Below are positions 1 to 64,000 of a DNA stretch of 64,000 bases, piece by piece; position 1 is the stretch's first letter, and each line of letters opens with the position of its first letter. Made by a program: the position numbers and the translations under genes. Location of the stretch: positions 1,426,001 through 1,490,000 of the forward strand of contig JAHEWK010000017.1 of NCBI GenBank assembly GCA_020740775.1, read 5' to 3'. The notes beneath the pieces were generated by a model that searched no databases, was not told the DNA's origin, and saw only the letters and a program-made list of their open reading frames with translations. The stretch is from Ilyonectria destructans (lineage: Eukaryota; Ascomycota; Sordariomycetes; Hypocreales; Nectriaceae).

Positions 1-1641
1 CCTCTCGACGTGCGTCCACAACGAGGCCTGAAACTAGGGCTACATTCATTAAAAGCACTACTTGATGTCACACAAACCGCTCTGGACAATGGAATCCACC
101 TGGAAGACATTTGGAAAACTGGGCACTATATGAGAAAGGAGCTACCAGGAGACTCTCCGACCTTCACCATTCTAGCCTGCAGGCGGGTAATTGAGAGCAT
201 AGAAGCAGACAGTCAACGCCATTTGGTTGTCGAATCTATTTTGCCGTCCGTCGAGGAACCGGGCATGAATTGCATTGAGGCACACGGATCACCAAAAAGC
301 AGTGACGAAGGCGGAGACCCCTCAGCTAGCGACCACAAGAGTCCCCACAACCAAGATTGGGTTGACCTAACTCAAGAAGAGTCCCCGGACCCAGACAAAC
401 GCCCGGCAAAAAGACTCCGCAAAGACGATACCCTGCCAAGTGTCAATAAGTTACAGCATCAACTCACCAATGAGGTTGCATTGAGTGATGACGTTATGGA
501 CCTCCTATCCCGAGTTCTCATAAACCTCACCCCATCACAGTCAGTCATACTTCGATACCCCTTATGGTTCCAAGATCCAGACTGGAATCAACTACCATCA
601 AGGCCTCGTTCCCTGAATGCCGGGTCCTTGCTCTGCTTCCCCATTCATCATAAAGAACCACTCCATTGGACACTGGCTATCATTCGAATCGATAACGACA
701 AGGCCAGATGCACCTTCTACGACTCTATCAGGAATGAAGAGCGTGCCCAAGAGGTAGAAGCTCGACTCCGGCAATGCATGGGGAAATGGGCTATATCACA
801 AGAGCTTCTCTTCGAACGTCCGGTTTGTCACCCATACACCGCACTTCCGATATCGGAAGCCAATCGACACTAACTGAACCAGGCATGTGCTCAACAGGAC
901 GACGGAACAAGCTGTGGTGTCATTGTTCTAAGCAATATGTTGCGCATTCTTCGTGGACAGCCGGTCCCTAAGTCGATTGAAGATCCATCGATGGAGAGGC
1001 AGACGCTACTCTCCTTGTTATGCAACGCTGACGGATCTCGCTTATCTCCAGAAGAAGATTCCCTCCTCAACGACTTGAGAAAACATGCCATCATGCAAGC
1101 CTCCCAGGATGAGCTCCAGGGGCTCATTCGTGCCGAAGAGCAGCGTCTCATGAAGGCAACCCATGCCCACAGCGAGGCAACCGCGAAACTAAGTCAAAAT
1201 GAAGGCAAAGCCGAAGTGATGGAAGATTTCCGTAGATTATTCCGTTCTCTCGAGGACCAGATCTCCTCTGGTTACGAAAACACGAGGGAAGGCGGTGCTC
1301 CTATTGACAACAGCAATAACCAATCAGAGAACGAAGAGGCGGCCACAAACCTCCGAGCCGTAAAAAACCGCTTATCTTACGCGATGGATAAAGCCCTTGA
1401 GGTCGCGCGTGAAGAGGGCCACCAGGAAGGTGTGAGAGGATGTTTGAGCAAGGTGGATGAGCTTGCAACAGGCATTGAGAGCCAGATCCAAACTAATTCA
1501 GATGAAATTAGTCAATGCTTGGCCGCTATTGAAGATGCAACGAAGAATTTGAGACTGTTCAAAGAGGTATATGAACTTAAGCAGAGGTTGGATAAACTTG
1601 ACACACTTAGCGTATATAGGTCACTCTCCTCTCATACTTAG
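1..1641 (+). CDS. Ulp1/C48-like cysteine protease with C-terminal coiled coil (5' partial)
   Basis: Probable SUMO/ubiquitin-like-protein protease of the C48 (Ulp1) fold. The frame is open from base 1 with no ATG near the edge, so the 5' end is missing. I read two exons, 1-822 and 883-1641. The intron (823-882, 60 nt) has a GTTTGT donor, a CTAAC branch site at 870-874 and an AG at 881-882; it carries an in-frame stop, so splicing is needed. The catalytic triad is visible: His in LHWTLA (codon 664), Asp in FYDS (codon 721) and, only after splicing, Cys in QQDDGTSCGV (codon 913), preceded by the oxyanion-hole Gln. Residues before the domain are acidic and contain KRPAKRLRK, a possible nuclear signal. 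About 230 residues after the Cys are polar and heptad-like, probably a coiled coil. Such C48 proteins in fungi are often tied to transposons; whether this is a host or element gene cannot be decided here. Confidence 0.7.
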
Positions 1642-1995
1642 GGTAGGCTTTAAACCATAGAAACATGCCCCAAATACTTCAATGCTATGTTATGTAATCT
1701 ACATCCCGTCCCAAGGTTAGCTTCCATTTGAGAGAGCTAATTACGACAAGTTTCTTGGCCGCTACATACTTGCGATTGCGCAGTGCGACATGGGAAACGA
1801 GCGACAAGGCACTAAGGCGGACGCCAATGTACTAGAATGCCCACTCACATCAAATGTACCGTAAATAGGTCTATCACTAGTGAGAAACCTGATTACCCCA
1901 CCAAGAGATATTTTCGGCCTGTCAAGATTGCCAGCAGGTCGCGCTACTGTAGGCTGCGTGTATTCCTCTCTCAAATGGCGCACGGTGAGCATCCT
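1642..1995. other. Intergenic, no gene seen
   Basis: Short reading frames occur on both strands but none shows a domain, a plausible splice structure or a convincing start. Confidence 0.5.
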
Positions 1996-2196
1996 GTCGG
2001 ATAGCGTACGGCACATTCAATCCAAAGGATTAATGCTCAATAGGGTGTGGAGACCAAAGATGATGATTGTATTGATCTAGGATGCCTCCGGCCCCCTCTT
2101 TTCTCCAGAGGGGTTTTATGTCATCTCACGCCCCCTCTGACTAAGGTCAGGATATCGATATATCAGAAGCTTCGTAATACAGGGTCACAATCCAAC
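1996..2196 (+). repeat. 200-bp repeat, copy A (inverted partner at 6270-6469)
   Basis: About 200 bp that reappears in reverse complement at 6270-6469, roughly 90% identical by eye with a 1-bp indel. The unit begins GTCGGATAGCG and ends AATCCAAC, and the partner begins and ends GTTGGAT/ATCCAAC, so the unit itself has 7-9 bp inverted ends. It contains a CCCCTC...GAGGGG foldback at about 2093-2113. No target duplication is clear. It may be a small MITE; the pair brackets the LTR, the MITE and the MYND gene. Confidence 0.7.
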
Positions 2197-3087
2197 ACAT
2201 CCCATTAATCGGTCATCTCTGCATACTGTACCATGTTTTTTATTCAAACAGTTCCTTGTCACTACGTCCACACCGGGTCAAGCGAGTGCGGAGCAGCCAT
2301 GGCACGTCTCCCGCTGCCTCATTAGAATCTGGACAAGTTCCAGGCAAGCTAGAAATGGATTTTCCTGTACTTATTTAGACAATAATTTCTGAGTCGGACG
2401 TATTTGGCATCCGTTGATATCTAGATAGCACGGTTACAGTGAATCACAATTCATTACGCCTGGCGGCTTAAGCCGAAAGGGCACTAAGTTAGTTACTAAT
2501 ATAACCATACATTGCCCAAATTGTGTCCCTATCTCCTTAAACCCTTACTGTGTCCGCTCCTTGCTTATGCTTCCTTACCCATTGGCTCTCTCTCTCTGTG
2601 TGTGCGGGTTCCCGTGGGTTAGTAGTGTTATTAGCGAACTAGCTTGAAGCCTTTTCTTTAAGTGCTCAGTGTCCAATCTACGGCGGCTAAAGCGCCACGA
2701 TTATAGTATCGGAAAGCAATATCATTTTTCACCTTGACGTTCCAGGACCGGTCTTCCAATTGTTTGACACTAAGCCTTCGAAATGGTCCTAGTACGCAAT
2801 GTTCCGATTCGAAATACCTGACGGACTATCGATAACCGCTGAGATTTGTGGAACCTCTGAAGCGCCGGGGACATAGCCCTTTCAACGGGCTATTATATCA
2901 ATGCTCCACTCGCTGCTACCAGAACTAATGGAGGCAATAGACGACATCTAGGGGATTGGATATTTTAGTGTAGTATTACTCCCTATTAAACGGTTAAAGG
3001 GATATTTATGAACAGGATACGGCATATTTCCGTTGGCGTAATGGCTCTGGGAATCCGGTGTCTTTATCCACCAGCTCCATATTGTGA
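2197..3087. other. Intergenic, no gene seen
   Basis: No supportable reading frame. A short CT/GT-rich microsatellite lies at about 2586-2606. Confidence 0.5.
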
Positions 3088-3576
3088 ATGATAGGAGATC
3101 AGGAACAAAATTCTAATCAAGTTCCACTTTTGCCGTACAATTCATTTAACCCAGGGCCATTTTTGGCCGACGTGACTGAGGAAGAGGCATTGGTTTGGAT
3201 AAGTCTGTGGCAGCAAGCGGAACTTGATTTTTGCCGCCACTATATAAATCGGCTATGGTCACAATTGATTAATCTTCTCTTTACACTGAAAGGCATCCAG
3301 CTGTTTTACAAGTTCTCAATGGAGGCCGTTGAAGATTTTCCCACACTCCGCGCGCGGATGTTCAAATACCAATGCACTTCAAGGACTTGGCAACGCGCAT
3401 ACGAAGCAGACTTGAATACTAACCAGTACCTCTCCGTGGAATTATGCCATATAAGGGCATTACTCGCTGCAACGGAGTCGCGCAGCAAAGTTGTAACAGC
3501 AGAAAATCAACCACCAAACCTAATTACGGAACACCTGGTTCTTCCCACTTGGTGCCCACCAAGTTCTTGTGCTTGA
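3088..3576 (+). CDS. Hypothetical protein, 162 aa
   Basis: Open frame with an ATG start, encoding a protein rich in Leu, Trp and Tyr with no domain I recognise. The middle (residues about 30-80) could form amphipathic helices, including WISLWQQAEL and INRLWSQLINLLFTL. Composition is compatible with coding sequence, but there is no intron, homologue or neighbour to support it, and relics surround it. It may be a real orphan gene, part of a decayed gene, or chance. Confidence 0.25.
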   Translation: MIGDQEQNSNQVPLLPYNSFNPGPFLADVTEEEALVWISLWQQAELDFCRHYINRLWSQLINLLFTLKGIQLFYKFSMEAVEDFPTLRARMFKYQCTSRTWQRAYEADLNTNQYLSVELCHIRALLAATESRSKVVTAENQPPNLITEHLVLPTWCPPSSCA

Positions 3577-3712
3577 ATTATCTAGATGCTTGAAGATATC
3601 GATCCTCCGACTTCTTATTAAAACTCGACTGACGTGGTAGGACATAACTCGGAAAGGGTACAAGTTCTCCAAAAGGAGAAAATGGCAGTGGAGTTGTGCA
3701 CACATGGGCAAC

Positions 3713-3827
3713 TTATTCTGTTATTCTGTTGCTTGTTCTGTATAACATGTTAATATTATTTATTCTGCTATTCTGTTATCATGTTATGGCTCTCACACTA
3801 ATCTGTTATAATGGAATAACAGAATAA
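3713..3827. repeat. Small foldback with 14-bp perfect inverted arms
   Basis: TTATTCTGTTATTC at 3713-3726 is the exact reverse complement of 3814-3827. The 87 bp between are full of TTATTCTG-like repeats. It could be a very short MITE or a foldback grown from a simple repeat. No target duplication is evident. Confidence 0.45.
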
Positions 3828-4713
3828 ATAGGATAAGTGGAATAAGGTTTTTTTATTGCTTTTGTCACATCCAACGGACCAAAAGGTCATACATTTGATC
3901 AAACCAGAAAGGCTGTTCACTAGCAGGTCGGAAGTCCGAACTTCCAGTCAGAAATTGGTGTCATTTATGTCTCCCAAAAAGCAAGTTCTTCGACACAACG
4001 GCCCCGGTGGCCCTTCACCCTAGGTATAAGAAATCGACCTATTTTCCATTCATTAGAGAGAGAACCAAGAGCTTCTGTGACAATCAATTCATCCCTGAAT
4101 GCGACGGCTTTTTATCGCCGCAGACATCATAAGTGTCGGGAAATTTTCACATTAAGATAACAGTTTCCATCTCATACCCATCGTTATTGGAAATACAGTG
4201 TGGTTGTTGAATTCGTCAAAACCTCCACCCTTCATATAGAAAAGGAAAAGAACTACAACCTTGCTCGTCATCCATCTCCACGAGATTCTCAGTGCAAAAC
4301 CCCAGTATTCGTACAGCAGGTCCGAGGGTTGCATGTCCCGAAATGGAAATAAGAGTTTCCAGACTTTGTCGTTCAAATATGACAACGAGGCTTAAGGAGC
4401 TTGGCCTATATTAAAATTTGCAAGCCAGCCGTCCAGTTGGAAGTCCAGTCTCGGTCGGACTGGTCTATTCTATATATCAGCCCGAGCCCGCACACGAGCT
4501 TGGACAGGCCAGAGATCATTCTTGTCATCATTCAGACTCTATTATCTGTTGATTTGCGCGACTGGCGAGAGTTCCGCTAGGCTGTAGCGTCCCACCACCT
4601 AGGGCAGCACCCGTTCCCTCTTCGTATTCAGCTTGCCACAACGAAAAGAAATCAAATACTAAAAACGTTTAAAAATCCACTAATCTGTAAGAGTACAGAA
4701 AAGGTAGTAGAGC
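3828..4713. other. Intergenic, no gene seen
   Basis: No frame with coding character. The minus-strand frame around 4152-4385 has no recognisable domain. Confidence 0.5.
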
Positions 4714-4718
4714 ACTAT

Positions 4719-4945
4719 TGTTAGATTGGACCATGCACCCGGCATCAGACCGGGTGGGTCATGTGATCGGTTGCCTAGCACTTTGCCACAAGGCTTAGGA
4801 AGCAGCTTCTAGCTGATTCTACACAGCACAGAACAGGTATATAAAGCTTGCTCTGATACCTCAGAATAAGAAGAGAGGAGGAGAATACACATATGCAATA
4901 TAATATACACGATTAATATCAGAGTGCTACGCTAGCTTTCCGACA
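4719..4945 (+). mobile_element. Solo LTR (Ty1/copia-like), 227 bp, with 5-bp target duplication
   Basis: The segment starts TGTTAG and ends CGACA, giving the TG...CA ends of an LTR, and is flanked by the direct repeat ACTAT (4714-4718 and 4946-4950). A TATATAAAGC promoter-like box lies at 4839-4848. There is no internal retroelement sequence on either side, so this is a solo LTR left by LTR-LTR recombination. The start resembles copia-type LTRs, but the superfamily is an inference. Confidence 0.75.
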
Positions 4946-5026
4946 ACTATATACAGTTACATATAGTTCTTTCAGTTAATAGTCAGCGTATACAGTCAAA
5001 TGCAATTATATTGGTAAATAGCCTTA

Positions 5027-5252
5027 GTCATCTCGGGCAAGAGGCGTCCTCCACTGGGACTCCACTGGGACTCCACTAGGACCCCACTGGGCTGCAGGAA
5101 AGCAGAGGAGAACTAGTACGATGAGTGAGTTTTACGGGTAATAGTGGAAAAGTGGAGGAGCCAGCTATGACAACAACACATTGGATTGGCTCTCTTCTGC
5201 TTCCTGCGGCTCAGTGGGGGCACAGTGGAGCACGCCTCTTGCCCGAGATGAC
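5027..5252. mobile_element. MITE-like element with 21-bp perfect terminal inverted repeats
   Basis: GTCATCTCGGGCAAGAGGCG(T) at 5027-5047 is repeated exactly in reverse complement at 5232-5252. The match continues imperfectly inwards for about 25 bp through CTCCACTG-type repeats, which are tandem on the left arm (about 5048-5094). Total length is 226 bp, with no coding capacity. No clear target duplication was found, so the superfamily is open. The right end lies 33 bp from the stop codon of the MYND gene, so it may sit in that transcript's 3' UTR. Confidence 0.65.
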
Positions 5253-5285
5253 CGAGTAGTTACGGTAGCTTCTTTCTGTTGCCCA

Positions 5286-6080
5286 CTATCCCCGCCCACT
5301 ACCTAGTAACTGCGCCAATACTTCCTCGCGACTCAGCTCCACGTATCGTTCCGGCTCGCCAGGGGCCGAGACATTGAACACGCCGCTATGTGTGATAGAC
5401 ACCTCCGGGTTGGGATCTGTGATATTGTCCAACGGGGTCTGGTATCCTTCCACGACCGGGTCTCCTGCGACTACGGGGTCGTTCGAGGTCGCAGCCATCC
5501 TAGTAGATTCGCTGTCGACATTTGCCCTGGCAGCGCAGTCCTTCTTGTGTGTCTTCCAATCCGCCTTCTGGTGGTCTTTCCCACAATAAGCCACGGCCGA
5601 GCACCGCGAACACCACTTCACCCCTTCCGTCTTCCGACATACGTTACAGTGTGCAACTTTGTAAGAAGTGGTGGGTCCCAGTAGATTTTGCCTCTCGCGC
5701 TCTTCGTTGGCTTCAGCTGTGACCTCTAGCGATGCTAGCAGTATCTGAGTTCTGCAATGCTCCTCTCCACACGCTGGATAAACCCAGACGAGGACCATAG
5801 GATCACCCGGTCGGTGAAGCCAGGACTGGGTCGTCTGCAACGCCTTTACCGTAGGCGACCCACAGTTTGCACAAGAGGGGCCCGACATCGCCTTACAGGC
5901 CGGTTCGTGCTCCTTAAAGATGGGCCGCAGTGCGTCCGCAAAACGCTGTTGGTATTCGGCATCGGATTGTGCCAATCGAGTATCGACGTTGAGGAGACTA
6001 CGTGGGATTTCGTGGACAACCCGTAGCTTTCCGTCAGTCTCCATACAGTGGAATTCGAAGCGAACGGCTTGCGTCGCCAT
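5286..6080 (-). CDS. MYND-type zinc-finger protein, 264 aa
   Basis: Single-exon protein read from the ATG at 6080; the frame runs further upstream but without another ATG, and MATQAVRFEFHC looks like a natural start. Residues 145-182 are a MYND finger with all ligands: C145-x2-C148, C157-x2-C160, YC166, HQ (H170), W175, H178 and C182. A second cysteine set lies upstream (C70-x2-C73, C104 and C109), as in many fungal MYND proteins. The rest is acidic and Pro/Val-rich with no enzyme domain. MYND fingers bind proline-rich partners, so a protein-interaction role is likely; the specific function is unknown. The frame is intact although relics and inserts lie on both sides. Confidence 0.75.
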   Translation of the reverse strand: MATQAVRFEFHCMETDGKLRVVHEIPRSLLNVDTRLAQSDAEYQQRFADALRPIFKEHEPACKAMSGPSCANCGSPTVKALQTTQSWLHRPGDPMVLVWVYPACGEEHCRTQILLASLEVTAEANEERERQNLLGPTTSYKVAHCNVCRKTEGVKWCSRCSAVAYCGKDHQKADWKTHKKDCAARANVDSESTRMAATSNDPVVAGDPVVEGYQTPLDNITDPNPEVSITHSGVFNVSAPGEPERYVELSREEVLAQLLGSGRG

Positions 6081-6269
6081 AGTAATGAATATCGAGGATC
6101 GAGGCCCTGCACTGCCGAGCTTTGGTGTAGATCCGATCTTGCTGACTTCTGGCGATCGACTTTGAAGGAAAAAGGACAACCGAGGAAGACGCGATGCGAA
6201 ACATGTTTAGATCTACCTGGCTCGGTGGGTAATTAAGCCGAGCGAGCCAGTCAGGATTTTTAGCCACCT

Positions 6270-6469
6270 GTTGGATTGTGACCCTGTATTACGAAACCTC
6301 TGATAGATCGATATCCCGACCTTAGTCAGAGGGGGCGTGAGATGACATAAAACCCCTCTCGAGAAAAGAGGGGCCGGAGGCATCCTAGATGAACACAATC
6401 AACAGATTCAGGATCCACACCCGATTGAGCAGTCATCCCTTGGATTGAATGTGCCGTACGCTATCCAAC
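6270..6469 (-). repeat. 200-bp repeat, copy B (inverted partner of 1996-2196)
   Basis: Reverse-complement copy of the 1996-2196 repeat. It begins GTTGGATTG and ends CTATCCAAC, i.e. 9-bp inverted ends with one mismatch. The best-conserved core covers the CCCCTC/GAGGGG foldback and the stretch GTGAGATGACATAAAACCCC. Confidence 0.7.
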
Positions 6470-6889
6470 AAAAAGCATAAGAACAGGTTTGAATGCATGA
6501 TATCGCTACCCTACATGGAGTACGGTGCATGGTAGTGTTGAGTGTTGGATTTGTTCCCTGGCACGCGCGACTGCATTATCAGCTAGGATTTTGTCAGATT
6601 ACACCGTCAGGCCAAAAACATAGTGCACCACTATAATTGGTAACTGCTTATGCATCTAAGTCTATATACCGCAGTCTGACAGATTTTCTGGTCACATGCA
6701 AGGAAATCTCTAACCCTTATGCCACGTCAGTGTGAGTAGTCATGGGTTGTGCATCTTCCAATGTTTGTGCCGCTTTGACTGTCACGCATGTTAGCTCACA
6801 TGTTGTGACGAGGGGAGGGGCTGTCAGCCGTTTCGAAGTATTACAAGCAGTAATGTGATGGTTGTCGGTTGAAAGTACATATCTTATCT
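6470..6889. other. Intergenic, no gene seen
   Basis: Nothing supportable on either strand. Confidence 0.5.
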
Positions 6890-7110
6890 CTAGGCGTTGA
6901 TTTGTCGAATCACCACGTTCTTCTCACCGGCTGCAGCCAAGTCGGATAGAACGGATACCTTGCGATATTTTTGTTATGCCTTGACGTAAGCGTCCCGGAT
7001 TTTCACACCACCTTGCATATTAACTAGGTCGGTAATAGCATGCAATGAGCTTCTTGCACGCGAACTCGATCATCTACCTGATCTTCCTGTCCAATCCAGA
7101 TACATCGTTG
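6890..7110 (-). pseudogene. Possible 3' end of a decayed gene
   Basis: On the minus strand the frame reads DLVNMQGGVKIRDAYVKA, a TAA, then QKYRKVSVLSDLAAAGEKN and on to a stop at 6890-6892. Just upstream a different frame reads QVDDRVRVQEAHC. The residue choice looks like real protein rather than chance, but a nonsense codon and at least one frameshift break it. I do not recognise the family. Confidence 0.25.
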
Positions 7111-8571
7111 TAGAAGCCCGTAAGATCTCACCAAGCCCGCAATCAACTCATTCCCCAAACCACCTAACTATCAGTTGCCCAAATCAGTAAACAATATGTC
7201 TTTTTATTTCATTTTCAGGCCGTCTTTTTTCTATGAATTGCTTAGGCAATTATTACTTAACGTATTGATGCCCAACTGGATCCGAAATCTACTGCTCCGT
7301 CAACGTTCTCTCCATTGAAATGCCCTTCTACTGTACGACAGGACATTGTCTATCCAATATATCAGTTGCACCAATCTCTCAACCCTATGGTAAGCTTCTC
7401 AGACCACTTACATGTGAACATATGACCACAAGAACTCACGCCGCAGAGCTACAAGTTCGCGATGGATGGTCAGACGTGGGCTGTCCCACCCTAGAGCTAA
7501 TGTCCAATGACGACCTGATTCGATATCTCTGTGGGTGGAGTTGCCACGGTTAGCTGCATCGCAATATGTCCCTCTGTCATTCGTCAGTGCTGATGCCGTG
7601 TTACACTCGGTTTCTGGGGATGTTGGTGATAGCACGAAAAACAAATAGGCTTCCGAAGGAGCAAGGGACTTGCCACGTGAACTTTTATTCTGCCTGGAGA
7701 TTGCCATTACTACTCCTCAGAAATACAGATGGCCACAGCCGTCTTTAAAGACAGATCGGGACAAGAAGCTGATGGGTTATGAACGGAAGGAGTGACCCAG
7801 GAAGAAGTAGCTTGCAGAAGCAGCGGCAGGGGAAGGCCCTTTGATGAGGAGTGGGGTATAGTGGGCAAGTCGGATCTCTCTAGTGCCGTTTCATGAGCCC
7901 TGGATACTTCTTGGGGCGCTGGGTCAAAGGGTACTCTCGTTTTTTTCTGAAGAATAGCCAGTTCACGCAACAACAACAGAATTTTGCGCAAGCTGAGTGC
8001 GCGTCATTTAAAGACACGTCATCTCCCCGTGATGATACGCTATTGATGCCTGATGGTTGGCCAGCGAGCAACCCGAGCCCACTAAGTCATTGCAGCCCTC
8101 AGTATGCAAGGAAAGGAGGGGAAACCGCAGTTGACCACTATAGCCAATAGGGAAGGCACTATGGGGTAGCGCGCTCCAATCCTTAACAACAGCATTCGTA
8201 CAGTCCTTCGGATTTCTTCAGCCTTCTAGCATGCGGAAAATGCCCCACCACAAGCGTTACCCCGCAGTCTCCACCAGCCCAGTAGGTAGTGACTTGCGAT
8301 ATTTCCGAACGGCAATCAAGCTAATGGCCGCCCTCTCGAACTGGGCGTCGACACGTCACTCGCAAGACAGTGAGCCCCCATGGCTCATTGGTGCATCAGA
8401 AGGTGAGGCGCGGAAGCGTAGCATCGAGACCAGGATGATGATATGGTGGCGAGGGACTGACGAAGTATGACGCTATATTTAATTGCTAGCCACCACTCGT
8501 AAAGGGGCTATCCAACCTCTGTAAGCGTGCCTTCCAGCAGATCTCACCCTTGATATACTCGACCTAGCGCA
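7111..8571. other. Intergenic, no gene seen
   Basis: Several short frames on both strands (for example 7320-7553 and 7710-7991) show no domain, consistent start or splice signal. I consider them chance. Confidence 0.5.
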
Positions 8572-9450
8572 ATGTTTCACTATCACACGAAGCCCCTATT
8601 TCAAATACACCCCCCTTTAGATGCAGCGGAGTACCGAGATAATCTAATGGGCAGTGTTGTCAAATATCCAGATATGCCCACAGAGACATATGCCCCCTAC
8701 AAAATCGAAAAATTGCCAAAGAACATCATATTAAAACTGAACCCTCCCACCCAGGTCCAGAATATCAAATTTTGGACACATAGAATCAAAGACACCAAGG
8801 TTTTATCATCGGTTAACGAAGGTCTTGAGAGATTCCACGAGAGTTCGAATGCAACAATGGTAACTACAGCGCTGGTATGGCATATGGATTTACCCGGCGA
8901 GAAGTTCAAGGAACTCCTAAAACAAAGAGCCTATTTGAAGCAGGTGGTCGGCCTGCTGAGGAATAGTAAGAATCATGAGGGGTATTTCGTTACAGATATC
9001 GTCACGCTGGTAAACTATGAGGCGGCCGTAGAGTCTCGAAACTCACAAACGAATAGTGTAACAGAGCAGGTGCTTGTTAATCCCTCCTTGGGGGTAGAGG
9101 TTGGTGCTAGCATTCAGCATCGAGTTTCCAGTAAGAACTGGTACTCTGGATGCTATGAGGGGGAAACAATTATGTTTATTGGATATCATTGTATAAAACT
9201 CAAGAAGATGGATGGCGCCATGGCAACGCTTGGGAGGTTGTTTTTAGGTCAAAACCATGGCCTCAAGGTGCGATATGGGTTCGACTTATGGCAACAAACA
9301 ATTGGGGATCCTGCCGAGAGAGGTATGGAAATACCCTTGGGCGATACAAACGGGAGAAACACAACTATCAAGGATCAACGGGTACCACTACCAGATGATC
9401 ACGCCGAAATTGTCAGGGCGCTGGGGTTTGATGTTGAGATTGTGGGATGA
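8572..9450 (+). CDS. Possible fungal gasdermin-like protein (HET-Q1/RCD-1 type), 292 aa
   Basis: Intact single-exon frame from an ATG. No short diagnostic motif names it. The order of elements resembles the gasdermin pore-forming domain: a hydrophobic strand (MVTTALVWHM), a basic helix (FKELLKQRAYLKQVVGLLR), a strand (GYFVTDIVTLVNYEAAVE), a charged loop, a Gly/Ala/Val-rich segment (GVEVGASIQHRV) and a final hydrophobic strand (ETIMFIGYHCIKLKK). It is followed by a tail of about 80 residues. Known fungal gasdermins are about 230-290 aa and act in programmed cell death and heterokaryon incompatibility; a protease removes the short C-terminal tail and the N-terminal part permeabilises the plasma membrane. 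No partner protease gene (HET-Q2-like) is seen next to it. The alternative is an uncharacterised fungal protein; the assignment rests on pattern only. Confidence 0.45.
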   Translation: MFHYHTKPLFQIHPPLDAAEYRDNLMGSVVKYPDMPTETYAPYKIEKLPKNIILKLNPPTQVQNIKFWTHRIKDTKVLSSVNEGLERFHESSNATMVTTALVWHMDLPGEKFKELLKQRAYLKQVVGLLRNSKNHEGYFVTDIVTLVNYEAAVESRNSQTNSVTEQVLVNPSLGVEVGASIQHRVSSKNWYSGCYEGETIMFIGYHCIKLKKMDGAMATLGRLFLGQNHGLKVRYGFDLWQQTIGDPAERGMEIPLGDTNGRNTTIKDQRVPLPDDHAEIVRALGFDVEIVG

Positions 9451-10342
9451 GTTAGCGGGTAGCATTATAATCTGTCAGATTACTAGATCCGGCCAGCTAC
9501 AACAGCATAGAAAATAGCCTTTGGCTGGGGAATGTAATAGCTGCGGATCCGCAACTTCAATGAAAGTCCATTGCTGCGAACCCAATCTGAAGCTATCCAC
9601 ATCTCTACATCCCCATTACACTCCTTTTTTTTTATTAGTGAAAAGACGCTTTGTCGCCTCCTCTTTCACTACTAATCCTTGTTATATATCCTTCCACCTA
9701 AAAGGCCTCCTTAGCAATAGAAGCCCAACTGCATTTGTCAAGTCAAAAGGTCGAAATCCTACACCTGCCCCTGAGACCATGCAATTCGTCGCCTAGCAGC
9801 CGACGAACTCAATTGCGTGGGACATGAAATGGCGTTAGCATGACATGGGTACGGCAGCATATCGGGGTCACTGTTGCAAAACCCCCAAAAGCACGTTCAA
9901 GCAAGTGAAGTGGGTCTGCATAAATAAATGTCGCACTGAGCATGCTTAAAGGATCAAAGGTCAGGTAAACGATAATGAGCAGCAGCAGTGTGTTGATTGA
10001 TTGTTGTCTAAAGCGCGGAGTACTCTAGCCACAGATTTTACTTGAAGCACACAGCCGGATTACTAAGTACAGTTGTTTCCTGAGGCTCGTTGAGATCATG
10101 CTGTCGTGAGCCAATTTGTTAGATTGTTGTACCTAGTGTGTGTGGCTATTGCCTGAATTCCCTGCTTTTTGTCCCAATACCAGTCCGTATGCGGCCTCGT
10201 AATACCATTACCACAATAGCAGTCTTAACATCCTTTTATCAACACCTTATCTGACAAGAACAAACCACTCAGTGTGCAGTGGACCTGCCTCCTCCTGATG
10301 GTCTGTGCATGTGCATCGCAACACTCTGACGCCAGCTAACAG
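9451..10342. other. Intergenic, no gene seen
   Basis: No convincing frame. The last ~80 bp before 10343 may contain further decayed exon or intron sequence of the transcription-factor relic that follows. Confidence 0.45.
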
Positions 10343-11560
10343 AGGAAGTTCGAGTTTGGCCTAGGCGACAATATCCAGCAGCTTACGGAGCGGTTCCATG
10401 AGACCGGTTGCAGGCTGAGCAGCACCATCCCTATCGGCTACAGCCACCTCATCAACATCCAGCGACGCCTGCTCTCTTGCTACTGGTTCAAGTCGGAGGC
10501 TCGCTTGATCGAGTCCTGGCATCTGTTAAACTCGGCCATTCGAGAGGCCCAAGAGCTGTGTATGTACTCTTTCAGCCTCGTGTCCCTCCACTTAACGTCT
10601 TGTCGCTACGATAGCTGACCGCACCTGCAGACTTCCATCAGGAGTTGAAAGCTTGTCCAGTACCGGAAATTGAGCTTGAAATTCGGAGACGAGTCTGGAG
10701 CATTATGGACACCTGGGACTGGTAAATTCTTCAACTCCCCAATTTGTCATGAAGTGTTAGAAGCTCACTCTCCTAAGGCAGAGTGCCATCCTCCTTGGGC
10801 GACCCGATCAGTCTGACTGTGACGTTGAACTCCCCAGCCCTACCCTCAACGAGCTAAAGCACTCACCATTGACGCACTTGAAAATGCAGTCGACCCTCAT
10901 CCGGCAGCTCTTTAGTCAATTCGGCTCTACCAAGAACGCCACAAAGCCCGCAGATATTGAGAAATATCAGAGGATCATCAAGACATAGATTAAGGAATTC
11001 CTTCCTTCCTTTGATATGTACAATTCAGACAAGTCTTTGGATGTATGTTACCCGTGGGTCGTCCTCTACCGGCACTGTATGCGCATTATGACCTTCTCCA
11101 TGCTACTTGACCCCATCCGGCCCTTCTCAGTCGGGAGTTTACGTCCCCGCCCTCGGAGGCTGAGCTTAGGATCCGTAGCAATGGCGTGGACCTCTGTATG
11201 GAGCTTATGGCTTCACTGCACAGATTCTTCTAGTTTGTGTATGCCCACGATGCCAGGTTCCACCTCGTCCTCTTCAGCCTATTCGACACCGCGGCGATGT
11301 TATGTGCGGCAGTTCTGCACGACAAGCATCCCACTTTACCACGCCGTGAAGAGGTCTTCAAGACGATCGACGATACGTGCACCATGCTGCGGCGTCTCCG
11401 GATAGCGACTAAGCCGGCCAAGACACCGTATAGCATCCTCTCACACATAGTGAAGCGCTTACCTCGCACCGTTGTGGTCCTCAAGGCGATTCAGGGCAGC
11501 CCTCCTCAAGCTTTCTCTTTTCCAAACCCTCAAACCCATCGTTGCTGAGTCACAGAGGAG
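10343..11560 (+). pseudogene. Relic of a fungal-specific (Zn2Cys6-type) transcription factor
   Basis: The translated pieces read like the fungal transcription-factor domain that follows Zn2Cys6 clusters. A first piece (from 10346) ends AIREAQELC at a GTATGT donor. A second (after CTGCAG near 10631) reads DFHQELKACPVPEIELEIRR to a GTAAAT donor near 10722. A third (after AAGGCAG near 10781) begins SAILLGRPDQSDCDVELP. The last is ELMASLHRFF, a TAG, then FVYAHDARFHLVLFSLFD and on to IVKRLPRT. Lesions include TAG at 10987-10989, TAG at about 11231-11233 and a frameshift near 11150. The DNA-binding cluster is not seen upstream. The lesions are scattered and the base composition is normal, so this is ordinary decay rather than strong RIP. 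In-frame sequence to about 11708 may be more of the C-terminus. Confidence 0.6.
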
Positions 11561-11708
11561 AAAGTCCGGCACATTGCTGCAAAGCCTACTCGAAGTAGTG
11601 TCAATGGCTTGCCTAAATGAGATTGGACAGAAGGCAGTTGTCCTCGATCCCCGACCGGAGACATCCGACATCTCATATCAACCCTTGTTCCCTAGCTTAT
11701 TGAGATGA

Positions 11709-12365
11709 CCATTTCGCGAGTTTACTCTAACATCAGTGAAATCCAATATACTTCATCGTTATTCTTTACATCTTGGATGACTATAAGTTCGGTTCCCCCA
11801 CCCGGCCTTCACAGAACGTCAACGCACGAAGGCGAACGCGCCTTGCCTCAACGAGATGCCGCGGATGTAAAGAGTCTAACTTAAGCCCACACTACATAGG
11901 GGGAACCGTTTCTAGAAGAATAATGGATCGTTTGGGTGGGGTAGCACTTCCAGAGGGAGCTGGATTAGGGTGGAAAGCAGTCACTCTTGGAGGGTTTGTT
12001 TGGATGACAAAGAGCCATTTCTAAATATTAAAGGAATGGAGTGGCCAGTTTTGAGGCTGCATGGATGTGATGATGCGAATCCATTTCTGAAGGCAGCAGG
12101 GACTAGCTAGTTTTAGAGATAACAGGGACAGAACAGCTAGTTCTGGAGTTGAATGTAAGATGTGCGCTGGCTCGTGGCGGGACCCCAGGACGTCTAGAGA
12201 CCGCAAAACGCACCAACAGAAATCCAATGGCCAAATATTTTGTTCTAGTTGCTGGAACCAAGTTCAAAGTCGGGTTCAAGCTGTTGTTGCGTGTCGGTCT
12301 CGGGAGAACAACAAAACCTTCCCACGAAAGGTTCAGTACTTCTCGTGGCTGCCCGAAGCCATGTT
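11709..12365. other. Intergenic, no gene seen
   Basis: Overlapping short frames (11773-12024, 12149-12379) have no recognisable features. Confidence 0.5.
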
Positions 12366-12740
12366 CTAGCGCAGGCTAGTCAAACCTCCAATATACTTCT
12401 GCAATAACTTATTGTTGCTGTCTAGCCTATCATGTCCCTTCTTAACTGCCTCGACACGGTTAAAGATGAGGAGTAACGAGTCCTGCAACGCCTTCGCATG
12501 CCTAGATCCGCAGGAACAAACGTCAGTGAGTAGTTCCCAAGATGGCCACCCTCGGACACATCCAACGTTCACGGCAGATCCCATAGTATTCACTAACTGG
12601 CGCAGTTCAGTATGCATTTCACACTCCAATGCTTCAACATCCTCGCTTGTCATCCGGTTCAATTGTTGTCTCGACAGGCTCGCTGGTGTCTTGGCTAGGA
12701 GCACGAATGGACGAATGTGGTTGGCGACTTCGCCAGCCAA
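12366..12740 (-). pseudogene. Coiled-coil protein fragment (SCOC/DUF2205-like C-terminus)
   Basis: The minus-strand frame ends with IFNRVEAVKKGHDRLDSNNK followed by LLQKYIGGLTSLR. This resembles the C-terminal coiled coil of short coiled-coil (SCOC/Slo1-like) proteins, small partners of Arl GTPases at the Golgi. The frame has no ATG at its beginning; the first Met is in MTSEDVEALECEMHTEL (12653). A stretch of about 30 residues in the middle (around 12500-12580) does not look like coiled coil and may be an unspliced intron, but no donor/acceptor pair kept the frame. It could be a fragment or a gene with undetected exons. It lies 75 bp from a pogo relic on the other strand. Confidence 0.35.
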
Positions 12741-12814
12741 CCGACCCGATCATGGCTGGATATGGATCATAGGGCCTAAAGCTAGGAAGGAGATGATGTC
12801 CGTCCATCTTTGTC

Positions 12815-14310
12815 ATGTTAAATGAGACGGGCTTCATAATCGGATATCTCCAAAAAGGCACCTTCGTATGGACTTTTCGAGAAGTTGAACAACCCATTCT
12901 GACTGATGCACACATCACAGTCTCTATGACTACGGTTGAGTCAATTTCAGCTGCTGGTAACTCTATTGCTCCATTTATCATCATGCCCAGTGTTAACATT
13001 CCTGTTAATTGGGTTGAAAATCGGCTCAGTGGCGATGCTACTATCACGACTAGCAGCAAGGGTTATATCAATGACATCCTAGCCCTTGAGTGGGCTGTGC
13101 ATTTCGAGCGACTTACACGGCCTTCCAACCCGGAAGAGAAGCGGCTTCTTCTTATGGATGGGTGTGAAAGCCACTTTACGCATGAAATCTTCTATTTTTG
13201 CAGTCAACATAATATCGAGCTGTTCCCTATGCCTCCACATCTTACACATTATCTTCAGCCTCTTGATGTCGGTGTTTTCAAAGCATACAAGCAGTGGCAT
13301 CAGCATATCCTTTATAAGGAAGTTGCTGATGGTGTCACTGACTTTAATAAGTCTGACTTCCTATTCCAGATTATATAGAAATTGGCACTTCATCAGTACT
13401 AGCAACACCACAACAGCATAACCGTGATAGCTTCGATACCCCAGCTACACCTCCAAGGATGAACTTGCTATCATACAACTGGGCAACGGCCGCCACGCCG
13501 CCACTGAAAATGAAGGTCATAGAGAGATATCAGGAGTATGTGATGCTTCGTGTTCACACATCAATTACATCAGGGCAGCCGTTGACCCCGTCAGTCATGC
13601 GTGTATTTGAACACGCAGTCAAGGCTAGCAACACACTTGCATTAAATGGCATTATAGCCACTCAGGAGATGCACCGTCTCAAGGATAAGGCTACGAGACG
13701 GTCAGCCCGTCAATCACATACGGGGCTTGTAGCCAAATACGGCCCAATTAGTGTCGCTGATGCTAGGCTTCGAGTCTCGAAGGATAAATACAATCGACAA
13801 GCTGCATAGGCTGATGAGAAGAAGCGAATTTTAAGGAGAGATAGCCAAGATGAAGGCCTCTTTTTACGCCGTTGGATACATGATGTCAGATCACATGTCA
13901 GGACTAGCATCACGAATGTGAGGCTAGAAGTCATCTATTCAGACCCCAGAAGAGCCTGGAAGCCGCTGTTACAGCTACAGCTAAAACGCGGCAACTGGTG
14001 GTCTAAAACAGACCGGCGCTCTTACCTTGCTTCAAGTCAGTGGCTTGCACAGAAATATGCTCTTCATCGCCAGCTTCAACAGCTAGGAATAGCTGACAAC
14101 AGATAGCAAGGAACAGGAGCTTGGCCGAGAGACTACAACCCCGAGGTGGTCCAAGAGGCAGTCAACTTTGCTATTTTAAACGCACAGGAACGGGCTCTTG
14201 GAAAGAAACAGTTGACATTTGAGGTTGATGGAATTGAGGTTATCTCAGAAGATGTCATTGATGCTAGTCAGGGTGAATTTCTGGTCCCAAAAGACGAAAT
14301 AGATAACTAG
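12815..14310 (+). pseudogene. Decayed pogo/Tc1-family transposase (DDE_1), 5'-truncated
   Basis: The first part (12815-13375) begins with LNETGF, where pogo transposases have (N)xDETGF, so the first catalytic Asp reads as Asn. The other two acidic residues are kept: LLLMDGCESH and LQPLDVGVF, with 35 residues between the Asps (DD35D). The DNA-binding HTH half is absent. After a stop at 13376-13378 the frame shifts; a second piece (about 13450-13806) reads MNLLSYNWATAATPPLKMKV and is rich in the basic helices of a pogo C-terminus. Further broken pieces run to the stop at about 14310. No terminal inverted repeats were found. The stops, frameshift and lost Asp mean it cannot be an active source element. 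Confidence 0.65.
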
Positions 14311-15637
14311 AAATGATAAAAATGGTATTTTGGCCGGTCACTTACACACCACTCTGACTTTCCGTTTGGAACATACCGATGCAACTTACTCCATGTAATC
14401 GCTAGAATGAAGGTACATCACATATACTAAGAATTTGGTGTGGACCAAGGTACCTCAATTTGGCCGATCGCTAATAAATTGGCTAGTCAACGACCCCCCC
14501 GTTCGTCCCTCACGGGGGGTTAAGCTGTATTGAAATGACGAGACCCCCCTAGTAGTAATTAGGACGTTATGAGCCCGGGTAGTCTAGCAGCATAAGCCGA
14601 CAACCAGTAACTTCCCGCAAAGTGCAAAGTACTGTAGCAGATCGGCTTACCCTAAGGGTCGGGGTTCGAAATCCCCTTTCTATCCCAAAAACCTTGCTCA
14701 CATAAGCCCGTGGCTCAGCGTAATTGGACTTAGGCTGGACATCTGCCTCATTGACCTTGCTATAGAACCTAAGGGAGGAGATGTATTAAGCAAAAACCGG
14801 GTAGTAAGGCAAGCCTCATTATCTTGCGAGTCATAACAGAAATTGATCATTATATATAACTATATCCGGAATATATTCTACACGTAATGGGGGGTGTGTT
14901 ATGAGGGGGGTATGCGGTCCCACTAGGGACGTTCGTCTTTTTGTGACAAAATAGTTGCTTTGCTATGTAAATAATTATCAACCCTAACGCATTCATCCGA
15001 CCCGTTAAGAGACGTCCCCTGTTTAAGGTCCTTGGCTCGGATATTATATAAGAAGTAAAGTTCCTTTGAATATGCCCTACACCGCAGTTACAATAACACA
15101 ATTCTGAACAGGCGGCTTGGAATAGCAGAAGAAGCCATATCACTAAAAGAGGCGCAAGGGCTGTGGCTATTAATACAGTCCCCACAAACTGGATAAATCC
15201 ATACACACTTTAAGCGAGTCAATAGCAAGACGGCGGCCGAGGTGGGACAACGTTCAGGATAACAATGACTCGATACATCCATCATCACATGATAATGTCT
15301 GACTTAGGTGTTGAAATGGAACATTTACTAATACTTATTAGAAAAAAGAATGCAATACCTACACTTAGCTTGACTCCCGCTTAGGCTCGCTAGGTTTGTT
15401 TTGTTGACAGAGTCTTCACAGGTGTTTGAGCCGCAGTCAAGTGTCTTTTTTTCGGCGTATTCAGGCTCATTAAAGACGCCAGCTTAGACACTAGAGGACA
15501 AGGTCATCAACTGAGGATCCAAATAACCAGGTCCCCAATGTAACAAACATGTTCATATCATACGGAACGTTTCTAGTCATTATGGCCCCATTAATCCAAC
15601 CTTGGGAAAGAGAAGTCATGCACTGGCCCGTACTCAT
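14311..15637. other. Intergenic, with a G/C-tract foldback
   Basis: No gene supported. An inverted repeat CCCCCCGT...ACGGGGGG (8-bp arms, 9-nt spacer) lies at about 14498-14522. At 14571-14690 there are A-box-like and B-box-like motifs but no foldable tRNA. Confidence 0.4.
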
Positions 15638-16135
15638 TTATTTCAGTATCATTTCAAATGCTCTGTAATATCTGCCAGGAAGACGTATGTGGATGTTTGA
15701 ATGACGGCGGTGGCCTTCCACGAACCCGACATCCCCTCCTCCTCCATGTCGTAGTTGGCGCCAACTGTTGGTGACTGGTGGCTTGCGCGTCATGTCATCG
15801 CTGCTGTAAAGTTCCTCCCGGTCGGAGAACTCTGAGATGGTGGACTCGACTGAGAGCAAGCCGGAGGTGCCTTCCATTAGGGAGCCTTTTCCTGCCTCGC
15901 CGCCCGTGGAAGGGGAGGAGTAGAAAGTGCCAGTCAGCTCAAGGCCCAAATATAAATCGGCGGGCGATTCTTCCGACTTGGGCATGTTCATTACAGAGCT
16001 GGTCGACACCGATTCATTGGAGTCATCGACGTTCTTGGGGTCTAACTTGCCAGTAATAGCACTTTCGCCGTTGTCGGAAGGCTTCTTCTCAATGGGCTTC
16101 TCTTCAGTTGACTTCTCGTCCTCCGTCTTCTCCAT
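15638..16135 (-). CDS. Hypothetical acidic low-complexity protein, 165 aa
   Basis: Open frame with a true ATG and an in-frame TGA two codons upstream of it. The first 115 residues are rich in Glu, Ser, Lys, Asp and Pro (it starts MEKTEDEKSTEEKPIEKK) and are probably disordered. The end is basic and Gly/His-rich (LRHGGGGDVGF). No domain is recognisable. It could be a real orphan gene or the last exon of something decayed upstream on the same strand, since the next 1.1 kb in that direction is two pseudogene fragments. Confidence 0.35.
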   Translation of the reverse strand: MEKTEDEKSTEEKPIEKKPSDNGESAITGKLDPKNVDDSNESVSTSSVMNMPKSEESPADLYLGLELTGTFYSSPSTGGEAGKGSLMEGTSGLLSVESTISEFSDREELYSSDDMTRKPPVTNSWRQLRHGGGGDVGFVEGHRRHSNIHIRLPGRYYRAFEMILK

Positions 16136-16271
16136 TCCGGGGAGTCACCTCATCTGACTTGCTCTCTTCAAATCTGCGAAACACTTCATGCATCGCGTTT
16201 TCTAAATGGCTTTTGTTGTTCGTTCTATTGCTCCCATCACCCAGGACCTTGTCGATTATTTCACCTTTCAT

Positions 16272-16918
16272 TTAATCCCGCAAGATTGCCAAGATAGCAT
16301 GATTTGGGCCCCGGCTGACCTGGAAAGATTGTGTTTTAAAGAATGAACCATTGCTCTTCTGTCGTACATTCTCGTATGTTCGTGACGTTGAGCTCCTTGC
16401 GTTACCATGGAGAGTTCTCGCCAGGCCGGGCCGGGTTTCGAGGTCCCCTTGACATTCTGGCTTATGCTGATCTTGAGCTTTCTTCACATGGTTCCTCTGA
16501 GAATGTGCTGCTTGACGTCTTTGACTCGTTTGAGTTCAAATTTCAAGCAGCCACCATATTTCTTGCAATACTTTCTATGGTATGGACAGGCTTGCAGAGA
16601 TGTCTTAGCTTGGTTATTCTCTTTAGCGGCTGCCGTCTGCTTCAAAGATGTTGACTTGCTAGGATTTGTTTTACTCCTCTGTCGCGAGAGCGGACAATAG
16701 GATGTGCATCCTGCCTCCCGCAAATGCGGCTCTTTCAAGTACGCCGCGGCGCGTTGGCCTCCAGCTTTGCCACCTACTGGGGAAAAAGCCAGCGGCTGCG
16801 AAATCACGACAATGATTCGCCTGATGCGCATTGTTTCATCAATAATCAGAGCGTAGTGGTGAATTCTCAACCTCGCCAGCGCTATAATCCACCCTTCAAA
16901 ACTAGTTTGACTTGGCAA
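16272..16918 (-). pseudogene. Relic of a fungal C2H2 zinc-finger protein
   Basis: The frame 16918-16484 contains ACPYHRKYCKKYGGCLKFEL followed by KRVKDVKQHILRG. This closely matches the opening of a common fungal family (LACPF-K...C-L-x4-RIKDVKQH-RRH). The frame then meets a TGA; a one-base shift continues as HVKKAQDQHKPECQGDLETR. The typical second finger (C-x2-C...H) is missing between these parts, so there is also a deletion. Read as a pseudogene with at least one frameshift. Confidence 0.5.
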
Positions 16919-16919
16919 G

Positions 16920-17262
16920 CGTTAGGTTCTCGTTGCTTAGAGTCCCATGGGACATTCGTCTTACTCTCAAGGTGTGAGTTAGGCAACGGATCCAGGTCCT
17001 TGATAAGACCGGCACAGCGCCATGAGTGCAAGACCTGACAAATGGCGATAATCCCAGCATTGAGATGCGTACGCAACCCCGAGGCTGTCTTGCCAGGAGC
17101 TGATAGTAACCTCTCACCCTCGACGGACATTGGCTGGATCGCCAAGGAGCCCTCGGCCATGATATCTGCTTTGCTTGGTGATCCAGTTACTAATTGGGTC
17201 ACAAAGGTTGCCGTCGCTGACCTTCCAATCCGACTACTAGGCTTGGTATTTGGTACTGACAT
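16920..17262 (-). pseudogene. hAT transposase dimerisation-domain relic
   Basis: The minus frame from 17262 contains LAIQPMSVEGERLLSAPGKT and, after a short gap, ICQVLHSWRCAGLIKDLDP. This is the pattern of the hAT C-terminal dimerisation domain (LxIxPMSxExERLFSAAG...R...L...xxCxxLxSWxxAGLI). The usual ERLFSAAG reads ERLLSAPG. The rest of the transposase is missing. It is a different hAT lineage from those at 26-55 kb, and it lies in GC-normal DNA. Confidence 0.5.
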
Positions 17263-17602
17263 TAGCTATGTACAATAGCAACTAGTGACCTATTGGCTGT
17301 AAGCCGCCTGGGCGTAACAAATTGTGTGTATGTACGTATTGCGAAGCCTATTTGACACACTCGCCTAAGCACCCTAGTCAAGCCAAAAGGTGTGATGACA
17401 ATGTTCTATGACTAAATGGTGGCCATACTGTGCATAGGAGGGATAAGATATAAGAACTTCATCCTAGCCATCTAAGCTTAAACTAAGGTCACCTAAAACA
17501 AGGCCTCCTCAAACCTGCTTAAAACTAGAGCACAGAGCTAGGTTTCAAAGCCCACCGTTCCATATTCAACTCAATTATCACTTCATTACATCTTCATTTG
17601 CA

Positions 17603-18113
17603 ATGGGTAGCTTTATATCGCGCGAAGTTAGGTATGTTTTCTTCGTTTTTAAGATGCATCTGATATAAATAGTTTTAAAGGTCGATAGACGTACGAAGAC
17701 GAACAAGCCGGCAAAGTGAAACTTTCCACCCTGAAGGAATATCCACATATAGAAAATGCGCTATGTGTAGAGGACGTCGGTCTCAGAAGCAACACAAAGT
17801 GTCTAGTAGCATCCTAGATCAATTTATCTGTTCGAGACAGCAATGTATGGAGTTTAAAGATCTCCTGGCCGCCTCACTTCATAGCAGACCAGTTATTATC
17901 GAGAACCACCACCATTATCACAAGACAGAACCACAGTTAGCTACGCCAATTAGTCTTGCTGAGTTACCGGGTGAGAGCTTGACAGTTCATACAGAGCTGC
18001 CTACCTACAACGCGCACGTTGAATATCTGGCTGAGGTAGAGGACACACCTCCTGCTGTGGATACCTCTACTAAACCATTGATGGAATATATGAAGGGTTA
18101 TGTACATCTATAA
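17603..18113 (+). CDS. Small two-exon protein with paired-Cys (zinc-type) motif, 153 aa
   Basis: Proposed exons are 17603-17631 and 17681-18113. Exon 1 encodes MGSFISREV and ends at a GTATGT donor; the intron (49 nt) ends ...TTTTAAAG. The nearer acceptor ATAG (17670-17672) would run into a stop, while 17680 keeps a single open frame to the TAA at 18111-18113. The N-terminus MGSFIS has the MGxxxS form of an N-myristoylation signal. Residues about 30-75 contain YRKCAMCRGRRSQKQH and then FICSRQQCMEF, i.e. C-x2-C...H...C-x4-C, which could bind one zinc. The remainder is acidic. This looks like a family of small fungal cysteine-motif proteins I recall only as uncharacterised. The splice acceptor is the weakest point. 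Confidence 0.55.
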
Positions 18114-19646
18114 GGGGATTTCTTTCTTTTTGAATCTTTTCATTTATTGTTCGCTTACTGGTATCTATTCAGAGTTATCCGGCTTGATCCGTAGGTCAGG
18201 AAGGAAAGAAAGAAGTGTCCAAATTGTCTATGAAGAATTCCATGCCCACCAATTGATCAGACGTCTAGCTGATAGGGCTCTTATACCCCTATGCTAGGTC
18301 TTGGAGGGCCCGTGTCGGGACCGTAGTCCACTTCCGGCCACATGAGTAACTTATCCTCGTTGCGTCGAAGGGAGGGCAGTCTCGGCGCCACAATGATTGG
18401 GTAGACGACTCTCTACTAGGCTTTAGCTTATATTTTGACGGCTATAGAAGAAGAGGTTACCGGTGTGGTGTTGTTAGTAAAGTCCTGTTGTCTTGAGAAA
18501 GTGTGTAGGTGGCGTAGTGTTCACATTGCGCTGCTTCCAGGGGCGGACGTGTAGAACTTGTGAGCATGGAACGGCTCTGAGGTGATGTTCATGTGACGGA
18601 TCACGCATGCAAATCCGAGAAACATGCAGGTGTGTGAGCCACGGATGGGTATGCATTCCCAAGCGCAGAAAAAGAGAGTAAGAAGCCACGATGAGCTGAA
18701 CTTGCCTGTATTGACTTTGGAAGGTCACAAAACTGGGCAAAGTAGCCAACCAGGTCGTGATTACCCGAACCCCCCTTCAACGCGGCGACGCTATCTTATT
18801 TGGGTAGGTTTGTATCCCCAAGTCTAGCATCAGCGGGCCCTAGATGGCCTCATCATGCTGCGTCAGTTGGTCAAATACACTCCTCTGCTCGCTTGTTGAC
18901 TGTGTCACCCAGCCCAGAAGTCATTGTGACTGTATTGGAGCCTGGCGGCGCGTGATGGAAGGGACTTGATCAGGGCCCGGCTACTGGTGCAGGGCAGGTT
19001 CGTCTTGATGTAAGGCTTTTATCTCCAGAGGGCTGAAAAGGCTTCACCTTATGCACCATCAAAAGCACTTGATGTTCGGCAGCAGAACAGCGCTCTCCTT
19101 CGAAGCACCTCGCGGTGTCTGGTCCGTTGGTGACACGCAGGAGGATTGGGCATGTCAAGAGACAGTCCGTTCTCCCTTCTCTCCAAGTCACCCCCGGGCT
19201 CATTCGGGTTAGGAAACCTCGTGTGGGTTGGCTGTAGGGGACGCGGGCAGTCTGCCCCCACCCAAGTGCACACACGTAGCAGAATCGTCAAATGAGCGGC
19301 CACCCTTGGACAATGTTGATAGCATTCCGATTGAGCATACAGCGTAAGTAGGGAGATCACGTCATTTTTTGTATCCAGAGATGAAGTAGGCTCAAGCCCC
19401 AGATGCAGATATCACTCAAGTTACTTGAGTCACCATGCGGAAAGATCGCTGCCTATTTCAGGGCCATTCCCCCCCTCCTTGAGGACAGCCTTCCAATTTC
19501 CCCTCAAGTGCTCCGAATAGCAGCTAAGTTGAAACAGGTCCATTAGTCTATTACCTTCACCGTCCTCGACAGCCTACTCTTGCTTTTGGGGTATTAAGGC
19601 AAGATTCACCAAGCGCTTACGAGAAAACACTGAAAGACTTTTGCGA
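18114..19646. other. Intergenic, no gene seen
   Basis: Several short frames on both strands (18474-18749, 18970-19360) without domain support. The last few hundred bases should hold the promoter of the Asp f 4-like gene. Confidence 0.5.
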
Positions 19647-20423
19647 ATGAAGCTCTTTGACATCTTCCATACGTTTGGCAGCCACCTCGGTGTCATCGCG
19701 CATTGCGCAACGCGCGACCACGAAGGACCTGATCGGTCTTCTAGAGAGTTTGCCATACCTATGCTCAGCCCGCGGAACTTCGCCAGGGAAGCTTCTCCTC
19801 AGTTCTGCAAAGGGGAATCTTATGAGAAACGAGCCACAGCCAGCGACATCTCATACAAGGGCAACATCGGTATTGACGGCAACTACGGGTGCAATCTCAT
19901 GTTAGTTCAGAATCACCTCGCGACTCTGTACGATTACACAGTCACCTTTACCAATGGTGCCGGGTTAGCCCAGAGATGTGTTTGCTGGTTGAAAATTGGT
20001 CCACATGAAGGAATCAACGGGTTCTTCCAGGGAAACCAAGTCCTCGAATTCAGCCTCCCTGGTCATAGCAGACAGGTTCTTGCCATTGACACAGACTCAC
20101 AAGGTGGCTGCGCCTGTGGCAACCCAAGGGTCCCAGTCACTGCGTATGGACAGTTTGCGTCTACATGGTTGGAGTTTGACATAGCTAACGCTGCTAATGG
20201 CGGTTGGTCTGGAGCCGATGCGTCTTGCTTGGTGTCTGCTTTCTACGGTCTCGATATCCCAGGCCTCCAAGTCTGCAGTTATGATGTGTGCTCTACCGTC
20301 AATCCCGGCGGCACTGGCACTAATGCCTACATTGGTGGCATGGAGAACGAGGATGGAATTGGCCTTAACATACCACCGGGGCAAGTCCAATTGGTTGTAA
20401 CTGTTGGGTATGGTGGTGGTTAA
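19647..20423 (+). CDS. Asp f 4-like secreted protein, 258 aa
   Basis: The region from about residue 68 to the end follows the Asp f 4 allergen family throughout: SYKGNIG, a cysteine pair CVCWLKIGPHEGINGFFQGN, VLAIDTDSQGG, YGQFASTWLEFDI, GGWSGADASCLVSAF, GLQVCSYDVCS and a closing DGIG...PGQVQLVVTVGY. Family members are secreted proteins of unknown biochemical role found in many ascomycetes. I start at the ATG at 19647; the frame goes on 6 bases to a TTG only. The first 20 residues (MKLFDIFHTFGSHLGVIAHC) are a poor but possible signal peptide. A neighbouring frame gives a more typical run (LAATSVSS), so an early frameshift or small exon error is possible. Cysteines occur in pairs, consistent with disulphides. 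It is the last gene before the AT-rich isochore. Confidence 0.75.
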   Translation: MKLFDIFHTFGSHLGVIAHCATRDHEGPDRSSREFAIPMLSPRNFAREASPQFCKGESYEKRATASDISYKGNIGIDGNYGCNLMLVQNHLATLYDYTVTFTNGAGLAQRCVCWLKIGPHEGINGFFQGNQVLEFSLPGHSRQVLAIDTDSQGGCACGNPRVPVTAYGQFASTWLEFDIANAANGGWSGADASCLVSAFYGLDIPGLQVCSYDVCSTVNPGGTGTNAYIGGMENEDGIGLNIPPGQVQLVVTVGYGGG

Positions 20424-21060
20424 CACTGACACTATGGAGTTTAACTTTGACGGGCACAATGACGTTCATTGTAGACTCTGGCCTTCTTGGTTCTTATTAT
20501 TTAAAATAGTAGTAACTAATTCTAAGACGTACAAGGGAGCCATGCTCACATTGTCCGAAAGCCTTCCTAAGAAGCATTTGCAAGTAAAATGAGGACTGGT
20601 AGAGAATTACAAACAACTGAGAAGTTGAAAAGGTAACGTATCATCAGAAGCAAAAGAATTTTTTTTTTTTTAAAAAAAAGGCGTGTTTGGGAGGTAGTAA
20701 AATGGAGGTAAATCCTTTAGCTGCTAGTTCAGTGAAAGCCAGCTTCATCACCATGACAAAAGAGAGATGGGCAGGGCTTCCCGTACGTTTTCCGCTATCG
20801 CTCACTCGTAGTCATTTCGCAGCGCGCAAAGCACGCGCTCACAGTCCTAGCTGCAACCACCGCCTAGTAGCAACACCCCATAGACACATGTCAAAAATTG
20901 TGTCATAGGGGCCCATTCAGCTCCAGGGCCATAGAGTATATTAGCTTGATGTATGCCAGGATGTGACATTCCAATGCCACCACCCTAGCCTAGTCTAGTT
21001 GCGTCTCTTCTCTCTTCAAGCCGCCAAAGTGACAAAGAGTGAGCAAACTGTCTTCACTAC
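20424..21060. other. Intergenic, edge of the AT-rich isochore
   Basis: No supported gene. A poly-T/poly-A tract (T12 then A8) lies at about 20659-20679. Composition changes abruptly to AT-rich near 21,060. Confidence 0.55.
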
Positions 21061-22720
21061 TTGTGCCACTCCTAACTTCTTTGGATTCTATATAATCTAA
21101 TAGCTTTGATTTAAGTTTAATTTTTCTAAATTTTTAATTATATAATATTTTACTATTAATTTTAATATACTTGAAATTTTAAATAGATTCTGCTAGACTG
21201 TAATTTATATAGTCTATATCTATCTAGTTAATAAGTTAATTATATAGATAACTTAAGAAAACTCTATACTATTTTATAAGAAGACTATTATTAAAATTGC
21301 TATTATTATTATTATTATTATTTAGTATACGCTATTTTACCTATATCTAGGTCTATAGAACCTCTACTATATAATTCAGAAAGGAAAAGCCTTTTAACTA
21401 CAGCTGTAGTTATAAGATGAAAACCCTTGGGGGGTCTCTGCGTTGGAGTCCCGGCGGCCAGGCTCGGTCTCCAAAAATTGCTATTCATTATTATACTAAT
21501 ATAATTTTTATAAAGAAATATATATTATTATTCAAAATAAAATAAAAATAATTTTAGTAGAAAAAATAGCTAGCTGCTAGTTTTTATAGCAGTAAAGAAA
21601 CATATTTTAATTATATTTATCAAAACTATTAAAAAAGAGTATATTTATAGTTAACTATAAAGTTATTTATAACTATATTGGCTTTTTATAAAAAATACTA
21701 TATTAAATATTCTAAGATATTAATTTTAAAGATTTAAATGTAGTAATTTAAAAAATAATTATCTAAAGCTATAGTATAAAATTCTAAAAGTTATTTATAT
21801 TAATATTAAACTGAATATCTTAAGAATAGAAAACTTAAGAACTTTAAAGCAAAAAAAAAAAGTTTCTTTTTAATTTTACTTAATATTATTTTAACAGCAG
21901 AAAGAGATATAACTAATACCCAACTTAATAACCTTACTTTATAGAAGATATAAAGAAAAATATTATATAGATATCTTATAAGGTCAGCCTAAAGCTGTAT
22001 CAGACTATATATATATAGTTTGATAGATTTATATTTTAGCCCTCTTAATAGAGAAGTATCTTATTAGATAATTTATTTATAAATACTATAAAAGAAATAT
22101 TATAAAATATCTTTTAAATTAAAAAGTAATAAAATATTAAAAGTTATTTTCTAATGTTAAGAGGCTAATTTCTCTTTTTATCATTATTGAATTTTTTTTA
22201 TTTTTTTTTATAATTATAATAATTATTTATTAAATCTTATAAGATTATATTAATATAAACTAAAAACTTCTTAATTACTTTTTATATTAATATGATATTA
22301 AACTTATTTATAATGTTAAGAATATAAAAAAAAGGTTTAATTATTTTTTATTTTCTTAAAACTATAGAACTTTTAGTCTATTAAGATTCTTTTTAAATGG
22401 AATTTATTTTTTAAGTATTTAATAGAAGATTATATTAACTATTTTTTAATTATATTTTTGAATAATATTAATAGATTTAATATATAGAGAACTTAGCTTA
22501 TTTATATTAGAAAAGGTTATTTTATTAATATTAATTGAAAATTTTAAAATTAAATAGTTAATCTAAAAGTAGTAGAATTTTTTTTTTTAATTTAATAAGT
22601 TTTTATATTGTATAGAGATAATATAAATAATAGCTAGTTAGACATAAAAAAGAGAATTATAAAGTTAAATTTTTAGAATTTTAATAAGATTTCTTTTTAA
22701 ATTAAAAAGATTAATAACTA

Positions 22721-23162
22721 ACGTGCTTGATAAGCGAGTGCAACAAACAAGTGAGTGCAACACTTATACTGTACAGCTAAAAGAGCAAACTTTAAATTTT
22801 CTAAAATAGGCTATATAATTTATAAAAATATAAAAAAATTAGGTTTATATATTTAACTAAAAAGAAAGCTACATAGTATTTTTTTAGATTTCTAAAAGAT
22901 TTCCTTTATATAAATATAGCTAATTATACAGTGCGAATAAGATTTTTTTAATTAAGCTTATAAGGAACTTTTTTTAAAAGTCTATAAAAAGTTTATATTT
23001 AATATTTTATTTATAATAAATCTTATATTAAAGTTTCAGCTATTTTAAGTTTATTTTAAATTTTAGAGAACTTTTTAAAGAAATTAGATTTTAAAGTGTA
23101 AATACTAAGAAATCCTAAAGTGTTGCACTCACTTGTTTGTTGCACTCGCTTATCAAGTACGT
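22721..23162. mobile_element. Pogo/Fot-type MITE, 442 bp, TA duplication
   Basis: Bounded by TA (22719-22720, 23163-23164). Terminal inverted repeats of about 43 bp start ACGTGCTTGATAAGCGAGTG and contain a subterminal motif twice (GCGAGTGCAACA, GTGAGTGCAACA). The interior is AT-rich and non-coding and carries ACTGTACAGCTAAAAG, shared with the MITE at 27231-27665. The overall plan (ACGT start, duplicated GTGAG-type motif, TA target) matches the Fot elements at 33465 and 47378, which suggests Fot-like transposases mobilised it. Confidence 0.8.
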
Positions 23163-24539
23163 TAGTAGCTTTAAAATCTTCTTAATATATTTAAAAAGAA
23201 AAGTTTAAATAATTATTTTTTAACTTGATAATAAGACTTTCTATTAGCTATAGATATAATTAATATAATTACACTAATAGTATTTTATTTTATTTAAATA
23301 ATAAAAATCTCACTAAAAGAATATGTTATAGTTAATATTAATAGATAGATAATTCTAATATGTATAATGTCTAGCTTTAATAATATACAACAAGTTTAAT
23401 AGTAGCTATATTATTTTAATTATTATTATTTTAACTATAGTAATAATTTTACTAATTTTACTATTAAGATTTAATTTAGCTATAATTTTAATTTTATTAA
23501 AAAAGCTTAAAATACTAACTTAATTTATTATATTTTTCTAAATAATTAGAACGTTAAATTATATTTGTTATCTACTTTTAAAAAATAGTCTTTCTACTTA
23601 TAAATATTATAATATTATTTAATATTATTATATATTTAATATTATTTCCTTCTATTTTTCTTTTTATATGTGTTATCTTGTTTACCTTTTTAATATTAAA
23701 GTTTATTAATATCTTAAAAAGAAATAATATACCATTTTTATAGACTTTCTTATTACTAGCAGTATATAGATATTTTAATATAACTTTCTCAATTAATAAA
23801 ATTAGCTATATAGTATTATATTTAGGATATATTATATATATTGTAAATGTAAAAAATTTAATATATATTATTTAATCTTAAGCTTATTTTACAATATCTA
23901 TATTAAGTTACTAAGAATTTTAAAAGCTACTATTTCTTAAGTTTTTATAATAAAATACTATTATATTCTTTTAAAAAGAAATCTTTATTTAATTTAAGAT
24001 AAATTACATGTTTTAAGCAGCTTAATATAAACTGTTATTTTATATACATAATCTATTTTTAAAAAATTATTAGTATAATATTATTATATTAAAAAGCTTT
24101 TAAGTTTTAAAAAGAATAAATTATAAATATATCTATACAGCTTATATTCCCCTCTTTAAGTATAATGTTAAGCTTATTAATAAACTATAAGTAATGTTTT
24201 ATCTTAAATTTATATTGATATTTAATCAGCATAGTTTTCTTCTATATTAGAAGTGCCTATTTTAAAAAGAATCTTAATAAATTAAAAAATCTATAGTTTT
24301 AAAGAAATTAAAAACAGACTAATTTTTTTTCCTTAATATTATATTAATATAAAAATAATCAAAATACGTTAAGTTTATATTAATATAGTTTTATAAGATT
24401 TAATAGATAATTATAGTAATTATAATAAAAATGAAAGAAATTAAATAATTATAAAAAAGAAGTTCTCTTAATAAAAAAACTTAATATTTAAATTTACTAT
24501 ATTTTTATTATATATATTATAGCTACTAAAGTCTAAGTT

Positions 24540-24752
24540 TAAGTTTTTACGCTGCTTTTTTTCTATCTATTGGAATTCTATTTAACTTTTTCACTCTATG
24601 GCTATTTTAATTTTTATATCTAAAGAGAAGTTATAAATCCCACAACTTAACCTCTAGAATACCTTAAAATCCCCAATATCTATATTAACCTAAGTTATTT
24701 AAATTTACTCTCTCTAGCACTCTAGCTAGCTAGCTATTATCTATACTATCTC
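24540..24752 (+). repeat. RIP-decayed repeat copy (partner 42700-42955)
   Basis: A direct repeat pair: GTTATAAATCCCACAAC and the following 150 bp at about 24630 correspond to GTTATAAATCCTACAACCC at about 42828, with mainly C/T and G/A differences. The family is unknown; probably part of a larger retroelement. Confidence 0.5.
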
Positions 24753-25404
24753 TATGCTAGAGGCCGAGGACGAAGTGGCAGGGGCGCGTGCGGGGGTCGA
24801 GGCGGTACCGACGCGAGCACGAGTCTGGGAACCAGCGCCGAAACCGATTGCCCGAAGACCACTGGAACAAGCAGCAGAAAGGGAGGCCTTGGCAGCAATG
24901 GTCTCCTAGGCGGGGTCAGCACGAGCTCGAAACGATGGCCAGTTGACATACAGCAGAAGTGGGGTTGGCCTCGTGAGCCGCCTCGGCAGCCTGGCGCAGG
25001 GCAACAACTGGACGGACGGCGGCGCGTTGCTCGGGGTCGAGGATCTATCGAGGTTAACACGTGAGGAGGTCGAGGCGAGGATCTAAAAGACATACCCAGA
25101 GGCAAGGAGCCTTCGAGTGACGGCACTAGAGACACTTGGACGAAGAACTTTCTGGGAGAAGTCAGAAACCGAGGCGAACCCGGGACGATATCGACTTACC
25201 GGGGTCTAGACCACAAACATGGTCGATAACCCCATGGGCGAGACGCGACAAACACTTCTGGCAAGGCACGGGACTGCATCGGTTAGACATCGCCGCGAGC
25301 CCGAGGCGATAGACCACTTGTGCTTCATTGAGGATCGAAGCGTCGTACTCCGGGGGAGGGACGCCGCGAGCACGCTTGCGGGGAGTGCCACTTCCTGACG
25401 ACAT
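24752..25404 (-). pseudogene. Decayed fungal cysteine-rich protein gene in a GC island
   Basis: The minus strand starts MSSGSGTPRKRARGVPPPEY and has PCQKCLSRLAHGVIDHVC, ending at a GTAAGT donor near 25199. After an acceptor (TCCCAG, near 25155) a frame reads SSSSKCL, a TAG, then CRHSKAPC. Together this gives C-x2-C-x12-C ... C-x2-C-x5-C, a two-part cysteine motif of a multi-copy fungal family I know only as uncharacterised. A further piece reads ILDPEQRAAVRPVVALRQAA. The stop inside the second cysteine pair (TAG, one C-to-T step from CAG) inactivates it. The island at 24740-25640 is strikingly GC-rich compared with the surrounding isochore. Confidence 0.45.
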
Positions 25405-25468
25405 CTAGACGTGGTCAGGCCGAAGCCGAGGAGGGATATAGAAGGGCTCGAGGCGACTCCGCCTCGAG

Positions 25469-25562
25469 ATAGGATAGGCCTACGGTGAGAGTAGGCATGA
25501 GTCGGCTGAGGAGCCGATCTTGGTCTGAAGGCGCGTGAAGTTTTTCGGTGGAGGGAGGTTTT
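25469..25562 (+). repeat. GC-rich copy of a repeat; RIP-mutated copy at 26460-26735
   Basis: The sequence GATAGGATAGGCCTACGGTG through GGGAGGTTTT matches 26460-26502 plus 26679-26735, where the same positions read with G-to-A and C-to-T changes. Here CTGAG occurs once (25506-25510); in the other copy it is duplicated around an insertion. This copy is therefore the unoccupied version of that insertion site. Confidence 0.7.
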
Positions 25563-25821
25563 ATCTGGCTAGAGATAGACGAAGTCGACTCGATATCGGC
25601 TAGACCTACACAGTTCCTACCCTAGATACTGTTGATATTCTAGATAATCAGTACTGGTTAAAGAGAGTAAGAATAAATAATAATAATTAAATTTTATAAA
25701 TTTATACCAATATAAAATTAAAATATTTTAATTACTTTTATATTGATATAATATTAAAAATAAAATAAAATAAACTAAATACTTAATATATTTCTAATTT
25801 CTTTAAAACTATAGACCTTTC

Positions 25822-26060
25822 CAGGGTTGGTAAATTCGTTAGTAGTTAATCGTTAATCGTTAATTAACTACTAACTAATTAGTTTTAGTCAGTAATTTCT
25901 AATAACGAATTAGTTTTAGTCTTAGTAACGAAATTTTTTTGACTAGTAACGAATAGTTAGTCATTTTCTAGCTTTCGTTTCTAAGACTAAAACTAATTCG
26001 TTAATAGTTAATTAGTTAGTAACTCTAGTAACGAATTCGTTACTAGAGAGTTATAGAATA
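25822..26060 (-). repeat. Right terminus of a hAT-A element (reverse orientation)
   Basis: Begins CAGGGTTGGTAAATTCGTTA, the reverse complement of the hAT-A right end seen at 47062, and stays similar for about 235 bp through a 26-bp perfect palindrome (26023-26048, centred on GAATTC). It then breaks off. The 8 bp outside, GACCTTTC (25814-25821), is the reverse complement of GAAAGGTC outside the hAT-A left end at 43140, so both ends come from one insertion. Confidence 0.7.
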
Positions 26061-26502
26061 GAATTATACTAATTAAATATTAATATAAATTTAAAATAAG
26101 AAATTACTTATAGTTTATTAATAAGCTTAATATTATACTTAGAAAGAAAAATAAAAGCTATATAAATATATCTATAAAGAGTTCTACTATTAGATAATAT
26201 CTAGTTAAGATTAGACTGCAGCTAGGTTAATATATAAGTAAAAAAGAAAAAAGTTAAGATTTATTTTTAAATTAAGATTTATTTTTTAAAAAATTTAAAA
26301 AATGAAAACAAATAATAATTATATATCCTGGTAACTATAAGTTAAAACTAAAAGTCTAATACTCAGTCGCTAGGTATAATTTATAATAAAGTTAAACTAG
26401 AAAGCTTAAAATAGAAAGAGAGATAGAAAGAAAAACAAATCAAAATAAGTCTATCTTAAGATAGAATAGACCTACAGTAAGAGTAGGTATAAGTCAGCTG
26501 AG

Positions 26503-26678
26503 TGATGCGGATATACCGCGGAGGTCACATAAAGTGAGGTTGTCATGTAGATGTAGAAAGATGGATGACGAGCTAAGACTACAGTTGAGGACGGGAGCAT
26601 AAGGTCTCCTTCCTCACGTGATGTTACATATAATGCCAGTCTTAAGCACCAGGCCCAAGACTGGTTTTTCACGTATCA
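26503..26678. mobile_element. Small solo LTR-like insertion, 176 bp, 5-bp duplication CTGAG
   Basis: Starts TGATGCG and ends CGTATCA (TG...CA, 7-bp inverted ends with one mismatch), flanked by CTGAG at 26498-26502 and 26679-26683. The related copy at 25469-25562 has a single uninterrupted CTGAG, a paralogous empty site. The insert has normal GC, while the repeat it sits in is RIP-mutated. Confidence 0.8.
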
Positions 26679-26734
26679 CTGAGGAGCTGATTTTGGTCTG
26701 AAGGTATATAATAGTTTTAGTTAAGGGAGGTTTT

Positions 26735-26988
26735 TGTGACGATCGGTCTTCTACATTAGGCTCGTGAGTCTAGGGTAGGGGATGATCCTGGTGGGTTTAT
26801 GTTTACAATGGATCGGGCGGGTCAAGACTTAAACAAGCTTGTCACGTCTGGTAATGGTAGAGTCAAAGGTACTCAATGTAACCAAGTTGTATTGATAGCT
26901 GAGGAGCCGCCCATACTAGATGTGCACTTCTCAGTTGACTATATACTAGGGGGATCATACGGATCACTGGTGATCCTTTCCCTGGAGT
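26735..26988 (+). other. GC-normal island, origin unknown
   Basis: About 250 bp of normal composition between a RIP-mutated repeat and the left end of hAT-A copy 1. A frame at 26799-26988 runs into the transposon and is not convincing. It may be a piece of unique host DNA or of an undecayed element. Confidence 0.4.
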
Positions 26989-27230
26989 CAGGGTTGGTAT
27001 TCGTAACTAATTCGTTAATTACCTCTCTGAAGATTAACGAATTCGTTAATTAAGTCTTTAACTATTAACGAATAAAATTTCGTTAATTTATAATTAGTTA
27101 ATAGTAACTATTAACGAATAGAAATTCGTTAATTTATATACTAACTATTAACGAAAATATTAACGAAAATATTAACGAAAACTAATTAGTTACTACTAAC
27201 TAATTAAAAAATAACTATATAAAATTATTA

Positions 27231-27665
27231 ACGTGTATGATAAGCGAGCCGGTAAGACAAGCGAGCCGGTCAGTAAGATTTACACCTTAAATCGCGATTT
27301 TAAAAAAACTCTTAAATATTTAAACAAAACCTAAAATAGCTAAGAACTTAGAAGTGGGTTAATGAAGTAGTAAATTGTATAAAAAATCTTTTTTAGATTT
27401 CTTATATCTTTTTTTATAGAGTTACTAAGAAAAAGCTTATTTACACTGTCTTTTTTCTTATTTTTATATATAATCAGCTGAATAAATTAATTAAAAGTCT
27501 AAGAAAAATATAATATTATGACTTTTTTTCTAAAGAATCTAAGATTAATTTCTTAAAAATATACTAATTAAATAGCCCGTTTTAGAAAATTTAAAATTTA
27601 CACTTTTAGCTGTACAGTATAATTGACTGGCTCGCTTGTTTGACCGGCTCGCTTATCATATACGT
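27231..27665. mobile_element. Pogo/Fot-type MITE, 435 bp, nested in hAT-A
   Basis: Bounded by TA (27229-27230, 27666-27667). Ends start ACGTGTATGATAAGCGAGCC / ACGTATATGATAAGCGAGCC and include a second GCGAGCCGGTC/GCGAGCCAGTC motif, very like the Fot ends. It shares the interior ACTGTACAGCTAAAAG with the MITE at 22721-23162, so both belong to one family. No coding capacity. Confidence 0.8.
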
Positions 27666-27667
27666 TA

Positions 27668-27880
27668 TATAAAATAGATATATAAAATAAAATAGTAAAT
27701 AGATAATTATATAGAATAGATATTTAAAATAGATATATAAAATAGAATAGATATATAAAATAAAATAGATATATAAAATAGAATAGATATATAAAATAGA
27801 ATAGATAACTTATATAAAATAGAATAGATATATAAAATAAAATAGATATTTAAAATGGATATATAAAATAGATGTATAAA
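27668..27880. repeat. Tandem repeat, ~16-18 bp unit (AATAGATATATAAAAT)
   Basis: About a dozen imperfect units in the 5' region of hAT-A copy 1. Copy 2 has only a few units at 43316-43378, so the array length varies between copies. A second small array, TTTCAAAGCAATTAA three times, is at about 28022-28066. Confidence 0.7.
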
Positions 27881-28192
27881 AATAACTAAATCTATAATTT
27901 AAAATTACTAAGTAAATTTTTTATATAACTTAGAATTTAATATAATATAGAAAAAAATCCTATATCGGATAATTAATATTCAGACATATATAAATAGTAT
28001 ATATATTTTTAAAGTAACCGATTTCAAAGCAATTAATTTCAAAGCAATTAATTTCAAAGCAATAGATTTTCTTATATGTAATATTCTGATATCCTATCTA
28101 TTTAATATTATAACTATCAATTCAATCAACCTATTATTCTATCCTATTATCTAAATACCCCAATTACACTATTTTCTTCATTTTTATTTAAA

Positions 28193-31062
28193 ATGGCTTC
28201 TTCTAGCTATAATGAAAGCCTTGATGAATCTCAAGACCCTCTTCAAGAAGAATATTATTCTGAATTTGAAAATAATACTCAGCCTTTTAATAGGGAAACA
28301 TCTTCTATTTTAGAAGAATCTTCTTCTTCTAATTTACCTTCCAATCCTATTAAATCCCCTTATAATAGGATTAAATATGCCCTAGACCCTCCGAATAAGA
28401 CTAAAATCTATATTTTTGAAGAGGGTCTTTTTACTAGGGAATTACTTCCTATTAATCCTGCTATGAATAGCCAGATTTTAATATCCTGTACAAGGTATAT
28501 TTATTTCCTATTTCCTATTTCCTATTTCTATTTCTATTTTTACTATTATAAATACTGATATTCTATTAGCTGTAAATATCAAAATATTGATACTATTAAA
28601 GGGTTTAAATCATCTAATTATGCCCGTCACTATCAATATAAGCATTCAGCAATTGCTTATAATAAGGAAGCTGAAAAGACTAAAAAAAGAAGTTAGTTAT
28701 TTATCTATTTCTACTATTTATTTTACTAATATTCCTTAGAAAGCAATTTAAGCCCAAAAAGCTCTGAACCTTTTAACTTTAATTTAACTAAAAGAATAAG
28801 GCCTAATTCTTTATTTCTTTTACTGAAGAAGATGCTTCAAATAAGATCCTTTATTTTCTTCTTGAAAATAATCTATCTTTTAGAGTTATTAACTCTTTAT
28901 CTTTTCAAGACTTATTATCCTTTGGTTAGTATTTTTTTTACTATTAAAATACTAAGCTTAATATACTAATTTACTATATTATAGATCTGGACCAATTATC
29001 AATAGGCATAAAATTAAAGAGATTTTAAATAAGACCTTTAATTCTAGCCTATTAGAATTAAATACCCAGCTAGCAGCTAATATTAAAAGTGAAGGGACTT
29101 TTTTCTTAACCTTTGATATTTGGACTGCTAGCAACCAGATTTCTTATTAGGGATTATCCTTATTTATATTGATTCAGCTTTTAAATTACATTATAAGCTA
29201 ATTGGTTAGTATTTTCTATTTCTATATTCTATTTTATATACTAATTAATTAGATATAAGATTTCCTAAGCTTAATGAAAGTCATACTGGAATATATCCTT
29301 TTAATGAATTTATTAAATTCTAAAGCCTTATTCTAATATAGATTTTCAGTCTATTCTTAGGTTAGTATTTCTTTTATTTTTTTTATTTAATAAGCTAATA
29401 TAAATTACAGTATTACTAGGGATAATGCAGCAAATAATAATATATTTATTAAGACCTTTAATATTGCTTATTTAAGTAATCTTAAAGTTACCTTTTTAAA
29501 TGATATTGGCTGTATTGTATATATAATTAATATTATTGTGCAGACTATTTTAAAGAACTATCTTTGTAATCCTTCTTTAGAACATAGGTTATTAAATTAT
29601 ATTGATATATGAAGAGGATAAAGAAATTGAGCCTGAAGGGCCTTCTTTTAACGGTATATTTATTTCCTATTTCCGATTTCTATTTCTATTTTCTATTTTT
29701 ATTATTAAAAACTACTAATATTTAATTAGCCCTTAAAGCTGTATAAGACAGACTATAACTATTTTAAAATATACTAAGGAAGCTAAAAAGCTTCTAGAGG
29801 AAGGTATTTTAAAATATTAAAAAGAAGACAAATTAGCCTCTAAAAAATCCTCTATTCCTCTTGATATTTATATTCTTTTTTATTAGTATATAAAGAATAT
29901 ATAACTAATTATTATTATTTATAGATAATATAATAAGGTGGAATTCAACCTATTATATACTTAGTTCAGTATTAGAGCTAAAAGATTCTTTATTTTATAT
30001 TATGAGAAATAACTCTAATACTGAATTTAGAAGGAATGTTTTCTCTAATTCTGATTGGGCAGGAATAGAGCAATTAACAAGGATTTTTAAGGTTTTCTTA
30101 AGCCTTCTATTAAATTATAAGGCCAGATTTATATTACTATTTCTAAAGGTTTATTTATTATATATATATTAGATATATAATAAGCTAGAGAAATTAAATA
30201 GTGATTTTCTAAATGGTTAGAATTCTAAAGTAAGTTATTTATTCCATTTTTTAATTTAATCCTAATTTTAATTATAGGAAGCCTTTTTTTCTAATTTTTC
30301 TATAGCTATATAAAGTGGCTTAGAAAAACTAGAAAATATTTTCCTAGGAAAATAACAGCTTCTAATATTAAAAACCTAAAACCCTTGATTTTAGGAATTA
30401 TTTTAGACCTTACGTTTAAATTAATTCACTTTAAAAAAGGGGGGGGCTTCATATTTACAAATATCTAATGATGTTATTAGTATTTTTAAAAGTGAATATA
30501 ATAGGTAAGTTATTTCCTTTTTTATTATATATAATATGAATATTTTATAGGCTTAAAAGGGAAAGGGGAGGCTTAAATACTGATTTATCCTTTGATGAAT
30601 TAAACGAGGATATTTATAGTGCTGAATCCCCTGAAGCTTCTAATTCAGATTCTGATAAGGAACTCTATATATCTTCTAATGAGACTATATAAGAATATTC
30701 TTCTTATCTTAATGAAGAAGTTGTTCCTAGAAAGGTAATTATTTTTCCTTATTAGCTTATTTTTTCCTATTATTTTATTTTTCCTTATTATTTTACTAAT
30801 ACTTTATTAGACTAATATGCTAGATTATTGGAAATCTAATGCAGCTAGATTTCCTATATTACGTACATTAGCTAGGCGTTATTTAGCAATTCCTGCTACT
30901 TCTGCTGCTATAGAAGGGGCTTTTTCTATTAGTAATAATATTATTACTAAAAGTAGAAATAAGCTCGATCCTGAGACTATTAAGCAGTTACCTTTTTTAA
31001 AGAGCTGGAAATTTTCAAGTCTTAGTGATTTAAATAAGGAATTAGAAGATAATAGTGAATAA
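28193..31062 (+). pseudogene. hAT-A transposase, multi-exon, decayed
   Basis: The start MASSSYNESLDESQDPLQEE (ATG at 28193) matches copy 2. Exon 1 ends ...ISCTR at a GTATAT donor. The next piece reads FKSSNYARHYQYKH, a BED-type zinc-finger remainder. Middle exons are interrupted by stops. The last exon (30817-31062) has the C-terminal hAT dimerisation domain: RRYLAIPATSAAIEGAFSIS, then NNIITKSRNKLDPETIKQL. Introns are short with GTAAGT/GTTAGT-type donors and TAG acceptors. Stops (for example near 29133 and 30175) make it non-functional. Confidence 0.65.
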
Positions 31063-31654
31063 TTTTAGTTTTATTAATATTAGGTTAATTTAATAATATA
31101 AATATGTTATCTATTTAATTTCCTTATTTACCTTATTTACTATATTTTCTTACTTTATCTTATTTACTGTAATTCCTTAATTTCCTATTAAAAGTATCTA
31201 TTCTATTTAAACTTCTTAAATTATTAACTATATTTATAGTCTTATTCCAGATAGATTATGTTATATCTATCTTATCTATGTCTTAATCTCTAACTTCTTC
31301 TAGATAGTTCTTTTATAATATATCTTTAGTATTACTACTTAAAGACTCTATATCTCTAGATAAATATTTAAATCCTTATCTTAAACTTGATCTATTTTAA
31401 TTTTAATAGATTACCGACCCTAAGTAGTATACTACTATCTGGTTTATTATTACTCTTTATTAAGCTACTAAGGCAGCTTATAATATAAACTCTAATTCCT
31501 CTATATATTAACTATATCTTATCTTAAACCTATATTAACTCTATCTAAATGACTATTGCTGTCCGGCCTGCTCTGTCTGCTGCCTGTGCTTATAGTCTTC
31601 AGGCTATTAGTTATAGTACTAGTTCTTAGTTTTAAGTTTATATCAGTGCTGACT

Positions 31655-31795
31655 CAGAAATGCCTCGACCGATAGGTAGGGACATCGAGCAGAACACACA
31701 TACCACAGAGAATAGAGCGAGGAGTTCCCTCGTTGATCCAATTGACTATTGGCTGCGTCGTGGAATAACCAGGCCGCACAACTGTCTCGCCATAT
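31655..31795 (+). other. GC-normal island within AT-rich DNA
   Basis: About 140 bp of normal composition starting TGCCTCGACCGATAGG and ending CTGTCTCGCCA. It has TG...CA ends like the small LTRs, but no matching flanking duplication was found, so I do not call it an LTR. Confidence 0.4.
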
Positions 31796-33464
31796 ATATT
31801 TATTTATCATTCCTACTCTTTTTAATTAGTACTAATTATCCAGAGTATTAATTACATTTAGAGTAGGAACTATATAGATTTAGTTAAAATTAAGCTAATT
31901 TCTTCTTTTTATTTTTAAGATAAATCTTAACTTAATTTTATATTTTAAATCTCTTTTTTTTTTTAATAATTTAATTTTAACCCAATTTTAATTAGATATT
32001 ATTTGGTCGTAAACCTTTTTATAAGTTTATCTATATAGCTTTTATTTCTCTTTTTAAGTATAATAGTAAATTTATTAATAAATTATAGGGGAGTTCCTAT
32101 TTTAAATTTATATTAATATTTAATTAGTATAATTTTATTCTATATTAGAATTATGTATTCTATATAAACTTTAGAGTTATTAATTATATTTATAGTTTTA
32201 TTTTAAGTAGATTATCTTATATCTATTGTATATCTTTAGATGAATATTTAAGTTTATATTTTAAATTTAATTTAATTTAATCTTAATAAATTATCAATTT
32301 TAAGTAGTATATTACTATTCAGTGTATTATTACATTTAATTAAGCTATTAAAGCAGTTTATAATATAAACTTTAATTTCTCTCTATATATTAACTGTATT
32401 TTATTTTAAATTTATATTAACTCTACTCAAGAGATTGCTATTCATACTTATAGTTTTTAGGCTATCAAATATAGTTTTAATGTTTAATTTCAAGTTTATA
32501 TTAGAATTATTTCAATCTTTAATATTTATTTTACTATAGCTATATTCTGCTTTTTAATTTTTAATTTACTTAGGAATTCTTGTATTGTATTTTATTTATT
32601 TTTATCTCATAGTATTTTTAATTTTATAGCTATCATAACTGTATTTAATATTTATAAAGTTAAGTTGGCTAAATAATAAGATTATTATAAATTAATTTTT
32701 ACCTTAAGCTTTAATTTAATTCTTTTAATTTTAACTCTACTATCTGCAGTTGATAATCTTACTATCTGTAGTTAATAATCTTACTGTTTATAAATAATAA
32801 TTTTAAGATAGAAATATTATTTTAAATAATAAGATATAGAAGAAATATCTTTTATTATTAAGACGCTAACTTTTCTTTTATATTTATCTAATCTTTTTAA
32901 CTTCTATTATAACTATAATTATCTATTAAATTTTATAAAACTATACTCATATAAGTTTAAGATATCTTAATTATCTCTTATGTTAATATAATATTAAATA
33001 TTAATATAATACTAAAAGTAAAATAAAGAGAATTAAATACTTAGTATATCTCGAATTTCTTTAAACTATAGGCTTTTTAATCTATTAAAGTTCCCTTTAA
33101 ATAGAGCCTATTCTCTAAGTATTTAATAAAAGATTATGTTAGCTATCTCTAGCTATAATCTCTTTATTAATAATACTAATAGATTTAATATTTAGAAAAA
33201 TCAGATTATTTATATTTATCTATTATCTATCTAAATAAAGAAAGCTACTCTATTAATATTAGCTAAGGTTTTTACAATTAAATAGCTAATTTAAAAATAG
33301 TAGAAGTTTATTAATACTATTAGCAGAAAGATATTTATAAAAGTTAGTCTTACTAAAGTAATATATGAGAGTCTAAAACTAGATATATATATATTATAAA
33401 GTATTTACTTAATAAATACTAACATTGCACTTATTAAATAGAGTTATAGATACTATATTATATA

Positions 33465-35325
33465 ACGTATGTAATAAGTAAGCCGATCAACCAAGTGAGC
33501 CGATCACTTTCCCTTAACCATTAAGATAAAAACCAAGATAAAAACATAACAAAGCATCTAATCAATTAAAACTAAGTGCTATACTCTTCCTCGGAAGTCT
33601 CAATAACAACTTGACATGTTCTTGCATTATGACCAGTCTTGCCGCACACTCCACAATGCCTTTCCCTCGGTCGCGCTGACCCTCCTTGACCACGACTCAC
33701 TGATAATTCAGCCACTACCTGCGCATCAATATCTTTCTGATCAATTACACCCCTTCCCTCATCTAGAGTCATCTTCCCTCCATTCCGTAGGCGGGTTCTT
33801 TTTGCTCTGCGCCGTTTGCTAAGAGTCTCATTTGCCTGTCGAAGGATCTGATTCTCAGACTTCAATAATGCTATCTGATGCATTATTGCCTTCGTTCCCT
33901 TAGAAAATGACTTAAGCGCCTCAACAATAGATGCTGGAGAGCTGCCCTGGTGCCTTCTAATTCGTCTTTCAAGGTATTCAGATTGAGAAGTAGCCTCGAG
34001 GACGGTCTTTGGCGTCTTGGGCACCCAAGCGTCAGGGAGGCTGGCCTCCTCCTCGATCGGTGTCGGGGTCCGTAGCTGCACATCAAGCTTTGATATGACA
34101 CTTTCCGGGTCCAAAGGAACAAGCCCGGCGCCTCGAAACCCCCCCTTGATATTACTTTCCGTCATAGCGGCTTGGTGGGCGGCATAAAAGGCCGGAAGGA
34201 AGTCAGTCTTTGAAACGTGGGTTATGGAGCATCTGATCAACTGCTCAATTTCTCGACCGTATGCTTTTTTGAGCGGCCCAAAACACCCGACATCAAGAGG
34301 CTGAAGTAGATGAGACGAATGAGGCGGCATACACAGCGTGATAATGTGGTTGTCTTCGCAATATTTCTCAAAGTCAACCGAGTGGTGACTTTCATGCCCA
34401 TCAAGGATCAGAAGACGATAGCGGCCGGTTGATCGGGCCTTTGTATGCCGATCGAAGTGCTTGAGCCACTCAAGACCTGTCTCGTTATCGGTCCAGCCAT
34501 TTTGAGTCGTTGCAATAGCCCAATCGCCTGGGAGGTTACTTTCCCGGTACCAGCTGGCGAGGTGATATCGGCCCGCAACCACGATAAACGGCTGGATTGC
34601 CCAGCCTTCTGCATTAATCGCCTGAATGACTGTAACCCATTCCCGGTTTCCAGGCTGGACTGATTTCGGGTTTCCACGCCTATCTGCACCTGTGACGACC
34701 ATTCCGCTTGCGATTATACCCATCATAAAGCCAGTCTCATCAAAGTTGTAGATATCGGCTGGGTTGATACCATATTTCGCGATTATATTCCCCACGAGCC
34801 GAAACCAATTGCGAATAATAGTTGGATCTTCGCATTTGGCCCTCTGATAGTCATATTTACGAAAAAAACGCGTCTTGAGCTCTGGTTGTCGCCTGACGAA
34901 GTTAGAAGCCCAGCGTTTGCCGACAGGTGACGCGTCGCGGTCAGCAAGCAGTCGGTTGGCCATTTCTTCAACACCACGGAGTCGAGGGGGAAACCCTCGC
35001 GAATCTAGGTCGAGAATGAATTGAATAATGATCTGTTCCTCTAGATCAGATAGTCTGCGTGATTTAGGGATAGTATCGCGTCGAGAAAGAATGCCATTAT
35101 GTCGGGCATGCAGGTTTGTATAAGAGACTTGGTAGATCTTTGCAGCGCGTCGGAGACTGAGTTTTGGGTCATTTTGATAAGCTCGAAGCGCAAGAAGGAT
35201 ATTAGCCTCTTGATTTGATTGTGGCATGTTTTGTGGTTGAGAAATTGATGATTGAATTAATGGAGGAGAGATTGAGGGATTTTTGATCGGCTCACTTGGT
35301 TGATCGGCTCACTTATCACATACGT
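33465..35325 (-). mobile_element. Fot1/pogo element, copy 1, intact, 1861 bp
   Basis: Bounded by TA (33463-33464, 35326-35327). Inverted ends of about 42 bp start ACGTATGTRATAAGTRAGCC and contain GTGAGCCGATCA twice. The left end has A where the right has G at two positions. It has the same length as copy 2 (47378-49238), and wherever I compared them the two are identical in reverse complement, including these end-specific differences. GC content is normal against the AT-rich surroundings, so RIP has not touched it. The right side borders the C-terminal half of hAT-4. Confidence 0.9.
33572..35227 (-). CDS. Fot1/pogo transposase, 551 aa (copy 1)
   Basis: Uninterrupted transposase from ATG to TAG, no intron. 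Residues about 10-50 form a psq-type HTH and about 58-120 a CENP-B-type HTH that binds the inverted ends. The DDE_1 catalytic core has D163 (NFDETGF), D276 (LLILDGHESHH) and D312 (LLQPLDVGCFGPLKK), i.e. DD35D with all three acidic residues. A basic region near residues 475-495 could act in nuclear import. The C-terminus has a CCHC zinc knuckle, C525-x2-C528-x4-H533-x4-C538 (CGVCGKTGHNARTC). This is a full set of catalytic features, so the protein is probably active. Its amino-acid sequence is identical to that of copy 2. Confidence 0.9.
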   Translation of the reverse strand: MPQSNQEANILLALRAYQNDPKLSLRRAAKIYQVSYTNLHARHNGILSRRDTIPKSRRLSDLEEQIIIQFILDLDSRGFPPRLRGVEEMANRLLADRDASPVGKRWASNFVRRQPELKTRFFRKYDYQRAKCEDPTIIRNWFRLVGNIIAKYGINPADIYNFDETGFMMGIIASGMVVTGADRRGNPKSVQPGNREWVTVIQAINAEGWAIQPFIVVAGRYHLASWYRESNLPGDWAIATTQNGWTDNETGLEWLKHFDRHTKARSTGRYRLLILDGHESHHSVDFEKYCEDNHIITLCMPPHSSHLLQPLDVGCFGPLKKAYGREIEQLIRCSITHVSKTDFLPAFYAAHQAAMTESNIKGGFRGAGLVPLDPESVISKLDVQLRTPTPIEEEASLPDAWVPKTPKTVLEATSQSEYLERRIRRHQGSSPASIVEALKSFSKGTKAIMHQIALLKSENQILRQANETLSKRRRAKRTRLRNGGKMTLDEGRGVIDQKDIDAQVVAELSVSRGQGGSARPRERHCGVCGKTGHNARTCQVVIETSEEEYST

Positions 35326-38300
35326 TATATATATATATAACTAATATTAATAGCCCTTATTTCCCGTCTTAGGCGAATTGCAACTATTATAAAATATAAT
35401 AGTACTGCAAAAGGTCTATTAGAAGAGGGAATAAAGCGAGATAAATTAGAAGGTCTTTTACCTTCGAATTTCCAAAAGAAGCTTATTCCACTAGGTAAGT
35501 TATTTCCCTGTATTATAAATTATTTAGTTATATATACTAACTTATATATAGATAGCCCAACCCGCTGGAATTCTACTTATTTTATGGTTAATATCGCTCT
35601 TAAGCTTAAAGGGTCTATTGATTATATTAAGAAGAATATCTCTAATATAGAATTTGAGACTATTGCTTTAAGCGAGCTTGATTGGGAAGCTTTAAAGGAG
35701 CTTCAAGAGATTTTTGAGGTTTTTATTAAAGCTTCAACTAAGTTACAGGCCCAGCTTTATATAACTGTGCCTAAGGGGCTTTTATATATCTATCAGATAT
35801 TTAAAAGCCTTATTAGTCTATTAGAGAGGTTTTCTAAGGAAGCTAGAAAGCCTAATAAAGTAAGTTATTTTTCTTTCTTCTTATTTTTATATTTGTTATT
35901 AATTTACTAATTTAATAAGGACTTTTATTCTGGTTATTCTAAGGCTGTTTCAAAAGGCCTAGAAAAGCTAGAAAAATATTTCCCTCGCAAGCTTAAAATA
36001 CAAGACCTTAAGAAATATAAGTAAGTAATTCCTATTTATCTATATAAATGCCTTATTATATACTAATAGAAATAAGGGCTTTTATTTTAGCTACTATTTT
36101 AGATCCTCGATTTAAAATGGCCCATTTTAAACCAGGAGGTTTACTTTATCATTATATTAATATTCATATTGATGTACAGGATTTATTTCAGTCTGAATTT
36201 AACAGGTAAGTAATTTTTTATTTTTATACCTATTAAAATATATCTCAAAAATAAAAGATATATTTTAAAGGCAAATATAAAAGATAATTAAATTACTTAC
36301 CTATTTTATATACTAATTATATAAATAGTCTTAAGACTGAAAAAAGAGGGCTATTATGAGCCTAGTATAGGTCAGTCTACAGATGAGTTAAATATAGATA
36401 TATATAGCTATAGAAATCAGCAAGAAGAAGAAGATTCTAATTCTGATGCCGAGCTATATATATCTTATTTAGATCAGTCTGAGGAATATGACTTATATTT
36501 AAATGAGGTCCGGGCTGGGGGAAAAGTAAGTTATATATCTCTTTTTTATTTATCTATTTACTAATTTATTATAGATTAGCCCTCTTGATTGGTGGAATTC
36601 TAATAGCTCTAGATTTCCTATTTTAAGTATTTTAGCTAGATGTTATTTAGCTATTCCAGCTACTTCTGCTGCAATTGAAAGGGTATTTTCTATTTCTGGT
36701 AATATAATTACTAGAAATAGAAATAGGATTTCATCTAAGGTAGTTAAGCAGCTTATTTTATTAAAGAGCTGGGAAATTTGGGATTTAGATACTTTAGAGG
36801 AGGAATTAAAAGAGGAAAGCTGGGAGGAAATAGGCCTAAAGAGAAGGAAGCTAGTATTATTGAAATTGAGGAAGAAGAGGAAGAGGAAGAGGAGGAGGAA
36901 GAGGAAGAGATAGAAGAAGAGGATTTTATCTAGCTTATTTCCTATATTATTTATTAGTTTATTTTATTTTATTAGCCTTATTTTATTCTATTTTATTTAT
37001 TATACCTTATAAGGCTTTTCTTAATTATATATCTATTTTCTTCTTATATTATTTAATTATATAAGTTAACTTATTACTTATCTCTTATTTAAATACTTAA
37101 GAATAACTTATTTAAAAAAAATTAAATATTACTTATAATATATTATATATATCTTAAATAAAGTATATATAATAGAAGGGATTATAAATAGTCTAGTATA
37201 TAGCTTTTATTTTCTATTTACCTATTTAATTTTTTAATTTTTTAAGTTATTTAATTTTATAAGCTAAGTTATTATATATAAATTATCTCTTATATATAAT
37301 ATAATTCTTTTTAATAATATTAAGATATATCTAGAGTTATAAAATTAATTAGTGTATATTAACTTCCTTTAGTATTTAGTTAGTATTTATATTAAAACTT
37401 TAGTATATAGTATTTTAAAATACTAAAATACTATAATTAAATAACTGTAATTAGTTAAAGATCTATTTATTTTTAAAGCTGATTTTAACTAATAATAACT
37501 AATCTTTATATTATAACTTACAAATTAATAACTTAATTATCCTTTTATATTAAAAGATATATATCTTTATATAGAAAGTAGATATTTCTAAATAGATTCA
37601 GATTTTTTAAAGTCTTATAAATATATACTAATAAAGAATATATATATAAACTTTATATAGCATAATTAATTAGAAATAGAAAGATATAGCGAATATAAAA
37701 CTAAAACTAATTTAATTTAGTTTTCCTTTTGTATTAATTAATAACTTAATAATATTTATATATTAAAAAGTATATTTCTGTATAAGGAAAATTGATATTT
37801 AAAAATAAGTTAAGGTTTTATAAAGTCTTATAAGAATATAAAAATAGAAAGGCTATATCAAAATTTTACATAGCTTAATTAATTAAAAATAGAAAAATAA
37901 AGCTAATTTAAAACTAAAGTTATTCTAATTTAGTTTTATTCTTACTTTATTCTATATTTTATTCTTCTTACTTTCTTTAAATTATTAAAGCTTTTATTTA
38001 CTAATTTTAATATTAATATTAATTTACTATCAAAATACTAATTAATTTTATAACTCGAGATATATCTCTTTTAAATACTATTGTAATTATTACTATTATA
38101 TTAATTAATTAGCTGGATTTATCAGTCTGATTAATTAGTCAGACTAATTAGTCTTTAGTCTGACTAAGGTTTTAGTTATTAAATTTAGTCTTAGTCTTAG
38201 TCACCTTACTGACTAGACTAAGCTGACTATAGTCACTAGAGTGACTAAGACTAAGTGACTAAAGTCAGCAAGGTAGCTTGACTAAGACTAATTAGTCTTA

Positions 38301-38344
38301 GTTACCCCTTGACTAAGACTATAGTCGACTAAATCACAACCCTG
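35326..38344 (+). mobile_element. hAT-4 transposon, C-terminal half (displaced)
   Basis: Starts inside a hAT-4 intron directly at the Fot end and runs to the hAT-4 terminus ...AAATCACAACCCTG at 38344, followed by GTACTACC (38345-38352). The missing N-terminal half lies at 49239-51450 in opposite orientation, next to the second Fot copy, with GGTAGTAC outside its end. The terminal 240 bp are full of GACTAAGACT/AGTCTTAGTC repeats. Confidence 0.85.
35353..36933 (+). pseudogene. hAT-4 transposase, C-terminal exons
   Basis: The first exon begins after a TTAATAG acceptor and reads ALISRLRRIATIIKYNSTAK. Homologous hAT-A copy 2 has RRMRRIITIIKYTQEAK at the same place after an intron. Next comes 35584-35868 (MVNIALKLKGSIDYIKKNIS, and later YIYQIFKSLISLLERFSKEA). 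The dimerisation domain is well kept: LARCYLAIPATSAAIERVFS, then ISGNIITRNRNRISSKVVK. A GAAGAG-rich tract at about 36870-36930 gives either a poly-Lys/Arg or a poly-Glu end depending on frame; the Glu frame runs to the TAG at 36931-36933 and implies a frameshift. It is less decayed than hAT-A copy 1. Confidence 0.7.
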
Positions 38345-38492
38345 GTACTACCTTATACTAATACTAATACTAATTCTTTTAGTATATACTAACTAAATAC
38401 TAAAATAAAATTAGTTAGTACTAAGCTATACTAATACTAAAAAAAATAGTATTTAGTTAGTATTTAAAATACTAACTAATTTCGCGACCCTG
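38345..38492 (-). repeat. Left terminus of hAT-3 (displaced)
   Basis: Reads ...CTAATTTCGCGACCCTG at its right end, i.e. a hAT-3 terminus in reverse orientation, with repeated AGTACTAACTAAATACTAA-like motifs. The 8 bp outside (38493-38500, TACTTAAG) are the reverse complement of CTTAAGTA outside the hAT-3 right end at 55363. The hAT-4 element had inserted into this terminus. Confidence 0.8.
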
Positions 38493-41400
38493 TACTTAAG
38501 GTCTTCTATATAGTAAAGTTTAAAGATTTCTTTTATAAGATATAAATAATCTTTGTTATATTTATTCAGTTTATAGTAATTATAGAAAACTATTTTTATT
38601 ATATTCTATAGAATAATAATCTTTTTATTTTTATAATTAAGAGGCTAATTTTTAGCTTTAAATTATATATTTGATCCTTAAAGTTTATTAGAGGATTTTA
38701 AATTATCTACAGATATTTCTAAAATAGTTATTTTAAGTATATTCATTTAATATATCTTTATTATAGATATCTATTAGTAGTAAAACTAAGAATCTATTTA
38801 TTAGATTATAGCTTACTATTATTAAAGTTGGATTATTAGTTAATAGTATTAGCTCTACTATTTTCAGTTTTTTTAATATAGATAATAATATAGTTAAATT
38901 TAAAGACATACTTACTATATTGAAGTTGTTATATATTAAGCTACTATATAGTTATAAAGTTAAGATATTTTTATAGTTGATATAAGTTTTAACTTTATAT
39001 TTACTTCCAAAGAGATAATATTAAAATTTCTTAAAGATATTAATAATAGTTAGTTTATTAGTGGAAAATACACTTAATATAAATAGAGCCAGCAATAAAA
39101 AGAGTCTAAATTACTCTATACCTCCAGCTAAAAGAAGAGCCTTTAGCTAGAACCAGCTAAAGAATTAGCTTAATTAAAAATAAGAAGTACTTAATTAAGT
39201 ACTTAAGAATATAATAGAATAAAAGAAATATTGAGGAAATAATAAGAGCTATTATAACAGTTTATCTAGAGGTATAATATAAAACTAACTGAATTTTTAA
39301 AGATAAAATTTTAAAAAGAGAAAAAGTATATCCTTCTAATAACTTTCAAAGATATGGTTTTTTAAGTAGTAGCTAGTATCTTAGGCTAGTCTTACTGTTA
39401 TTAAACTTCAGTATATTTTTTAATACTATTATGAACCTCTCCTACAGCTTAATATTTATCTCTAAGTATCTTAAAGTTATATAAGTAACTTACTAAATTA
39501 AATATAGAAAAATAGAAATATATAACTCTTAAGTAATAAATTAAATTAACCCCTATACTATACCTCTTCTTATAGATTCTATTACTATTTTTAACTATCA
39601 GAGTCTATATATCTACCTATAACTTCTTCTTTTACTTTATGTTTAATCTATTAGATTTACAGTTAGACCTCTACTTAAGGCTTCTAACTGCTATCCAGCT
39701 GTATTCTTATTATTCTCTATCATGGACTGCTAATTATTCTATCTAAATAGATTAAATAAGCAGAAAAACTAGTCTAAAGAGTCTACGGACAGCAATAAGA
39801 ATAACTAGCTATTATATTAAGCTAATTAGCCTATTAGATATATTAGTAGCCTAGATATTAGTCTCCTTAAGGTATCTAGTTATTATATTCAGAACTATTA
39901 GAAGAGTTAAATTTTTAGTAGTAAATCTAATCCTTCTTTTCTTTTTAATACTATACTAAATTACTCTAAAGGCTTTCTATTTAGCTTTTTTTTTTTTTTT
40001 TTAGCTAGAAGCTGCCTTTTAAGTTTTAGGTATACTAGTAATAATAGAGATAGGGTTAAGAATAGGCTGAGGCTTTATAATAGCTACTTTAGCTGCTTTA
40101 TCTACCTGTATATTCTTATAGACAGCCAGCTGCTACTAAAACTTATTATCTAGCGTATATATTATCTTACTAAAGAATAGAGTAGTATCTCTAGAGGCTA
40201 AGTAGGGCAGTTACATACTTATATTAACTAAGCTATTAGGCTGAGAAGATAATGAGGCAGTTAATAGTATTAAATTAGATTTTAAAAAGCCAGTAGGAAA
40301 AAAAAGACTCTTAGGTATACTTAAAGATAGAACTTAATATAGAGGCAGTAAAAAAGGCCTACTTTCTAATATTTATTCAGTAGAATTTTAATCTAACTAT
40401 TTAGCTATCCTTAGTAAATTACTCTAAGAGTTTAGTAATATAAACCTTAGTTATAAAATAAAGATAGTTACTTTAGTCTTATTAGTCTTTATTATATTAA
40501 GTAGGTTAGTTAGATTTAGTAGCTTTAAGTTAGAAGACTTAAATAAGCTTATAATTAAGATAACTATGATAGATAAAATATACTTGGCAGGTTTATCTAT
40601 AGCTTTAAATATAAAGCCAGTAGTATCTATAAACTTTTCCTACTTAATATATATTTTAATTAGATATTTTACTAAAGATATAAAAATAGCTATTAGTTAA
40701 ATTATTTTATAAGATATAACTTAATGGATATCTATTAGAGAGAGTCTAACTTTTAGTATTTAATTTTTAGTATAGAAGCTAGAATTATTATATTTAGCCT
40801 ACCTAAGAGATATAAAGCTACTACACTAAATATATAATTTATTAATAGATAGATAGAGTACTTCAGTCTAGAGTAAGTAGATATTATCTAATTGCCTGCT
40901 AATTTATATTTTAATACTAGAAGTATTATATATTTAATCTTTAATATTAATTTTATTTAAAATCATAGCCTTAAGAATACTAACTACCTCTTATAATAAG
41001 GAAGTTATATAGGCCTTATTATTTATAGATTTAATAGAGTATAGAATCCAGTTATATTACCTTATAATCTCTTTAATATTATTTTATAGTAGAAATATTA
41101 AACTTAAAATTAGTTAAAAATAAAAATAATTTAGTAGTTTCTATAATAGATAAAACTAATGATAATATACTTGTTAAATATAGCAGCTTAAAATTCTTTA
41201 TAGCTAGTATACTCTATTATAGTCTTATAAATAATATATTTAGCTCTTTTAGCTACAAACATATTTAATCTATTTAGATTATAAACTAAATTATTAAATA
41301 CCTTTAGATTCTTAATAGAAAGATAGTCTTTTAGGGTTATTACTATATCTCTTATACTATAGATAAATATTATCAGTAGAGAAATAAAATTAAAGTTACT

Positions 41401-42699
41401 AATCTAGCCCTTACTATAAAGTCTATAGAGTAGCCTCTAGAGGTTTTAATAATAGTTACTTTATATTTATCTATTAACTTAGTTATTTTTTCTCTCTAAG
41501 AATAAATTCTAAGGCTTAATAGTCTTCTAGAAATTATAATAGTTAATTTTATCTTTAAATAGTAGGTATATAGATTATTTATTATCTCATTATAACTAGT
41601 TAATATAAAGCTAAAAGAAAAAAGATTATTAAGTAAGAGTATTAACTAGATCTTATTAAATAATATATTTAGCTTTAATAGTAGAAGGAAGGCTTAAAGA
41701 CTATCTTCTTAAGTAATCTTAAAAGTATAGTATTTAATATAGTTATAGATAAAGAACTTATACTCTTTTAGACTATTGAGCTTATCTACTATCTTATTTA
41801 TATTAGTATTATTAAGAGTAAATAGATTTTGCTAATATGCTATAATAGTATAGCTAAAAATAAAGTAATTTACAGCTAGATAATATAGAGTATAGTATAG
41901 CTGCTAAAATAGAAAGAGAAGAATATCTTACTTATTAAAAAGTTTTAAAAAGAAGTTAGATAGCTTTTTAACTAAAACTTTAATTACTAGCTAGATATTA
42001 TAATTAATAGATTAATTAAATAAATAGAAAGATATCTATTAACTTAAAAGTTAAATATTAATAAAATAAGATATTATAGCTAGACTATTCTCTAGAGGGT
42101 TATAGATAGACTGATAATAAAAGTTCTTTTAGAGTAAGTAGGTAAATAAATAGAAGGTGCTAAAAGGATATAACTATACGATATAAGAGCAGGAAGATAG
42201 AGGTTTAATAGGGAAAAAAAGGCTTATATAAAAATAAAAATAAATCTTTTTAGTAAAGGTATAATAATATAGCTAGAAAATATATTTTACTGTAATTCAA
42301 CTTAAATTTCTAAGTATTTCTTTATTTGCTAAACGATGTTTTATAATACCAGCTATTTAATCTTAAAAATAAAATTAGCTAGTAATCTTACTACTATTTT
42401 AAGTGGTTTCTTTTTATAAAAATTATAAGAAGAACTCTACTTATAACTATTATTTTTAAAGCTACAGTCTGCTTTTTATAACTATAAGTATTAACTTCTG
42501 AATATAGCTAGATTATAGTATATATTCTATTATTAATTTATATTTAATATTTTATATAAATTTCTTTTTTTTAGCTTTACTTAATATTATTAAATAGATC
42601 AAAACTATATAGTAGTTTGAGATAATAGAAATAAATAGTTACTACTATATTTGGTATTAAAAGAAATAGTGGCTAAATAATAATATTTAAATTTATTAT

Positions 42700-42955
42700 A
42701 TTTTTATTATGTATATTATAGTTGCTAAAATCTAAATTTAAATTTCAAGCTTTTTTTTTCTATCTACTAAAATCCTATCTAACGTTTTCACCCTACAGCT
42801 ATTCTAACCTTTATATCTAAGAGTTATAAATCCTACAACCCAATCTATAACTAGAACACCCTAAGATCCCTAATACCTATATTAACCCTTATCCAAATCC
42901 GCCCTCTAGCCAGCGCCCTAGCTGGCTATTATCCGCACCACCTCTATACAGCACA
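42700..42955 (+). repeat. Repeat copy (partner 24540-24752)
   Basis: Same repeat as at 24540-24752 but with more C and G kept (for example CCTACAACCCAATC, CCCTAATACC), so it is less RIP-mutated. A GC-normal patch follows at 42940-43010. Together these look like the end of a retroelement. Confidence 0.5.
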
Positions 42956-43586
42956 AGAGCTCATCGAACCAGGGGTTAAACGCCTTTCCGCCAATAGTAT
43001 CAACAAACTCCTGCTTCTGAATTAGCTATTTGGTTTTAAAAGCTTCAGCTAATATTAATAGAGCAGCCTAGTATAATCTTCTATTAAATACTTAAAGAAT
43101 AATCTCTATTTAAAAATAATTCTAATAGACTGAAAGGTCCAGGGTTGGCATTCGTAACTAATTCGTTAATTACTCCTCTGAATATTAACGAATAAAAATT
43201 CGTTAGTTTATAATTAGTTTTTCGTTACTATTAACGAATAGAAATTCGTTAATTTATATTCTAACTATTAACGAAAATATTAACGAAAACTAATTAGTTA
43301 CTATTAACTAATTATTAAATAGATATATAAAATAGAATAAATATATAAAGTAGATATATAAAATGGATATATAAATTGCATATTTACTTTTAAATCTATT
43401 TTTAAATTATTTGATTTTAAAGCAATTAATTTCAAAGCAATAGATTTCCCTTATATATAATATCAGTATGATAGTATATCCTACTATTTAAAAATTAAAA
43501 CTATCAATTCAATCAATTAATTCAATCAATGTACTATCCTATTTTTAAATACCCCAATTACACTATTTTCTTCATTTTTATTCAAA

Positions 43587-46566
43587 ATGGCTTCTTCTAG
43601 CTATAATGAAAGCCTTAATGAATCTCAAGACCCTCTTCAAGAAGAATATCATTCTGAATTTGAAAATGATACTCAGCCTTTTAATAGGGAAACTTCTTCT
43701 ATTTTAGAAGAATCTTCTTCTAATTTACCTTCCAATCCTATTAAATCCCCTTATAATAGGATTGAATATGATCTAGACCCTCTAAATAAAACAAAAGTCT
43801 ATATTTTTAAAGAGGGTCTTTTTATACGGGAATTGCTACCTATTAATCCTGCTATTGATATACGAGAATTAATAGCTTGTACAAGGTATATTTATTTTTC
43901 TATTTTCTATTTTCTATTTCTATTTAACTTTAAAAATACGAATATTTAAATCAGCTGCAACTATCAGAATATTGATAATATAAAAGGATTTAAATCATCC
44001 AATTACGCCCGCCACTATCAATATAAGCATCCTAAAGTTGCTTATAATAAGAAAGCTGAAAAGACTAAGAAAAGAAGTTAGTTATTTTTACTGTTTTTCT
44101 TTATTACTCTATTTACCAATATTCCTTAGAAAGCAATTTAAGCCTAAAAAGCCCCGAACCTTTTACCTTTAATCTAGCTAATTCTTTTTCTTTTACTGAA
44201 GAAGAGGCTTTAAATAAGATTTTTTATTTTCTTATTGAAAATAACCTCTCTTTTAGAGTTATTAACTCTTTATCTTTTCAGAACTTATTATCTTTTTATA
44301 ATAGGATGGTATTATTAATTTTCTATTTACTTATATATAGTGTACTAATTATTTACTAGATCTGGGCCAATTATTAATAGACATAAAATTAAAGAGATCT
44401 CAAATAGGACCTTTAATTCTAGTCTATTAGAATTAAATAACCAGCTAGTAGCTAATATTAAAAGTCAAGGGACTTTTTTCTTAACTTTTGATATTTGGAC
44501 TGCTAGTAACCAGGTCTCTTATTTAGGGATAATACTTATTTATAATCTCTATATCTTATTATATCTCTATATCTTATTTCATTTAATAATAACTAACTAT
44601 ATATAGGATTTTCAAATCTTAATGAAAGTCATACTGGATTATATCTATTTAATAAGTTTATAAAAGTTCTAAAGCCTTGATCTAGTATAGATTTTCAGTC
44701 TATTCTTAGGTTCGTATTTATTATTTCCCTTTGTAATTCAAATAAGCTAATATAAAATTATGGTATTACTAGGGACAATACAGCAAATATTAATACATTT
44801 ATTAAGACTTTTGAAAATGCTTATTTAAGCAATTTCAAAGTTTCCTTTTTAAATGATATTCGCTGTATTGCACATATAATTAATATTATTGTGCAGACTA
44901 TTTTAAAGAATTACCTTTCTAATCCTTCTTTAGAAAATAGGTTATTAAATTATACTAATGTATCTTTTAATAATGCTATTGAAGAGGATGAAGAAATTGA
45001 GCCTGAAGAGCCTTCTTTTAATAGTATGTTATTTTCTATTTTTCTATTTTTCTATTTTTCTATTTTTCTATTTTTCTATTTTCTATTTTTCTATTTTTCT
45101 ATTTTTCTATTTTTCTATTTTTCTATTTTTCTATTTTTCTATTTTTCTATTTTTCTATTTTCTATTTTTCTATTTTTCTATTTTTCTATTTTTCTATTTT
45201 CTATTTCTATGTCTTATTTCTATTTAAGTATAAAAAGACCAACTATTATAGCTCTTATACGCCGTATGAGACGGATTATAACTATAATAAAATATACTCA
45301 GGAAGCTAAAAAGCTTCTAGAAGAGAGTATTTTAAAGTATCAAAAGGAGGGCAAATTAACCTCTAAAAAATCCTCTATTCCTCTTGGTAATTATCATTCT
45401 TATAATCTTATAGAAAATATAACTAACCTTATTTTAGATAATGCAACAAGGTGGAATTCAAAGTATTACATGCTCAGTTCAGTATTAGAGCTAAAAGACC
45501 CGCTATTCTATATTACGAGGAATACCTCAAATAACGAATTTAAAAGGATTTTTCTCTCTAAGTCTGATGGGGTAGAAATAGTGCAATTAAAAGAGATTTT
45601 TAAGACTTTTCTTAAGCCTTCTATTAAATTACAAGGCCGGGTTTATACTACTATTTCTGAGGGTTTATTATATATATATCATATACATAATAAACTGGAA
45701 GGATTAAATAGTGATTTTCTTCTAAGAAATAGCCGGACCTCTGAGGTAAGTTTTATATTCTTTATTTACTTTTTATTATAATGTTAACTATTTATAGGGA
45801 AACCTTTTCTCTGATTTTTCTACAGCTATACAAGCTGGCTTAGAAAAATTAGAAAAATACTTTCCTAGACAAATAATAGCTTCTAATATTAAGAAGTTAA
45901 AACCCTTTCTTTTAGGTATTATTTTAGACCCTAGGTTTAAAATAATACACTTTAAGAAGGGGGCTTATTATTTTACTATTTACGAATATCTGATGATACT
46001 ATTAGTATATTTAAAAGTGAATATAATAAGTTATTTTTTTTCTTAGCCTTTTATAATACTGATTTTAAATAGACTTAAAAGAGAGAGAGGAGGCTTAAAT
46101 ACTGATTCTAATTTATCCTTTGATGAATTGAATGAGGACATTTATAGCGCAGAATCTCCTGAGGCCTCTCAATCAGATTCTGATAAGGAATTCCATATAT
46201 ATTCTAATGAGACTATAGAGGAATATTCTTATACTAATGAGGAAGTTGTTCCTAGAAAGGCAATTATTTTCTCTATTAATCTACCTTTTCCTGACTTTAC
46301 TAATACTTTAATAGACCAATATACTAGACTATTGGAAATCTAATTCAGCTAGATTTCTTATTCTACGTATATTGGCTAGGTGTTATTTAGCAATTTCTGC
46401 TACTTCTGCTGCTATAGAAGAGTCTTTTTCTATTAGTAATAATATTATTACTAAGACTAGAAATAAGCTAGATCTTGAGACTATTAAGTAGTTACTTTTA
46501 TTAAAAAGCTCGAGATTTTTAAATCTTAGTAATTTAAATAAGGAAATTGAAGATAATAGTAATTAA
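43587..46566 (+). pseudogene. hAT-A transposase, copy 2
   Basis: Starts MASSSYNESLNESQDPLQEE and continues as in copy 1. Better preserved: one exon reads from HIINIIVQTILKNYLSNPSL to ...EEPSFNS at a GTATGT donor, followed by an intron filled with a CTATTTTT minisatellite. The next exon reads RRMRRIITIIKYTQEAKKLL. The C-terminus has RCYLAISATSAAIEESFSIS with ATS and E kept. Stops remain (for example TAG near 46490), so it is probably inactive. Confidence 0.65.
45028..45213 (+). repeat. Intronic minisatellite, unit CTATTTTT
   Basis: About 20 nearly perfect CTATTTTT/CTATTTT units fill the intron between the EPSFNS exon and the RRMRRI exon of hAT-A copy 2. Copy 1 has only a short, irregular form at about 29640-29700, so the array expanded after the copies separated. 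Confidence 0.85.
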
Positions 46567-47377
46567 TTTTACTTTTATCAGTATTGAGTTATTTCTTATA
46601 TATTTAGTTTACGTAATATGTCTTAGTTTTTCTTATTTACTATATATATATTATTCACTAAATTGTCTTATTTACTATGCTTATTTTATTTATTAAATTA
46701 CTTTATTCACTATATTTACTTTATTTACTAAACTAAGCTTATTTATCTCATTTACTTTATTCACCTAATTTATAAAATGAACATAAATAGCCTAAATATT
46801 GTATATAGCTTATACTTATAAATTATAATAAATAACTCTAGTAACGAATTCGTTACTAGAGATATTAATAGATTAACTATTAACGAATTAGTTTTAGTCT
46901 TAGTAACAAAGGCTAGAAAATTACTAACTATTCGTTATTACTAAAAAACCTTTCGTTACTAAGACTAAAACTAATTCGTTATTCGTTAATAGAAATCACT
47001 GACTAAAGCTAATTAGTTAGTAGTTAATTAACGATTAACTACTAACGAATTTACCAACCCTGAGTATTAGTAATAGTATTAAGGAAAATATTAAAAAGTG
47101 ATAAAAAATAGGCTAAATATTAACATCTAAAGTAAAGTCTAATAACTAGCTAACCTCTCCATACTAAATACTTAAACTAATAATAATAATAAACCCTACT
47201 ACTACCAAATATAGCTGCAACTAGCAGAAATACTTTAAAATAAATAGAAACTAATATACTAAGTCTCAAGCTACTATAGTAATAAAAAGAATACCTCAAA
47301 CTAAAACTTTAAGGAGGGGGGAATAATTATAAGAGTTAGAATATTAGGGGATATTGCTTTATTCTAGAGTAAGATTA

Positions 47378-49238
47378 ACGTATGTGATAAGTGAGCCGAT
47401 CAACCAAGTGAGCCGATCAAAAATCCCTCAATCTCTCCTCCATTAATTCAATCATCAATTTCTCAACCACAAAACATGCCACAATCAAATCAAGAGGCTA
47501 ATATCCTTCTTGCGCTTCGAGCTTATCAAAATGACCCAAAACTCAGTCTCCGACGCGCTGCAAAGATCTACCAAGTCTCTTATACAAACCTGCATGCCCG
47601 ACATAATGGCATTCTTTCTCGACGCGATACTATCCCTAAATCACGCAGACTATCTGATCTAGAGGAACAGATCATTATTCAATTCATTCTCGACCTAGAT
47701 TCGCGAGGGTTTCCCCCTCGACTCCGTGGTGTTGAAGAAATGGCCAACCGACTGCTTGCTGACCGCGACGCGTCACCTGTCGGCAAACGCTGGGCTTCTA
47801 ACTTCGTCAGGCGACAACCAGAGCTCAAGACGCGTTTTTTTCGTAAATATGACTATCAGAGGGCCAAATGCGAAGATCCAACTATTATTCGCAATTGGTT
47901 TCGGCTCGTGGGGAATATAATCGCGAAATATGGTATCAACCCAGCCGATATCTACAACTTTGATGAGACTGGCTTTATGATGGGTATAATCGCAAGCGGA
48001 ATGGTCGTCACAGGTGCAGATAGGCGTGGAAACCCGAAATCAGTCCAGCCTGGAAACCGGGAATGGGTTACAGTCATTCAGGCGATTAATGCAGAAGGCT
48101 GGGCAATCCAGCCGTTTATCGTGGTTGCGGGCCGATATCACCTCGCCAGCTGGTACCGGGAAAGTAACCTCCCAGGCGATTGGGCTATTGCAACGACTCA
48201 AAATGGCTGGACCGATAACGAGACAGGTCTTGAGTGGCTCAAGCACTTCGATCGGCATACAAAGGCCCGATCAACCGGCCGCTATCGTCTTCTGATCCTT
48301 GATGGGCATGAAAGTCACCACTCGGTTGACTTTGAGAAATATTGCGAAGACAACCACATTATCACGCTGTGTATGCCGCCTCATTCGTCTCATCTACTTC
48401 AGCCTCTTGATGTCGGGTGTTTTGGGCCGCTCAAAAAAGCATACGGTCGAGAAATTGAGCAGTTGATCAGATGCTCCATAACCCACGTTTCAAAGACTGA
48501 CTTCCTTCCGGCCTTTTATGCCGCCCACCAAGCCGCTATGACGGAAAGTAATATCAAGGGGGGGTTTCGAGGCGCCGGGCTTGTTCCTTTGGACCCGGAA
48601 AGTGTCATATCAAAGCTTGATGTGCAGCTACGGACCCCGACACCGATCGAGGAGGAGGCCAGCCTCCCTGACGCTTGGGTGCCCAAGACGCCAAAGACCG
48701 TCCTCGAGGCTACTTCTCAATCTGAATACCTTGAAAGACGAATTAGAAGGCACCAGGGCAGCTCTCCAGCATCTATTGTTGAGGCGCTTAAGTCATTTTC
48801 TAAGGGAACGAAGGCAATAATGCATCAGATAGCATTATTGAAGTCTGAGAATCAGATCCTTCGACAGGCAAATGAGACTCTTAGCAAACGGCGCAGAGCA
48901 AAAAGAACCCGCCTACGGAATGGAGGGAAGATGACTCTAGATGAGGGAAGGGGTGTAATTGATCAGAAAGATATTGATGCGCAGGTAGTGGCTGAATTAT
49001 CAGTGAGTCGTGGTCAAGGAGGGTCAGCGCGACCGAGGGAAAGGCATTGTGGAGTGTGCGGCAAGACTGGTCATAATGCAAGAACATGTCAAGTTGTTAT
49101 TGAGACTTCCGAGGAAGAGTATAGCACTTAGTTTTAATTGATTAGATGCTTTGTTATGTTTTTATCTTGGTTTTTATCTTAATGGTTAAGGGAAAGTGAT
49201 CGGCTCACTTGGTTGATCGGCTTACTTATTACATACGT
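47378..49238 (+). mobile_element. Fot1/pogo element, copy 2, intact, 1861 bp
   Basis: Bounded by TA (47376-47377, 49239-49240). It matches copy 1 in reverse complement, including the two end-specific base differences. The right side borders the N-terminal half of hAT-4 within an intron. Together with copy 1 it forms a pair of 1.86-kb inverted repeats 12.05 kb apart. Confidence 0.9.
47476..49131 (+). CDS. Fot1/pogo transposase, 551 aa (copy 2)
   Basis: The protein is identical to that of copy 1 at 33572-35227, with the psq and CENP-B HTH regions, DD35D core (D163, D276, D312) and C-terminal CCHC knuckle. The 98-bp leader and 107-bp trailer are the same as in copy 1. The presence of two intact copies in a RIP-mutated isochore means either recent arrival or a host in which RIP no longer operates efficiently. 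Confidence 0.9.
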   Translation: MPQSNQEANILLALRAYQNDPKLSLRRAAKIYQVSYTNLHARHNGILSRRDTIPKSRRLSDLEEQIIIQFILDLDSRGFPPRLRGVEEMANRLLADRDASPVGKRWASNFVRRQPELKTRFFRKYDYQRAKCEDPTIIRNWFRLVGNIIAKYGINPADIYNFDETGFMMGIIASGMVVTGADRRGNPKSVQPGNREWVTVIQAINAEGWAIQPFIVVAGRYHLASWYRESNLPGDWAIATTQNGWTDNETGLEWLKHFDRHTKARSTGRYRLLILDGHESHHSVDFEKYCEDNHIITLCMPPHSSHLLQPLDVGCFGPLKKAYGREIEQLIRCSITHVSKTDFLPAFYAAHQAAMTESNIKGGFRGAGLVPLDPESVISKLDVQLRTPTPIEEEASLPDAWVPKTPKTVLEATSQSEYLERRIRRHQGSSPASIVEALKSFSKGTKAIMHQIALLKSENQILRQANETLSKRRRAKRTRLRNGGKMTLDEGRGVIDQKDIDAQVVAELSVSRGQGGSARPRERHCGVCGKTGHNARTCQVVIETSEEEYST

Positions 49239-51450
49239 TATATTATAAGGAAAAACTTACTATTAAAACTCGGCTGTAAAAACTCTTCTTGATTTAAATT
49301 ATCTCCTTTAGATATAGAATCCTGATAGGTAGATAAAATAGAGCTAGAAAAATCAGAAGATAGATATTCCCTTAAAATATCCTGTACAACTAGGTTAAGA
49401 ATATGACTAATACATCGAATATCATTATTAAATTCCTTTCTATAGCTTTTTTTATATATAGCTTTAAAAGAATTTAAAAACCGATTATTATTCGATGCAT
49501 TATGTCTAGTTATACTATATATTAATTAGTATTATATTAAGTATATAAGAAGCAAGAAGGAAATACTTACCTGAGGATATTTTTTAAATGTATACTAGGG
49601 TAAGATTCTAAAGCAGCTAAAAATTGCTTATAGATATATTGCCCAGTATGACTTTCATCAAGCTCATTAAAGCCTATAAGATAAATTAGTCATATAAAAT
49701 ATAATATAGTAAGGAAAAAAAAGGAAATACCTATAAGCTTATATTCTAGCTTAAAATCAGGAGAAATATAAGCTAGAATAATACCTAAAAAGGCAGCCTG
49801 ACTATTAGAAGTCCAAATATCAAAAGTTAGGGAAAAAGTCCCTAAGCTTTTAATATTTTCAGCTAGGTTATTATTTAGCTTAATTAAGCTTGCTTTAAAA
49901 TTATCTTCTAAAGAGACCTTAATATTCCACCTATTTATAATAGGGGTATTCCTAAGATTATTAGCTATAATACCTTTATTGAAATTAGGAAAAGGAGAAA
50001 TATACTTATTATAATAAGATAGAAGCCTTTTAAAAGATTCGCTATTTAAAACTCGAAAAGAGAGGTTATTTTCAATAAGAAAATGTAAGACCCGATTTAT
50101 ACTGCCTTTTTCAGTAAAATCAGGCTCTATAACCTCATGTCTTTTTTTCTCTAATATTTAAATTAAAGAAATCTTGCTTAGACCTAGGGCTAGAGAGATT
50201 ATCAATTTCTATTAATATAGGTTAATAATAAAGTTATAAAATAGAATATAGAATAGACTATTTAACTTACTTCTTTTGAGTGTTTTTTCGGTTTTTTCAC
50301 TCCAAGCTATACCCTTATGAATAGTTCGATAGTGGCGTGTAAAATTAGAGGCTTGGAAGCCTTTAACAGTAGCCTGCTTAGACCAATTGCAACTATTAAA
50401 ATATTAGAAAGAATACCCTTTTGATATACTATAATAAGGTAAAAAGAATATATAGAAAATACTTACCTAGTGCAACTAACTAGCATTTGCCTCTTCTTAG
50501 TCAGGTCTATAGGCAAAAGAGACTGTGTAAATAGCTTATTTGCAAATATATAGATTTTTGACTTAGAAGGGGGATCTAGTTGAAAATTAATAAATTAAAA
50601 CTTAAATATCTTAGCTTATAGGTATTATAAAATTAAGAATAGACTAATTTTAAATACTACATGTTATATGCTATTGAGCCGTTATAAGCCTAAGTGCTGA
50701 CTAATTTTATTAAGCTTAATAAATAGAATTCGTTAATTTTTCGTTAATTTTTCACAGGAAAATTAACGAACTCGTAACTAATTGCTTATATAAGCTTCTA
50801 TACTACGGATAAAATTAAGTGGGGCCTATGTTATAGTATATAAACTATTTATCTATTGTAGTTCTATCTTTAATCATTTTTAACTACTATAGTTAATAAG
50901 ATATTAAATCTTTAATAATTACGAATTACTGAATAATCCTGATATCTTTCGTTAACGAATTAACGAATTTACCAACCCTGTATATTACTAAAATCTTATA
51001 TGATAAAATGTATATAGAGTAAATATATATTAAGATATTCAGAATATTATATGAAACTCTTTTTATTACTCTCTATATATTTTATCTTAGCTAGTTATAT
51101 CTAAAATGGTAAAAAAGAGTGAAGTAAATATAAATATTTATAAGATATAAATTAAAATAAAATAATCTAATAAGTCTTAAATTAACTTAATAATTTTATA
51201 TAGATATAGTTCTTATTTTTTTTAATTAAATAGTCTAATTATTTAGTCTGACTATTTAGTCTGACTAATTAATCTTTAGTCACTCTTAGTCTCGTTACTC
51301 TAGTGACTATAGTCACCTCAGTCATATAAAATCACTGACTATAGTCACTTTAGTCAGATTAAAACCCTCACTAAGACTAAGCTTAGTCAAAATTTAAAGT
51401 GACTAAGACTAAGGACTTTAGTCTTAGTCACTGACTAAATCAGAACCCTG
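49239..51450 (-). mobile_element. hAT-4 transposon, N-terminal half (reverse orientation)
   Basis: Read on the minus strand from the terminus at 51450 (CAGGGTTCTGATTTAGTC) inward. Exon 1 includes DPPSKSKIYIFANKLFTQSL and ends VSCTR at a GTAAGT donor near 50467, matching hAT-A DPPNKTKIYIFEEGLFTREL...ISCTR. The last exon before Fot reads EFNNDIRCISHILNLVVQDI and ends PSFNS at GTAAGT near 49260. The continuation is at 35326 on the plus strand. An additional hAT-A-type end (...CCAACCCTG) at 50980 marks another fragment nested in the 5' region. Frames are broken in places. Confidence 0.8.
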
Positions 51451-54400
51451 GGTAGTACTAACTAAATACTAATTAGTTAGTATTTTAGTATTAAATTAGT
51501 ATTACAATCTATAATTAAGTATTTTATTATATTAATTATCTTAAGATATAATGTTAAAAATTAAAAGTCTTTAGAAGGTATATTATTAAATCTATTATAT
51601 TAATATATAATATTAATAATTAGAAGCTTCTAGAATATGGATTATTAATTCTATTATAATAATAGGATATAATATTAATAATTCGAAGCTTCTAGAAGGT
51701 AAATTATTAACTTTATTAATACAGAATATAATATTAGTAATTAGATTCTTCTAGAAGATAGATTATTAATTCTATTATAATAGAATATAATATTAGTAGT
51801 TAGAAGCTTCTAGGAGGTACTAAATTATTAATTTATTACTTTAGGATATAATATTAGTAATTAGAATCTTCTAGAATTTAAATTCTTATTAATTAATTAA
51901 TTTTATAAACTATAAATATATCTTCAATTTCTCTTCAATCTAAGTCTTTATTCTTTAATCTTTTATACTATTCTATTTTTTTATTAAGCTTATAGTTATA
52001 AGCTATTGTTCTTTAAAATGGATTCAAACGATGATTTTAATTCTTATTCTGAGCCTGAAGCTGATACTAATGCTTTTTCTGAGAAGCTAGTTTTAAGCTC
52101 CCTCTGAAGAAGATAGTATTGCCCAATCAAGCTTAGACTTTAAAATAGGGTGTTTATCCTCCCAAGCTATTACAGAAGATATAAATTCTAAAGTTTATAT
52201 CTTTAAATATAACTTATTTAAAAAGACGATTTTACCTTTAAAAGAAGGTAAAGAGGAAGAAATGGAAATTAGATGCACTATATAAGTCTTTTATTTTCTT
52301 AATTTATTTTCTTAATTTATTTTCTTATATATACTAATATTTAAATAGGTGTAATTATAAGAAAATTGAGAAAGTTAGAGGATTTCAATCTTCTAATTTT
52401 CAAAAACACTATAAAGCTAAGCGTCCTGAAATTGCTTATAATAAGCAATCTGAATCTACTGGAAAAAAGAAGTAAGTTATTTTCAATATATTTAAATTAA
52501 ATTAATCTGAATACTAACTTATAATCTAGAAATAAATTTCATAAAGCCTAATAGTCCTTTTGACCTAAATATTAGGAATAAAAGGTCTAGGAACAATCTG
52601 TTTGATTTATCTAATAGCTTTAAAGAGGAAGAAGCTTTAAAGAAGATTCTTTATTTTCTTATAGAAAATAATCTATCTTTTAATATCTTAAATTCTAGTA
52701 GCTTTTAAGATCTTTTAACCTATTATAATAAGTAAGTTATTTTAGCTATTTATATACTAATATATACTAATAATATTTTAGGGCTAGTCCTATTATTAAT
52801 AGGGATAAAATTAAAGGTATCTTATTAGATACCTTTAATAATAGCTTATTACAATTAAATAAGCAACTAGAAAGAGAATATATCAACCTTTAGGACTTTT
52901 TCCCTTACATTTGATATATGGACTTCAAGTACACAAATAGCCTATTTAGGTATTATCCTTATTTTTATAGATGAGGATCTTAACCATATTTATAAGCTTA
53001 TAGGTTTATTAATATATTAATAATCCCTATTTAAAAGTTAGCTAATTATAAAATTTTAACTAACTTTTAAATAAGCTTTAATCAGCTTATTGAAAGCCAT
53101 ACTGGGCTTTATATTATATATAAGGAATTTAAAAATAGCTTAATTCCTTATCCTTTAATTCAAGATGATACTATTTTTAGGTAAGCTATTTATTTATATA
53201 AATAAGCTAATTAATTTACTAATAAACTATAATAGTATTACTAGAGATAATGCAGCAAATAATAATACATTTATTTCTTTATTTAAAGATAATTTATCTT
53301 TAAATCAGGAAATAAATGATATTCGCTGTATAGCTCATATAATTAACCTTCTTTTAGCTATTATAACCCGAATTCGAAGAATAGCTATTTTAACTAAATA
53401 TACAACTGAAGTTAAACAGCTATTAGAAGAAGGAATAGCTAAATTTAAAAGGGAAAATAAGCCTTTTACAAATAAGAAGCTAATTCCTTTAGGTAAGAAT
53501 ATTATTCTTATTAAGATTAATAAATTAAAAGCTAATTATAATTATAGATAATTCTACTAGATGGAATTCAACATTTAGAATGCTTGAATCTAGTATTAAA
53601 TTAAAAGACCCCTTATATTATATTTATAAAAATACTAATAATAAGGAATATAAAGAAGTTAGTTTATTTAATCTTTTATTATATATATTATAACTAATAG
53701 CTATTTTTAGGTCTTTTTATCTGATCTTGAATGGGCTTTTTTAATATAAATTAAAGCTTTATTTGAGGTTTTTGTTAAGCCTTCAATAAGATTACAAGGA
53801 CAATTTTATACTACTATGCCTGAAGGCCTATTATATATTTATCAAATTTATAATAAGCTAAATGTATTATATAAGGCTTTTATTACTAATAGTAATAAAA
53901 AGCATCGATTAGTCAGTATTAAATACTATTTATTAAATTAGATTACTAACTTATTATTTAGGCTTCCTTTTATTTATACCTTTCAAAAGCTATAGAAGCT
54001 GGTATAGATAAGCTAGAAAAATACTTTCCTAAAAAGCTAACTAATAGAAATATAACTAGCTTTAAGCCTTATCTTTATAGTATTATTTTGGACCGTAGGT
54101 TTAAATTAATGCATTTTGAAGATAAAGGTTTATTAGCCTTTTATCCTTCTATTAGTCAAGATATTACAAGTCTTTTTAAATTAGACTGTCAGAAGTAAGT
54201 TAAAAAATATCTTTTAGTATTATAAGCTAATTACTAATTATTTAATAGAATGAAGATTGAAAGAGGAGATTTTCAGCACTCAATTAGACCTAATATATCC
54301 TTTGATGAATTAGGTCAAGATAACCAATTAGAAGCTGAATCTTCTAATGAAGGGTCAGATAATGAATTTTATATAAGTAATATTCCTAAAGAAGAGGAAT

Positions 54401-55363
54401 ATCTTACTTATATAAATGAAGCAGTCTTACCTAAAAAGGTTAGTATATTCTATTATTTACCTTATATCTAATTTAATTACTAATCTTAATTTAATAGACT
54501 AATATTCTAGAATATTGGAGAAATAATTCTATACGATTTCCCAATTTAACTATATTAGCTAGACGCTATTTAGCTATTCCAGCTACATCAGCTAGTATAG
54601 AAAGTACTTTTTCTATTAGTAATAATATTATTACTAAGTCAAGAAATAGGCTTTTACCTAATACAGTAAAACACCTGATTTTAGTAAAAAGCTGGTATAG
54701 AAGCTTGAAGGAATTAAAAAAGGAAGAAAAAATTGAAGAGGAAATTGAGTTAGAATAGATTTATTTTTAGGTTTAAATTAATTTCGTTTTATATTATTAT
54801 TAAAGCTATTTATAAATTAAATTACCTATTCTATATATTATATAGCTATTTATATATTATATAGTGACTTATTAGTTATATAGCTATTTAGTAATTATTA
54901 TAGTTATTAATTTATTGAATAACTATTTAGTTAGAATATATTAATATATAGTTATATTATAATTATTTAGCTATTTATTAATTATATAATTTTTGTAAAG
55001 TAATATTACTATTTATTAATTAATATAGCCATTTATTAATTATGTAGCTATTTATTAATTGAATAGCTATTTGAAAATCAATATAGGTATTTATTAATTA
55101 TATAGCTATTTAAATAGATATAATTAGTCTAGGAAAATAATAAATAAAAGAATATTCAAGTAATTCTATTATTTTATTAATTCTATTTTAGTATTTTAAA
55201 ATACTAATTACTAAAATATTAATTAGTATAAATACTAACTAGACACTAAAGAAATTAGTATATACTAACTAAATACTAATTTAAATTAGTTAGTATTAGT
55301 ATAAGTTAGTACTAACTAAATACTAATTGCAATTAGTATATACTCACTAATTTCGCAACCCTG
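51451..55363 (+). mobile_element. hAT-3 transposon, main body
   Basis: The body and right end of hAT-3. It begins at the GGTAGTAC duplication where hAT-4 inserted and ends ...AATTTCGCAACCCTG at 55363, followed by CTTAAGTA. Its first ~150 bp are at 38345-38492 in reverse orientation. Termini are rich in ACTAACTAAATACTAA motifs. A local array of about 60-70-bp degenerate units with TATAATATTAGTAATTAGAA lies at about 51540-51880. Confidence 0.8.
52018..54758 (+). pseudogene. hAT-3 transposase, multi-exon, decayed
   Basis: Starts MDSNDDFNSYSEPEADTNAF at 52018. A frameshift near 52098 separates it from SEEDSIAQSSLDF. Then come YIFKYNLFKKTILPLKEGKE and a BED-finger part (GFQSSNFQKHYKAKRPEIAY). Later exons include TRDNAANNNTFISLFKDNLS, NDIRCIAHIINLLLAIITRI and EAGIDKLEKYFPKKL. 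The C-terminal dimerisation domain is RRYLAIPATSASIESTFSIS then NNIITKSRNRLLPNTVKHL, with the TAG at 54756-54758. The order matches hAT-A and hAT-4, so the three are related families. Confidence 0.65.
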
Positions 55364-55848
55364 CTTAAGTATCTAGCTAAACTATAATGCTATCAATTAT
55401 ACTATCTATAGAGTTAAAAAGTTTATTATAATCTTTATAAAGTATTTTAAGTAGAATTAAATAATCTATTATATTAACAAATCTAGAAATTTAATATTAA
55501 ATTGCCTCTAGAAGAATAAAATAAAAACTTCGAGTACCTAAAGATCTCTATATATAGCTAGTATAGGTCGTATATAAGTAGTCTCTATATAGATATTAAA
55601 AGATTAATAAGATTCTTAAATAAGTTAAGTTAGTATATTAATTTCCTAAGATTTTTTAAAAAAAAGTATAGAATACTATTAACTAATATAATCTATATTA
55701 TAAACCTACTACAAAAGAATATTAGCTATATAGAGAATTATAACTACTATTAGTTATAGTATAACTTTAGAACTTAATTATAATATATTTTATTATAAAA
55801 TTACCTCTATTTAAAGACTTAATAATAAATATCTTCTATAATAGTATT

Positions 55849-56256
55849 CAGGGTTGCGAAATTTAGTATTTTAGTATTTTCTTTAGTACTGATTTAAAAA
55901 TGTATTATAATTCAGGCTTTAATATTATAATATAGAAATCTGCCTTAATATATAGCTTTAATATCTCTTTTTCCAATACTAAGACTTTTACTAATTTACT
56001 ATTTTTATATAGCTTATAAATTCAATTAGTACTAAATTAGTATTTAATTTTAGTGGAATAATACTAAAAGTGCACTAATTGCAATTTTAATAGCTTATAT
56101 AAGCAATATTAGTAATATTAACAGTAAATAAATAAGGCTAAATAGTTAGTTTATATTATAGATTAAGTTATTTAATTTTAAGATATATATTAAAGCTTGT
56201 ATAAAGGTTACAAAAAGTACTAAAAAAAGTACTAAAATACTAATTTCGCAACCCTG
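55849..56256. mobile_element. hAT MITE, 408 bp, 8-bp duplication ATAGTATT
   Basis: Starts CAGGGTTGCGAAATTTAGTA and ends TAATTTCGCAACCCTG, flanked by ATAGTATT at 55841-55848 and 56257-56264. The ends match hAT-3, which is therefore the likely source of transposase. No coding capacity. Confidence 0.85.
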
Positions 56257-56852
56257 ATAGTATTCTTATTATTATAGATAGACTTATAAAACTTTCCTAT
56301 TTTATCTCCTACTAGAAATTAATAGATATAGAGCAGTTTATCTATATCTTTCTATATAATATTATTAGTATTTATAGACTACTCTTAGAAATACTCTCTA
56401 ATAGAGAACTTTTATTTACTTTTAAATTTTAATAAATACTAACATTATAACTAGAATTAAACTACTAACTTACTATAGTATAATATACTGTATACTTATT
56501 ATTTCTAAAATAATAAGAATTATATTATAGCTAAAGTTTCTATTTAGTATAGTAAGTATATATATTATAGATATAGTTATCATAGTATATAGATAGTATT
56601 ATTATATAAATTCTTTTTATAGTTTTTCCTTTAGTTATTTTTTACTAATAGATATTTTTAGTTAATAAGTTTTTATTATAGAAGAAGAAATTTAAATTTA
56701 AAAAAGATAAAATAAGTAATATACTTCTTAAGATTTCTAATTATATAGCTACTTTATAAGTAGAAATAGCTACCACAGCTAGTTATCTATTTTATATTTA
56801 TAAGATTTATAATAAGATATTTAATTACTAATTTAAAGTAGTTAAGTATGGT

Positions 56853-57348
56853 CAGGGTTGGTATTCGTAACTAATTCGTTAATTACCCCTCTGAATATTA
56901 ACGAATTCGTTAATTAGATCTCTGACTATTAACAAATAAAATTTCGTTAGTAGTAACGAATTAGTTAATAGATTACTAACTATTAACGAAAAGGTTAACG
57001 AAAACTAATTAGTTACTACTAACTAATAGCTATTTTATTTTTCAATTTAATAGTAATAAATATAATAAGTGTATTATGAAGAGATATTATAATATGGTAA
57101 TATATAGATATTAAATTAGATTTAATAAGAATTATATTATAGCTATTTCTTAATTTTCCAATTAATCTATATATAGAAATTCACGAATTCGTTACTAATT
57201 AGTAACGAAAATTTACCTACTAACTAATTAGTTTTCGTTAATAAAAAATTAACAAATAACGAATTCGTTAATTAAAATTACTGACTAAAACCAATTAGTT
57301 AGTAGTTTAACGATTAACGATTAACTACTAACGAATTTACCAACCCTG
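56853..57348. mobile_element. hAT MITE, 496 bp, 8-bp duplication AGTATRGT
   Basis: Starts CAGGGTTGGTATTCGTAACT and ends CGAATTTACCAACCCTG, matching hAT-A at both ends including the TTAACGAA repeats. Flanked by AGTATGGT (56845-56852) and AGTATAGT (57349-57356), which differ by one G-to-A change as RIP would cause. Confidence 0.85.
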
Positions 57349-57356
57349 AGTATAGT

Positions 57357-59857
57357 TGATAGAGACGTAATAGTAATAACAAACTAGATAGCTATAAGTA
57401 GTATTTAGTATAGAATATATAAATAGTAGGAGTTTTAAATAATATTAATTAGTCTTCTTTAGATTTAAGTAATAATTTTATAAATATTACTTTCTTAATT
57501 AATTCTTCTTTATTTAGTATTATTAATAAAATTCCTTAAGAAGGTACTATATATAGATAAGACTTTTAGCTAGTTTCTATTAGTTATTACTCTTAAAGTA
57601 GTCTTTTTATTTAATAAGATAATAAGTCTATCTATTAATTTATTTTTTATTAAGAATAATTTCTATTTTAAATTCCTTTAGTAATTTAACTTCTATTTTT
57701 AGTTTATTTTTAATCTATACTTATCTTATATTTCTTACTATCTTAAGAAGTAAGATATAAAGAATAGAGTAGATTCTAACTTTTAGTGGTAAGTTTAATT
57801 TATAGTTATTTTCTGATATTTTCTTAATAATTTTATAAAATCTAATATACTTATAGTTTAGTTTTTTATATTTTTATTTAGTTGGAAAAAACTTTTTATA
57901 CTTAAATAGACTATATCTCCAATAGTTCTTTTAGCCTTTTAGACTTATAATATTGTTTATTTAATTTCTAATAAATTTAAGTTTAAATTCTTTATTATAT
58001 AAATTCTTTAGCTATTAAGTTATAAGAATTACTTTAAAATTAATTAATTTATTATATAACTATTAGTAAAACTTAATATTAAATTTAAAGTTAGTATAAG
58101 CTAGAGTAAGCTTTATATTTTTATTCTTTATAGTATTATAGTTTAGCTATATAGTTAGAAGCTTCTTAATCTAATTATTTTATTTATAATTAATATAGTA
58201 TTAAAGATAATCTTTTGGTATTTAATTTATTCTTTCTATCTAACCGTCTAGTTAAGGATATTAGCAGTAATACTATTAAATTTAATATTTAATACTAAAG
58301 AAAGCTTTTTATCTATTTTTTGGAAAACTTTTTAGTTACTCTACTTAATATTATATTAGTATTATAATAAGAAATAAATCAAAAAGAGAGTTGTAGACTA
58401 ATAGAAGAAACCAAAATAGAGTCTACTTATATAGCCTTAAGAATAAAACTAATAGAGGGGAGATGTTATATTATAGTCTATATTAAGACTAAGTAGTTAT
58501 AACTAGCAGTAAGATTATTACAGCCCAAATTGAGACTAGATAGTTACTATTAGCAGAACTAGGAATATACCTACTTTTCCTACTCTATTATAGTATATAT
58601 ATATATATATCTATTAAATAGATTCTATTTAATATAGTTTAATAATAATAAATATATATATTAAATAGTAACAGTTTAATGCAGATTAATACTATTTAAC
58701 TACTATAGTTAACTTAATATATAGTTATCAAAGAAGTATATATCTAATATAGATAGCTTCTTCATTATTAATATACCTTAATTATATTAAGTATTTTAGT
58801 ATATTATTTATATTAAAACTTAAATAATATTAATTACTATAATAGTACTAACAACTCTTATTACTACTATATCTTCTTCTAGCAGATTAACTTATAATCC
58901 TCTTATTAATAATAATAGCGATCTTAATTTAATCTCTAAAGAAGAAGAAGAAAAAAAAGAAGAATAGATTACCATAAAAAACCTAGAGTCTTAAAAGGGT
59001 TAACTGCAAACTGATAAATAAGATTAATAAGATTCTTAATCTTACTAAAGCTAATATAACTGAAAAATAGCAGTAAATTAATAATCTAATAGTATAGTAT
59101 TAGTAATACTCTTATAGAAAATCTTATTAACTAAAAGTCTATATACAAGGACTTCATTAAGAATACTACTTTTAATATAGCTAAAGAAAAGAATACTAAG
59201 GAAATTCTTTAAAGGTAAGAAAAAAGTAAATTTTATTTATAAAAAAGAATTTAAATTTTAGATAGAATAATAAACAGTTAGAATAGCTTATATAGATTAT
59301 AACTAAACTGAACTTAACTCTAGAGAGGTCTCTATAGCTGTAAATTGGAAACTTAAGATAGAAGAAGCTCTTAAGAATAAAATCTATAAAGAAGAGTCTA
59401 CTTAAATCTAAAAGAAGAAATAGAAGCTACCCCTTAAACCCTTAAAGAATAGTAGAAGGATATAACTTCTAATATCTATAATATCTAAATATCAGTCTTA
59501 ATGTCTATAAAGCAGAAGAAAGACTAATTACTAACCAGTATAATAAGAAAATTAGAAAAAAAACTAAATATTAATAACTAACTATAAAAGTTAGTAATAA
59601 AAGTATTTCAGGCTGATAACCTATTCTTAGAATACTACTAATTATAATAACTTCTTATAAGAATATTATAAGAATCTTAATGTAATAATAATAAGATAAT
59701 AAGATTAGATATAAGTACTATATATATATAGTAGAAAAGCTAAATATTAGTATAGGCACTAAAGCCAGATAAATATAAGAGCTTAGGCTCTTTCTTACTA
59801 ACTAGAATATTAGAATAAATATAAATAAATACCTAGAATCTAATAACTCTAATAATA
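57357..59857 (+). repeat. RIP-decayed LTR retrotransposon remnant
   Basis: A purine tract AGAGGGGAGA at about 58453-58462 is directly followed by TGTTATATTATAGTC, the arrangement of a polypurine tract and a 3' LTR. Upstream sequence is too mutated to identify. About 400 bp downstream a frame reads SSSSRLTYNPLINNNSDLN, which could be the beginning of a gag in a second copy. Superfamily not certain. Confidence 0.4.
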
Positions 59858-59998
59858 TGTTACGGCTCGTGCAGTGTCATAGCGGACCGAGCCCTATAGT
59901 AGCTGTTATCTGTACCTGTAATTGCAAGCATTGTGATTATAGACTTACCTTTTGGCCAGACGGGCTATTAGGTGTAATACGAAGTGCAGATCGTTACA
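59858..59998. mobile_element. Small solo LTR-like insertion, 141 bp, 5-bp duplication TAATA
   Basis: Starts TGTTACGG and ends TCGTTACA (TG...CA, 7-bp inverted ends), flanked by TAATA at 59853-59857 and 59999-60003. GC-normal in an AT-rich retroelement remnant, so it arrived after most of the RIP or was too short to be a RIP target. Confidence 0.75.
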
Positions 59999-60003
59999 TA
60001 ATA

Positions 60004-62900
60004 GCAATAACTCTAGATATAAAGTACTAACTAGATACTTTAAAGAAGGAAGAATAAAAGATACTATATCTAACTAAGGCTCTAAAGAATATATAAGGTA
60101 GAAACTAAATAAGAATATACTAAAGTACTTCATATAATAAACCATAAATATAATAGAAGAATAAAATATCTATATCTATATAATCTAATATAAAGACAAA
60201 CTAAAGTTAAATAAACACCCTAAATAAATAATTCTTAGTAATAAACTGAAACTGAACTACTAATATCTAGAATATATTAATATATTATAGCTATTGTATA
60301 CCTACTATAAGTGCCTACTTTATTACTTTAAGAAACTCTACTGTAACTGCTATTTAGTATAAACTGTATTTTAGCTGATACAATAGTTCTATAAAGAAAT
60401 AGAGATATAAGATTATAAAGTTATTAAATAGTTTAAAGAACTAAAAGTAGTATAACTTATATTATATAGTAATTTCTACTCTAATAAATATATTAAGGAC
60501 TTAATAATTAATAACTATATTATAAAGAAATACTATATTTATAAGGGGCAGAAGGTTTAGTTATAGTATAGTCTATTAAAATATCTAGCTAACTATACTA
60601 TAAGCTGCTAGAATAAGAAATACCTTAAGTATATAGAATATATATAGAAGATCTATAATTAGATCTATAAAATATATAAAGATAGATTTGACTTTAAAGA
60701 ATAAACTAAAGGAGAACTCTATAATAGGCTAGAGTATAAAGAAATCTTTATATAAGTATATAAATTTCTTTTTTACTATCTGTAATAAAGTAATACATAA
60801 ATATAATAGAAAAAAAAAAACTATTTCTAAAACAGACTCTATATACTATAAAATATCTTAAGGAAGATACTCTTATAATAGAAGTCTAAATATAAGATAT
60901 ACAGATAATAGTTTAGCGGCGGAAAGAGTTAATAGCTAACGCCCAAATTATATACTATTTCTTAAGAGGGTGTACAGAAAAGCATTATATAAGCGTCTTG
61001 CTTAGTCGGCCTGGAGCTGCACCAGACTATATATATATAGTCGGATTGATCTGAGGCTTATATCTCCTAATAGGAAAGTATCTAATTAGATACTCTATTG
61101 GGTCAGCTGCAGGAAATAATAGTGGTAAGGTATCGATAAGGCCTGTAGCAGCCTGTTAATTGGCGAAGTAGAAGACTGAGGTCGGATAAGGATTGTAACT
61201 GCAGTTAAAAATAGTCTTATAAAAATCTCTTAAAAATTAAAGGCAAAAAGTCTTTATTAACTCTTATAAAATAAAGTCTTTAAGACCTCTATCTCTCTAA
61301 CTAAAAAGAAAATTTAATAATAAAAGATAAGATAGTCCTCCCTTCTTCTATATATAGCTTCCTCCCCTACTTATCCCTATTATATTCCTACTAGCAACTA
61401 GCTAGCCTATGTATCCCAGACTGCCCGCTATATACCTCCTCCATAATCCGATAATTATCCTTAATTAGAATAGGATTGTATATATTGTAGCTACCTCCCT
61501 ATTTAAGTTTCCAACTAAAGAAAAGTTATATACAGTAGTAAAGTATCTAAGTGACTGTATCTTATTAGATACTTCTGAAGACTAACTCCTCCCTATAATA
61601 AAATTCCTCCTCTTAATAAGCCTCTCTATCTACTTCTACTTTCTTCCAGTAGAGAAAGGTAAATAATAGTACTCTTACTTATTACTTATTATTATTAAGC
61701 CTTATACTGATAGTAATACTCCTTCCGACTGATTTTTATAATAGCTAGTAGGATAATATCTGTATATATATAGTATTAATAAGACTATCCCACTGAGATA
61801 TGGAAATTAGACTCTTTGGGATGTAGGTTATATAGATCTTTAACTTAGGTATATATAGTATTATTCGGTTAATAATATAAGGAAGGTCTATAGAATTAGT
61901 ATTAATAGTTATCTTCTTTATAATGCTACTAATAGTGATATTGTTAAAGTTAATCTAGCCTTATAGAACTATTTAATTATTAATAAAGATAGAAGTAGCT
62001 CTATTAATAAATTAAGTAGTAGAAATAGCTGTAGATCTAGTGGTATAGATATCTTATAAATAAGGAGAGCTAGGCGAGGGATTCTTTATTAAGATATTAC
62101 TCTTAGCAGACCCTTTAGGTATATCTCTTATTAATATATTACTTCCAGCTGGTATCTGACGAGTAGGGCTTAGGATTAAGAGTTTGGGAGTCAGCTTGGG
62201 CAACTATTTAGGTGAGGTTATTAGTAAGGTCTTAATGCTTTTAATCCCTTCTATAAGGTTAGCTATTAATTTAGGCTTAGGTTCTTTAGGGTCCTTAGGA
62301 GCTAACTTAATAGACTTTAAGGACTTAGCGATAGATAGGGCTTTTTCATTGAGGGGATAGAGATAGGTAATGCTTTTAGAGATATAGTAGTGCCTAAAGA
62401 GATAATACTTCTAACCTTATTTCTGGCTGACTTAGGCAGCCTATTTCTAATTATTAAATTTATTAATTAAGCTGCTATCTTTACTATAAAAAAAGTCAAA
62501 TAGTAATAATATTAAGATTGTTATATTTATATAGATTAAGTTTATAACTTAGTATATTTTTAATATTAAGAATAAACTATTTAGTAATAAAATAGCTAAA
62601 AAAAGCAAAATATAGTTACAGACTGTAAATTATAGAGAATTTAACTACAATCAGACTTTTAATTGCTATTTAAATAATAAGAATAAATTAGAAATTGCAA
62701 TTAGAGATACTTAAATTACTATACTAAAGTTATAATAGTAGATATAGAATCTAAATTAATTAATTAACTTTAATACTATCTATAGATAAAAATAATACAA
62801 ATTAAAATATATAATAATTCCAATTTGTAGTTATATAATAGTCTCTTCACTTTTTTAATTTACCTTCTACTTAATATTATATTATATTAGTAAAGTAAAA
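60004..62900. repeat. AT-rich retroelement remnants, no gene
   Basis: A frame at about 60300 reads YKCLLYYFKKLYCNC, possibly a mutated CCHC knuckle of a gag protein. The segment 60950-61200 keeps more GC and matches a more mutated copy at about 21980-22060 (shared ACTATATATATATAG context). The rest shows no coding potential. Confidence 0.4.
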
Positions 62901-63309
62901 AAAGGCAGTTATATATACAATACAATTACAGATTCTATTACCCCCTCTCTAATGGATAGAGGAGGGCCTTTGCGGCACGCTTAGTCAACCCCTGGGTATA
63001 TAAGTCTCTTTATAAGTCTGGCTTTCTCTTATTATTCCCGCTTACACTCTCCTCTCTAGTATAGAAAGGTAGCTTACGTAGTCCTACTATGTAATGGAAT
63101 AGACAGATTAGTCTGTGCTTGGGCCTTCAGCCCTAAGCACATGTCATGTCCTCGCTTGTCACCTTTCTGACAGCTATGGTCCTTAGTAAGCTGCTCCACC
63201 AGCAGATGTCTCTTGTAAGATATGTGTTCTAAAACTCGCTGCTAAAATCAGATATTAGACACATCTAATGTCTAATACCACATGGCGCGAGATCTGACGT
63301 ACCGGCCCG
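62901..63309. other. Isochore border and upstream region of the thaumatin-like gene
   Basis: Composition returns to normal near 62,930. Two foldbacks are visible: GTGCTTGGGC/GCCCTAAGCAC at 63115-63140 and TATTAGACA/TGTCTAATA at 63253-63277. The second lies about 35-60 bp before the first ATG and could be a regulator site, but that is speculation. Confidence 0.35.
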
Positions 63310-64000
63310 ATGGGCATATTTTACGGATGCTATATTATAGTTCGGCATCTCTGGGTTGTGATCATGGCAAGTCTATTGTTAGTTGGTCGGTGTCAAGTTT
63401 TCTCGATACTACGAGCGACTCTTTATGCATTGATGTGTTGTCTCATTACTAGCCAACACATCACTTTTAATATCGTAAACAACTGCAGCGACCAGAGCAT
63501 ATGGCCCGCTCTAACCGGCAACACGTCTTTGATCGGGTCTCCCAACCCTTTGACCAGTTCATCGCCTCTCTTCCCGAAGCAATCCATCCAAACTTTTCCT
63601 ATCCCATTGCCCTGGTCAGGCAGGATATGGGCTCGTCAATTTTGTGCTTCTGACGGAACTAACTGCTTGATAGGTGATTGCTCCGAGTCGACTTGCTGGG
63701 GTCATTCATCGCAAAATACTTCTCTTTTCGAGATTACGGCATCCGATCTTCAGGTGGTCTACGATGTCAGCCTTGGTACGATTCGCCAGCATGTTGACGT
63801 ATCAGGCTCCTGACATTACTAGTGGACGGTTTCACCATGGGTATCACCGGTATGCCGACGAACAAGAATTGCGAGACGATTTCCTGTCAGGTCCCCCCTT
63901 ATCTTGGGTTCGGGGAAAGCGGCAAGCCGCTGTGCCCCGAGTCCAACATACGATCTTTCCAGAAGCACGGAAACTTGTCTCAGGCCTATGCTTGTCTATC
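63310..64000 (+). CDS. Thaumatin-like protein (3' partial, one intron)
   Basis: Exon 1 is 63310-63775 and exon 2 starts at 63823. The intron (63776-63822, 47 nt) has GTACGA at the 5' end, CTGAC at 63810-63814 and AG at 63821-63822; splicing removes the TGA at 63811-63813. Around the junction the spliced product reads YDVSLVDGFTMGITGMPTNK, a thaumatin hallmark. Before it come ITFNIVNNCSDQSIWPAL, a cysteine set (RQFC, TNC, GDCSESTCWGH) and SLFEITASDLQ; after it CETISCQVPPYLGFGESGKP. Family members are secreted, disulphide-rich, and some degrade or bind beta-glucans. The start is uncertain: ATGs at 63310, 63364 and 63433 all precede a hydrophobic stretch (SILRATLYALMCCLITSQ) that would be the signal peptide. 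The gene continues beyond the window. Confidence 0.8.

Follow-up and report, generated by a model that had tools for sequence, protein, structure and literature searches.

How did a 12-kb segment between two transposon copies come to lie in the opposite direction to that of a second copy of the same region, and which of the two orders is the older one? The window analysed here is a stretch of 64,000 nucleotides from Ilyonectria destructans (C9:1426001-1490000). The assembly from which it comes totals 71.7 Mb and has 74 contigs; on one of these, C15, the region is present a second time, with a divergence of about 1.2%. The features of the window that bear on the question are the following.

32420..33464, plus strand: left outer flank, LTR-like repeat near the border (C15:617614-618641)
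33465..35325, minus strand: Fot copy 1, bordering the inversion on the left, identical to copy 2 after reverse complementing
33572-35227, minus strand: transposase ORF of Fot copy 1, 551 aa
35326..47377, no strand assigned: inverted segment of 12,052 bp, matching C15:633481-618639 on the minus strand, with flanks matching on the plus strand
35326..38344, plus strand: right half of hAT-4, within the inverted segment; 35326-35725, joined with the reverse complement of 49241-49640, is continuous on C15 (98%)
38345..38352, plus strand: hAT-4 octamer GTACTACC, sole occurrence in the window
38493..38500, plus strand: hAT-3 octamer TACTTAAG, with one change in C15
47378..49238, plus strand: Fot copy 2, bordering the inversion on the right, identical to copy 1 at 1861 of 1861 positions
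47476-49131, plus strand: transposase ORF of Fot copy 2, with Pfam domains DDE_1, HTH_psq, and HTH_Tnp_Tc5
49239..51450, minus strand: hAT-4, left half, not part of the inverted segment, assigned by continuity on C15 and an exon peptide match
51451..51458, plus strand: hAT-4 octamer GGTAGTAC, sole occurrence in the window; both copies direct on C15
55364..55371, plus strand: hAT-3 octamer CTTAAGTA

The two Fot copies are in opposite orientation and, when one is reverse complemented, are the same over all 1861 bp. This identity and the positions of the borders bear out the preliminary description, which had placed 35326-47377 between two inverted copies of this length. The terminal inverted repeats are 42 bp long with two mismatches, and each of the four Fot flanks starts with TA; TA was also found alongside two other full-length copies that were inspected. 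PF03184, PF03221, and PF05225 were above the Pfam cut-off in the transposase ORF. The inverted repeats, the TA target site, and the combination of DDE_1 with Tc5/psq-type DNA-binding domains place the elements in the Fot/pogo group, and they share these features and the 551-aa ORF with the Fot5-like Fot/pogo (TcMar-Fot1) elements of Fusarium. Among the 120 listed of 4003 protein matches to the 551-aa ORF, the named ones are mostly from Fusarium, one named Fot5 transposase is 76% identical, and none exceeds 93% over partial length or 88% over at least 98% of the length.

A search of the same assembly with the Fot sequence gave 49 alignments from the best 40 of 101 candidates, which makes all copy numbers lower bounds. 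They comprise the two copies in the window, 41 further long alignments with 72-90% identity, and six short ones to the inverted repeats. No close third copy was present among these 40 candidates, the next best being 90% identical. Elsewhere, at C14:100859-105713, two Fot relatives also lie in inverted orientation, separated by about 1.3 kb and scoring equally against the query. One of the ten relatives compared (L025) carries a bias of the repeat-induced point mutation type (241 vs 53).

Comparison with C15:597501-647500 gave alignments over window positions 15166-62896; the alignments considered were above 92% identity, and one more block at 91% appeared in another comparison. A segmental duplication of at least 47 kb is seen on two contigs, between window 15166-62896 and C15:601739-647500. 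Insertions aside, the colinearity of the two copies is broken by two large segments in reverse orientation and by a small one of 91 bp (window 32335-32425 against C15:617112-617202, 98.9%). Over 17 alignment blocks chosen from 25, with gaps left out, 476 of 38,682 sites differ (1.23%; 0.37-2.27% by block). Repeat-induced point mutation was considered as the source of these differences and rejected: 275 of the 476 are transitions, with C-to-T changes about as frequent as T-to-C changes. A second haplotype in place of a duplication was likewise rejected. The family PF04563 (RNA polymerase subunit 2) gave four matches at three places on three contigs, as expected for three single-copy genes; to the extent that one family can tell, the assembly therefore looks haploid and C15 looks like a duplicate.

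On C15 neither Fot is present, and the segment lies the opposite way round between the two empty sites. The sites are 14.8 kb apart there, and the two Fots are 12 kb apart in the window. At both sites C15 reads flank, TA, and flank, with a single TA at each Fot position and one substitution at the second site. At three of the four borders, the alignment block ends at most one base from the Fot border. The fourth ends 17 bases inside Fot copy 2 (49222), which we read as a chance extension in AT-rich sequence. The breakpoints thus coincide with the Fot borders, without loss of flank; one is in the LTR-like repeat and the other in an intron of hAT-4. The C15 copy having the other order is also what would be seen if the Fots were real and the 12-kb segment had been misoriented in the assembly, or if the culture contained both orientations, of which the assembly shows one. 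With 1861 bp of identity between the copies, the order can be settled only by reads exceeding about 2 kb. However, 74 contigs, one of which is 7.4 Mb long, suggest a long-read assembly, and a 1.9-kb repeat is normally spanned in such an assembly. We consider an artefact of this kind quite improbable.

If the segment has been inverted, the left flank would earlier have been joined to the sequence leading up to 47377, in reverse complement. The flanks were joined in this presumed original order and searched against the same genome. For joint A (33065-33464 followed by the reverse complement of 46976-47375), the match was C15:618242-619040, covering all 800 bases with 99% identity (40 of 52 candidates scored). 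Joint B (the reverse complement of 49241-49640 followed by 35326-35725) matched C15:633082-633881 over 800 of 800 bases with 98% identity (all five candidates scored). Both rejoined pairs of flanks are thus continuous on C15, in agreement with the earlier claim that flipping the segment reunites the split pieces. As a control, joins in the present order gave 44 alignments (40 of 47 candidates scored) and 18 alignments (17 of 17 scored), and none of them extended more than nine bases past the joint.

Joint A is crossed elsewhere as well. Among its 43 alignments, 13 others extend 30 or more bases to either side of the joint, with 70-80% identity (40 of 52 candidates scored), and the crossing is repeated locally within the retrieved loci. 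Five pairs, each on a single contig (C67, C73, C8, C1, and C23) and with 7.5-7.9 kb between the two members, account for ten of the 13. This spacing suggests that the site of joint A is in an LTR and that the 13 alignments represent about eight elements; the pairs on C73 and C8 score equally and appear to be copies of one another.

These results also bear on the reverse polarity, in which the window order would be the older one, and C15 would have lost both Fots and flipped back. Nothing beyond its logical possibility speaks for it. The hAT-4 flanks are continuous and the octamers are paired in the C15 order, the 13 further alignments have the C15 joint, and loss of both Fots would need to have left precisely one TA behind at each site. 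We regard this as barely credible. The window is the derived copy, because its duplicate on C15 is un-inverted and free of Fots and has the target-site octamers in pairs. It was on the window copy, after the duplication, that the two Fots inserted and the segment was inverted. With no difference in 1861 positions, the 95% upper bound of divergence between the Fots is 0.16%; at 1.23%, such identity would occur by chance with a probability of about 1e-10. If rates are alike, the Fots would be much younger than the duplication; alternatively, they may have been homogenised by conversion.

The TA at the four Fot borders cannot show an exchange of flanks; the octamers of the nested elements do re-pair. 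All four octamers are immediately preceded by the end motif CCCTG, and the pairs represent 8-bp target-site duplications of hAT-3 and hAT-4. The preliminary description had hAT-4 split between the two Fot borders, with reverse-complementary octamers at its ends, and this holds: GGTAGTAC and its reverse complement are seen once each in the window, where 0.6 occurrences of GGTAGTAC are expected, and on C15 GGTAGTAC is present at 630305 and 636140 in the same orientation. The analogous claim for hAT-3 stands as to position, with octamers at 38493 and 55364, and the hAT-3 ends are in direct orientation on C15. As TACTTAAG and CTTAAGTA each occur four times in the window (2.4 expected for CTTAAGTA), this pair is weak on its own. 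With regard to chance octamers, the C15 alignment makes both pairs secondary evidence. Octamers paired elsewhere in the genome had been named beforehand as an observation against the inversion. Taken literally such a pair exists, in the two copies of GGTAGTAC on C15; since C15 is the un-inverted duplicate of the very same locus, this pairing supports the inversion.

The exons beside the Fots lead to the same arrangement. The peptide ending in PSFNS (reverse complement of 49474-49241) matches the second hAT-A copy at 44807-45040 with 38% identity, and the peptide containing ALISRLRRI (35341-35499) matches it at 45245-45388 with 58% identity. These are consecutive stretches on the same strand, as had been proposed. 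A donor GTAAGT on one side and an acceptor TTAATAG on the other lead us to read the Fot as probably sitting in an intron of hAT-4. The label hAT itself was not borne out by Pfam: none of four ORFs of these elements matched a family, which is a weak test for exon-sized pieces, and the name rests on the 8-bp duplications and the preliminary description.

The inversion, its breakpoints, and the derived state of the window are supported by the C15 alignments and the paired octamers. As to the cause, the best fit is recombination between the Fots. One Fot would have inserted into the hAT-4 intron once the region had been duplicated, and a second, identical one, pointing the other way, into the LTR-like repeat. 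A crossover between these inverted copies would then have flipped the segment and exchanged the flanks of the Fots, splitting both hAT-4 and the surrounding hAT-3. We put the probability that two insertions were followed by such a crossover at roughly 80%, judged from the sequence. An intermediate state, with the two Fots in place and the segment un-inverted, was not encountered in this assembly. The preliminary description had offered the same explanation; its inversion and breakpoints are confirmed by C15 and the octamers. An inversion made in one step by transposase would look the same, given that the copies are identical and the target site is TA; the order of Fots first and a flip by homologous recombination is what we infer.

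In such a one-step event, a single Fot, in hAT-4 or in the LTR-like repeat, would make the second copy and the flip together, by replicative or alternative-end transposition into the other of these sites. The only identical copies among the scored matches, with the next best at 90%, sit exactly at both breakpoints, and the TA at all four borders without loss of flank is predicted by this model also. Nothing in the sequence positively favours it, and a local hop with a later crossover would do without any unusual step. Furthermore, cut and paste is the accepted mode of movement of Fot/pogo elements, which counts against a one-step event. A one-step origin is therefore considered unlikely. If true, it would mean that Fot elements produce inversions themselves instead of passively supplying homology, and that the two identical Fots are the two ends of a single event.

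The inversions at maize p1/p2 reportedly involve Ac/Ds elements, another superfamily. In that system, alternative-transposition inversions are attributed to transposons, with transposase acting on ends of different elements (PMC8225341); here no positive sign of this was seen. A crossover between the inverted Fots has a closer parallel in Colletotrichum fructicola LJ19. Inversion 1 of this isolate, 19.6 kb long, lies between inverted full-length Fot copies (TcMar-Fot1, c. 1800 bp, with an intact transposase ORF), and four of five inversions accompany inverted repeat elements (PMC11018114). Flanking by inverted full-length Fot1-type copies is common to both cases. The copies are 98.77% identical there, whereas they are 100% identical here; both breakpoints there are intergenic, whereas here one falls in an LTR-like repeat and the other in a hAT intron. 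The C. fructicola inversion was found by comparison between isolates and is supported by mapping of long reads, whereas the reference here is a duplicate within the same genome assembly. The kind of event is thus already known, a Fot1-type inversion having been published for C. fructicola (PMC11018114). No earlier description of the present locus was found in a literature search covering titles and the beginnings of abstracts. The cause is familiar, and the evidence is unusually clean: the inversion between the pair of transposons is exact to the base, and its previous state is kept in the same genome, so that order and direction need no outgroup strain.

The second large reversed segment is a separate inversion of about 5.3 kb, in which window 52754-58066 corresponds to C15:642315-637350 on the minus strand (window 52676-58120 including losses). 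At its two ends, about 78 bp (52676-52753) and 54 bp (58067-58120) of window sequence are missing from C15. Window 52619-52800 has unbroken homology to both hAT-A copies and the hAT-3 ends are direct in C15; at this inversion C15 is the changed copy. The losses point to end joining rather than repeat recombination; no match between the two C15 breakpoints was detected at the comparison settings used. The two duplicates were thus inverted independently, and the C15 inversion is a new observation. Each has undergone its inversion since the duplication, by what look like different routes, and the pair can serve as a small test bed for rearrangement of repeat-rich fungal chromosomes.

Within this region the window contains an insertion of 408 bp (55849-56256) with CAGGG...CCCTG ends and an 8-bp duplication, ATAGTATT, which is not present at the C15 site. 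A 93% relative is found near C15:617205-617614, with none at the equivalent window position. The whole neighbourhood is AT-rich: over about 42 kb (window 21001-63000) the GC content is mostly 14-33%, except in the Fots and at 25001-26000. Per kb outside this block, it is about 42-55% leftward and 47% in the last kb rightward. ORFs with Asp f 4-like and thaumatin domains, at 19641-20423 and 63310-63813, bracket the AT-rich block.
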